A stretch of DNA of 42,324 bases from Mesorhizobium xinjiangense (GTDB lineage Bacteria; Pseudomonadota; Alphaproteobacteria; Rhizobiales; Rhizobiaceae), in NCBI RefSeq assembly GCF_009749525.1, contig NZ_WOAC01000033.1, positions 1 through 42,324 on the forward strand. The letters run 5' to 3'. The notes below the pieces were generated by a model. That model was not told the DNA's origin, did not search any database, and saw only the letters and a program-made list of their open reading frames with translations. Shown here piece by piece: positions 1 through 42,324 of the stretch. The first letter of the stretch is position 1; every line of letters begins with the position of its first letter. Both the position numbers and the translations under genes were made by a program.

Positions 1-47
1 AAACGACGGAGCGACTGGCGGCGTAAAACGAACCCGATCCACCTTAG

Positions 48-383
48 CCAAGCCGCCAAACTGTCTCATCAGACGGGTCCACCTCTGTACCATATTCGGG
101 ACAGGTGATCTTCACAGAAGGCGGCACCCTGTCTGTGCAGGCGAAGAACGCTAATCCTGATGCTGAAGACACGACGTACACCATGAACGGCTACGAAGCC
201 TATTACGGCCCCGTCGTTGTCGACGATGAAGCGGGCACGTTCACCATCACCGTTGCCTCTTCGCTCGTACGCGCGCTCGAAGGCCAGTCCCTCGTCCGCA
301 ACTTCGATGTAACCGACGACCAGCTCGTCATCACTCCGGTCGACGCCTCCGAAGGTTGGCGCGTCACCTACCACCGCCAGTAA
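48..383 (+). pseudogene. C-terminal part of a lipocalin-like domain protein
   Basis: The open frame runs from just after an in-frame stop at 45-47 to the stop at 381-383. Its residues resemble the second half of the small bacterial lipocalin-like domain family: a GQVIFTEGG strand, GYEAYYGP, then VVDDEAGTFTI and a C-terminal DDQLVITPV strand. Family members normally begin with a strand containing GTW and run about 130-150 residues, and that N-terminal part is not visible here. A GTG at 105 could start a 92-residue product but would cut into the conserved GQVIFTE strand. I therefore read it as a 5'-truncated or frameshifted gene, although the window edge limits what can be said. Its stop lies 75 bases before the next gene. 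Confidence 0.5.
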
Positions 384-457
384 CTCGCCAGCAGGGCGCC
401 GGCGGCACCCGGATGAGGCGCCATGCAAGACGTAATAACTGACTCAAAGGAACGCAC

Positions 458-985
458 ATGACACAGCCAAGCTCCCTCGCTCCAATGTCTTCGCCGAGAT
501 CCGCAGCGCGATTTTCCCTGACGGCGGTACTTCTCACACTTGGCTCCGTTGCTGCCACCACGACGGCCTTTGCCCAGACGACCGCAGCAGCTCCGGTGAC
601 TCAAGGTGAAACCGCGATCACGATCACGGTAGGCGATACGGTCATGACCGGACGGCTCAATTCGACCGTGATGGCCCGGCACCTGGCAGACCGCTTGCCG
701 ATGACGGTTGATTTTACAGATCACGGCATCGGCACGGACGATTTTCCGACGAAAGTTCATGAGATCGAGCCACCCCTGCCTGCCGAGGGCACCGAGCTTG
801 GCGGCCAGCCGGGAACCGGCGAGATCGCGCATTATGTGCCGAACGGCAATTTGGGTTTCTATTACGGGCAGCTCGCCTCCTACTGGCCCGGAGTTGTCTC
901 GCTGGGCACTTTCGACGGCGATCCGGAAGTGTTCGCGCGTCAGACCGGCCTGTTCCCGGTCACCATTGAAGTCGCAGAAGAATAG
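458..985 (+). CDS. Exported cyclophilin-like fold protein
   Basis: This 175-residue protein has an N-terminal export signal: a basic start, a hydrophobic run around residues 18-35 (LTAVLLTLGSVAA) and an AFA-Q cleavage site near residue 40. The mature part matches the cyclophilin-like fold family of small beta-barrel proteins. It opens with a strand ITITVGDTVMTGRL, continues with a helix ending LPMTVDFTDHG, then GEIAHYVPNGNLGFYYG and a final VVSLGTFDGD strand. The family has no demonstrated peptidyl-prolyl isomerase activity, so the function is unknown. An AAAGGAA ribosome site precedes the ATG by about 6 bases. A second member of the family lies at 2249-2659, on the other side of an exported hydrolase, which suggests these proteins act together in the periplasm. 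Confidence 0.8.
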   Translation: MTQPSSLAPMSSPRSAARFSLTAVLLTLGSVAATTTAFAQTTAAAPVTQGETAITITVGDTVMTGRLNSTVMARHLADRLPMTVDFTDHGIGTDDFPTKVHEIEPPLPAEGTELGGQPGTGEIAHYVPNGNLGFYYGQLASYWPGVVSLGTFDGDPEVFARQTGLFPVTIEVAEE

Positions 986-1081
986 GACCGGGCAGAGGCG
1001 CGGAGAACTCCCGGTGCACCTCGACATGCTGCGTGTCCCAATACCACCAAATGAAATCAATCGCTTGAAGGAGAAAATGAC

Positions 1082-2173
1082 ATGACCGAAGAAACAACTC
1101 ACACACTCAACGATCTGCCTAACGCCGGCCGCCGGACCCTGCTGATGATCACCGGGGCAGGTCTCGCCGCCGCCGGGCTTGTCTCGATGGGTGCCGCGCC
1201 CGCTCGGGCGCAGGCCAGCGGCGAATGGGACAAGACGTTCCCCCGCAGCGAGAATGTGGCTCACGAAAAGGTCACCTTCACGAACCGCTACGGCATCACG
1301 CTCACCGGCGACCTCTACATGCCGGCCGACAGCGGCGAAGCCGCCCTGCCGGCCCTGGCTGTCGCCGGGCCGTTCGGCGCCGTCAAGGAACAGTCGGCCG
1401 GTCTCTATGCTCAGACCATGGCCGAGCGTGGCTTCATCACGCTGGCCTTCGACCCGTCCTTTGTCGGTGAGAGCGGCGGCGAGGTGCGCGACGTCGCCTC
1501 GCCCGACATCAACACCGAGGACTTCATGGCCGCCGTCGATTACCTCGGCCTGCACGACGCGGTGGACCGCGAGCGGATCGGCGTCATCGGCATCTGCGGC
1601 TTCGGCGGTATGGCGTTGAACGCCGTGGCCGCCGACAAGCGCGTCAAGGCCGTGGCGACGACCAGCATGTACGACATGTCGCGCGTCATGGCGCGGGGCT
1701 ACTATGACAGCCTGACGGACGAGCAGCGGGCCGAGGCCCTCGCGCAGATGAGCCGGCAGCGCTGGACGGATGCCGAGACCGGCGCCCCGGCAATGGCCGG
1801 CGGTCTGCCGGACAGCCTCGACGGCATCGATGACCCGGTCATCCGCATGTACCACTCCTACTACAAGACGGATCGGGGCTATCACCCGCACTCGGTCAAC
1901 TCGAACGGCGGCTGGACCGTCACCAATCCGCTGTCCTTCATGAACATGCCGCTGCTGACCTACATCGCGGAAATCTCGCCTCGCCCCATGCTGCTGATCG
2001 CCGGTTCCGAGGCGCATTCGCGTTACCTCGGCGAGGACGCCTTCGCGGCCGCGGCCGAGCCGAAGGAGCTGATGATCATCGACGGCGCCGGCCACGTCGA
2101 TCTGTATGATCAGATGGACGTGATCCCCTTCGACCGGCTGGCCGATTTCTTCGGCGAGCATCTCGCGGCGTGA
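1082..2173 (+). CDS. Tat-exported alpha/beta hydrolase with Cys nucleophile (dienelactone hydrolase-like)
   Basis: The 363-residue protein starts with a Tat-type signal: an N-terminal RRTLLM (residues 17-22), a hydrophobic stretch to about residue 36, and an ARA-Q cleavage site near residue 43. The mature part has the alpha/beta hydrolase fold. The nucleophile elbow is GICGFGG with Cys at about residue 172, where most esterases have Ser. A likely catalytic His is in GAGHVD at about residue 338. The Cys elbow is the one used by dienelactone hydrolases, so an ester or lactone hydrolase acting in the periplasm is plausible. Similar proteins are often annotated as YcjY-type hydrolases. AGGAG lies 9 bases before this ATG; an upstream ATG at 1077 hits a stop at once. 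The substrate is unknown. Confidence 0.85.
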   Translation: MTEETTHTLNDLPNAGRRTLLMITGAGLAAAGLVSMGAAPARAQASGEWDKTFPRSENVAHEKVTFTNRYGITLTGDLYMPADSGEAALPALAVAGPFGAVKEQSAGLYAQTMAERGFITLAFDPSFVGESGGEVRDVASPDINTEDFMAAVDYLGLHDAVDRERIGVIGICGFGGMALNAVAADKRVKAVATTSMYDMSRVMARGYYDSLTDEQRAEALAQMSRQRWTDAETGAPAMAGGLPDSLDGIDDPVIRMYHSYYKTDRGYHPHSVNSNGGWTVTNPLSFMNMPLLTYIAEISPRPMLLIAGSEAHSRYLGEDAFAAAAEPKELMIIDGAGHVDLYDQMDVIPFDRLADFFGEHLAA

Positions 2174-2248
2174 GCAATGCGGGACGGGCCTGCGCGCGAG
2201 CGCGGGTCCCATGCCCGCCAAAAAATCCACTGAACGGAGGAACGTCGC

Positions 2249-2659
2249 ATGTGGAAATCAACATTGGGCGCCGCCTGCCTCGCCCTCGGATTGTCAGGAG
2301 CTGCCATGGCACAGGAACAGATTCGTATTTCGTCCGACTGGGGCGAGGTGACCGCCACGCTTGCGGATAACAGCGCCGCCGATGCGTTGCTGGAGATGCT
2401 GCCGCTTACCATCGAGATGCGCGATCATCTTCGGCAGGAAAAGACAGGCTACCTGCCGTCTGACCTGCCCGAACTGCCGCGACAGCGCGACTTCGGGGTG
2501 GGCACGCTCGGTTTGTGGAGCTCCAATCACTTCGTGATCTACTACAACTCCGGCAGCGTCCCGGCCCCAGGCATCATCATCCTCGGGCAGATCACGGGCG
2601 ACGTGTCGATCTTCGATCGGCCTGGCAACGTCACTGTCGAACTGACCCGCCTCGAATGA
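2249..2659 (+). CDS. Exported cyclophilin-like fold protein, second copy
   Basis: This 136-residue protein has a clear signal peptide (MWKSTLGAACLALGLSGAAMAQ, cleavage after AMA) and then the same small barrel as the product of 458-985. It shows a strand after EQIRISSDWGEVTATL, a helix with ADALLEMLPLTIEMRDH, a conserved LPSDLPELPRQRDFGVG segment, then HFVIYYNSG and IIILGQITGDVS. The two copies are clearly divergent, so this is not a recent duplication. A strong GGAGG site (CGGAGGAACGTCGC) precedes the ATG. It follows the hydrolase by 75 bases and is probably co-transcribed with it. The role is unknown. Confidence 0.8.
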   Translation: MWKSTLGAACLALGLSGAAMAQEQIRISSDWGEVTATLADNSAADALLEMLPLTIEMRDHLRQEKTGYLPSDLPELPRQRDFGVGTLGLWSSNHFVIYYNSGSVPAPGIIILGQITGDVSIFDRPGNVTVELTRLE

Positions 2660-2786
2660 ACCTGCGGCGGCGCTGACCGCCCCACGATTGCGCCGCGGTC
2701 CGAACGGCGGCCCGCCGTTCAATCCCCGGTGCCGGTCGAACGTCTTCGGCCTGCCGGCAGAACGCTCACCACACAAAGGATACCTG

Positions 2787-2951
2787 ATGAAGCTTATCGC
2801 ACCGCTTACCCTCGCCCTCAGCATGTCCACAGGAATCGCAATGGGCCAGACCGGGAGATACATCGCCTGCTACGAAATGACGTGCGACTGCCCAGAGGCC
2901 GCCAGACACTTTACTCGCACTGGCATCGCTCCCTCAGCGAAGAGGAGATAA
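2787..2951 (+). CDS. Short putative exported peptide, possibly a decayed gene
   Basis: An AAAGGA site precedes ATG 2787. The frame encodes a convincing signal peptide (MKLIAPLTLALSMSTGIAMG) followed by only about 30 residues with three Cys (YIACYEMTCDC) and a basic tail, 54 residues in all. The frame one base over remains open to 2983 and encodes SLSEEEIIVIGGEAYLP, which looks more protein-like than the annotated tail. A gene broken by a frameshift after the signal peptide is therefore as likely as a real small secreted peptide. I do not recognise the family. Confidence 0.35.
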   Translation: MKLIAPLTLALSMSTGIAMGQTGRYIACYEMTCDCPEAARHFTRTGIAPSAKRR

Positions 2952-3094
2952 TCGTCATCGGTGGAGAAGCATACCTGCCGTAGAAGCCGCGTGCCAGCGT
3001 GTACGCCCAATAATCTCCTGCTTTCGAATTTCAAAACACCGCACAGAGCCGATCTGCCCTTGCGCATTCTTCAATGAGGCACCTACAGTTTGGC

Positions 3095-3305
3095 TGTTAC
3101 GGTCTTTCGATTCGCAAGTTCGAAAGCGAAGAGGGAATCCGGTGAGCCATGCGGCGATGCCGGAGCTGCCCCCGCAACTGTGAGCGGTGAGCCACGATCC
3201 ATCAGTGTCACTGGGATTTTCCCGGGAAGGCCGGATCGAAGGTGAAGACCCGCAAGCCAGGAGACCTGCCGTGACCAGTGAAGAAACGTCCTCGGGCGGG
3301 GTGTC
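3095..3305 (+). promoter_or_regulatory. Cobalamin (B12) riboswitch
   Basis: The segment carries the conserved elements of an AdoCbl riboswitch in order: GGGAATCCGGTG near 3133-3144, then GGAGCTGCCCCCGCAACTGT (3162-3181), GTGTCACTGGGATTTT..CCCGGGAAGGCC around 3205-3232, and the B12-box GCAAGCCAGGAGACCTGCC at 3252-3270. It lies on the same strand as the FecB/FecCD/FecE-type importer at 3660-6540, about 350 bases before its first gene. Such riboswitches normally repress uptake or synthesis genes when cobalamin is plentiful, so the downstream transporter is likely a corrinoid or cobalt-related importer. Confidence 0.93.
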
Positions 3306-3659
3306 CCGGTGGATCGCTTGGTGCGTACGTCAACGGACTCCCGTTCTGACCTGATCCATGCATCCGCTCGGCCCCTGCCCCAGATCAAGGGGTTTGACGC
3401 CGATGCCTTCCACCACCGAAGAATTACGTCCAGCAACCGCCGGGGTCTTTTTTGGAGATAATCCCGGCGCGCTCTTTATCGGGTTAGAGTTGCAATTCAG
3501 CAGCGTGATGTTATTACATTACAATCGCATCTGCGCGATTGAATTCGCGCCGAATGCCGATCATCGCCATACGAAAAGATCACATCGATAGCTCAAGCCC
3601 GCCCTGAGCATTTCCTGACCTGCCGGTCGGCAGGGCTCTCTCACAAATGGATCAGAAAC
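3306..3659 (+). other. Leader between riboswitch and importer; no convincing gene
   Basis: An open frame at 3358-3591 (77 codons) has no protein-like composition, no ribosome site and no recognisable family, so I do not call it. A GGGGTCTTTTTT tract lies at about 3445-3456 but no strong stem precedes it. At 3508-3530 there is an AT-rich partly symmetric stretch, GATGTTATTACATTACAATC, and at 3522-3541 a 7-bp inverted repeat (CAATCGC/GCGATTG). These may be a second promoter or operator. Confidence 0.5.
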
Positions 3660-4691
3660 TTGCTCAACAACGCCTTCCGTATGTTCGTCAGCGCTTCCGC
3701 GGTTGCCACGCTTGTCGCCGTTTCACCTGCGAACACATACGCCGCGGAAACGCACTATCCCTTGACGTTTGAGAACTGCGGCAGGGAAATCACATTCACT
3801 CACGCTCCGGAACGAACCGTTTCAATCGGTCAGAGCTCGACGGAAATTCTTTATCTGCTTGGCCTGGCCGACAAGGTCGTAGGCACGGCCCTGTGGCTTG
3901 GTCCGGTACTGGAAGGTTACGAGGAGGCCAATGCCGCTGTCCCCCGCCTGGCCGACAACGACCCGAGCTTCGAAAGTGTAGTCTCCACGAAACCGGACGT
4001 GGTGACCACCCAGTTCCAGTCTCAGGTCGGGCCGGAGGGCGTTATCGCAACGTCCGAGCAGTTCGAGGAGCTGGGAATCCCTGTCTATACCTCCCCCTCC
4101 GATTGCCTTGGGAAGGACAACAGCGTCGGCGGAGACGGCATCCGCCACACTGTTTTCACCATAGAACTGATTTATCGGGAGATCGCGGAACTCGCACGAA
4201 TATTCAACGTGCAGGATCGCGGTGAGAAGTTGATCGCCGAGTTGAAGACACGCGAGGATGCCGCCAGGGAAAAGATAGCGTCGACGAATGACAAGGTTTC
4301 CGCCGTGTTCTGGTTTTCCAGCCCTGCGGAAGGCACCGATCCCTATGTTGCGGGTCGGAACGGAGCGCCTGGATATATCATGTCAGTGTTGGGCATCGAT
4401 AACATCATAGAGAGCAACGAAGAATGGCCCACCGTCGGCTGGGAAACCATTGCGAAGGCTGCCCCTACCATCATCGTGGCTGGAGAGATGGAGCGCCGCC
4501 GTTATCCGGCTGATGACCTTGAATACAAGCTCCGGTTCCTGAAATCCGATCCGGTCACGAAACTGATGCCAGCCGTCCAAGCGAACCACATCGTCGTCAT
4601 GGACGCCCAGACGATGAATCCGACGATTCGTACCATTGACGGCATCGAGGCTCTCGCCGACGCCGTTGAAAGTTTCGGCCTCGGAAAATGA
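3660..4691 (+). CDS. ABC transporter substrate-binding protein, FecB/BtuF-type (class III)
   Basis: This 343-residue protein has a signal peptide ending at TYAA-E near residue 29, then a periplasmic binding protein of the iron-siderophore/B12 class. It shows an LTFENCGREITFTHAPERTV entry strand, TEILYLLGLADKVVGTA, a long connecting helix around residues 160-220, and a C-terminal lobe with PTIIVAG and DGIEALADAVESFG. Its best general resemblance is to the FecB-like group with ENCGRE and PRLADNDPSFESV motifs, many of which bind metal-chelate complexes. The upstream cobalamin riboswitch favours a corrinoid or cobalt ligand. The start is uncertain: TTG 3660 begins the frame, ATG 3681 would still keep most of the signal, and neither has a strong ribosome site. 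It overlaps the permease gene by ATGA. Confidence 0.88.
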   Translation: MLNNAFRMFVSASAVATLVAVSPANTYAAETHYPLTFENCGREITFTHAPERTVSIGQSSTEILYLLGLADKVVGTALWLGPVLEGYEEANAAVPRLADNDPSFESVVSTKPDVVTTQFQSQVGPEGVIATSEQFEELGIPVYTSPSDCLGKDNSVGGDGIRHTVFTIELIYREIAELARIFNVQDRGEKLIAELKTREDAAREKIASTNDKVSAVFWFSSPAEGTDPYVAGRNGAPGYIMSVLGIDNIIESNEEWPTVGWETIAKAAPTIIVAGEMERRRYPADDLEYKLRFLKSDPVTKLMPAVQANHIVVMDAQTMNPTIRTIDGIEALADAVESFGLGK

Positions 4692-5716
4692 CTCGATCAG
4701 CTCCCCTGCCCTGGCGGGCCGGCAGCATTCTTGCCGCGCTCGCCCTCCTGCTGTTTGCGCTCTGGCTCGGGGCGGCGAGCGGCGAAACCGCCATTCCCAT
4801 GGAAGTAGTCGCCAAGACCGTCGCAAACCGCATTTTGGGCACCGATTATGCGCTGGATCCGATCGACGAGGGAATCGTGTGGAATTACCGCCTGAGCCGC
4901 GCAGTGGTTGCTGCATGTTGCGGGGCAGCGCTTGCGGTTTCCGGCGTCGTACTGCAGTCACTGCTGCGCAACCCCCTTGCCGATCCCTACATCCTTGGCA
5001 TCTCGGCTGGCGCTTCCACCGGAGCGGTGGGCGTCGCCATTCTTGGCTTAGGGGCAGGCGCGTTGACGCTGCCAGTCGGTGCCTTCGCTGGCTCTCTGGT
5101 TGCATTCGGGCTCGTCAGCCTGCTTGCCATGCGAGCCGGACGGGGTACTGGCGCGATCATACTGGCCGGGGTGGCAGGCTCTCAGCTCTTCAATGCCCTC
5201 ACGTCGTTTATCGTGACCAAGGCAGCCAGCGCCGAACAGGCACGCGGCATCATGTTCTGGCTGCTCGGCAATCTTTCCGGCGTGCGTTGGGCGGATGTCA
5301 CGCTTGCGCTGCCAGTCGCCGTCATCGGTCTCGGTGTCTGTCTATGGCACGCACGTGCACTCGATGCCTTCGCCTTCGGAGCGGATTCGGCGGCATCGCT
5401 CGGAATCCCGGTGAGGCGCGTCTATGCCGTGCTGATTTGCGCCTCAGCCATGATGACTGCAGCCATGGTCAGCATCGTCGGCTCCATCGGCTTTGTCGGC
5501 CTGGTTATTCCTCATGCGGCGCGGATGTTTGTTGGCGTGCGCCATAGCCTGCTTCTTCCGGTTTCAGCCCTGATCGGTGCGGTATTCATGATTGCTGCCG
5601 ACATTCTTTCACGTGTCATCATTCCGGGGCAGGTCCTTCCGATCGGTGTGATCACGGCACTGTTCGGAGCTCCGGCCTTCGCCCTGATCCTCAGCCAGCG
5701 CAGGGCGGCCGCATGA
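4688..5716 (+). CDS. ABC transporter permease, FecCD/BtuC family
   Basis: This 342-residue, very hydrophobic protein has about nine or ten membrane segments. It contains family hallmarks such as NYRLSRAVVAACCGAALAVSG, LQSLLRNPLADPYILGISAGAS near residues 90-120, IILAGVAG, and FVGLVIPHAAR near residue 270. This is the permease of a type II importer that forms a homodimer with the ATPase encoded next. Its ATG overlaps the stop of the binding-protein gene and its own stop overlaps the ATPase start, so the three are translationally coupled and should share riboswitch control. Confidence 0.93.
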   Translation: MTRSAPLPWRAGSILAALALLLFALWLGAASGETAIPMEVVAKTVANRILGTDYALDPIDEGIVWNYRLSRAVVAACCGAALAVSGVVLQSLLRNPLADPYILGISAGASTGAVGVAILGLGAGALTLPVGAFAGSLVAFGLVSLLAMRAGRGTGAIILAGVAGSQLFNALTSFIVTKAASAEQARGIMFWLLGNLSGVRWADVTLALPVAVIGLGVCLWHARALDAFAFGADSAASLGIPVRRVYAVLICASAMMTAAMVSIVGSIGFVGLVIPHAARMFVGVRHSLLLPVSALIGAVFMIAADILSRVIIPGQVLPIGVITALFGAPAFALILSQRRAAA

Positions 5717-6540
5717 GCATCTCCGCAATCGAAGTTTCCTGGTCGGCAGGCGGAGTGGACATTCTTCACGGCGTATCGATTGAGGTGGTTCCGGGTGAAT
5801 TCCTGGGCATCATCGGTCCCAACGGCTCAGGAAAGAGCAGTCTCTTGTCGCTCCTGTCCGGAATAAGGCGACCGCGTGTCGGCGAAGTGTACTTGGCAGG
5901 AACACCGATCCATCAATTCCGCCGTCAGGAAATCGCGCGACGCATCGCCTTCGTGGAACAGCAGGCGGAGACGACCGAACGCATCACTGCCCGTCAAGCT
6001 GTCGAACTCGGCCGTACGCCCTATCTGGGGCCTCTCGCGCCCTGGAACCGCGAGGATGACGAGATCGTCGACCGGGCCATGCGCGAGGTCAGCATGGCTG
6101 CTTTCGGGGAAAGAAGATGGCACACGCTATCCGGGGGTGAGCGCCAGCGCCTGCATATTGCCCGTGCCCTGGCGCAGGAGCCGGAGACTCTTCTGCTGGA
6201 TGAACCCACCAACCATCTCGACATCGGTCATCAGATCGGGCTGCTCCACCTCGTAAGGGAACTGAACCTCACAGTCGTGGCAGCTCTTCACGATCTCAAC
6301 CACGCGGCGATGTTTTGCGATCGGATCGCCGTCATGAAATCGGGCAGGATCGTGGCACTTGGCAGCCCACATGACGTTTTGACAGCCAACCTTATTCGCG
6401 AGGTTTTCGGCGTCATCGTCGAAGTGCAACATGAAAGAGACAGTGGTTTCTCCATCCGTTTTCTGCGGCCAATCGATACAACCCGCCCCTCGGCATCGCG
6501 ATGTAACGTCCAACCAAGTGCCTTTTCCAAAAAGAAGTAA
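5713..6540 (+). CDS. ABC transporter ATP-binding protein, FecE/BtuD family
   Basis: This 275-residue ATPase carries Walker A GPNGSGKSS (residues 35-43), the Q-loop FVEQQAE, the signature LSGGERQR, Walker B TLLLDEPTNHLD and the switch His in AALHDLNHAAMFC. These match the FecE/BtuD/HmuV group that energises siderophore, haem or corrinoid import. The C-terminal ~25 residues after FSIRFLRP are unrelated to the family core. The gene starts inside the permease stop (ATGA). No canonical terminator was found in the 250 bases after it. Confidence 0.93.
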   Translation: MSISAIEVSWSAGGVDILHGVSIEVVPGEFLGIIGPNGSGKSSLLSLLSGIRRPRVGEVYLAGTPIHQFRRQEIARRIAFVEQQAETTERITARQAVELGRTPYLGPLAPWNREDDEIVDRAMREVSMAAFGERRWHTLSGGERQRLHIARALAQEPETLLLDEPTNHLDIGHQIGLLHLVRELNLTVVAALHDLNHAAMFCDRIAVMKSGRIVALGSPHDVLTANLIREVFGVIVEVQHERDSGFSIRFLRPIDTTRPSASRCNVQPSAFSKKK

Positions 6541-6793
6541 GTAGTTTCAGTCGGTTGTGACCGAAAGCTTCCAACCCGGTTGCAAAATCCGGGTGAACGG
6601 ATTCGCGCCAGGAATGAAAAAGGTAATTGAAGGAAAGGGTTGGTTGGGAGTGGTACCGTTCTATTGCCCTCGCCCCTACCTTCAACGTAGCTGTGCGGAG
6701 CCGTTCCCGGTTGACCGGATGAGGATGTGGCCGATCAGGCGTGATGTCGGGTCGCCGCGGAATGACAGGCCAGACATCCTTGACCCAATTGAT

Positions 6794-7000
6794 TTATAGC
6801 CGACCGACGGTCGCCAGCCTCGCACGGATGTACCCAAAACTGAGGCTCGCCTCCAGGATTTCAATCCGGCCCGCAAGATAGTCCCGTTCGCCAAGCAGGG
6901 CTATGACCGCCTCCCTCGGATCACCACCACATGCCTCGATCAGGGCGTCCGCAGTGGGTTCATAGGGATCGGGCTCGCTTGTTCCTGTTGGCGCAAACAT
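6794..7000 (-). CDS. Small conserved hypothetical protein
   Basis: This 68-residue soluble protein is acidic at the start and helical. The DPYEPTADALIEACGGDPREA segment followed by VIALLGERDYLAGRIE and SFGYIRARL resembles a short protein found widely in rhizobia without assigned function. The pattern suggests a helix-turn-helix-like bundle ending in a coiled segment. Its start ATG at 7000 lies 24 bases from a perfect 18-bp palindrome (7024-7041) that probably serves as its operator. The LacI-type regulator gene lies directly upstream on the same strand. Confidence 0.7.
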   Translation of the reverse strand: MFAPTGTSEPDPYEPTADALIEACGGDPREAVIALLGERDYLAGRIEILEASLSFGYIRARLATVGRL

Positions 7001-7023
7001 AACGTTTACGAGCCTGAGACTAA

Positions 7024-7041
7024 ATGAGGTACGTACCTCAT
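7024..7041. promoter_or_regulatory. Perfect 18-bp palindrome, probable LacI-type operator
   Basis: ATGAGGTACGTACCTCAT is fully self-complementary with a central CG, as expected for LacI-family sites. It lies just upstream of the small gene read leftwards from 7000. A 10-base copy of its half (TGAGGTACGT) recurs at 8193-8202 in front of the LacI-type regulator gene, which makes that regulator the obvious candidate binder. Confidence 0.65.
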
Positions 7042-7128
7042 GTCAATCGCATATATGAACTGCCCTCGCGCGCGGCGCGCGCAGCGGATGCGTCACACGG
7101 ATTTCCAGAGGCTGGCGCGACAGCGCGA

Positions 7129-8157
7129 TCAGATCAGGTTTTCGCGGACCACGATTTCGATGCGGATGCGTTCCTGCGAATGGACGATGTCGCGCCCGTC
7201 GCTTTTGGCGCGCAAGACGCGCAGCGCGCTGCGAACGATGTGACCGACATCCTGGCTGACCACGGCGTCCATCAGATTGTCGCGCAGAGCCTCCCGCGTG
7301 ATCTTGGTCAGTTCGTGCGCGATGAGCGTCATGCTCTCCCGGCGTTCGTGGTCGCGCAGCACGTCGACGAGCGCGCGGCTGCCATGCCCCACCGAATAGA
7401 TGCCGGCAATGTCAGGCCTGTTTCTCAGCATTTCGGTGACGAGGCGCTCGGTGGCACCCTCGTCGTCATGGGTCTCGATCGAAGGCAGCACTTCGATCTG
7501 CCGAAAGGATTCCGCCATCACTTGGTCGAAGCCGAGGCGCCTCTCCACATTGTCCCTGGCTTGCATGGAGCTCACCAGAACCATCACCGAACCGCCTGTT
7601 TTTCCGAGGAATTTCCCCATCAGAAATCCGGCCGTGCGTCCCGCGGCAATGTTGTCGATGCCGACAAAATGATCGCGCTCGGTATTGGGGAGGTCCGACA
7701 CCAGCGCGACAATCGGAACGCCATCGGATTTCAGCCTGGCGATCGCATCGCGCACATGCGGCGTTTCCGGCGCGAAGATCGCAACGCCGTCGGTATCGTC
7801 GGCGTTGAGCGCGCGTAGCGATTTGACCAGGGCGTGTGGATTGCCGTTCGGGAAGGTGATGATCCGCACTTCCGTCCTGTCGGCGAGCGAACTCGATGTT
7901 GCTTCGGCGATTGCATCGCGCAGCGTATCGACAAACAGGGCCGGCGCGTCCGGCAGCACAAAGACCATTTGATAGAGACGCTGCCGGGCAAGGTTGGCGG
8001 CCGTGACATCACGGACATAACCAATCTGCTCGATCGCAGCATTGACACGCTCTACGGTCTTTTCCCGTACGCCCGCACGCGCATTGAGAACCCGATCGAC
8101 GGTTGCCAGGCTGACTCCGGCGGCCCTGGCTACGTCATTTACTGTTGGTCTCGCCAT
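7129..8157 (-). CDS. LacI-family transcriptional regulator
   Basis: This 342-residue regulator, counted from the ATG at 8157, has a GGGAGGAG ribosome site 7 bases before that ATG; a longer in-frame extension to 8205 lacks one. Residues 1-55 form the LacI DNA-binding domain: RPTVNDVARAAGVSLATVDRVLNARAGVREKTVERV, with the hinge helix around residue 50. The rest is a periplasmic-binding-protein-like sensor domain with VDTLRDAIAEA, GTDGVAIFAPE-like strands and a late IYSVGHGSRALVDVL. The sensor type suggests a sugar or polyol ligand. A half-site of the palindrome at 7024-7041 lies upstream of the gene, consistent with autoregulation. The genes on its right are decayed, so its original target operon may be partly lost. 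Confidence 0.9.
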   Translation of the reverse strand: MARPTVNDVARAAGVSLATVDRVLNARAGVREKTVERVNAAIEQIGYVRDVTAANLARQRLYQMVFVLPDAPALFVDTLRDAIAEATSSSLADRTEVRIITFPNGNPHALVKSLRALNADDTDGVAIFAPETPHVRDAIARLKSDGVPIVALVSDLPNTERDHFVGIDNIAAGRTAGFLMGKFLGKTGGSVMVLVSSMQARDNVERRLGFDQVMAESFRQIEVLPSIETHDDEGATERLVTEMLRNRPDIAGIYSVGHGSRALVDVLRDHERRESMTLIAHELTKITREALRDNLMDAVVSQDVGHIVRSALRVLRAKSDGRDIVHSQERIRIEIVVRENLI

Positions 8158-8192
8158 CGAGCTCCTCCCGAAGGCCGTATATGGCGATTTGG

Positions 8193-8202
8193 TGAGGTAC
8201 GT
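8193..8202. promoter_or_regulatory. Half-copy of the LacI-type palindrome
   Basis: TGAGGTACGT here is identical to one half of the palindrome at 7024-7041. It sits 36 bases upstream of the regulator start codon, where an autoregulatory site would be expected. Confidence 0.4.
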
Positions 8203-8238
8203 CAATCAGGAGCGCCGGCGTTGCGCGTTGCGAGGCTG

Positions 8239-8650
8239 TTAGGCGTGACTTGCCATCATACTGACATGCGCGGCGGCAACCTTCCAGCCGTCGGAAGTCT
8301 TCACACATGTCTGCATCTGGCGGCTGACATGTCCGGGAAAGTCATCCCGGTGAAACAGGGTGGAGGCGATCGCCACGTCCTTGCCGTAGGTCGTGATGAG
8401 GGTACGCGACAGGCTGCGGTCGAAGGGCTGCTGTGCTGCCCGGAAGCGCCTGATCTCCGCGATTCCGTATTGCACCTCGGCCACCCCATAGTGCACGGTC
8501 TTGTCGGAGGACAGGAACATCGCGTCCAGCGCCACCATGAGGGGCAATTTTCATCCAAAAGGGGCTCGCAGCCGTCGATATCAGCAGCGGCTTTTCCAAT
8601 CGGCGGCATGACGGGCCGATGTTGTCCACGCTCGACCACGCCGTGAGCAA
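8239..8650 (-). pseudogene. HpxZ/AtzH-like (DUF3225, NTF2-fold) protein, N-terminus frameshifted
   Basis: Residues from LDAMFLSSDKTVHYGVAE through YGIAEIRRFRA, LSRTLITTYGKDVAI and GWKVAAAHVSMM match the small HpxZ/AtzH-like family (about 125-130 residues), which accompanies amidase genes in purine and s-triazine breakdown. The usual first 30-35 residues are missing from this frame. Similar-looking pieces (RLEKPLL, DIDGCEPLLDE) occur in the other two frames between about 8560 and 8650, so at least two frameshifts seem to separate the start from the body. I see no partner amidase nearby. Confidence 0.6.
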
Positions 8651-8938
8651 CTCTGTTGGGGTGATGACAACAGGCCCCGGCAGGCTTAGATGGCAAAGAG
8701 CAGCTCCAGCCTGGCCAGCAACGCCTGGTCGAAACGGGCCCGTGCGGACGCATCCGCGCCTGCGGCGTCACGCCCCTCGGCCACCGCCAGTTCGCCACGT
8801 CCCGGCACCGAGAAAGTCGTGTCGGGGAGCGCACTGGCGTCTCATTCGTCATTTGCCTTGCGATTGTGCACAGCAGCATTTATTTGCAAATTGCAATTGA
8901 TAAGCAACTATACCAGCAATATTCCTATTTTATAAGGA
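8651..8938. other. Non-coding or decayed stretch
   Basis: On the minus strand a frame ending near 8689 encodes a protein-like tail (LPDTTFSVPGRGELAVAEG, then ARFDQALLARLELLFAI), but it has no start and meets a stop within about 55 residues. It is probably a remnant I cannot identify. From 8870 to 8940 the DNA turns markedly AT-rich (TTGCAAATTGCAATTG, CTATTTTATAAGGA), as a promoter would. Confidence 0.35.
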
Positions 8939-10099
8939 TTGCCGCGGTGCGAGGAGCGGGCCGAAAGGTCCGACATGCCAAGGACCGCCTGCGGCTGGAA
9001 CGACCGGGTCCGCAGAAAACTCTGCCGTTGTGCGTCGCAAGACAGCACCGCAGCAAAACGAGAATGGAGAGGGGAACAGCGCCGCAACCAGGGTCGTCGA
9101 TGGGTGGTCGAAGCGGCAAAGGCGTTGAAGAGCGGCAAAAGCGCCGTCCTCATTCTGGCGGGCAAGGCGCTGCGCGCCGACGCTCTGGCGACGGCAGGAC
9201 GCATTGCGGCCGCCACCGGCGCGGCGCTCTTCTCACAAACATCGGATCGCACCCAGCGCGGCGCCGGCCGCGTCGCGGCGCGTCCGGTTCCCTACAATGT
9301 CGACCTTGCGGTCTCGACGATGAAGGAGTTCGAGGTCGCGATCTGCATCGGAGGCAGGCAGCCCGTCGCCTTCTTCGCCTATCCTGGCAAGCCGAGCACC
9401 ATTCTGGATCCGGCCTGCGATGTGATCGAAATGGCCGGCCACGAGCACGATCTGGCGGCGAGCCTGGCCGGTCTTGCCGACGAACTGGGCATCGCGCCCA
9501 ATGCGCCGTTCGTGCCGAACCGCTTCATGCAGCACGAGATCGCCGATCCGACGGGTGCGCTGAATGCCGAGACGATCGCGCTCGCGGTGGCGCGCCGCCT
9601 GCCCGAAAACGCAATCATCTGCGAAGAATCCATTACGTCGGGCGGCAAACTCGCCGCGCTTGCTCCAGGCCTTCATCCGCACGATCATATTCCGTTGACC
9701 GGCGGTTCGATCGGAGAAGGCATTCCGCTTGCTGTCGGCGCCGGCATCGCCTGTCCCGATCGCAAGATCGTCGCCATGCAAGCCGACGGCAGCGGCATGT
9801 ACACGGTGCAAGGCCTGTGGACGCAGGCGCGCGAGAACCTCGACGTGCTGACTGTTGTCTATTCCAACCGCGCCTATGCAATCCTGCAAGGCGAGATGCG
9901 CAATGTCGGCGTCAATGATTTCGGCGTGAACGCGCGCCGCATGCTCGACCTCGATCGTCCGAACCTCGACTGGTGCAAGATGGCGGCCGGCATGGGCGTG
10001 GAGGCCGGACGCGCCACGACGGTGGAGGAATTTTCGAGACTTCTCGACGCCGGACTGTCGCGCAAGGGCCCGTTCCTGATCGAAGCCGTCATGACCTGA
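8939..10099 (+). pseudogene. Acetolactate synthase-like TPP enzyme missing its N-terminal domain
   Basis: From about nucleotide 9112 the protein matches the middle and C-terminal domains of the acetolactate-synthase-like (IlvX/benzoylformate decarboxylase-related) TPP enzymes. It has VEAAKALKSGKSAVLILAG, FFAYPGKPS, the pyrophosphate-binding loop ADGSGMYTVQGLWTQAREN and SNRAYAIL. These enzymes are normally about 510-550 residues; here only about 330 are recognisable. The N-terminal pyrimidine-binding domain with its catalytic Glu is absent, replaced by about 58 Arg/Cys-rich residues unlike any domain. Without it the active site cannot form, so this is most likely a 5'-deleted gene whose remaining frame is still open. 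Confidence 0.7.
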
Positions 10100-10356
10100 A
10101 AACGGTCCTTTCCCGATCTTCATCCCGCCCTTACCTCAGTTAGTCAGGTTGAGCTCGAGGACAATTGACATGCCTCCCAGACCGTTCTGAGTTGGAATTT
10201 CCAATGATGATCTCGGCGTTCGGGGAGGGAGAATTCCATGAAGATGCGGCGCCGGGGCACCGTAAAGTTATCGATTGATTGGTGCAGCGATAGCTGGCAG
10301 CCCGAGGCATCCTCATGGAATCCTCCTCTTCGCGTATCCCTTCGTGAATTCTCGGC

Positions 10357-10541
10357 CTATCGCGCGAAGCGGAAGCGCATGTTGGTGATCTGACCGCTTC
10401 CCAGACCTCGGTCTTGTCCAGCCTGACCGGCTCCACGCCCTTGTGAGCGAAGAGGCGGATGCCGTCGCCGATGAGGACGGACGCGCCATGGATGAGGACC
10501 TCGTCCACAAGCCCTGATTCAAGCCGACGGGAAGTCGCAGC
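10357..10541 (-). pseudogene. Tail of a dihydrofolate reductase (RibD C-domain)-like protein, frameshifted
   Basis: Reading leftwards from 10541, RRLESGLVDEVLIHGASVLIG and GIRLFAHKGVEPVRLDKTEVWEA match the C-terminal third of the small RibD-C/dihydrofolate-reductase-like family. After WEA the family's usual ending (ITNMRFRFAR, then a stop at 10357-10359) continues in a different frame, so one base has been lost or gained near 10395. The N-terminal two thirds are missing. Such genes often follow ArsR and SRPBCC genes, as here, so this is the stub of a third operon member. Confidence 0.6.
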
Positions 10542-10544
10542 ATG

Positions 10545-11471
10545 TCAGCGGGACTTGACGAAGCGTTCCAGTTTGCCCAGCGTTTGCAGACCCAGTTCCA
10601 CGGCGCCGAAGCCTTTCGCCTCCTGGAACTCGGCAGCCGTGCTGAAGATCATGCCCAGCGTAACCTTCGTCGCCCCGTCGTGATCCTCGAACGAGGCCCA
10701 GGCATCGGCATGTTTCGGCCCATTCTCGCCCCAAAGAAGCGTGTAGCCGATACTTTCCTCGGCCCGGACCTCGCCATAACGATGGTGGTTCGGGAAGACC
10801 GTGCCATCCGGCGCAATCATGTCGAAGACCCATTCGCCGCCCGCGCGCAGGTCGATCCTTTGCGTCCGACAGGAGAACCCGTCCGGTCCCCACCATTGCG
10901 GCAACGTCTCGGGGTTCATCCACGCACCCCAGACCAGGGTTCGCGGCGCCTGTATCACGCGCTCCAGCACCATGGTCCGCTCAGCCGCGCCCGCAAGATT
11001 GTCCAGCCCCGCCCCAAAGCCTTGCCGGTATCCCGCCTCCATATTCTCGGCCAGCGACGAAAGCTGCACCGTCACGGCCAGCCGGCTGCGCTCGTCCGCG
11101 CCTGAGAAATCCGCCGTCACCAGCGCGGCCGATTGCGTCACGCCTTTGGACGAGATCACCTCGTAGTTCACACTGCGCAGCGCCGGCTGCAACTCCAGCC
11201 AGCCAACCTCGCAGCGGATATCTGGCTGGCCCTTGACCTTGCAGAGCGAGACCTCGCGTCCGCCCACCCTGGTGGCGGCCTCCAGAAACTCCACGGTGAC
11301 TGAGGGCGTGGGCGCGGCCCAGACCGCCCGCGCGGCCGGGGCCGTCCAAGCCTGCCACAGCACCGATAACGGCGCGGCCACGTCCCGCTCGAAGGTCAGC
11401 GTCGCAAAACGGTCCTTCCTGTCATCTAGCGCCGTGCGGGCCGTGCTGCTTGAATCCGGGTTCCGTGTCAT
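10545..11471 (-). CDS. SRPBCC/AHSA1 protein with two tandem domains
   Basis: This 308-residue protein, from ATG 11471, overlaps the ArsR stop by ATGA. Two AHSA1-type START-like domains are visible. The first (about residues 20-155) begins FATLTFERDVAAPLSVLWQAWT, and the second (about 165-305) begins MVLERVIQAPRTLVWGAWMNPE with WWGPDGF, GGEWVFDMIAPDG and FEDHDGATKVTL. Most family members have one domain of about 150 residues, so this is a natural tandem fusion. The proteins bind hydrophobic ligands, but the specific role in ArsR-linked pairs is not established. The next gene downstream is a broken dihydrofolate-reductase-like stub. Confidence 0.85.
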   Translation of the reverse strand: MTRNPDSSSTARTALDDRKDRFATLTFERDVAAPLSVLWQAWTAPAARAVWAAPTPSVTVEFLEAATRVGGREVSLCKVKGQPDIRCEVGWLELQPALRSVNYEVISSKGVTQSAALVTADFSGADERSRLAVTVQLSSLAENMEAGYRQGFGAGLDNLAGAAERTMVLERVIQAPRTLVWGAWMNPETLPQWWGPDGFSCRTQRIDLRAGGEWVFDMIAPDGTVFPNHHRYGEVRAEESIGYTLLWGENGPKHADAWASFEDHDGATKVTLGMIFSTAAEFQEAKGFGAVELGLQTLGKLERFVKSR

Positions 11472-11809
11472 TCTTCGCTTTCCTTCATCACATTCATCAC
11501 AAATGCGTCCAACCGATCGAGCCGGGCTTCCCAAATGGCCCGCTGTTCATCGAGCCATGTCCACACCGGGTTCAGAGCCTCGGGCACGATGGCGCAGGTG
11601 CGTATCCGCCCGTCCTTGGATGTGGTGATCAACCCTGCCTCCTCCAGCACGGAAAGGTGCCGCATCACCGTAGGCAACCGCAGTCCCGTGGGCCCAGCCA
11701 GATCCGTCACCCGCGCGGGCGTTTCGGCGAGCCGAGTCAGGATCGACCGACGGGTCGGGTCGGCCAAGGCGTGGAAGAGCAGCGAAAGATCAGCATCATG
11801 CTTAGCCAT
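11468..11809 (-). CDS. ArsR-family winged-helix regulator
   Basis: Counted from ATG 11809 this is a 113-residue protein with the ArsR/SmtB fold: SLLFHALADPTRRSILTRLAE, then LRLPTVMRHLSVLEEAGLI as recognition helix and SKDGRIRTCAIVPEAL as the wing. No metal-binding Cys cluster is present, which fits the subgroup paired with SRPBCC genes rather than metal sensors. The upstream extension to 11848 has no ribosome site. A perfect 16-bp palindrome (11802-11817) overlaps this start codon, which favours tight autorepression and possibly leaderless or short-leader translation. Confidence 0.85.
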   Translation of the reverse strand: MAKHDADLSLLFHALADPTRRSILTRLAETPARVTDLAGPTGLRLPTVMRHLSVLEEAGLITTSKDGRIRTCAIVPEALNPVWTWLDEQRAIWEARLDRLDAFVMNVMKESEE

Positions 11810-11817
11810 ATGGCTAA
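11802..11817. promoter_or_regulatory. Palindrome over the ArsR start codon, probable operator
   Basis: TTAGCCATATGGCTAA is a perfect 16-bp palindrome that contains the ArsR start codon (11807-11809 on the minus strand). A related, imperfect TTAAGTCGCTAAG lies about 40 bases further upstream (near 11857-11869). ArsR proteins typically bind such sites at their own promoter. Confidence 0.55.
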
Positions 11818-11996
11818 CTATCGCTCGATTTGCCGATAGCGCAAGCAAAAACTTCGTTAAGTCGCTAAGTTTTTTGCCGACCCAAACGCGCCGAGCCTAC
11901 GGAGTAGTCGGCTTCTGTTGCTGGGTTCCCTGAGAGCATTGTCTCCGAAGTTCGGCTCTTACACCATCACCGGGACATGCCCACTAATACGTATCA

Positions 11997-12848
11997 TCAC
12001 CGGGCCAAGTCCAAATGCTCTGCTATGTGTTTGTAGCCCTCGCGATAAACCATCTGCGGACTTTCGGCGAAGTCGCGCCACACCTTAGTTGCCGCGGCGA
12101 GGTCGGGCAGGCCGCGGCCGAACGCCTCGATCGTCAGCCAGCCGTCATAGCCGCTCCTGCGGATCGCAGCGAACGTCTCGGCCCACGGAATATTGCCGCG
12201 CCCCGGCACACCGCGATCATTTTCAGAGATGTGAACATGAACGATGTTGCGCAGGTTGCGGGTGAAGGCGCCGACGGGGTCAGTCTCCTCGATGTTGGCA
12301 TGGAAGGTGTCGTACATCGCCCTGATGCTGGGATAGCCCACATCGTCGACGAGCCGCGACAGGTCATCCATCGTATTGACGAGATAGCACTCGAAGCGGT
12401 TGAGCGCCTCCAGCCCGACCGTCACGCCCTTTTCGGCCGAGTAAGCCCCGATCGCCCTTTGCGTCTCGACCGCTCGCTGCCATTCCGCAGCACTCGGCCC
12501 CTCGCCGCTGAATTGACCGAGCGTGGAATGAAGCGGTCCGCTCACCGTGTCCGCGCCAAGCGCCGCCGTGCAGTCGATCACCCATTTCATGTGCTCGATG
12601 CCGGCGCTGCGCTGCGAGGCTTCGGCCGAGATCAGGTTCATCGCCGGATCGCCCATCGCCGCGACCGCCGTCCGCTCCAGTCCAATCTCGTCGAGCAGAC
12701 GGCCGAGGTCGGCATAGTGCTCCGGGCTGCCCTCAAAGATCGGGATCTCGACCCCGTCAAACCCGGTCGCCCGGATGTCGCGCAGCAGCGCCTCATGGTC
12801 ACGCGTCACATGCGTGGTCCACAAGAACATGCACATTCCGATCTTCAT
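11997..12848 (-). CDS. Sugar isomerase/epimerase, D-tagatose/D-psicose 3-epimerase-like TIM barrel
   Basis: This 283-residue AP-endonuclease-2-type TIM barrel is read from ATG 12848, which has GGGAGGG just upstream. Metal-binding and catalytic positions of the ketose 3-epimerase group are visible: Glu in GLEALNRFE (about residue 150), Asp and His in MYDTFHANIEE, HVHISEND-RG, GNIPW and Glu in LTIEAFG near the C-terminus. These bind a divalent metal and move a proton at C3 of a keto-sugar. The substrate is unknown. It lies last in a minus-strand run with a Gfo/Idh dehydrogenase and another isomerase-type barrel. Confidence 0.85.
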   Translation of the reverse strand: MKIGMCMFLWTTHVTRDHEALLRDIRATGFDGVEIPIFEGSPEHYADLGRLLDEIGLERTAVAAMGDPAMNLISAEASQRSAGIEHMKWVIDCTAALGADTVSGPLHSTLGQFSGEGPSAAEWQRAVETQRAIGAYSAEKGVTVGLEALNRFECYLVNTMDDLSRLVDDVGYPSIRAMYDTFHANIEETDPVGAFTRNLRNIVHVHISENDRGVPGRGNIPWAETFAAIRRSGYDGWLTIEAFGRGLPDLAAATKVWRDFAESPQMVYREGYKHIAEHLDLAR

Positions 12849-12879
12849 GCGTCCCTCCCGGCGTCTTGCCGCGTGGCTA

Positions 12880-12993
12880 GAACATGTCCCGCTCAAACGG
12901 AATCGTTTGAGCGAAAGGTACATGCTCCAACATATTGATCTGGCGCGCATATCTTTGCTTCAAACGTTTCCGTTTGAAGCAAACGCGCGCTAG
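12880..12993. repeat. Dispersed palindromic repeat (two hairpins)
   Basis: The intergenic segment holds two near-perfect hairpins. GCTCAAACG/CGTTTGAGC (12891-12912) has a GAAT loop, and TTTGCTTCAAACG/CGTTTGAAGCAAA (12954-12983) has a TTTC loop. The first, with its flank CATGTCCC, recurs at 41995-42026. This is typical of rhizobial intergenic repeats that can form mRNA ends or processing sites. Confidence 0.75.
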
Positions 12994-14192
12994 ATATCGA
13001 GCGACACCCATTTGGCATTGGCCTTCGCCGAGCGCACGCATGCATCGACGAACGCAACGCCCTCGAGGCCGTCCGTGACGGTGGGATAGGTGACGGCCGC
13101 GTCAGGCCTGGCACCCTGCCGGGCGGCACGGATGGCGCGGGCGGCTTCCGAATAGATGTTGGCGAAGCCTTCGAGATAGCCCTCGGGGTGGCCCGCCGGA
13201 ATGCGGCTGACGCGGCTGGCTGCGTCGAGCGCACCGGCGCCGTTCCTGGTGATCAGGCGCTTTTCCTCGCCAAAGGGCGCAAACCAGAGGTGGTTGGGAT
13301 GCTCCTGTTCCCATTCCAACCCGCCCTTGTCGCCATAGATCCTGAGCTTCAGCGCGTTCTCGTTGCCCGGCGCCACCTGGGAGGCCCAGATCATGCCCTT
13401 GGCTGGCCGGGCCCTGCCGTCCTCACTCTCCTGGGCCTTGAAGCGCAGCATGATATGGGCGTTGTCGTCGACGCGGCGGCCCTCGACGAAGGCGTCGAGG
13501 TCGGCCGACAATGTGTCGAGCTCGAGCCCGGAGACGAAGCGGGCGAGATTGTAGGCGTGTGTGCCGATGTCGCCCGTCGCCCCACCCGCACCCGACTGGA
13601 CGGGATCCGTGCGCCAGGACGCCTGCTTCTGGCCGGTCCTTTCCAGATCGGTTGTCAGCCAGTCCTGCGGATATTCGACATGAAGGAGCCGGATCGTGCC
13701 GAGCGTGCCGTTGGCCACCATCTCGCGCGCCTGGCGCACCATCGGATAACCGGTATAGTTGTGGGTCAGCACGAACAGACTGCCGCTTTCCTTCACTAGC
13801 GCGGCGAGTTTCTTCGCGTCGGCCAGCGTGGATGTCAGCGGCTTGTCGCAGATGACGTGGATGCCCGCTTCAAGGAAGGCCTTCGCGGCGGGGAAATGCA
13901 CATGGTTGGGCGTCACGATCGCGACCGCCTCGATCCCGTCGTCACGCCTTGCCTCCGCCTCAGCCATCGCCGCGAAGCTGTCATAGGACCGCTCGGGGTC
14001 GATGCCGAGTTCGCGGGCCGAGGCCTGCGCCCGCTTCGGATCGGAACTCAGCGCACCGGCCACGAGCTGGAATTCGCCGTCGATGCGCGAGGCGATGCGA
14101 TGCACCGCGCCGATGAAGGCGCCCTGCCCGCCTCCCACCATGCCGAGACGGATCGGACTCTCGGCGGCCTCAGATTTCGATGCGCTGACCAT
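12990..14192 (-). CDS. Gfo/Idh/MocA-family oxidoreductase
   Basis: This 400-residue NAD(P)-dependent dehydrogenase begins at ATG 14192, after GGGAGGATAAAC. Residues 10-130 form the Rossmann domain (IRLGMVGGGQGAF, then ICDKPLTST with the family's substrate-contacting Lys-Pro). The C-terminal domain has GGATGDIGTHAYNLARFVSG with the conserved Asp and His of the catalytic site. At about 400 residues it belongs to the longer sugar-type members that oxidise inositols, glucosides or other sugars at a secondary hydroxyl. Neighbouring isomerase-type barrels suggest the keto-sugar is passed on to them. The product's last bases run into the repeat at 12880-12993. Confidence 0.88.
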   Translation of the reverse strand: MVSASKSEAAESPIRLGMVGGGQGAFIGAVHRIASRIDGEFQLVAGALSSDPKRAQASARELGIDPERSYDSFAAMAEAEARRDDGIEAVAIVTPNHVHFPAAKAFLEAGIHVICDKPLTSTLADAKKLAALVKESGSLFVLTHNYTGYPMVRQAREMVANGTLGTIRLLHVEYPQDWLTTDLERTGQKQASWRTDPVQSGAGGATGDIGTHAYNLARFVSGLELDTLSADLDAFVEGRRVDDNAHIMLRFKAQESEDGRARPAKGMIWASQVAPGNENALKLRIYGDKGGLEWEQEHPNHLWFAPFGEEKRLITRNGAGALDAASRVSRIPAGHPEGYLEGFANIYSEAARAIRAARQGARPDAAVTYPTVTDGLEGVAFVDACVRSAKANAKWVSLDI

Positions 14193-14286
14193 GTTTATCC
14201 TCCCGAATTGGCCCGAAGTGGCGAGCGAGACGGCGGGGCAATGTTGCGCGGGCAAGTGTGCGCGCTCGCCACCGCCCCTTCGCGCC

Positions 14287-15348
14287 CTACCCTTCGATCC
14301 CCATCATCTTCCTGAGCGCCGCGCGGTCGGACTTGCCGCCGGCAAAATCGTCGAACGCCTTTTCGGTGACGCGAATGATATGATGGTCGATGAACGGCGC
14401 GCCTTCCGCCGCACCCTGTTCGGCGCTCTTGATCGCGCATTCCCATTCCAGAACCGCCCAGGAGGAGTAGCCGTACTGCGCCAGTTTCGAGAAGATGCCG
14501 GCGAAATCCACCTGCCCGTCGCCAAGGCTCCTGAACCGGCCCGCCCGTTCCATCCAGGAGGCGTAGCCCGAATAGACGCCCTGCCTGCCGGTGGGATTGA
14601 ACTCCGCGTCCTTCACATGAAAGGCGGAGATGCGCTCGTGATAGATATCGATGAAGGCCAGATAGTCGAGCTGCTGCAAGACGAAGTGGGAAGGATCGTA
14701 GTTGATCGTGCACCGCTTGTGGCCGTCGAGCGCGTCAAGGAACAGCTCGAAGGTGGCGCCATCGAATATGTCCTCGCCCGGATGGATCTCGAAGCCCAGA
14801 TCGACCCCGTTCTCCTCGTAGACGTCGAGGATCGGCTTCCAGCGCTTCGCCAACTCGGCGAACGCCTCCTCGATCAGTCCCGCCGGACGCTGCGGCCAGG
14901 GATAGAGATAGGGAAAGGCGAGCGCCCCGGTGAAGCCGACGGCCACGTCCAGGCCCATGTTGCGCGACGCGATGGCGCACTTCTTCGCCTGGTCCACCGC
15001 CCATGCCTGGCGGGCCTTCGGATTGTTGTGCACGCTTTCAGGCGCAAAACCGTCGAACTGCGCGTCGTAGGCCGGATGCACCGCCACAAGCTGCCCCTGC
15101 AGATGGCACGAAAGCTCCGTCACCTCCACGCCCGCCTCGGCACATGTACCCTTCACCTCGTCGCAATAGCCCTTCGACGAAGCCGCCTTCTCCAGATCGA
15201 ACAGACGGCCGTCCCAGGTCGGTATCTGGACACCCTTGTATCCGAGCTCGCTCGCCCACAGCGCAATGCTCTTCAGCGAATTGAAGGGCGCCTCGTCCCC
15301 TGCGAACTGCGCCAGAAATATCCCGGGGCCCTTCATCGACTGCGGCAT
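14287..15348 (-). CDS. Sugar phosphate isomerase/epimerase-family TIM barrel
   Basis: This 353-residue protein starts at ATG 15348, preceded by GGAGGAGG. It is longer than the epimerase at 11997-12848 and belongs to the group that opens with PGIFLAQF and GYKGVQIPTWDGRLFDL. Likely metal ligands are the Glu of GFEIHPGED, Asp-His of NYDPSHFVLQQ, the His of FHVKDAEF and the late Glu of LEWECA. The insertion GRFRSLGDGQVDF is typical of the subgroup that accompanies Gfo/Idh dehydrogenases in sugar and glycoside operons. It is probably co-transcribed with the dehydrogenase 94 bases downstream. Two TGGTNNNACCA sites lie upstream. Confidence 0.85.
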   Translation of the reverse strand: MPQSMKGPGIFLAQFAGDEAPFNSLKSIALWASELGYKGVQIPTWDGRLFDLEKAASSKGYCDEVKGTCAEAGVEVTELSCHLQGQLVAVHPAYDAQFDGFAPESVHNNPKARQAWAVDQAKKCAIASRNMGLDVAVGFTGALAFPYLYPWPQRPAGLIEEAFAELAKRWKPILDVYEENGVDLGFEIHPGEDIFDGATFELFLDALDGHKRCTINYDPSHFVLQQLDYLAFIDIYHERISAFHVKDAEFNPTGRQGVYSGYASWMERAGRFRSLGDGQVDFAGIFSKLAQYGYSSWAVLEWECAIKSAEQGAAEGAPFIDHHIIRVTEKAFDDFAGGKSDRAALRKMMGIEG

Positions 15349-15428
15349 CGCTCTATCCTCCTCCAATCACGCGGCCCGATTCCCGCCTTGGCATATGGTT
15401 CATTGGACCGCATTTCATCAGCGTCATC

Positions 15429-15439
15429 TGGTAATACCA
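15429..15439. promoter_or_regulatory. TGGTNNNACCA operator copy 1
   Basis: TGGTAATACCA, an 11-base symmetric site in the form bound by FadR-type GntR proteins. It lies 80 bases upstream of the leftward isomerase gene. Confidence 0.55.
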
Positions 15440-15605
15440 AACAGGCCCGACGCGTCAAGAGACACCATTGTGCGCTGGTGAGCAAGTCACCGGCTCCGCA
15501 TGGCGGCAAGCATCATTAATACGTGCACTTCAACAGAAATCGGCATCACGACTCGTCCTTGCAGGGTGAACGATAATACGCTAGACGAATTTTACGGCTC
15601 AAAAT

Positions 15606-15616
15606 TGGTCTAACCA
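15606..15616. promoter_or_regulatory. TGGTNNNACCA operator copy 2
   Basis: TGGTCTAACCA with extended symmetry (AAT before, GTT after; 15603-15619). It lies 75 bases upstream of the rightward isomerase gene. Confidence 0.6.
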
Positions 15617-15690
15617 GTTTGGGCTAAACAATGACAAAGCGGCATGGCGACCAAAGCCGGAGACCGCATCGATCACGGGAGGAACTGGAC

Positions 15691-16578
15691 ATGCATCTGT
15701 CGACGCACAACTGGATGCGCGCCGAACCGCTGGAAGTCACCCTGAAGCGGATCAAGCAGTTCGGATACGAATCGATCGAGATTTCAGGAGAACCCGAACA
15801 GTACAAGGTGGCAGAGACCCGCGCCCTGCTGAAGGAGCATGGAATACGCTGCTGGGGCGCCGTGACGTTGATGCTCGGCGAACGCAATCTCGCCGCGAAG
15901 GACCAGGGCCAGCGCGAGCGCTCGGTCCAGTATGTCAAGGACGTGCTCACGATGGTGAGTGAGCTCGACGGCGAGATCATAACCCTTGTGCCGTCAACGG
16001 TCGGCAAGGTCGTGCCGGATGGCACGGAAGAGGAGGAATGGAACTGGGTGGTGGATGCCACACGTGAATGTTTCACCCACGCGAAGAAGGTCGGCGTGCG
16101 CGTGGCGGTCGAACCGCTCAACCGCTTCGAGACCTACCTGTTCAACCGCGGCGAGCAGGCGCTGGCGCTGGCCGACGCGGTGAGCCCCGAATGCGGCGTC
16201 TGCCTCGATGCCTATCATCTTCACATGGAGGAATTCGACGTCGAGGAGGCGATTCGCAAGGCGGGCAAGCGCCTGTTCGACTTCCATGTCGCCGACAACA
16301 ATCGCTTTGCCGCCGGTCTCGGCACGATCGACTGGCCAAGGATTGTCTGCATCCTGGAGGATATCGGTTATGACGGCGCGCTGACCAACGAATTCGTCGC
16401 ACCGGTCGACCGCACGCCCGCCAACCGCTATCCCGACATGGTCGAGCGCAACCCGGTCGACATCTCGCCCGAGCAGCTGAAGTTCATCCAGGACCACGGT
16501 TCGAGCCTGCTCACCGAAAAATTCTACACCGACCAGATGCGCATCACGGCGGAAACGATCCTGCCGCTGATCAAATAG
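15691..16578 (+). CDS. Sugar isomerase/epimerase-family TIM barrel
   Basis: This 295-residue protein is read from ATG 15691, where GGGAGGA lies 8 bases upstream; an extension to 15631 has no ribosome site. It is an AP-endonuclease-2-type TIM barrel with the epimerase metal site: Glu in AVEPLNRFETYL, Asp-His in CLDAYHLHMEE, His in DFHVADNNR, G-TIDW, and Glu in LTNEFVAP. It is paralogous to the product of 11997-12848 but clearly diverged. A 56-base gap separates it from the enolase-superfamily gene, so they form an operon with the GntR gene behind. Confidence 0.85.
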   Translation: MHLSTHNWMRAEPLEVTLKRIKQFGYESIEISGEPEQYKVAETRALLKEHGIRCWGAVTLMLGERNLAAKDQGQRERSVQYVKDVLTMVSELDGEIITLVPSTVGKVVPDGTEEEEWNWVVDATRECFTHAKKVGVRVAVEPLNRFETYLFNRGEQALALADAVSPECGVCLDAYHLHMEEFDVEEAIRKAGKRLFDFHVADNNRFAAGLGTIDWPRIVCILEDIGYDGALTNEFVAPVDRTPANRYPDMVERNPVDISPEQLKFIQDHGSSLLTEKFYTDQMRITAETILPLIK

Positions 16579-16634
16579 AGATCGCAATGCAAGGCCGAGG
16601 CTGCCGCCTCGGCGACGGTGGACTGGGTTCGAAC

Positions 16635-17804
16635 ATGCGTATCAGCAAGGTCCGGGCATGGTGGGTCACGATTCCCATAGAAGCGAAGCGCCAGCATCGC
16701 AGCGACTTCGGCCGGCTGCAGACCTTCGATTCCGCAATCGTGCGCGTCGAGACCGATGATGGGCTCGTCGGCTGGGGAGAAGGCAAGAACGCCGCCGGCA
16801 GCGCCGGCACATACGGCACGCTTGTGCATCTGATCAACCACGAAATCGGGCCGATGCTCGTTGGTCGCCACGCCGGCGACATCACGACCATCTGGGAAGC
16901 GATCTACAATGGCGTAAGGGCGGATCTGGCAGGCTCGGGTGGCCATGCCATGCCCGAATTGTCGCGCCGGGGTCTGACAGTCGCAGCAATCAGTGCGATC
17001 GACATCGCACTTTGGGACATTCTCGGCAAGTCGCTCGGCCAGCCCGTCTGGCAATTGCTCGGCGGACGCAAAGCCGACCGCCTGCCTGCTTACGCCTCGG
17101 GCGGCTGGGCCGATGCGGGCAACATCGGCGAACAGCTCAACGCCTATATCGCGTCCGGCGGCTTCCAGGCGGTCAAGATGCGCGTCGGTGCCATGGACGG
17201 AGGACCCCAGGTTTCGGCTGCCCGTGTGCGAGCGGCCCGCCAGGCGATCGGGCCCGAAGTCGACCTCATGGTCGATGCCCACGGCACCTACACGGTCGCG
17301 GAGGCAAAGCGGTTCATCCACATGGTGGCCGATTGCGACCTCGCCTGGTTCGAGGAACCGGTGGTGGCCGACGACAAGCGTGGGACTGCAGAGGTAAGGG
17401 CTGCGGGCCCGGTTCCGATCGCGACAGGGGAGTCGGAAGCCACGCGCTTCGCCTTTCGCGAACTCGCCATTCTGCGGGCGGCAGACATATTCCAGCCGGA
17501 CCCGGCTTTCTGCGGCGGCATTACGGAGGCGATGCGCATTGGAGCGCTTGCCAGCGCCTTCAATCTCAGACTCGCGCCCCACCTGTGGGCGGGGGCTCCT
17601 TGTTTCTTTGCCGGCCTGCATGTCTGCGCGGCCTCGCCGGCCAGCTTCATCATCGAGTTTTCGCTTGGTGCCAATCCGATGATCCACGACCTGATCGATG
17701 AAACCGTCGAGGTCAAGGATGGTATGATTGCAATTCCCGACAAGCCGGGGCTGGGATTCACGATCTCCGAGAGATTCCTGAAAATGCACGCGCAAGGCTC
17801 ATGA
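16635..17804 (+). CDS. Mandelate racemase/muconate lactonizing enzyme family dehydratase
   Basis: This 389-residue enolase-superfamily enzyme has the N-terminal capping domain (MRISKVRAWWVTIPIE, FDSAIVRVETDDGLVGWGE) and then the barrel. Catalytic positions visible are the Lys of AVKMRVG, metal ligands Asp in MVDAHGTY, Glu in AWFEEPVVADD and Glu in ATGESEA, and a His in RLAPHLWAG near residue 315. The K-x-R plus H arrangement suits acid-sugar dehydratases or racemases. The product is probably a 2-keto-3-deoxy sugar acid. An earlier ATG at 16587 is possible, but family members begin at MRISKV. Its stop overlaps the GntR start (ATGA). Confidence 0.87.
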   Translation: MRISKVRAWWVTIPIEAKRQHRSDFGRLQTFDSAIVRVETDDGLVGWGEGKNAAGSAGTYGTLVHLINHEIGPMLVGRHAGDITTIWEAIYNGVRADLAGSGGHAMPELSRRGLTVAAISAIDIALWDILGKSLGQPVWQLLGGRKADRLPAYASGGWADAGNIGEQLNAYIASGGFQAVKMRVGAMDGGPQVSAARVRAARQAIGPEVDLMVDAHGTYTVAEAKRFIHMVADCDLAWFEEPVVADDKRGTAEVRAAGPVPIATGESEATRFAFRELAILRAADIFQPDPAFCGGITEAMRIGALASAFNLRLAPHLWAGAPCFFAGLHVCAASPASFIIEFSLGANPMIHDLIDETVEVKDGMIAIPDKPGLGFTISERFLKMHAQGS

Positions 17805-18523
17805 CGATGAAGGAAAACGGACTGCTGCCCGAACTGGCGGCTTATCTCTACACCCATTCCGATCCGGAAAGAGGCCGCACGCCGTCGGAGCGCGAGCTGG
17901 CGGAGCATTTTTCCGTCAGCAGAGGCCAGATACGCGAGGCGCTCGCGATACTGGAGGCAATGCGCATCGTGGAGCGCCGCGCCAAGTCCGGCATCTATCT
18001 CACGACGACCGACACCAGCGTGGAGGCGCTGGCGCTGTTCGCCAAGGCCGGCCTGCCGCTCGACCCGATCCAGATCTACGAGACGGTGGAACTCAGGAAG
18101 ATCCACGAGATCAAGGCTGCCGAACTCGCCTGCACCCGGGCCACGGAGGAAAATTTCGAACGGTTGCGCGAAATTCTGGCCCGTTCCGAAGAGAAGGTGG
18201 CCAAAGGAGAGCCGCTTGCGCGCGAGGACCGTGATTTTCACCTCGAGATCGTGCGTGCCACCAAGAACAGCGTCTTTCACAAGATCTGCTCGATCTACTA
18301 CGTGATGGGCGAGCAGCGTCTGCCCGTCTATTTCTCGGACCCCGAACGCGGTCGGCGCTCGCACGCCGAGCATATCCAGATCTATGAGGCGCTGGAGCGG
18401 CGGGACGGCAACCTCGCACAGGCCCTGATGAGCGCCCATCTGCAGGGTGCGGAAAGCTACTGGAAGGGCCTGATCAGCGGCACCGACGCGAACAATCCCA
18501 ACTCCGAGCTCGAAAGCGCCTGA
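17801..18523 (+). CDS. FadR-type GntR-family regulator (FCD domain)
   Basis: This 240-residue regulator has a winged helix (RTPSERELAEHFSVSRGQIREALAILEAM..) in residues 25-75 and an all-helical FCD ligand domain. The FCD metal site is suggested by DFHLEIVRATKN, HAEHIQIYEALERRD and SAHLQGAESYW. FCD regulators often sense small organic or sugar acids, which suits the dehydratase operon it belongs to (ATGA overlap with the preceding stop). It is the best candidate to bind the TGGTNNNACCA sites at 15429, 15606, 25397, 25573 and 30095. That link is inference from motif type and position. Confidence 0.9.
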   Translation: MTMKENGLLPELAAYLYTHSDPERGRTPSERELAEHFSVSRGQIREALAILEAMRIVERRAKSGIYLTTTDTSVEALALFAKAGLPLDPIQIYETVELRKIHEIKAAELACTRATEENFERLREILARSEEKVAKGEPLAREDRDFHLEIVRATKNSVFHKICSIYYVMGEQRLPVYFSDPERGRRSHAEHIQIYEALERRDGNLAQALMSAHLQGAESYWKGLISGTDANNPNSELESA

Positions 18524-18559
18524 GCGCCGCCCCGAGATTGTCTCCGCGCACAATCTTCA

Positions 18560-18769
18560 CCGATATCGCTCAATCGGAAGAACGCGCTCTTTGCTGGTCG
18601 TGATGCTGGCGCAGAGAACTGGGCGACCATCGCGTCGCTCATCGAAACGTGCAAGCTCAATTCGGTTGATCCCTTCGCCTATCTGACGGCCACCCTGACC
18701 GTCATTGTCAACGGCCATAAACAGAGCCGGATCGATCAGCTTCAGCCGTGGAAGTATGCGGCAACGTAA
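18560..18769 (+). mobile_element. tnpC: IS66-family transposase C-terminal remnant
   Basis: The frame from about 18569 reads LNRKNALFAGRDAGAENWA, TIASLIETCKLNSVDPFAYL, then VNGHKQSRIDQLQPWKYA, and stops at 18767-18769. This is the highly characteristic C-terminus of the IS66 large transposase; full proteins are about 500 residues. Nothing upstream of about 18560 continues it, since the GntR gene ends at 18523, and no IS ends are seen. It is a dead fragment marking a past insertion or recombination. Confidence 0.85.
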
Positions 18770-18828
18770 TCTGCGCCAACCGGAACGCTGTCCCCCGACC
18801 CAACGTGGGCACCGGGCCGGGAGCCTTC

Positions 18829-19224
18829 TCAGCTATCGAGGAGAGCCGTGCCGTAGGAATTGTCTACAGCGCATAACCAGGTGCCAGACGAGTCCCGACG
18901 AAACACATAGGTGGCACGTCGTACCGTCGACGTCGCAATGCCGCTTTCGTCGACGGCATCCAACCAGGTTTCCATGATGACCAGCGCTGTGTCTCCGCCC
19001 TCGATCACCTCCATCCTCCCTTGGCGGACTTTCAATTTACCTTGGAAATGAGCAGAGATTGCTTCGAACGCTTTCCTGATCTGGTCTTTGCCTTTGGCGT
19101 ACATGCCTGCCTTGACCACCAAGGTGGCATCATCGGTGTAAAATCGCATCAAGCCGTCGAAGTCTTTGGCCGATATGGAACGGTCTGCAGATTCGATAAG
19201 GGTTTTCAAGGGATGGTCGGACAT
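18829..19224 (-). CDS. NTF2-like/SnoaL-family protein (DUF4440 type)
   Basis: This 131-residue protein has the cone-shaped NTF2 fold pattern: a first helix with LKTLIESADRSISAKDFDGLMRFYTDDATL, GKDQIRKAFEAI, then strands GDTALVIMETWLD, STVRRATYVFRRDS and TWLCAVDNSYG. Members are ketosteroid-isomerase-like small-molecule enzymes or binding proteins. The substrate is unknown. Start ATG 19224 has TTGGAG 7 bases before; ATG use 4 codons upstream would sit on the ribosome site itself. The gene stands directly behind a terminator hairpin and a leader peptide that together form an amino-acid attenuator (19257-19362), an unusual arrangement for this family. Confidence 0.8.
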   Translation of the reverse strand: MSDHPLKTLIESADRSISAKDFDGLMRFYTDDATLVVKAGMYAKGKDQIRKAFEAISAHFQGKLKVRQGRMEVIEGGDTALVIMETWLDAVDESGIATSTVRRATYVFRRDSSGTWLCAVDNSYGTALLDS

Positions 19225-19249
19225 TCTGGACTCCAAAATGGCCGCGAGC

Positions 19250-19278
19250 GGAAAACAAAACCCGCCTCGCGGCGGGTT
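19250..19278 (-). terminator. Attenuator terminator in front of the NTF2-like gene
   Basis: On the minus strand AACCCGCC-GCGA-GGCGGGTT (19259-19278) forms a perfect 8-bp stem with a 4-base loop, and TTGTTTTC follows (about 19251-19258). This is a Rho-independent terminator placed between a leader peptide and the gene, as in amino-acid attenuation. Its 5' arm can pair instead with GGTGGGTT at the end of the leader frame (19305-19312). Confidence 0.75.
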
Positions 19279-19302
19279 GCTTTGTCTTGAAATATGACGT
19301 GC

Positions 19303-19362
19303 TTAACCCACCACTCGATGAATGGTGATAATAATCAAAGTGAAAGCGCGAACAAATTCCAT
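19303..19362 (-). CDS. Leader peptide of an Ile/Thr/Val-type attenuator
   Basis: A 19-codon frame reads MEFVRAFTLIIITIHRVVG and stops at 19303-19305. It is rich in Thr, Leu, Ile and Val, the pattern of ilv-type leaders. Three segments fit the classic scheme. CACCA in the Ile-Thr-Ile codons (19323-19327) can pair with TGGTG (19309-19313). The overlapping GGTGGGTT (19305-19312) can pair with the 5' arm of the terminator. The terminator itself is at 19259-19278. A ribosome stalled on the Ile/Thr codons would free GGTGGGTT to form the antiterminator. The ribosome site is weak. Such leaders are known upstream of acetolactate synthase genes, but here an NTF2-like gene follows. Confidence 0.65.
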   Translation of the reverse strand: MEFVRAFTLIIITIHRVVG

Positions 19363-19544
19363 GGTGCGTCTTTATCACCAGCGTCAGCGACTGGCAAATG
19401 ATCACGTCCAATTTTGAGCAAGCTAGTCAAGGTGCCAGCGGCACCCCGTTTACTCTTCACCCAGAGGCAGCGGCGATGCACGAAGCCGTTTGAATCTCCA
19501 GATTGTGTGGAGCAGACCAAGCCAGGCAGGCGCCATCAGGCCCG

Positions 19545-20621
19545 TCAGGTATTGTGGCGCAAGCTTAGTCCGCTGGTCTTGTCGAAGAGGACGACCTTTT
19601 CCGGATCCCAGGAGAAACGCACCTGCTCGTCGATCGCCAGGCGGTCGCGCGCAGACGTTGTCAGCCGCACCAGCCCCTCGCCGACCCGCAAGGTCACGAT
19701 CTTGGCGACGCCATGGTTCTCCACGTCATGCACGGCGGCTTCCGCCGGGGCGCCCGGATCGAGGAACATGTCCTCGGGACGAATGCCGAACGTGATCGGA
19801 CGCCCGTTGCCCGCGCCGTTCGCCGATGCGGCGACCGGGAGCGAGAAGCCGGCGTCCGTCACCGCCAGCCCGCCGGAGAGCGAGCCGTCGATCAGGTTCA
19901 TGGGTGGCGAGCCCACCGACCGTGCCACGAACGTGTTGCGGGGATTGCCGTAGATCTCCGAAGGTGTTCCCACCTGAACGAGGCGCCCATTGTCGAGCAC
20001 GCCGATCCTGTCACCCATCGACATCGCCTCGACCTGATCATGGGTCACGAACAGGAAGGTCGCGCCAAGGTTCATCTGCAGGTTCTTGAGCTCGGTCCTG
20101 AGCGTCTCGCGCAGCTTCGCGTCCAGCGCCGACAGGGGCTCATCCATCAGGAACACGCGCGGTTGCCTGACGATCGCACGGCCAATCGAAACGCGCTGCA
20201 TCTCACCGCCTGAAAGCCGGTCCGTCTTGCGGTCGAGCAGGTGATCGATGCGCAGCGTCCTGGCGACCCGGTCGACGCGCCGCGCCATGTCGTCCGGCTC
20301 GACCTTCCTGATCTTCGACTTGAGCGGAAACTCCAGATTTTCGCGAACCGTATAGCGGGGATAAAGCGAGTATTGCTGCAGCACCAGCGCCACGTCACGC
20401 TCCGCCGCCCCCCAATCGCTGACATCGACGCCGTCGATCAGAACGGTCCCCTCGGTCGGTTTCTCCAATCCCGCCACGATGCGCAGCGTCGTCGTCTTGC
20501 CGGCACCGGTTTCGCCAAGCAGCACGAAGAACTGGCCGTCCTCGACTTCAAGGTCCAGCCCTTTCAGCGCCGTCTTGGCACCGAATGTCTTGGTGATGTT
20601 TCTGAGCTCGATATGCGCCAT
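19545..20621 (-). CDS. Sugar-type ABC transporter ATP-binding protein (second ATPase of the operon)
   Basis: This 358-residue MalK/UgpC-type ATPase has Walker A GETGAGKTT (residues 37-45), LSGGEMQRVSIGRAI as signature, Walker B VFLMDEPLSALD and the switch His in VTHDQVEAMSMG. A C-terminal regulatory OB-like domain follows (GIRPEDMFLD, near residue 280). Walker A carries ETGAG instead of the common PSGCG, as in the S-type half of two-ATPase polyol transporters. It starts 3 bases after the stop of the other ATPase gene. Having two different ATPases suggests a heterodimer, as in the rhizobial glycerol transporter GlpST. Confidence 0.9.
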   Translation of the reverse strand: MAHIELRNITKTFGAKTALKGLDLEVEDGQFFVLLGETGAGKTTTLRIVAGLEKPTEGTVLIDGVDVSDWGAAERDVALVLQQYSLYPRYTVRENLEFPLKSKIRKVEPDDMARRVDRVARTLRIDHLLDRKTDRLSGGEMQRVSIGRAIVRQPRVFLMDEPLSALDAKLRETLRTELKNLQMNLGATFLFVTHDQVEAMSMGDRIGVLDNGRLVQVGTPSEIYGNPRNTFVARSVGSPPMNLIDGSLSGGLAVTDAGFSLPVAASANGAGNGRPITFGIRPEDMFLDPGAPAEAAVHDVENHGVAKIVTLRVGEGLVRLTTSARDRLAIDEQVRFSWDPEKVVLFDKTSGLSLRHNT

Positions 20622-20624
20622 GAC

Positions 20625-21728
20625 CTACAATTTCACTCCGAGAGACCTGCCGGTCGCCGTGTCGAAGAAATGTGCCTGCTCGGGGTCGATGCGGACATGG
20701 ACCGTTTCGCCGACCCGCGGCACGAAGCCGGCAGGTGTCCGGGCACGGATCACGCCGCCGCCGACCTGGAGATCGACGATATCGTGCGAGCCGAGCGGCT
20801 CGATGATGTGTGCCGCCAAGGGCAGATACCCCGCCTTGGATTCGCGTGACACGAGCACCCCTTCGGGCCGGATGCCGAGCGACAGGCCGCCTGAGGCGTG
20901 GCCGTTGAGTTTGGCGAGCAGCCTACTCGGAAACTCGAAGCCGGCGTCCCTGGGATCGAGGTGGACACGCACCGCGCCGCCCTCCTCGCTGACCCGCGCG
21001 TCGGCGACGTTCATCACCGGGCTGCCGACGAACTGGGCAACGAACAGATTGTACGGGTGGGCATAGACTTCTTCAGGCGTACCGACCTGCTGCAGGACGC
21101 CCTCATGCATGATGACGATGCGGTCGGCCAGGCTCATGGCCTCCACCTGATCGTGCGTCACATAGACCGTGGTCGAGCCCTGCTTGACGTGCAGCCGCTT
21201 GATTTCGGCGCGCATCTCCTCGCGCAGCTTGGCATCGAGCGCACCGATCGGCTCGTCCATCAGCATCGCCTTGGGATGGCGCACCAATGCCCGACCGATC
21301 GCCACGCGTTGCATGTCGCCGCCCGACAATGCCGAGGGCCGGCGGTCGAGAAGATCGGTGATCCGCAGCACGCTGGCGATCTCGCGCACGCGGCTTTCGA
21401 GGTCGTCCTTGTTCATGCGCGTGGCGCGTAGTGGAAAGGCGATGTTCTCGAAGACCGTCATGTGCGGGTAGAGGGAGAAGGACTGGAACACCATGGCGAT
21501 GTCGCGGTCGGAGGCCTTGAGGTGTTGAACCGCCCTGCCGTCGATGAGGATGTCGCCCTCGTCGATCGTCTCGAGCCCGGCGATCGCGCGCAAGGTCGTC
21601 GTCTTGCCGCAGCCCGACTGGCCGAGCATGACGATGAACTCCCCGTCCTCGATCGTCAGGTTCATGTCCTTGATGACCTGGACGCTGCCAAACCATTTCT
21701 GGACGCCGCGAAGCTCGATATGCGTCAT
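20625..21728 (-). CDS. Sugar-type ABC transporter ATP-binding protein (first ATPase of the operon)
   Basis: This 367-residue MalK/UgpC-type ATPase has Walker A GQSGCGKTT, signature LSGGDMQRVAIGRAL, Walker B AMLMDEPIGALDAK and VTHDQVEAMSLA, followed by the C-terminal regulatory domain (LGIRPEGVLVS). It differs clearly in sequence from its neighbour at 19545-20621, so it is not a recent copy. The start overlaps the small membrane protein stop (ATGA) with GGAGG just before. It energises the permease pair at 21979-23845. Confidence 0.92.
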   Translation of the reverse strand: MTHIELRGVQKWFGSVQVIKDMNLTIEDGEFIVMLGQSGCGKTTTLRAIAGLETIDEGDILIDGRAVQHLKASDRDIAMVFQSFSLYPHMTVFENIAFPLRATRMNKDDLESRVREIASVLRITDLLDRRPSALSGGDMQRVAIGRALVRHPKAMLMDEPIGALDAKLREEMRAEIKRLHVKQGSTTVYVTHDQVEAMSLADRIVIMHEGVLQQVGTPEEVYAHPYNLFVAQFVGSPVMNVADARVSEEGGAVRVHLDPRDAGFEFPSRLLAKLNGHASGGLSLGIRPEGVLVSRESKAGYLPLAAHIIEPLGSHDIVDLQVGGGVIRARTPAGFVPRVGETVHVRIDPEQAHFFDTATGRSLGVKL

Positions 21729-21982
21729 GTGCTTCCTCCGGCCTTCCCTTCGTGGTGGTCGGAAACGTCGAAGGCATCATGCTCAACATCGTCGTCGGCA
21801 CCTATGGACCCTGGCCCGATATGCGAGGTGATGATGAAGCACGCCAGCCCGAAGATCGTGATCGTGATGCCGTAGCGGTGCAGCAGGAAGTTCCACGGCT
21901 GGCAGAGAGCCACGATGCCGAAGATCATCAGCCACATCGATCCCGGTTCGAGATAGCGGCGGTTGAGTTCGCGGAAACTCAT
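21725..21982 (-). CDS. Small two-helix membrane protein of the ABC operon (GlpU-like position)
   Basis: This 85-residue protein starts at ATG 21982, overlapping the permease stop, and ends in an ATGA overlap with the next ATPase gene. It has two hydrophobic segments, MWLMIFGIVALCQPWNFLL and ITITIFGLACFIITSHI, with an acidic, His-rich C-terminal tail (ADDDVEHDAFD). I do not recognise the family. A small membrane protein in the same operon position occurs in the rhizobial glycerol transporter (GlpU), which also has two ATPases, so an accessory role in the transporter is the natural guess. Confidence 0.7.
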   Translation of the reverse strand: MSFRELNRRYLEPGSMWLMIFGIVALCQPWNFLLHRYGITITIFGLACFIITSHIGPGSIGADDDVEHDAFDVSDHHEGKAGGST

Positions 21983-22938
21983 TTGCGGATTGCTCCGAAG
22001 CTCATGCCCCTGAGCAGGTGATTGCGCAGGAGGAAGGTGAAGATTGCAACCGGCAGCAGGAACAGGAAGGTGCCGGCCGCGATGACCGTCCAGTCCGGCA
22101 GACCCGAACCCACCTGGCTGGGAATGAAGGGCGGTGCGGTCTGTGCGTCGCGACGCGTCATGATGAGCGCGAAGGCGTATTCGTTCCATGCGATGATGAA
22201 ACAGAACACGGCGGTGGCGGCGATGCCGGTCGCGGCCTCGGGAAGGACGATCTTGAAGAAGGCCTCCATGCGCGTATAGCCGTCAACCAGCGCCGCTTCC
22301 TCATACTCCCTCGGGATCTCGTCGATGAAGCCCTTCATCAGCCAGACCGAGAAGGAGAGATTGAACGCGGTGTAGAGAATTATCAGCCCGAGATGCGTGT
22401 CGTTGAGAGCGAACCAGCGGTACATCAGGAACATCGGGATCGCCACCACCACGGGTGGCAGCATTCGCGTCGACAAGATAAAGAACAGCCAGTCCTGTTC
22501 CCCTGCCACCTTGAAGCGCGAGAAGCCGTAGGCGGTCAGCGTTCCCATGCCGACCGCGAGAATGGTGGAGACCACCGCCACGATCAGCGAATTCATGAAA
22601 CGGCTCGGATAGCCTGAGAACTGAACATTGCCGCGCCCGTCGCGGACCACCTTTTCGCCACCGTCGAACACCAGCTGCTCCCACCAGGGTGCGGCGGCGT
22701 ATTCCTCCGGCGTCGGCTGCTCGCGCAACTGCGAGCGGCGCAGGAACAGCTTCACGAACGGCGATGTCTCCGGCTGGAACACCACCGTGGGCGGGATGGT
22801 GGTCGCCAGGTGGCGCGGCTTGAAGGCTGTGGACGCGATCCAGTAGATCGGCGCCAGGAAGATGATCGTCACGATCAGAACGGAGACGATCGCAATTCTG
22901 TTGAGGGCGACTTCGGAGCGTGTCTTGACTGCGGCCAC
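21979..22938 (-). CDS. Sugar ABC transporter permease, MalG-type (CUT1)
   Basis: This 319-residue protein begins with GTG 22938, one base after the stop of the other permease gene, under the GGAGCGC site in that gene's end. It has six membrane segments and the EAA loop EYEEAALVDGYTRMEAFFKIVLP (about residue 215), the coupling helix to the ATPases. Between the first segment and the second is a long periplasmic insertion (about residues 50-120) rich in Pro and Arg, larger than in MalG. It forms the membrane channel with the product of 22940-23845. Confidence 0.92.
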   Translation of the reverse strand: MAAVKTRSEVALNRIAIVSVLIVTIIFLAPIYWIASTAFKPRHLATTIPPTVVFQPETSPFVKLFLRRSQLREQPTPEEYAAAPWWEQLVFDGGEKVVRDGRGNVQFSGYPSRFMNSLIVAVVSTILAVGMGTLTAYGFSRFKVAGEQDWLFFILSTRMLPPVVVAIPMFLMYRWFALNDTHLGLIILYTAFNLSFSVWLMKGFIDEIPREYEEAALVDGYTRMEAFFKIVLPEAATGIAATAVFCFIIAWNEYAFALIMTRRDAQTAPPFIPSQVGSGLPDWTVIAAGTFLFLLPVAIFTFLLRNHLLRGMSFGAIRK

Positions 22939-22939
22939 C

Positions 22940-23845
22940 TTAGCGCTCCTTCACCTTGTTGAGGTATTTCACGTAGATGTTGGTGATGGCGACGACCATG
23001 ATCAGCATGATGTAGGCGAGCGCGCTCGACATGCCGGTCTGCCATTCCTGGAACGCCATCTTGTAGAGGCGGATCGAGATCACCTCCGCGGAAGGCTGGC
23101 TGGTCAGGATGAAGGCCAGGTCGAATGTCTTGAACGCTTCCATGGTGCGAAAGATGATCGCGATCATCAGGATGGGCGCGACCAGCGGCAGCGTTATACG
23201 GAAAAATGTGTAGAAGGGTCCGGCGCGGTCGATCGCAGCCGCCTCGTAGAGATGCTTCGGCACCGCTGAAAGTCCCGCCAAAGACAAGAGCATCACGAAG
23301 GGCGACCACATCCATATGTCGGTGATCGCCACCGCATAGAGCGCCATGTCGGGATTGGAGAGCCATTCGAAGCGGCCCAGACCCAGCGCATAGTTGATGA
23401 TGCCGAACGAGGGGTCGTAAAGCAGCTTCCAGAACAGCCCGACCACGGCCATGGACAGCATCATCGGCAGCAGCAGCAGCGTGGTGATGAACCCCTTGAA
23501 CGGGATCGACCGGTTGAGAAGCATCGCCACGCCGAAGCCGACGATGACCTGACCTGCCACGGAGACGATGACGTATTTCGCCGTGATGGCGAAATTGGCC
23601 CAGATGAAGGGGTCATTGAGCAGCTCGCGGTAGTTGGCGAGGCCCACCCAGTTCGCCGGCGCATTCGTCGAAGCGCGGAAATCCGTGAAGGAATAATACA
23701 GCGAATAGAGCAACGGAAAGATGTTGAAGACGATCAGGAACACGATCGTCGGAATGATGAACGCGTTGCGGATCGTGAGGTCGCTCCAGCCGCGGCGCGC
23801 AGCGCGCGATTGTGGATCCAGCCTCGTCATCACAAGGGTTGCCAA
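22940..23845 (-). CDS. Sugar ABC transporter permease, MalF-type (CUT1)
   Basis: This protein of about 301 residues has six membrane segments and the EAA loop LYEAAAIDRAGPFYTFFRITLP (about residue 210). The start is set at TTG 23845 because GGGAGGAG lies 7 bases ahead of it; the frame's upstream extension to 23875 would place this ribosome site inside the gene. It follows the binding-protein gene by 86 bases and precedes the MalG-type permease gene. Confidence 0.9.
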   Translation of the reverse strand: MATLVMTRLDPQSRAARRGWSDLTIRNAFIIPTIVFLIVFNIFPLLYSLYYSFTDFRASTNAPANWVGLANYRELLNDPFIWANFAITAKYVIVSVAGQVIVGFGVAMLLNRSIPFKGFITTLLLLPMMLSMAVVGLFWKLLYDPSFGIINYALGLGRFEWLSNPDMALYAVAITDIWMWSPFVMLLSLAGLSAVPKHLYEAAAIDRAGPFYTFFRITLPLVAPILMIAIIFRTMEAFKTFDLAFILTSQPSAEVISIRLYKMAFQEWQTGMSSALAYIMLIMVVAITNIYVKYLNKVKER

Positions 23846-23931
23846 AGACCTACTCCTCCCGGTCACAGGGGTCATGCCCGCCGAATGACGCGAGGGGCGA
23901 CCGTGGCCGCCCTCTCGCAGTTCCGCCAGGC

Positions 23932-25242
23932 CTACTCGTAGCGCTTGTATTTTTCGAAGGTCGACTTCCAGTCGGCGGCCAATGCGTCGAGCGCATCCTT
24001 GGCCGTGCCCTCGCCCGCCGTGATGTAGGGATAGATGCGCTGGTTCATCTGGATCAGCAGCTCGGCATATTCCGGCGTCGCCCAGAAATCCTTCACCTTG
24101 AACATGGTCTGGTAGAAGGCCTCGTTGTAGGGTGTCGCGTTGCGGAATTCCTCCGACTCCAGCGTCTTGGCGTGGGCCGTGTAGCCGCCGAGCTCGGCCC
24201 AGCGCTTCTGCACGTCGTCACGAATGAACCACTCGAGGAATTTCATCGCCTCTTCCTGGTTCTCCGAATAGGAGACGATGGAGATGCCCTGCCCGCCGAG
24301 AGCGGCAAACTGGTCACCGTCCGGACCGGTCGGATTGGCGAAGAAGCCGGTCACCGCAGCATTCGGGTTCGATGCCTCGTTCACCAGCGCCGGGAAGAAG
24401 GCGAAGTAGTTCATGCTCATCGCCGCCAGGTTCTCGGTGATCGCCTGATTGTTCTCGACGAAGAAGGTCTTGGCCCAACCGGGGGGCGTGAAGCCGTAGA
24501 GTTCCCGGTACACCTCGAGCGCCTTCACGTTCTGCTCGGAATTGACGATGCCCTCGACCTCGTAGGTCTCGTAGTTGCCGAGTTCGCCGCCATAGGAGAA
24601 GATGGCGTTCTCGACCCCCATCACCAGGCCGTCATAGGAGTTGTCCGTATAGATGGCGATGCCATAGCGGTTGTCGTCCGGACGGTGGAAGAACTCCGCG
24701 ATGTCGCGCATCTGGGCCCAGGTCTCCGGCGGCGCCAGATCGTAGCCGTATTTTTCCTTGAAGGCGGCCATCTCGGCCGGATCTTCAAACCAGTCCTTGC
24801 GGTAGGACCAGCCGACCGCATCGCCTTCAGCCGGGATCGCCCAGTATTTTCCGGAATTGGAAGGGTATTCGGCGTAGTACTTGACCGTCGCCGGAGCCAT
24901 CACTTCGCTAAGGTTGTGCTTGTTGAAGAACTCCGTCAGATCAACATAGTGTCCCGCCTCGGACGCCGCACCAAGCCACTGTGAATCGCCGACAACCATG
25001 TCGTACGCCGAGCCGCGCGCATTGAACTCGGTGAAGGCCTTGGTCTGGAAGTCCGACCACGGCGTGGTCTCCACCGTTACGCGGACTCCGGTCTCTGCCT
25101 CGTACTCGTTTACGAGTTCCTGCAGATAGTTCGCCGGATCCCATTCGGCCCAGAAGATGGTGAGCTCCTGCGCGAACGCCGACGTCCCACAGGCAAGCGT
25201 AAAGGCCATGCCAGCCAGAAGGCCGGTTGCTCTATTTCGCAT
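23932..25242 (-). CDS. Extracellular sugar-type solute-binding protein (family 1)
   Basis: This 436-residue periplasmic protein is read from ATG 25242, 7 bases after GGGAGG. A signal peptide (MRNRATGLLAGMAFTLACG, cut after AFA near residue 23) precedes the mature LTIFWAEWDPANYLQELVNEY. This opening, WSDFQTKAFTEF and MSMNYFAFFPALVNE are typical of CUT1 binding proteins for sugars, polyols or glycerol phosphates. A Cys at residue 17 lies before the signal cleavage site, so it is not a lipoprotein motif. It is the first gene of the operon 19545-25242. Two TGGTNNNACCA sites lie upstream. Confidence 0.92.
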   Translation of the reverse strand: MRNRATGLLAGMAFTLACGTSAFAQELTIFWAEWDPANYLQELVNEYEAETGVRVTVETTPWSDFQTKAFTEFNARGSAYDMVVGDSQWLGAASEAGHYVDLTEFFNKHNLSEVMAPATVKYYAEYPSNSGKYWAIPAEGDAVGWSYRKDWFEDPAEMAAFKEKYGYDLAPPETWAQMRDIAEFFHRPDDNRYGIAIYTDNSYDGLVMGVENAIFSYGGELGNYETYEVEGIVNSEQNVKALEVYRELYGFTPPGWAKTFFVENNQAITENLAAMSMNYFAFFPALVNEASNPNAAVTGFFANPTGPDGDQFAALGGQGISIVSYSENQEEAMKFLEWFIRDDVQKRWAELGGYTAHAKTLESEEFRNATPYNEAFYQTMFKVKDFWATPEYAELLIQMNQRIYPYITAGEGTAKDALDALAADWKSTFEKYKRYE

Positions 25243-25396
25243 GTTCATTCCTCCCGTTTTGCACATGCCGGCTTCGGCCGGCCTCGCGCTTCATTGCGGG
25301 TTGTGCCGAAGTTGCCGCAGCCCGCAAGTTCCCTGTTCATTCTCCTCGTTCCGCCGACAATCCGAAGGATATCCTCCAATACCTTCAGACCCAATC

Positions 25397-25407
25397 TGGT
25401 ATTACCA
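25397..25407. promoter_or_regulatory. TGGTNNNACCA operator copy 3
   Basis: TGGTATTACCA, flanked by AATC and AAATT, lies 155 bases upstream of the binding-protein start. Confidence 0.55.
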
Positions 25408-25453
25408 AAATTGAAGAATAGTCAAGCCCTCTTCACACTCTCGCAAACCCGAC

Positions 25454-25474
25454 TTTTGGGCTACTTGCCCAAAA
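25454..25474. promoter_or_regulatory. Inverted repeat in the ABC promoter region
   Basis: TTTTGGGC and GCCCAAAA are separated by 5 bases. It could be the site of the adjacent TetR-type regulator or a hairpin; no T-tract follows. Confidence 0.35.
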
Positions 25475-25572
25475 TTTACCCATTTCAACCGATTTTTGCA
25501 GCTGGCCATGAAAGTCCACAATAGGGATGCTGGTCAATACCCGCCAGTGAGGGTGCACGAATTGAGCCAATC

Positions 25573-25583
25573 TGGTCAAACCA
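25573..25583. promoter_or_regulatory. TGGTNNNACCA operator copy 4
   Basis: TGGTCAAACCA (AATC before, GTT after) lies 15 bases beyond the TetR gene stop, 331 bases upstream of the binding-protein start. Confidence 0.55.
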
Positions 25584-25597
25584 GTTAAGAGCCCTGC

Positions 25598-26230
25598 CTA
25601 CCCGCCTTTCTGCCCTCCCGCGATCGTTGCCTCTACCAAGGACAGCGCCGCCCATTCGGCCACGGAAAAGGCCTGCCGCTCGCTCAGGCCCCACATGTCC
25701 TTCAAGACGATCAGCACCTCCACGCCGAACATGAGCGAAAGCGCCTGCGCCAGCCGGCCGACCTGCTGCGGCGGCAACGTTCCGCGCAATGGCTGCAAGG
25801 CCTGCTTCAGAAGATCGACGCGGTGCCCGCGCGTAAAACGCGGCTCCGCATCCGAACTGCCCTCCCCCTGCGCCGCCTGCTCCAGAGACAGCTTCAGCGC
25901 AGCACGGAAGGTCGCCTCGAATTCGGCGATCCGGGGCATGGAGCTGCGCAACAATTCCCCGACGCGCTGCCGGGCGTCATCCGATTGCGATTGCCATGTC
26001 AGGATCGGACCGAGCGCCTCGTCGACCACGGCATGCACGAGCGCAGCCTGGCTTGGAAAGTAGCGATAGGCCGTGGCGCGCGAGACCTCGGCGGCTTCAG
26101 CCACCTCGCTGACCGAGGGCGTTTTCCCCTCCTGCATCAGCCGCGTCGCCGTCTCCAGCATCAGCCGCCGCGTCCGAGCCCGAGGCCCGCGCTCAGCGAC
26201 CTTCTCTCGTTGTTGACGTGAGATATCCAT
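25598..26230 (-). CDS. TetR-family transcriptional regulator
   Basis: This is a regulator of about 210 residues. Residues 15-65 form the TetR DNA-binding domain (RRLMLETATRLMQEGKTPSV, then SEVAEAAEVSRATAYRYFPS), followed by a helical ligand domain (LLRSSMPRIAEFEATFRAALKLSL). The start is unsure: ATG 26230 is the first giving the expected N-terminus, but none of the candidates (26230, 26254, 26257) has a good ribosome site. It is divergent from the UPF0261 gene with only 70 bases between, so it probably represses that operon. The gap carries AT-rich GATATCCATATC and spaced TGAGA/TCTCA arms. Confidence 0.85.
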   Translation of the reverse strand: MDISRQQREKVAERGPRARTRRLMLETATRLMQEGKTPSVSEVAEAAEVSRATAYRYFPSQAALVHAVVDEALGPILTWQSQSDDARQRVGELLRSSMPRIAEFEATFRAALKLSLEQAAQGEGSSDAEPRFTRGHRVDLLKQALQPLRGTLPPQQVGRLAQALSLMFGVEVLIVLKDMWGLSERQAFSVAEWAALSLVEATIAGGQKGG

Positions 26231-26301
26231 ATCAATATGATACGCGCGTCTCATCAAATTGCAACGCCTTTCGTGGCGGCCGACGATGAGAAGGAGGCGG
26301 A

Positions 26302-27498
26302 ATGGCGCGCATCTATGTCGTCGGCACGGCCGATACCAAGGGAGAAGAACTGGCCTATCTGGCTGGCGTGGTCCGCGATGCCGGCGGCAATCCGCTGATC
26401 GTCGACATCGGCACGCGCGAACCGTCGATCACTGCCGACATCGTAGCCGCCGAAGTCGCCAGCCACCATCGCCTTGGCGCGAACGCCGTTCTGGCCACCG
26501 ACGACCGCGGCACCGCCGTCGCAGCAATGTCCGATGCCTTCTCCGCCTTCGTCGCCTCGCGCACCGACATTTCCGCCATGATCGGCCTTGGCGGCGGCGG
26601 CGGCACGGCAATCGCCACCGCCGGCATGCGACGCCTGCCCTATGGCGTTCCAAAGATCATGGTCTCGACGCTCGCCTCCGGCGACACGGCACCCTACGTC
26701 GATGTCTCCGACATCATCATGGTGCCGTCCGTCACCGACATTGCCGGCCTGAACCGGTTGAGCAGGGTCATTCTGCACAATGCGGGCCGGGCCATCGCCG
26801 CAATGGCGGCCGTGCCGGCGCCGGAGACCGGGGACAAGTCCTCCGTCGGCCTGACGATGTTCGGCGTCACCACACCGTGCGTGACCGCGATCGTCGAGCA
26901 CCTGCGGGGCTCCTATGACTGCATGGTCTTCCACGCCACAGGCACAGGCGGCCGCACGATGGAGAAACTGGCCGACAGCTCGATGCTGACAGGCATTCTC
27001 GACATCACCACGACCGAAGTCTGCGACCACCTGTTCGGCGGCGTACTGCCGGCAACCGAAGACAGGTTCGGAGCGATCGCCCGCACTGGTCTACCCTATG
27101 TAGGATCGGTAGGCGCTCTCGACATGGTCAATTTCTGGGCGCCCGAGACGATCCCCGAGCGCTATCGGGGCCGCAAGTTCTACAAGCACAATCCGAATGT
27201 CACCTTGATGCGCACCACGGCCGAGGAGTGCCGCCGCATCGGCGAATGGATCGGGGCGAAGCTCAATCAGTGCGCCGGGCCCGTGCGCTTCCTGATCCCC
27301 GAAAAGGGCGTCTCGGCGCTCGACATCGAGGGCGGAGCTTTTTTTGACCCTGAAGCAGACGCTGCCCTTTTCGAGGCGCTTGAAGAAACGATCCAGCAGA
27401 CGAATAGCCGCCGCGTCGTTCGACTGCCGCTGCACATCAACGATCCCGAATTCGCCGCGGCGGCAGTCGCCGCCTTCCTCGAAATCGCCAGTCCGTGA
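26302..27498 (+). CDS. Tm-1-like ATP-binding domain protein (UPF0261)
   Basis: This 398-residue protein begins ARIYVVGTADTKGEELAYLAG and continues with IVDIGTREP, AMIGLGGGGGTAIATAG, VSTLASGDTAPYV and DITTTEVCDHLFGGVLPA. These are hallmarks of UPF0261, the family of the N-terminal domain of tomato Tm-1, which binds ATP. In bacteria the function is unproven. Members are often next to the PEP-hydrolase-type TIM barrel gene, as here with 8 bases between. GAAGGAGG lies 7 bases before the ATG. The Gly-rich loop at about residue 98 probably binds a nucleotide phosphate. Confidence 0.92.
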   Translation: MARIYVVGTADTKGEELAYLAGVVRDAGGNPLIVDIGTREPSITADIVAAEVASHHRLGANAVLATDDRGTAVAAMSDAFSAFVASRTDISAMIGLGGGGGTAIATAGMRRLPYGVPKIMVSTLASGDTAPYVDVSDIIMVPSVTDIAGLNRLSRVILHNAGRAIAAMAAVPAPETGDKSSVGLTMFGVTTPCVTAIVEHLRGSYDCMVFHATGTGGRTMEKLADSSMLTGILDITTTEVCDHLFGGVLPATEDRFGAIARTGLPYVGSVGALDMVNFWAPETIPERYRGRKFYKHNPNVTLMRTTAEECRRIGEWIGAKLNQCAGPVRFLIPEKGVSALDIEGGAFFDPEADAALFEALEETIQQTNSRRVVRLPLHINDPEFAAAAVAAFLEIASP

Positions 27499-27506
27499 GT
27501 GTCTGA

Positions 27507-28346
27507 ATGCCTGCAATCCCCCGCAAGACCATCCTCGAACGCTTCCGCTCCATGGTTGCCCAAGGCATACCGATCGTCGGCGGCGGTGCCGGCACCGGCC
27601 TCTCGGCCAAGGCCGAGGAAGCCGGCGGCATCGACCTGATCGTGATCTACAACTCCGGCCGCTATCGCATGGCCGGCCGCGGCTCGGCGGCAGGGCTTCT
27701 CGCCTATGGCAACGCCAACGAGATCGTCAAGGAGATGGCGGTCGAAGTATTGCCGGTGGTGAAGAAGACACCCGTTCTGGCCGGGGTCAACGGCACCGAC
27801 CCGTTTGTGCTGATGCCTCAGTTCCTTGCCGAACTGAAGCAGATGGGCTTCTCCGGCGTGCAGAACTTCCCGACGATAGGTCTGTTCGACGGCGCGATGC
27901 GGATCTCCTTCGAGGAGACGGGAATGGGCTTCGGGCTTGAGGTCGACATGATCGCCGCCGCCCACGATCTCGACCTTCTGACCACGCCCTACGTCTTCAA
28001 CCCCGACGAGGCACAGGCGATGACCAGGGCGGGCGCCGACGTCATCGTCGCCCACATGGGCGTCACCACCGGCGGCTCGATCGGTGCGACCTCGGCCAAG
28101 ACGCTCGACCGGTGCGTGGCTGAGATCGATGCGATCGCGGATGGCGCGCGCAGCGTGCGTGACGACATCATTGTCCTCTGCCACGGCGGGCCGATCGCGA
28201 TGCCCGACGACGCCCGTTTCGTCCTTGAGAACTGCGCCGTCTGCCACGGCTTCTACGGTGCAAGCTCAATGGAACGCCTGCCGGCCGAGGCCGCGATTCG
28301 CGGCCAGACGGCCGATTTCAAAAAACTGCCGGCCCGGACCAGATAG
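27507..28346 (+). CDS. Phosphoenolpyruvate hydrolase-family TIM-barrel protein (Tm-1 C-domain-like)
   Basis: This 279-residue protein opens with [30 protein letters not shown] and continues with [71 protein letters not shown] and [12 protein letters not shown]. This matches the PEP-hydrolase/phosphonomutase-like TIM-barrel family that forms the C-terminal part of plant Tm-1. The GAGTGLSAK loop probably holds a phosphate. The reaction is not established. It follows the UPF0261 gene by 8 bases and lacks a strong ribosome site of its own, so coupling is likely. Confidence 0.9.
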
Positions 28347-28359
28347 GAGGAGAAGAGCA

Positions 28360-28776
28360 ATGAGCGGCGAAGGGGATAAGTTCGTCTATGCGAAGGATGT
28401 CAGCGCATTCGGCTTCGACTGGGGGCGCCTCTCGCTCACCGTCGCGCCCGAGGTCAACGGCGCGGAGCGCTTCTCAGGCGGCCTCGTCGAGGTGAAACCC
28501 GGCATGGGCCACGAACGGCACAATCATCCCGGCGCGGAGGAGATCATCTTCGTCATCGCCGGCGAAGGCGAGCAGATGGTCGAGGACGAGAACGGGAATC
28601 CGGTGACACGCAAGGTCGGCCCTGGCTGCACCGTCTATGTACCGGAAAGCCGCTACCACTCGACGCTCAATACGGGATCCGGACCGATGCAGCTTTTCGT
28701 TGTCTATTCGCCGGCCGGTCCGGAACGGGCCCTGCGCGACCTGCCCGATTTCAGACTGCTGCCTCCGGGCGAATAG
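28360..28776 (+). CDS. Small single-domain cupin protein
   Basis: This 138-residue cupin is preceded by TAGGAGGAG and is 13 bases from the gene before. The first cupin motif is GHERHNHPGAEEIIFVIAGEG, with two His and a Glu as probable metal ligands, and the second is GPGCTVYVPESRYHSTLNT with a His. This suggests a metal-dependent isomerase, dioxygenase or sugar-binding protein. It completes the operon with the two Tm-1-like proteins. Substrate unknown. Confidence 0.88.
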   Translation: MSGEGDKFVYAKDVSAFGFDWGRLSLTVAPEVNGAERFSGGLVEVKPGMGHERHNHPGAEEIIFVIAGEGEQMVEDENGNPVTRKVGPGCTVYVPESRYHSTLNTGSGPMQLFVVYSPAGPERALRDLPDFRLLPPGE

Positions 28777-28780
28777 CCGC

Positions 28781-28882
28781 TAGATCGGTTCATTGCTTCA
28801 CGGAATCGATGAACCGATCTAACCTTTTGATTTGACGCAATTCCGGACGGAGAACCGGTTTCCACTTCTCCTGGAATTGCTC
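28781..28882. repeat. Rhizobial intergenic palindromic repeat (RIME-like)
   Basis: Two hairpins stand side by side between convergent genes: TAGATCGGTTCAT/ATGAACCGATCTA (28781-28821), and a longer one with outer arms GCAATTCC/GGAATTGC (28837-28880) enclosing GGACGGAGAACCGG. This second sequence is the familiar core of dispersed rhizobial repeats. It probably acts as a bidirectional end for the cupin and M24 transcripts. Confidence 0.8.
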
Positions 28883-30072
28883 TAGGCAGCGCCGCGATTC
28901 CAGCCCCGGCCCCGATCCCCATACATCTCGTATCCGGTGTCGGTGACGGCCAGCGTGTCTTCCAGCTTGATGAAGCCGCGCTTGGGGTGAAGCATCGTCG
29001 TCTCGACCGAAATCACCATGCCGGCCTCGAGCTGCCGGTTGACGTCGACGCCTTCATAGGTGACTGGATGATTGGTCATCAGGAACGGGGCTTCGTGCGT
29101 GATCAATCCCATTCCATGCGCGAAGAAGTCGGTGAACGCAGCGATTTGAGATGACGCCAGACGCGCCTGGCCGGCTTCGATCAGGGCGCCGCCGGCCGCG
29201 CCCGCCTTCACCTTCGAGAAGGCCGCCTGCTGCACCGCGTCGACCTCGCCCAGCAGGCCTTCCAGCTCTGGATCCGGCTCACCCAGGATGCCCATGCGGC
29301 AAAGGTCGCCTATATATCCGCGAAAGTTGCCACCGGAGTCGATCGACAGCACCTCGCCCGCATTCCATGTCTGGTCGGAAGCCGCACGGTTGTGGCTGGG
29401 GCCGAGCGTCAGCAGGCAATATTCGAACTGGAGACCGCGCTGCGTCTCCTCCTGTCGCAGCCGCTCGATGATCGCCCTCTTGGACGTTCCCTCGCCCGCC
29501 CAGCCGATCGTTGCCTGCATGGCGTCGGTGATCATCTCGGATGCATGCCTGAGTTTTTCCAGTTCCTCCGGCGTCTTGACGGCGCGTAGCCGCTCCAGCA
29601 TGGCTGTCGCATCCACGAGACTGGCGTTCGGCAGCCCGGCCGCGATGATCTTGTAGGCGTCGACCGGCAGGAAGCCCGGTTCGATCCCGATGCGGGCATT
29701 CTCCTTGCCGATTGTCCTGACATGCTCGACCGCAAGCTCCGCCGCTTCCCAGGACGTCCAGGTCGCAGGATGAAGCGTCGGCGTCCAGAACGGATGGTTG
29801 GCGTGCTCGCCTCCTTCCATGCGGTTCGCGATATAGGCGGCGTGGTCGGTCCGGCCCCTCTCATAGGCGACAACCGGCAGGTAACGGCTGTGGCCGATGG
29901 CGTCCATGGCCGAGAAGAAGATGAACCGATAGCCCCCAAGCAGATACTGGGTGTTGTGTTTCGAGGTCGCCAACACCACGTCGATACCGGCGTCTTCCAT
30001 GAGCCCGTCAAGACGGCCGGTGTCAAAGGGAATGGCGGCAGGGGACTGCTCGTGGGTGCTCGAAATGTTCAC
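28882..30072 (-). CDS. M24-family Xaa-Pro peptidase-like protein
   Basis: This protein is about 396 residues from GTG 30072; a longer frame to 30117 is possible, but AAGGAG lies 11 bases before the GTG. It has the creatinase-type N-domain (LMEDAGIDVVLATSKHNTQY) and the pita-bread C-domain. The five metal ligands are all visible: Asp in LSIDSGGNF, Asp in GYIGDLCRM, His in FAHGMGLITHE, Glu in ISVETTML and Glu in KLEDTLAV. It is therefore probably an active dimetal hydrolase cleaving an X-Pro or similar amide bond. A TGGTNNNACCA site lies 23 bases before its start. It is convergent with the cupin operon. Confidence 0.88.
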   Translation of the reverse strand: MNISSTHEQSPAAIPFDTGRLDGLMEDAGIDVVLATSKHNTQYLLGGYRFIFFSAMDAIGHSRYLPVVAYERGRTDHAAYIANRMEGGEHANHPFWTPTLHPATWTSWEAAELAVEHVRTIGKENARIGIEPGFLPVDAYKIIAAGLPNASLVDATAMLERLRAVKTPEELEKLRHASEMITDAMQATIGWAGEGTSKRAIIERLRQEETQRGLQFEYCLLTLGPSHNRAASDQTWNAGEVLSIDSGGNFRGYIGDLCRMGILGEPDPELEGLLGEVDAVQQAAFSKVKAGAAGGALIEAGQARLASSQIAAFTDFFAHGMGLITHEAPFLMTNHPVTYEGVDVNRQLEAGMVISVETTMLHPKRGFIKLEDTLAVTDTGYEMYGDRGRGWNRGAA

Positions 30073-30094
30073 GCTACCGCAGCTCCTTGCAATT

Positions 30095-30105
30095 TGGTCG
30101 GACCA
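30095..30105. promoter_or_regulatory. TGGTNNNACCA operator copy 5
   Basis: TGGTCGGACCA inside the nearly symmetric AATTTGGTCGGACCAATT (30091-30108). It lies 23 bases ahead of the M24 gene start, overlapping the probable promoter. Confidence 0.6.
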
Positions 30106-30255
30106 ATTCCCGATCATCCGGCGAAGGCCGTCTCTATGTCAAGCAAGTAGTCTCGAGAGCACACCAGCGTCACTGCTCCCGGCCAGCCAGTCTCGCCGAA
30201 GTCTCCGGGCATCGCCGCCCACTGCAGCGATAATCCCGGAGACAGTCACAGCCGA

Positions 30256-30283
30256 CGGGCGCGGAGTGCAGCGTCCGCGCCCG
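30256..30283 (-). terminator. Strong hairpin behind the DJ-1/PfpI gene
   Basis: CGGGCGCGGA and TCCGCGCCCG pair over 10 bp with an 8-base loop, 15 bases past the stop of the minus-strand gene. No T-tract follows, so it may stabilise the transcript end or act together with Rho. Confidence 0.45.
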
Positions 30284-30298
30284 ATCGATCATGGTCGA

Positions 30299-30886
30299 TC
30301 AGCCATGCGTGATCTTCGTGCCGAGCACGTTGAGGCATTCGCGCATGAAGGCGGCGAGCCCGGTCCAGCCCTTGGCGGAGACCATGTTGCCGTCGACATA
30401 GGCCTCGGTCGGCTTGACGTCGATATAGGTGCCGCCCACTGCGGTCACTTCCGGCTCACAGGCCCCAAGCCCAGCCACCTTGCGGCCCTTGAGCACGCCC
30501 GGCACCGCCATCAGGATCTGGACGCCGTGGCAGATGGTGAAGATCGGCTTGCCGGTCTCGTGGAAATGGCGAACCATGTCCTGAATCCGCTTGTCGGTGC
30601 GGATATATTCCGGCCCACGGCCGCCAGCGCAGTAGACCGCGTCGTACTCCTCGACCCGGACCTCGGAGAAGGTCTTGTTGATGTCGGCATAGTGGCCGAG
30701 CTTCTCGGTATAGGTCTGGTCGCCTTCGAAATCATGCAGCGAGGTCTTGATGCGGTCGCCCGCCTTCTTGTCCGGGCAGACCACGTGGACCGTGTGGCCG
30801 ACCGCCTCCATGCCCTGCTGGTAGACGTAGATTTCGTACTCTTCCGTGAATTCGCCCGTGAGCATCAGGATCTTCTTGCCGCTCAT
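30299..30886 (-). CDS. DJ-1/PfpI-family protein
   Basis: This 195-residue protein is read from ATG 30886, 6 bases after GAGGAGA. It has the DJ-1/PfpI flavodoxin-like fold: KKILMLTGEFTEEYEIYVYQQ, a Glu near residue 15, YDAVYCAGGRGPEYI, and the nucleophile elbow TICHGVQIL with Cys near residue 115. Such proteins are glyoxalase-III-like, protease-like or deglycase-like. The exact activity cannot be told. It sits downstream of the ribose-type ABC operon on the same strand, 71 bases from the binding-protein gene, and may detoxify reactive aldehydes from the linked oxidation pathway. Confidence 0.88.
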   Translation of the reverse strand: MSGKKILMLTGEFTEEYEIYVYQQGMEAVGHTVHVVCPDKKAGDRIKTSLHDFEGDQTYTEKLGHYADINKTFSEVRVEEYDAVYCAGGRGPEYIRTDKRIQDMVRHFHETGKPIFTICHGVQILMAVPGVLKGRKVAGLGACEPEVTAVGGTYIDVKPTEAYVDGNMVSAKGWTGLAAFMRECLNVLGTKITHG

Positions 30887-30957
30887 CGCAGGTCTCCTCT
30901 CGATTTTCGAATGGGATGACACCCGGCATCAGCCGGGTGCCGCTCGGTCAGATCAGG

Positions 30958-31926
30958 TCAGAATGGAGAATCGGGGAAGTAGAACTGATCCGCATTCTCC
31001 GGCGTGATCAGCGGCGCATCCAGGAGGAAGGAACCCCGCATCGGCGCCTGCCCGGCGAACTGGCCAGCCGTCATGTAGATTGCCGACTTGATCATGGACG
31101 GCGGATAGGGCGTGGAAATCGGCGTGCGCTCGTCGCCTTCCTTCACCATCTCGATCACCTGTTTCATGCCATTGCCGCCGAGAGCGAACCGGATGTCCTC
31201 GCGGCCGGCCTGGTCGATGGCCTCGATGACACCCAGCAGCATGTCGTCGTCATTGGCCCAGACGGCGTCGATCTTCGGATATTTGGCCAGGTAGTCCTGC
31301 ATCAGCGTAAAGGCTTCGTCCTGGTTCCAGTTGGCGTACTGGATGTCGAGGATATTGATGTTCGTCTCCGCGATGACGTCGGAGAAGCCTTTGATGCGTT
31401 CGTCATCGATGACCGTGGGAATGCCGCGCAGCACCACGATCTCGCCCTCGCCTCCAAGCTGGTCGGCCAGCCAATGCGCCGTATTGGCCCCGACGGCAAT
31501 ATTGTCGCCGGCAACATAGAGATCCTGGATCGAGGGATCGGCCAGTCCGCGATCCACGACCGCGATGAAGGTTCCGTTGGACTTCACCTGTTCGACCGGG
31601 CCGGTCAGTTCCTCAGAGGTGAACGGCAGGATGACGAGGGCGTCGAGATCGCGTGTCGCGGACAGGTCTTCCAGCGCGGAGACTTGCGCCGAAGCCGAGG
31701 ACGCCGTCGACAGGACCACGTCGATATTGGGGAACGAGGCCTCGATTTCCTTTTCGGCCTGTTCGGCGTGATAGACGACGCCCCCTGTCCAGCCATGCGT
31801 CGCCGCCGGTATCGAAACGGCAATGGTGACGTCGCGCTCCTGTGCACCTGCAGATCCGATCGACATGGCGCTCGCCACGGCGATAGCGGATACGAATGTA
31901 CGTGTCCTTGTAGTCATGGACTTCAT
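30958..31926 (-). CDS. Ribose-type ABC transporter substrate-binding protein (CUT2)
   Basis: This 322-residue periplasmic protein has a signal peptide (MKSMTTRTRTFVSAIAVASA.., cut after AGA near residue 28). The mature protein starts DVTIAVSIPAATHGWTGGVVYHAE, then has DALVILPFTSEELT, FIAVVDRGL, YVAGDNIAVG and VWANDDDMLLGVIEA. The order and WANDDD motif are typical of RbsB-type binding proteins for pentoses, tetritols and other small sugars. GGAGGAG lies upstream of ATG 31926. It is downstream of the permease gene, so the operon order is GntR-ATPase-permease-binding protein-DJ-1. Confidence 0.9.
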   Translation of the reverse strand: MKSMTTRTRTFVSAIAVASAMSIGSAGAQERDVTIAVSIPAATHGWTGGVVYHAEQAEKEIEASFPNIDVVLSTASSASAQVSALEDLSATRDLDALVILPFTSEELTGPVEQVKSNGTFIAVVDRGLADPSIQDLYVAGDNIAVGANTAHWLADQLGGEGEIVVLRGIPTVIDDERIKGFSDVIAETNINILDIQYANWNQDEAFTLMQDYLAKYPKIDAVWANDDDMLLGVIEAIDQAGREDIRFALGGNGMKQVIEMVKEGDERTPISTPYPPSMIKSAIYMTAGQFAGQAPMRGSFLLDAPLITPENADQFYFPDSPF

Positions 31927-31971
31927 GATTTTTCTCCTCCGTTGAAGTCGTAACTCAATTTTGAGCAGCCA

Positions 31972-32967
31972 TCAGCGGCTGCCGGTAAAGCGATGCGCAA
32001 GCATTGCGATGATGATGATCGCGCCCTGTACCGCGCCCACGAGATATTCGGAGACCATGTCCGACAGGACCATGACGTTCGCGATGATCTCGAGAATGAG
32101 TGCTCCGGCGACGGTGCCCCAGATCCGTCCTCTGCCGCCCCGCAGCAGTGTGCCGCCGATCACCACCGCAGTGATGACCTGAAGCTCCCACAGCTGGCCG
32201 GTCGTCGGAGTTGCGGCGCCAAGACGCGGCACGTAGCAGATCGCCGCGACGGCGACGCAAAGGCCCTGAATCACATAGGCGGCGGCACGAACCCGGCCGA
32301 CATTGACACCTGAAAAACGTGCAACCTCGGCGTTGGACCCGACCGATGTCAGCCGACGGCCGTACTTGGTGCGATAGAGCAGGAAGGCGCCGAGCAGGAC
32401 GACGGCGAGCGTGATGAGCACAGGATAGGGAACGCCCAGGAAATCACCGAAATAGACCGGGCGATAAGCCTCGCGCAGGCTGCGGTCGATGGGCAGCGAA
32501 CCACCATCGGTCATGAAGGTGATGAAGGCCCGGAATATGCCCATGGTGCCGAGCGTGACGATGAACGGCTCAATTCGCCCCACTGTAATTATCAGTCCGT
32601 TGAAGAGGCCGCAGAGCGCCCCGACCACCAGCGCCACACCGGCACCCATGACGATCGCCCAACCGCCATAGGCCGGCGCCAGTCCGTTCATGGTCATGAT
32701 CATGATGCCCGTGACGAAGGCCATCATCGATCCCACCGAAAGGTCGAGGCCGCCCGACGAGATCACGAAGGTCGCGCCGACCGCGATGATGGCAATGAAG
32801 GCACTGCGCGTGATGACGTTGATGAGATTGGCCGTCGACGCGAAATTGGAGTTGATGAGAACGCCAAGGAACACGATCACCCCCAGCGCGATGAAGGGGG
32901 CAAGATCGGCCCATCGGATTCGCCTTCCTTCGTCAGCGGTCGCGACAGTTGCGGTCGCTGTAGTCAT
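31972..32967 (-). CDS. Ribose-type ABC transporter permease (CUT2)
   Basis: This 331-residue, very hydrophobic permease of the RbsC family shows about eight to ten membrane segments and the family motif AFIAIIAVGATFVISSGGLDLSVGS (about residues 55-80). It also has FNGLIITVGRIEPFIVTLGTMGI and SNAEVARFSGVNVGRVR, with a conserved Gly in the latter. It overlaps the ATPase stop by ATGA and precedes the binding-protein gene by 45 bases. Confidence 0.92.
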   Translation of the reverse strand: MTTATATVATADEGRRIRWADLAPFIALGVIVFLGVLINSNFASTANLINVITRSAFIAIIAVGATFVISSGGLDLSVGSMMAFVTGIMIMTMNGLAPAYGGWAIVMGAGVALVVGALCGLFNGLIITVGRIEPFIVTLGTMGIFRAFITFMTDGGSLPIDRSLREAYRPVYFGDFLGVPYPVLITLAVVLLGAFLLYRTKYGRRLTSVGSNAEVARFSGVNVGRVRAAAYVIQGLCVAVAAICYVPRLGAATPTTGQLWELQVITAVVIGGTLLRGGRGRIWGTVAGALILEIIANVMVLSDMVSEYLVGAVQGAIIIIAMLAHRFTGSR

Positions 32968-34523
32968 GCGGTGCCTCCCGTGTGTTGTCCCGTGCCGGAC
33001 GTGGCTGCGTAGACAACGTTCTCCTCATTGATCTCTTCGCCCAAGAGCTCTGCCACGATCCTCCCGGCACGCATGACCAGAATCCGGTCGGCGAGGCCGA
33101 CGAGTTCCTGCATTTCCGACGAGATGACGATGCAGGCCCTGCCGGACCGCACCATTGCGTCGATGAACTCGTAGATCTGGCTCTTGTTGCCGATATCGAT
33201 GCCGCGCGTCGGCTCGTCGATGATGACGACAGAGGGATCGGTCATCATCACCTTGGCGAGAAGCAGCTTCTGCTGGTTTCCTCCCGAGAGCTTGCCCGCT
33301 TCGAGGGTCAACGAACGCACGCGGATATCGTAGTCGGCGACGGCCTTGCGCAATGCCGCCATCTCGGCGCCCCGGCCGAGGACCGTGCCCGGGTTGACGA
33401 TCTCCAGGGCTTGCAGGGTCAGGTTCGGCGCGAGCTTCTCGTCGAGCAGCAGCCCTTTGCCCTTTCTGTCTTCGGTCAGGTAGACGAGCCCGGCCTCCAT
33501 CATCGAACCGACGGAACGATGGGCGATCTCGCTGCCGTTCACCACGACGCTTGCCGCCTGCGACGGCCGCAGGCCCATCAAGCCCTCAATCAGTTCCGTT
33601 CGGCCGGAACCGATCATGCCGCCAAGACCGAGCACCTCGCCGGGCCGCACGTCGAACGAGGCCTTCTGCGCTCCGTGATCGACCTCCAGACCGGAGACCG
33701 AAAGCAAAGGCTCGTGCGTGGTTGCAGGACGCTTGTGCGGGTAGAGCATGTCGAGCTCTCGCCCGACCATCAATTCCGCCATCTGACGCTGAGTGAGCTC
33801 GGCCGCCGGCCAGGTGCCGATCATCCGCCCGTCACGCAGCACCGTGACCCGGTCGGCGAGTTCCTGGACCTCGTCGAGACGATGGGAAATGTAGAGCACC
33901 GCGACGCCATGCTCGCGAAGACCGCGCACGATGTCGAGCAATGCGGCGACCTCATCATTGGCCAAGACCGCGGTTGGCTCATCAAAGATGACGACCTTGC
34001 GCTCGTCGAGGAGCGCACGTGCGATCTGCACCAGCTGCCGCTGCGCCAGCGGCAGGTCGCTGACACGGTCCCGCGGCCGAGCGGCGGACCCGATCCGGGC
34101 AAGCAGTTCTGCGGCCCGCCGATCCATCGCCCGGTCGTCCACCATGAATCCGCGCCGGATTTCGCGACCGAGAAACAGGTTCTGCGCCACGGTGAGGTCA
34201 GGCGCCAGGAGGATCTCCTGGTGGACGAGAACAATACCGTGTTTCTCCGCCTCGACCGCGTTGGCAAATGAAACCGCCCGTCCGTCCATCGCGATGTGCC
34301 CGGCCGTAGGCGAGGCATGACCCGACAAAAGCTTCATGAGCGTTGATTTGCCCGCGCCGTTCTCGCCGATGATCGCATGCACCTCGCCGGCATGAATATC
34401 GAGCGTCACGTCGGACAGGACCGTGATCTGGCCGTAGGACTTGCCCAGCCCATCCGCGCGCAGGGACGCGAAGGCCGGCACGGATGATGCTCCTGCCGCG
34501 GTCAATTTCGAAACCATGTTCAT
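32964..34523 (-). CDS. Ribose-type ABC transporter ATPase with two nucleotide-binding domains
   Basis: This 519-residue RbsA/XylG-type ATPase has two tandem domains. The first has Walker A GENGAGKST (about residue 57), LPLAQRQLVQIARALL and VVIFDEPTAVLAN. The second has a degenerate Walker A (GSGRTELIEG), LSGGNQQKLLLAKVM and VVIIDEPTRGIDIGNK. This split between a canonical and a degenerate half is normal for the family. It overlaps the GntR stop (ATGA) and the permease start, giving a tightly coupled operon. Confidence 0.93.
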   Translation of the reverse strand: MNMVSKLTAAGASSVPAFASLRADGLGKSYGQITVLSDVTLDIHAGEVHAIIGENGAGKSTLMKLLSGHASPTAGHIAMDGRAVSFANAVEAEKHGIVLVHQEILLAPDLTVAQNLFLGREIRRGFMVDDRAMDRRAAELLARIGSAARPRDRVSDLPLAQRQLVQIARALLDERKVVIFDEPTAVLANDEVAALLDIVRGLREHGVAVLYISHRLDEVQELADRVTVLRDGRMIGTWPAAELTQRQMAELMVGRELDMLYPHKRPATTHEPLLSVSGLEVDHGAQKASFDVRPGEVLGLGGMIGSGRTELIEGLMGLRPSQAASVVVNGSEIAHRSVGSMMEAGLVYLTEDRKGKGLLLDEKLAPNLTLQALEIVNPGTVLGRGAEMAALRKAVADYDIRVRSLTLEAGKLSGGNQQKLLLAKVMMTDPSVVIIDEPTRGIDIGNKSQIYEFIDAMVRSGRACIVISSEMQELVGLADRILVMRAGRIVAELLGEEINEENVVYAATSGTGQHTGGTA

Positions 34524-35206
34524 TCGAATGCCGATAGCAACCGATCGCGCGAACGCTCGATGTGTTCTTGCATCGCCTTATAGGCCGCATCCGAATCCCC
34601 TGCCCGGAATGCGGCAAGCAGATTCTCGTGCTCCTGCAGCGCCTCCTGCGTCACGCGGGTGTGGAACATCAGCCGGAAGATGTGGAGATGCACATGCTGG
34701 TTGAACAGCGTGTTACGGATCACCTCATTGCCGGCGATCTTCATGATGTCGTCGTGAAAATGGGCATCAGCTCGCGCAAAGCGGGAGTAACGCGTATTCC
34801 GGTCCACGGGCGCTTCGCCATGCTCCATATCGGCGGCCGAGCTCTCCAAAAGCGTCAAAGCCTCGGGCGTCATGTTGTGCATGGCCAGTCGTGCGGCCTC
34901 CGGCTCCAGAAGCAGGCGGAAGGCGTAGAGATCCTCGAACTGCTTGCGTGTCCATTGCGGCGCGGCACTGTATCCGACCAGGTGCTCCTTTCGCACCAAT
35001 CCTTCACGCTCAAGCCAACCGAGCGCCTCGCGGACCGGCGTCTGCGACACGCCAAGCTCACGCGCAAGCGCGTCGATGGGTATGCGCGCGCCCGGAGCAA
35101 TCTCGAGCGCCATAAGCCTGTGATAGATGTTGTCATACACACCATCCACCACGCTGCTCGACCTGAGACCCACTGGCTTGCCCTGCCGCTCGGCCGCAAA
35201 TGACAT
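34520..35206 (-). CDS. GntR-family regulator with FCD domain (second)
   Basis: This 228-residue regulator starts at ATG 35206, 7 bases after GGGAGGG. It has a winged helix (YHRLMALEIAPGARIPIDAL, then VSQTPVREALGWLEREGLV) and an FCD-type helical domain with His ligands in DAHFHDDIMKI, QEHENLLAAFRAGD and MQEHIERSRDR. It heads the ribose-type ABC operon and is divergent from the oxidoreductase operon at 35313. The 100-base gap holds a long inverted repeat (35261-35300) that is its probable operator, different from TGGTNNNACCA. Confidence 0.9.
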   Translation of the reverse strand: MSFAAERQGKPVGLRSSSVVDGVYDNIYHRLMALEIAPGARIPIDALARELGVSQTPVREALGWLEREGLVRKEHLVGYSAAPQWTRKQFEDLYAFRLLLEPEAARLAMHNMTPEALTLLESSAADMEHGEAPVDRNTRYSRFARADAHFHDDIMKIAGNEVIRNTLFNQHVHLHIFRLMFHTRVTQEALQEHENLLAAFRAGDSDAAYKAMQEHIERSRDRLLSAFE

Positions 35207-35260
35207 GTTTGGCCCTCCCAGAAAGTCCTTGTTGACACCGAGAATTGTGTTGCAGATAAG

Positions 35261-35300
35261 ATATCAGATGTCAAATATAATATCATATACGATCTGATAT
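35261..35300. promoter_or_regulatory. Inverted repeat between divergent GntR/ABC and oxidoreductase operons
   Basis: ATATCAGAT (35261-35269) and its exact complement ATCTGATAT (35292-35300) flank a very AT-rich core. The right arm ends just before the ribosome site of the gene starting at 35313. It is probably the operator of the second GntR protein for both directions. Confidence 0.6.
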
Positions 35301-35312
35301 AGGATTTTTGAG

Positions 35313-36317
35313 ATGAGATTTCCCGCCGGCCAACTCCGGCAAGTGGCAGTTGCAGCGCTGGAAAGGCACGGCGCACCGCCCGACAAGGCGCAGCTCCAGG
35401 CCGACATCCTGATCGAGGCCGAATTGCGCGGCCTGCCCTCACACGGACTGCAGCGGCTGCCGCGCCTGCTGGCGCGAATCGACAGGGGGCTCGCCGACCC
35501 GCACGCCAGCGGTACGGCGACCTGGAGCAGGAAGTCCTTTCTGTCCGTGGACGGTCAGGGCGGTCTCGGCCCCGTCGTCCTGATGGCGGCAATGCGCAAG
35601 CTCGAAAGTGCGGCCGCCATTGGCGGCATCGCCGCTGCCGCGGTTCGCAACGCCAACCATATCGGCATGCTCGCCTACTATGCCGAGGCGGCGGCGCGTG
35701 CCGGCCTGATCGGGATCGTCGCTTCGACGAGCGAGGCTTTGGTCCATCCGCACGGCGGCACGCAGGCTATGCTCGGAACCAATCCGATGGCCGTCGGCAT
35801 TCCGACCGATAGCGAACCGTTCGTCCTCGACCTCGCCACCAGCATCGTATCGATGGGAAAGATCCACAATCACGCGTTGCGCGGCGAACCAATCCCTGCC
35901 GGCTGGGCCGTGGATGCCGCCGGCCGTTCGACAACCGACCCGGAGGCCGCAAAAGGCGGCGCGATTGCCCCCTTCGGCGGCGCCAAGGGGTACGGCCTGG
36001 GCCTCGGCATCGAGCTTCTGGTGGCGGCCCTGGCCGGCTCCGGCCTCGCGCCTGAGGTGCGCGGCACCCTGGACGACACACACCCGGCAAACAAGGGCGA
36101 CCTGCTGATCCTCATCGACCCCGCAGCTGGGGCGGGCGATGCCGCGACACTCGGCGCGTATCTCGATGCTTTGCGTTCATCCGGCCCAGCCGATCCGAAC
36201 CGGCCCGTGGCCATACCCGGTGACGGCTCGCGGGCGAGGCGCGGCAGGGGACTGTCCTCGGGCGTCGATGTCCCCGACGCACTCTTCGACACTCTCTCGG
36301 CTCTAGCAGCCGCCTGA
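35313..36317 (+). CDS. Ldh-family NAD(P)-dependent oxidoreductase (malate/lactate type)
   Basis: This 334-residue member of the Ldh family (YlbC/YiaK/malate dehydrogenase type, unrelated to classical LDH) has SHGLQRLPRLLARIDRGLA, RNANHIGMLAYYAEAA with the conserved catalytic His, LGTNPMAVGIPT, LDLATSIVSMGKI and GAKGYGLGLGIELL. The family oxidises or reduces 2-hydroxy/2-keto acids and some sugar acids. The usual Lys-Gly-x-Gly-L of the coenzyme site is present. It is the first gene of the divergent operon and probably the first oxidation step or an acid dehydrogenase. Confidence 0.88.
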   Translation: MRFPAGQLRQVAVAALERHGAPPDKAQLQADILIEAELRGLPSHGLQRLPRLLARIDRGLADPHASGTATWSRKSFLSVDGQGGLGPVVLMAAMRKLESAAAIGGIAAAAVRNANHIGMLAYYAEAAARAGLIGIVASTSEALVHPHGGTQAMLGTNPMAVGIPTDSEPFVLDLATSIVSMGKIHNHALRGEPIPAGWAVDAAGRSTTDPEAAKGGAIAPFGGAKGYGLGLGIELLVAALAGSGLAPEVRGTLDDTHPANKGDLLILIDPAAGAGDAATLGAYLDALRSSGPADPNRPVAIPGDGSRARRGRGLSSGVDVPDALFDTLSALAAA

Positions 36318-36344
36318 TCTCATTTGTGGAAGGAAAACAAAGGA

Positions 36345-37544
36345 ATGAACCTATTCGGCACCATCAGGGCCCCGCGGGAACTGATCTTCGGATACGACCA
36401 GCGCAACTCCCTGGGCCGTGTCGCCAGTAAGCTCGGGCGTCGGGCGCTGGTCGTCACGGATGCACGGCTGACCTCGGACCTGCATTTTCTGGCGATGATG
36501 AACCAGCTGGAGGCAGCGGGTGTTGGCTTGCGGATCGATGGCTCGACGCTGCCGGACGTTCCGGTCGAGTCGGCCATCGCCTGTGCTGTGGCGGCACGCG
36601 ATTTCGCTCCCGATCTCGTTGTCGGCATCGGAGGCGGCTCCTGCCTCGACATGGCGAAATGCGTCGCTGTTCTGCTCACCCACGGAGGAAATCCGCGAGA
36701 CTACTACGGTGAGCACAACGTGCCCGGCCCGGTCATGCCAATCATCGCCATTCCGACGACGGCGGGTACAGGCTCGGAGGTGACGCCGGTTGCGGTGCTT
36801 TCAGATGCCGAACGCAACCTCAAGGTGGGCATCTCAAGCCCGCACATCATCCCGACAGCATCGATATGCGATCCCGAACTCACCCTCACCTGTCCACCAA
36901 GCCTGACCGCGATTGCCGGTGCGGATGCGCTGACACATGCGATCGAGGCATTTACCGCCATACGGCGCGAGCCGCTGCCGGGCCTCGCACAGGAACGCGT
37001 TTTCGTCGGCAAGAACGTCTTTTCGGATCACTTTGCGCTGCGGGCCATATCGCTTCTTTGGCAAGGGCTTGAAGCTGCCTGCATGAACGGCGCCGACACC
37101 GCCGCCCGCGAGAAGGTGATGATGGGCGCCACGCTGGCCGGACTTTCCTTCGGCGTGGCCGGCACCGCCGCCGCGCATGCCATCCAGTATCCGGTCGGCG
37201 CGCTCACCCAGACGGCCCACGGAGCGGGGGTCGCCTGCCTGATGCCGTACGTCATGAGCTGGAACAAGCCGGAAATCATGAAAGAACTCGGCGAAATCGC
37301 CAATGCGGCAGGCCTTGGCAGCGCAGACGAGGTGATTCCGGCCATCGCCAGTCTTTTTGCCCGCATTGGCATACCATCGACATTGCGCGAACTCGGTCTC
37401 CAGGACGACCGCCTCGACTGGGTGGCCGAGCAAAGCTGCGGCATTTCCAGGCTGATCGAGAACAACCCACGCCCCCTGGCCTTGCCCGACATGCGCAGGC
37501 TGGTTGCCGCGGCCCATAGCGGCGACACCTCACTGCTCGACTGA
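36345..37544 (+). CDS. Iron-containing alcohol dehydrogenase
   Basis: This 399-residue protein is read from ATG 36345 (AAAGGA just ahead; the frame extends to 36324). It belongs to the group III Fe-dependent ADH family. The NAD-binding site is VVGIGGGSCLDMAKC, then IPTTAGTGSEVT. Metal ligands are the Asp and His of ADALTHAIEAF, the His of AHAIQYPVGA and the His of QTAHGAGVAC. It probably oxidises a small primary alcohol, such as 4-hydroxybutyrate or a diol, to the aldehyde handled by the next gene, 20 bases downstream. Confidence 0.9.
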   Translation: MNLFGTIRAPRELIFGYDQRNSLGRVASKLGRRALVVTDARLTSDLHFLAMMNQLEAAGVGLRIDGSTLPDVPVESAIACAVAARDFAPDLVVGIGGGSCLDMAKCVAVLLTHGGNPRDYYGEHNVPGPVMPIIAIPTTAGTGSEVTPVAVLSDAERNLKVGISSPHIIPTASICDPELTLTCPPSLTAIAGADALTHAIEAFTAIRREPLPGLAQERVFVGKNVFSDHFALRAISLLWQGLEAACMNGADTAAREKVMMGATLAGLSFGVAGTAAAHAIQYPVGALTQTAHGAGVACLMPYVMSWNKPEIMKELGEIANAAGLGSADEVIPAIASLFARIGIPSTLRELGLQDDRLDWVAEQSCGISRLIENNPRPLALPDMRRLVAAAHSGDTSLLD

Positions 37545-37564
37545 CATTCAGAGGAACATCGACA

Positions 37565-39028
37565 ATGACCCTCCACACCAAGATCTCCGGTTTCGCCGAC
37601 CCTTCCCTCCATGCGCACGGTCTCTATATCGGCGGACGATGGGAGAAGGGCTCGGGCATCCCCGTATTCGATCCATCGACCGGCAACGTGCTCGCCGAAG
37701 TCCCCGACGCTACGGTCGACGATGCGATGCGCGCCGTCGATGCCGCCGAGGCAGCCGCGCAGACATGGCGAGCGACGCCCGCGCGCCAGCGCTCGGAGGT
37801 CCTGCGCAACTGGTTCGCCCTGATGAGCGACCATGCAGAGGAACTGGCGGTTCTGATCGCACTGGAAAACGGCAAGGCTCTGCCCGACGCCCGCGGCGAG
37901 GTGGCCTATGCCGCGGAGTTCTTCCGCTGGTATGCCGAGGAAGCCACCCGCATACCCGGCGAGTTCCGGCACACCCCGTCCGGTTCGCACAACATTCTGG
38001 TCGATCACGAACCCATCGGCATCTCGGTGCTGATCACCCCGTGGAATTTCCCCGCAGCCATGGCGACACGCAAGATCGGCCCGGCTCTCGCCGCCGGCTG
38101 CACGGTCATCCTCAAGCCTGCATCAGAAACGCCGCTCACCGCCTATGCCATGGCACGGCTGGGTGAACAGGCCGGCGTACCGGCAGGCGTGGTCAACGTG
38201 CTGACCACCAAGGATCCGGGCGCAGTCACCAATGCGATGCTCGCCGATCCGCGCATACGCAAGCTTTCCTTCACCGGCTCGACCGGCGTCGGACGCCTTC
38301 TTCTGGCCGAAGCGGCGAAGTCGGTCGTGAGCTGCTCGATGGAACTGGGCGGCAACGCACCATTCGTCGTCTTTGATGACGCCGATCTCGACGCCGCGCT
38401 CGACGGTGCGATGATCGCCAAGATGCGCAATGCCGGCGAGGCATGCACCGCCGCGAACCGGTTCTACGTCCAGAGCGGCATCCATGACGCCTTCGTCGAG
38501 GGTCTGACGAAGCGCATGGCGGCGCTGACGATCGGTGCCGGTTACGACCCCGCCACCCAGTGCGGCCCGATGATCACGAAAAAGGCCGTTCAGAAGATCG
38601 ACCACCTCGTCTCCGAGGCGATCAAGCACGGTGCCCGTGCCACGACAGGCGGCACACCCCTGCCCGGCAACGGCTATTTCTACCCGCCGACCGTACTCGA
38701 GAACGCCCCCGTCGATGCAGCCATAGCTCACGAGGAAATCTTCGGTCCCGTGGCGCCGGTCTATCGCTTCGAGACCGAGGAACAGGCGATCGAGCTCGCC
38801 AACAACACGGAATATGGCCTGGCCGCCTACGTCTACACTCGGGATTTGAAACGCGCCATGCGTGTCGGCAAGGGCATCGAGACCGGCATGCTCGGCATCA
38901 ATCGCGGCCTGATGTCCGACCCGGCTGCGCCATTCGGAGGCGTCAAGCAGAGCGGCCTTGGACGAGAGGGCGGCGTCACCGGCATACTGGAATTCATGGA
39001 AGCCAAATATTATGCCGTTGAGTTCTGA
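37565..39028 (+). CDS. NAD(P)-dependent aldehyde dehydrogenase, succinate-semialdehyde dehydrogenase-like
   Basis: This 487-residue ALDH shows the family signature PWNFPAAMATRKIGPALAAGC, the Rossmann FTGSTGVGRLL, catalytic Glu in MELGGNAPF and catalytic Cys in RNAGEACTAANRFYV, followed by EIFGPVAPVYRF. NAGEACTAANRFYV is typical of GabD-like succinate-semialdehyde dehydrogenases, though related enzymes use other aldehydes. AGGAACATCGACA precedes the ATG. With the Fe-ADH just upstream this gives alcohol to aldehyde to acid, for example 4-hydroxybutyrate to succinate, as inference. Confidence 0.92.
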   Translation: MTLHTKISGFADPSLHAHGLYIGGRWEKGSGIPVFDPSTGNVLAEVPDATVDDAMRAVDAAEAAAQTWRATPARQRSEVLRNWFALMSDHAEELAVLIALENGKALPDARGEVAYAAEFFRWYAEEATRIPGEFRHTPSGSHNILVDHEPIGISVLITPWNFPAAMATRKIGPALAAGCTVILKPASETPLTAYAMARLGEQAGVPAGVVNVLTTKDPGAVTNAMLADPRIRKLSFTGSTGVGRLLLAEAAKSVVSCSMELGGNAPFVVFDDADLDAALDGAMIAKMRNAGEACTAANRFYVQSGIHDAFVEGLTKRMAALTIGAGYDPATQCGPMITKKAVQKIDHLVSEAIKHGARATTGGTPLPGNGYFYPPTVLENAPVDAAIAHEEIFGPVAPVYRFETEEQAIELANNTEYGLAAYVYTRDLKRAMRVGKGIETGMLGINRGLMSDPAAPFGGVKQSGLGREGGVTGILEFMEAKYYAVEF

Positions 39029-39046
39029 GACCCGGGGGAGAATCGA

Positions 39047-39886
39047 ATGGCTGGCAAAGACCTCTATCTCATCCGCGATTTTGTGCCGGACTTCGATGCC
39101 ATTGCGGCTGAGTTTGCGGCACGCAGCCGCGAGTTTTCGGCACGCGCAAGGATGTGCACCGACATTGCCTATGGCGCGCGGCCGCGCGAGACGCTGGACA
39201 TCATCATGCCCGACGATGCGGTCAAGGATGCGCCTCTGCACGTCTTCGTGCATGGCGGCTACTGGCGCTCCGGTGAAAAGGCGGATTATCGCTTCGTCGC
39301 CAGTCCGGTGCTGGCCGCCGGTGGCATTGCCGCTCTGGTGGAATACGACCTGATGCCCGGCCAGCGGCTGCCGGTCCTGGTCGATCAGGTCCGGCGCGCG
39401 GTGCTGTGGCTGCAGGAACACGCCGCCAGTTTCGGCGCCGACCCCTCGCGCATATCCGTCAGCGGCCACTCTGCCGGCGCGCATCTGGCCTCATATCTTG
39501 CGGCAAGCGCTCCGGGAGAGGCGGGCGCCGCGGTCTTGCCAGCTCTCAAGGACATGCTGCTGTTGAGCGGCATATACGATCTGTCGGGCATTCCCGACAG
39601 CTTTCTGCGCCACGAAGCCGAAATGACCCACGCGGAAGCCGCCGCGTGGTCGCCCCTTGCCTCTACGCATCATGCCGGTCCACGCCGCACACTTACTTAT
39701 GGAACTGACGAAACAGCGCCTTTCCATGAGCAGGCGCAAAGCCTTCACGCCAAGCTTGGAGACGAAGGACTTGAGACCGAACTGCTGCCTCTGCCGGCAC
39801 TCAACCACATGAGCGTGGTGCTCGATTTGGGCAATGTGGACGGCCGGCTCGGACGGCGGATAGCCGACATGGTGGCAGCGGACTGA
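39047..39886 (+). CDS. Alpha/beta hydrolase (kynurenine formamidase/BD-FAE-like)
   Basis: This 279-residue hydrolase has the HGGYW oxyanion motif (HVFVHGGYWRSGEK), a nucleophile elbow ISVSGHSAGAHLA with Ser near residue 143, an Asp after TYGTDET and a His in LNHMSVV near the C-terminus. This fits the arylformamidase/carbohydrate esterase-like group. GGGGGAG is just before ATG. It ends the operon 35313-39886 and could release the alcohol or acid from an ester precursor. The next gene is convergent. Confidence 0.88.
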   Translation: MAGKDLYLIRDFVPDFDAIAAEFAARSREFSARARMCTDIAYGARPRETLDIIMPDDAVKDAPLHVFVHGGYWRSGEKADYRFVASPVLAAGGIAALVEYDLMPGQRLPVLVDQVRRAVLWLQEHAASFGADPSRISVSGHSAGAHLASYLAASAPGEAGAAVLPALKDMLLLSGIYDLSGIPDSFLRHEAEMTHAEAAAWSPLASTHHAGPRRTLTYGTDETAPFHEQAQSLHAKLGDEGLETELLPLPALNHMSVVLDLGNVDGRLGRRIADMVAAD

Positions 39887-39937
39887 CGCATCTCCGAGGC
39901 GTCTATCCGGTGACGTTGCGCCTTATGAACAGCGAGT

Positions 39938-41335
39938 CTATCGCGGATCGGGTGCGCCCCAGCCGCCACCATTGGCAGTCCGCACGACGATCTCGTCGCC
40001 TGGCGCGATGACGAGGCCGCTGACGAAGGCATGGTTCTCCACCCGGCCGTCCACCCGCCGCACCGATAGCGAATTGGTGCCGCCTGGGCGTCCCCCTTCC
40101 AGCGACCAGACCGGCTGCTTGTTGCGGCTGTAGCCGGCCGAAACGACCGGGTTTCCGCGCGGGCGATAGCTGACCGACAGGCCCTTGCCGCCGCTGTGCC
40201 TGCCCCTGCCCTCCTCGGCCTCGTTAAGGCGTTTGTAGGTGACGTCGATGCCGTAGCGCGCCTCGCAGATCTCCACGGGGCAGTTGAATGTCTCGCCGTG
40301 GCTGGCCGAATACATCGCATCGAGGCCGTCGCGCTCGGCGGTCGCTCCCCAGCCGCCCATCTGCGGCTCGACCATGGTGAATGCGCGCCCGGTGTCGGGA
40401 TGCCGTCCGGCAATGACGGTGCCGCAAATGGAGGCGAAGTGGCCGGCAGGCAGGCGCTCGGGCATCGCCCGTGCCATGCATTGCCACAGCATGTCGTAGA
40501 GCCTGATGCGCGTCTCGAAATAGTAGCCGTGCGGCGCCGTGCCGGTGGCGTGAAAGACCGAGCCCGGCTCGGTGATCACCTCCAGGGCACGGAAGGAGCC
40601 GGCATTGGCGAACAATGTCGGGTCGGTCAGCGCCTTGAAGATCATCTGGGCCGAGATCACGGCCCCGTCGCGGCTCGTATTGTAGGGCGCGGCGCGCTGC
40701 TCGCAATTGCCCGTGAGGTCGACGACGAAACGGTCGTCGCTCATTGTGATGGCGGCTTTCCAGACGGCGCCGTCGTCCTGTTCCTCCTCGATGCGGTAGG
40801 TGCCGTTGGGCAGGGTTGCCAGGCCGGCGCGGCCGCGCCGCTCGCCTTCCTCGAACAGGTCCGCGAGCGCCGCCCGGTAGGCTTCGAGGCCGTAGGTCTC
40901 GACGAGCTGGACGATGCGTGTCTGCGCCTTGCGGCTCGCCGCCACCTGCGCCCACAGATCGCCGCGGACGAAATCCGGCAGGCGCGAATTCGCCGCGATG
41001 ATGTCGAAGACGGATGCCAGGGGCTCGCCGCCCTCGAACAGCTTGACGGCGGGCAGCCTGAGACCCTCCTGGAAGATCTCGCTGACATCGACCGCCATCG
41101 AACCGGGGGTCCGGCCGCCGACATCGTTCCAGTGGGCGATGGAGGCGGTCCAGGCGACCAGTTCGCCTTCGACAAAGACCGGAAGGGCGATGACGACGTC
41201 GTTCAAATGGGTGACGCCGCCGTAATAGGGGTCGTTGGTGATGTAGCAGTCGCCCGGCCGGATCGCCTCGGCACCGTTCAGTTCGATGATGCACTTGACC
41301 GCCTTGTCGAGCACGCCGACGAAGGTGGGGATGGA
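39938..41335 (-). pseudogene. hyuB: Hydantoinase B/oxoprolinase-like protein, N-terminus deleted
   Basis: The recognisable protein starts at about IPTFVGVLDKAVK and runs some 465 residues: GDCYITNDPYYGGVTHLNDVV, HWNDVGG, VETYGLEAYRAALADLFEEGE, NTSRDGAV and GETFNCPVEICEARYGIDV, ending GGGWGAPDPR. These are hallmarks of HyuB-type proteins, but the first 75 or so residues of the family are missing. The ORF continues upstream only through bases that encode, in another frame, the start of an M24 peptidase (41331-41457). The gene was therefore joined to a foreign 5' end by a deletion and cannot be translated from its own start. Confidence 0.8.
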
Positions 41336-41457
41336 TGCGGGTGAAAGCCGACGAGCCAGTCCATATGCGATCCCGGCGCGAGGGCGACGAGGTCGGCGCC
41401 ATGCGCCTTCATGGCGGCGCGCAGGCGGGAGAAGCGGTCGGCGGTCTGGTTGCTCAT
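41331..41457 (-). pseudogene. 5' stub of a second M24 Xaa-Pro peptidase gene
   Basis: From ATG 41457 (AAGGAA 10 bases ahead) the frame reads MSNQTADRFSRLRAAMKAH, GADLVALAPGSHMDWLVGFH, then PHP. This is a typical creatinase-domain start of M24 proteins, but after about 42 codons it runs into hydantoinase-B sequence in another frame near 41331-41341. It is not the same sequence as the intact M24 gene at 28882-30072. Confidence 0.7.
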
Positions 41458-41502
41458 GGTTCTTGCGTTCCTTGGATTGAATGTCAGCTGAATTCACGCC
41501 GC

Positions 41503-41605
41503 TTAGCCGGTGTGCCCGTAAACCGCGCGGGCCCGCTCGCGCGTGATCAGCCCATTCCTGATGTCTTCTTCCACGGCGGCCTTGTCGCGCTCCTTCGGAT
41601 CCGAA
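41503..41605 (-). pseudogene. 3' fragment of another hydantoinase B gene
   Basis: The frame reads DPKERDKAAVEEDIRNGLIT and RERARAVYG and stops at 41503-41505. This is the usual C-terminal sequence of HyuB-type proteins, but only about 35 codons remain. Upstream it joins a DUF1254 gene start. It lies 46 bases ahead of the M24 stub, which may be its normal neighbour. Confidence 0.6.
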
Positions 41606-41858
41606 TGGCCTCAACGCTCACACCCCTGAACGTGTCTGTGAAGGCGCGAAAGGCATATGTGGCATCAAGGTTGTCGTAGACTGCGGACGACGTTTCAGCG
41701 CTCGGCGTCTCATTCGAGAATTCGAGCGTGCCGATCCGGGTCTCGACACTTTCGGGCGAGGAGATCGATTGTATCGCCTTCTCCGAGACCTGGGCCGAAG
41801 CGGCGGGCGCAAGAATAAGGGACAGCGCGGTGGCAAGCGCAAGGGATCGTGTCTGCAT
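41606..41858 (-). pseudogene. 5' fragment of an exported DUF1254-family protein
   Basis: ATG 41858 begins a signal peptide (MQTRSLALATALSLILAPAA, cut after ASA), then SEKAIQSISSPESVETRIG, LEFSNETPSAETSSAVYDNL and FTDTFRGVSVEAIR. This is the usual opening of DUF1254 proteins, which are normally about 450 residues or more. After AIR near 41602-41606 the gene runs directly into the hydantoinase B fragment, so roughly 85% of it has been deleted. Confidence 0.75.
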
Positions 41859-41989
41859 ATCAAGCCCCTTCGTTTGGCAAGGGGGCAATACCCGCCGCGC
41901 ACTCTGCAGCACATCTGCAACATGATGGCGCACAAAACGAACCGCCGTCCGGCGTTGCCTTCGATCACCGGACGACGGTTCCGCCTTGC

Positions 41990-42035
41990 TGGAGCATGTC
42001 CCCCTCAAACGGAATCGCTTGAGCGAACGCGCGCT
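41990..42035. repeat. Copy of the dispersed palindromic repeat
   Basis: CATGTCCC, then CTCAAACG/CGCTTGAG (42004-42023) with a GAAT loop, followed by GCGAACGCGCGCT. It shares this order and most bases with the first hairpin of the repeat at 12880-12993. Confidence 0.7.
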
Positions 42036-42076
42036 GGAGGGCGATGCAAGGGCATGCGCCGCACGGCAATCCCACC

Positions 42077-42154
42077 CTAGTGTGGTGGTTTTGAAGTTCG
42101 TTGCATTCTCGATATCAGGAGCCGGGACGAACTTCAAAACCAAAACCACACTAG
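42077..42154. repeat. Long inverted repeat, MITE-like
   Basis: The left arm (42077-42101, starting CTAGTGTGG, ending AAGTTCGT) and the right arm (42127-42154, ending CCACACTAG) are complementary except for 3 extra bases in the right arm. A 25-base spacer containing GATATC lies between. The sharp ends and near-perfect arms suggest a small palindromic mobile element. No coding capacity. Confidence 0.65.
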
Positions 42155-42170
42155 ATTCATAAACTTGCTG

Positions 42171-42239
42171 GTGTCCTCGCGATTCTGCAATTCGACTGGA
42201 GCTTGATATCAAATGAAACGAATTTCAGAATCGGGACAC
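42171..42239. repeat. Second inverted repeat beside the MITE-like element
   Basis: Arms at 42171-42194 (GTGTCCTCG.. ATTCTG) and 42219-42239 (..CAGAATCGGGACAC) pair with one 3-base bulge and one mismatch. Together with 42077-42154 it may be one composite element. Confidence 0.55.
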
Positions 42240-42294
42240 TAGGAGCCTGTCCAGATAGCTCCGGCATAGGGCTGTTGGCTGAACGATAGTGGGT

Positions 42295-42324
42295 TCATGC
42301 CGCTTGGGCGAGCTTGGTGAGGTT
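42295..42324 (-). mobile_element. Possible transposase 3' end at the window edge
   Basis: Read leftwards the last bases encode NLTKLAQAA and a stop (42295-42297), a typical C-terminus of IS5/IS1182-type transposases. The flank beyond the stop (GAGCCTGTCCAGATAGCTC) could contain an IS end. Only 9 codons are visible, so the call is weak. Confidence 0.3.

Follow-up and report, generated by a model that had tools for sequence, protein, structure and literature searches.

A predicted FCD-type GntR regulon with paired operators in a sugar gene cluster of rhizobia

Are the five copies of the palindrome TGGTNNNACCA in a 42,324-nt stretch of Mesorhizobium xinjiangense DNA (the window) the operators of one regulon, and which protein reads them? 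The preliminary description had listed copies at 15429, 15606, 25397, 25573 and 30095, and a count over the whole window returned exactly these five. Dinucleotide shuffles of the window held 0.19 sites on average, and at least five sites occurred in 0 of 100 shuffles. The motif is not spread over the genome at random frequency either: the 5,256,375 bases contain 30 core sites versus 73 for a reversed control pattern, and the density in the rest of the genome predicts 0.20 sites for the window (P(>=5) = 2.4e-6). Among the 25 core sites beyond the window, 23 fall within mechanically called ORFs of at least 100 aa and two (L002, L177) lie outside such ORFs. The extended form AATYTGGTNNNACCARTT is exact at 25569 and 30091 and present with one mismatch at 15602, two at 25393 and three at 15425. 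With up to two mismatches allowed, a genome scan with AATCTGGTNNNACCAGATT matched 25393 and 25569 alone; three mismatches added 15602 and one coding site (C10:7952), the remaining two window sites having more than three.

With good confidence, we take all five sites as operators for the FCD-type GntR repressor from the gene at 17801-18523; its binding, repression, looping and inducer are what we infer. The locus very probably represents a conserved regulon of known kind, with a clear operator-promoter geometry and a putative repressor (Table 1). GntR would control the M24 gene, the sugar ABC transporter operon and both divergent isomerase operons, one of which contains its own gene. As long as inducer is absent, the protein would cover two -10 elements, at O_L and at the transporter-proximal operator, and on O_R it would sit just beyond the point where the rightward promoter starts. 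A repressor holding two DNA sites would probably join the operators ~176-180 bp apart at both paired promoters, and would be released by an acidic breakdown product of the sugar, likely a sugar acid.

Table 1 Features of the predicted regulon in the window
Feature	Position	Strand	Remark
Sugar epimerase-like TIM-barrel protein, leftward operon	11997-12950	-	family models
Gfo/Idh/MocA oxidoreductase, leftward operon	12990-14255	-	domain match
IolE-like TIM-barrel isomerase, leftward operon gene 1	14287-15348	-	start by ribosome-binding site
Operator O_L, TGGTAATACCA	15429-15439		holds -10-like hexamer 15431-15436 (minus strand TATTAC) of leftward promoter
-35 CTTGAC, leftward promoter	15454-15459	-	17 bp from hexamer inside O_L
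Rightward promoter	15558-15586	+	-35 CTTGCA (15558-15563), 17 bp, -10 CTAGAC (15581-15586)
Operator O_R, TGGTCTAACCA	15606-15616		19 bp beyond -10; 177 bp from O_L, start to start
Sugar epimerase-like TIM-barrel protein, rightward operon gene 1	15691-16578	+	family models
Enolase-superfamily (MR_MLE) protein, sugar-acid dehydratase-like	16587-17804	+	no equivalog cut-off reached
FCD-type GntR regulator, proposed repressor	17801-18523	+	Pfam FCD 91.1 bits, GntR 40.7 bits
Transporter operon: permeases (22940-23875, 21979-22938), ATPases (20625-21728, 19545-20621)	19545-23875	-	
Extracellular solute-binding protein, transporter operon gene 1	23932-25242	-	
Transporter-proximal operator, TGGTATTACCA	25397-25407		-10-like hexamer 25399-25404 (minus strand TAATAC) inside
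-35 CTTGAC, transporter promoter	25421-25426	-	16 bp from hexamer of proximal operator
Transporter-distal operator, TGGTCAAACCA	25573-25583		176 bp upstream of proximal operator
tetR	25598-26257	-	3' end faces transporter sites
Small gene	28360-28776	+	cupin by matching S. meliloti gene
M24 peptidase-family gene	28882-30072	-	
M24 operator, TGGTCGGACCA	30095-30105		~23 bp ahead of likely GTG start
Possible -35 CTTGAC, M24 promoter	30138-30143	-	no clear -10 read

All five sites had been assigned to intergenic promoter regions. Of these, 30095 lies within an ORF called from ATG 30117; a Shine-Dalgarno-like stretch and GTG 30070-30072 place this site upstream of the likely M24 start. The two transporter sites do precede the ABC operon, their neighbour being the 3' end of the same-strand tetR in a region that is not divergent. 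The plus-strand isomerase probably starts at ATG 15691, not at 15631. Past tetR follow UPF0261, a PEP-hydrolase-like gene and the small gene, all rightward, and then the leftward M24 gene. That a single regulon unites the locus is supported, except that the fully scanned window has no TGGTNNNACCA operator for UPF0261, the PEP-hydrolase-like gene or the cupin gene.

By promoter geometry, the five sites fall into different kinds. In 46/46 loci, a -10-like hexamer lies inside the transporter-proximal operator and a perfect CTTGAC stands 15-17 bp upstream of the hexamer. In O_L, a -10-like hexamer is combined with a perfect CTTGAC in 28 of 34 loci, mostly at 16-17 bp, and two more loci match at 5/6; control operators have a perfect CTTGAC in 0/46 and 0/34. 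O_R stands 16-19 bp past the best -10 in 29/34 loci, as found by a search run without shuffled control. The 34 "genus-diverse" isomerase loci were chosen by hand from the 104 with a pair, and these counts ignore kinship. The central three bases of the operator differ by site class, which would be because they form part of the -10 in one class and are free in the other. For S. meliloti, the sigma-70 consensus is given as CTTGAC-N17-CTATAT (PMC2873474).

The isomerase pair is spaced at a median of 180 bp (MAD 0; 66 representatives) and the transporter pair at 176 bp (MAD 2; 44 representatives), the representatives being thinned by shared 8-mers only. Other spacings exist, namely 139-156 bp for the isomerase pair and 65 or 99 bp for the transporter pair. 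Exactly 180 bp were found in 16 of the 34 chosen isomerase loci, where the intersite DNA averages 39% identity and its conserved columns fall mainly in promoter parts and in a TCA-N5-TTA element at the centre. A distance of ~180 bp kept despite the diverged DNA between the sites suggests a repression loop, as for Atu1419, and we lean slightly towards paired operators joined in this way. Alternatively, each operator may act alone, the same GntR dimer blocking each promoter and the constant spacing having another cause; we regard this as possible and rather unlikely. O_L and O_R each stand at a promoter of their own, and the M24 gene as well as relocated cluster genes carry single sites. In addition, isomerase spacing grows with intergenic length in rank (rho 0.66, n=61; 0.05, n=42, for the transporter), and by the criterion described in PMC4494728, which takes such a correlation as a sign of independent sites, this favours independent action. 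However, independent action leaves the retained 180 bp to some other cause, and the transporter-distal operator, ~190 bp upstream of the promoter and without a CTTGAC promoter of its own (0/46), would alone have no role. Helical phasing was rejected as proof of a loop; it is strong only with related loci counted (isomerase: Rayleigh R 0.74 for the 66 related representatives and p 0.29 when each of 11 distinct spacings is counted once; transporter: R 0.34, n=44, and p 0.33 for 18 distinct spacings).

Within the looping reading, we consider doubtful a GntR repressosome in which an FCD tetramer holds O_L and O_R together across ~180 bp, with IHF bending the DNA exactly midway, and both divergent promoters are shut at once. 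The central element fits the IHF consensus in many relatives. This consensus is WATCARNNNNTTR, and at the loop centre of the 16 exact-180-bp loci a motif like it averages 6.94/9 matches, the next offset reaching 4.81; none of 300 permuted consensuses attained the central score. Across all 34 loci, at least 8 matches occur in the central quarter of 13 loci versus 2.9 expected, and in the flanks of 0 and 1 versus 0.7 and 1.1 expected. When the whole loop is searched, the best IHF-like score does not exceed that of shuffles, and the central position alone stands out. The transporter loop shows the motif weakly (5/43 versus 2.8 expected), two loops from other families have no central IHF-like motif, and the centre of the window's own loop matches at 5/9 positions only. 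In the E. coli gal system, GalR and HU form a loop with two operators and a DNA-bending protein between them; the two systems are alike only if the IHF-like motif is real, and gal differs in its repressor family, its shorter loop and the use of HU rather than IHF.

The identity of the regulator was approached through conservation. In orthologous promoters, a comparison which the preliminary description had proposed, the motif is conserved. The cluster arrangement recurs in named loci among the matches listed and in further relatives. Of the isomerase loci with enough sequence (n=103), 99 have two perfect sites, one has three and three have one perfect site and one with a single mismatch. In the spacing set, the pair was scored in 104 of 108 isomerase loci; the other four are L096, which is truncated, and L172, L232 and L233, whose pair overlaps the blast-based gene start, such starts blurring site-to-start distances. 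The transporter operator pair, with one mismatch allowed in total, was found in 46/46 loci whose genomes bear GntR and whose upstream DNA is readable. Eleven of these have the GntR gene outside the fetched stretch, five of the 11 on another contig. The 24 of 70 transporter loci without the pair comprise five lacking upstream sequence, 15 from GntR-less genomes and four paralogous copies. Orthologous transporters of GntR-less genomes have a perfect site within 500 bp upstream in 0/15 cases and a single one-mismatch site each in L225 and L227; "GntR-less" here denotes no match at E 1e-60 (all 15) or 1e-30 (two), at which a diverged copy could be missed, and these genomes are also the more distant relatives. 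The paralogous transporter copies (n=4) have no perfect site, L208 and L231 having one one-mismatch site, and distant copies (n=6, 43-46% identity) have none within 500 bp, L212 having a one-mismatch site at -686. One GntR-bearing genome (L201) has a GntR fragment only. A 53%-identical GntR accompanies this epimerase-dehydratase operon in two genomes of other families, where an unrelated ABC operon is faced by a perfect pair with spacings of 139 and 127 bp. Because pair and GntR adjoin an unrelated ABC operon in these genomes and GntR-less transporters are without a perfect site, the sites, as judged from sequence comparison, go with the regulator rather than with any single transporter. The earlier assignment of the sites to the gene at 17801-18523 gains from this co-occurrence, perfect sites being absent without GntR.

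The label "FadR-type" given to this gene stands for an FCD-type GntR regulator, with a GntR winged helix at the N-terminus and an FCD domain at the C-terminus whose matches exceed the Pfam cut-offs of 27 and 24.3 bits, and does not extend to FadR itself, since no match to the acyl-CoA-binding FadR_C domain was obtained at E 0.001. All NCBIfam equivalogs compared (NanR, LldR, UxuR, ExuR, PdhR, GlcC) remained below cut-off, the best being NanR with 104.6 of 260 bits. The putative metal ligands D143, H147, H191 and H213, which follow the Asp/Asn-x3-His ... His ... His pattern of the FCD pocket, are invariant across seven aligned proteins, and their spacing matches N137, H141, H192 and H214 of Atu1419 (PMC7797058). 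Sites of the FadR-subfamily operator form TKGT-N3-ACMA co-occur with the gntR gene across genomes; proteins of this subfamily are described as binding carboxylic acids (PMC4494728). Since the genome holds 26 FCD genes, a paralog could bind some or all of the sites, and TKGT-N3-ACMA is common to many FadR-subfamily regulators (PMC4494728); moreover, in a genome without GntR (L256), a single perfect palindrome precedes an E1 dehydrogenase gene. We nevertheless judge a paralog improbable, as the sites follow the 17801-18523-type GntR across genomes and the other FCD protein of the window has Gln at the position of recognition-helix Arg41, which an alignment by eye equates with the base-reading Arg45 of Atu1419.

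Further sites were sought with ATYTGGTNNNACCARAT at up to one mismatch in 18 genomes, 15 of them with GntR, and 28 were taken among the matches listed. Sites mismatched within TGGT/ACCA were left out, of which all except one belong to GntR-less genomes, as were two sites with an intact core. Among these listed matches, 16 sites directly precede orthologs of window genes: the 11997-12950 epimerase (5), the IolE-like isomerase with the oxidoreductase (2), M24 (7) and the DJ-1 family (2). Fifteen of the 16 are far from the main cluster and one (L260) is less than 6 kb from the transporter. That moved genes have kept their operators argues for a trans-acting regulator. Another seven of the 28 listed sites precede one FGGY kinase family, xylB, of which both members tested pass the curated XylB cut-off; the single next-gene fragment tested beside such a kinase matches xylose isomerase models below full-length cut-offs. 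The last five of the 28 stand elsewhere. For the xylB of the window genome itself, 500 bp searched with up to two mismatches contained no site. The M24 site was present in 8/8 loci where M24 is not same-strand downstream of UPF0261 (the window, L123, in which UPF0261 was not detected, L152, L156, L157, L158, L170 and L215) and in 0/6 where it follows UPF0261 on the same strand (L164, L171-L174, L204). Two relocated single sites (L238, L255) are set back some way from the gene start, and no promoter element was read upstream; activator sites might look like this, a reading that is very improbable for the set, as O_L and the transporter-proximal operator cover a -10 and O_R lies past one, positions that block polymerase.

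The preferred reading, repression by the GntR protein, closely resembles the Atu1419 system of Agrobacterium fabrum (VanR group), in which an FCD GntR repressor of an alphaproteobacterial catabolic cluster acts on a divergent, autoregulated promoter with two palindromes, one over a -10 (PMC7797058). As in the Atu1419 type, one promoter region here carries two operators a fixed long distance apart, ~180 bp versus 190 bp, and the operator is ATGTATACAT in Atu1419 versus TGGTNNNACCA here (PMC7797058). Atu1419 was shown to be a tetramer and its 190 bp loop was seen by electron microscopy, whereas the loop proposed here is read from site spacing (PMC7797058). The TKGT-N3-ACMA form and the half-site spacing are shared with FadR, LldR, PdhR, DgoR, GlcC and ExuR, and double-site divergons are described for the FadR subfamily (PMC4494728); unlike here, these regulators have other target genes. 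E. coli NanR, nearest among the named family models and second among the solved relatives (6on4), binds GGTATA direct repeats (PMC8012715), in contrast to the palindrome of this regulon. No description of the regulon was found in the literature searched, supplements lying outside the search.

A loosely annotated sugar gene cluster, widespread in rhizobia, becomes one predicted circuit with named operators and promoters. The sugar transporter, oxidoreductase, epimerases, dehydratase, M24 and DJ-1 family proteins, tied to the xylulokinase (xylB) of relatives, suggest that the route handles a pentose or xyloside and that its inducer is acidic. GntR-family repression loops could be studied in the natural series given by the conserved operator distance. 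S. meliloti 1021 carries the cluster on pSymA, with the transporter pair 167 bp apart and the isomerase-region pair 165 bp apart, one site with a mismatch; its GntR ortholog is at NC_003037.1:738165-738842 (81.5% identity), and its M24 gene lies same-strand behind UPF0261 and has no site. SMa1334 (398 aa, three genes behind) fits UPF0261, the tag being matched to the gene by inference, and insertion mutants in SMa1334 are reported to give normal plants and to show no nodule expression (PMC3462710). UPF0261 itself was considered as a target and rejected, no site with up to one mismatch occurring in the 300 bp upstream in 6/6 loci read; in L204, where no tetR was detected, the distal operator is less than 110 bp from UPF0261. 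A GAGAC...GTCTC-like dyad is missing before UPF0261 in 14 of 49 loci, including L172, L174 and L204 without tetR, and precedes it in 35, including the GntR-less L207 and L228.

The genes encoding the UPF0261, PEP-hydrolase-like and cupin-type proteins, whose function is unknown, co-occur with the sugar ABC transporter operon. This association is also kept in most of the genomes that lack the GntR gene. The region upstream of UPF0261 contains a dyad, TGAGAT...GTCTCA, which surrounds a possible promoter. A matching dyad is present in 35 of 49 loci, and this recurrence suggests a candidate operator for the neighbouring TetR protein. In locus L204, from a relative's genome, tetR was not detected, and the transporter-distal predicted operator is located directly upstream of UPF0261.

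An ABC transporter of the ribose type and an Ldh_2-type dehydrogenase are encoded next to another FCD-type GntR gene; a search across the window found no TGGTNNNACCA site near this GntR gene. Among the relatives, Aquibium sp. ELW1220 (locus L076) has a third perfect site between its two isomerase operators. In a genome without a detected GntR ortholog (locus L256), a perfect palindrome lies upstream of an E1 dehydrogenase gene and is perhaps the target of a different FCD regulator.

Coordinates of the features in the window and in loci from relatives
Feature	Sequence	Position
UPF0261, PEP-hydrolase-like and cupin-type genes	window	26302-28776
Dyad	window	26190-26301
Second FCD GntR gene	window	34520-35206
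Distal operator before UPF0261	L204	4524-4769
Isomerase operator pair	L076	7539-7724
Third perfect site	L076	7571
Perfect palindrome	L256	2004
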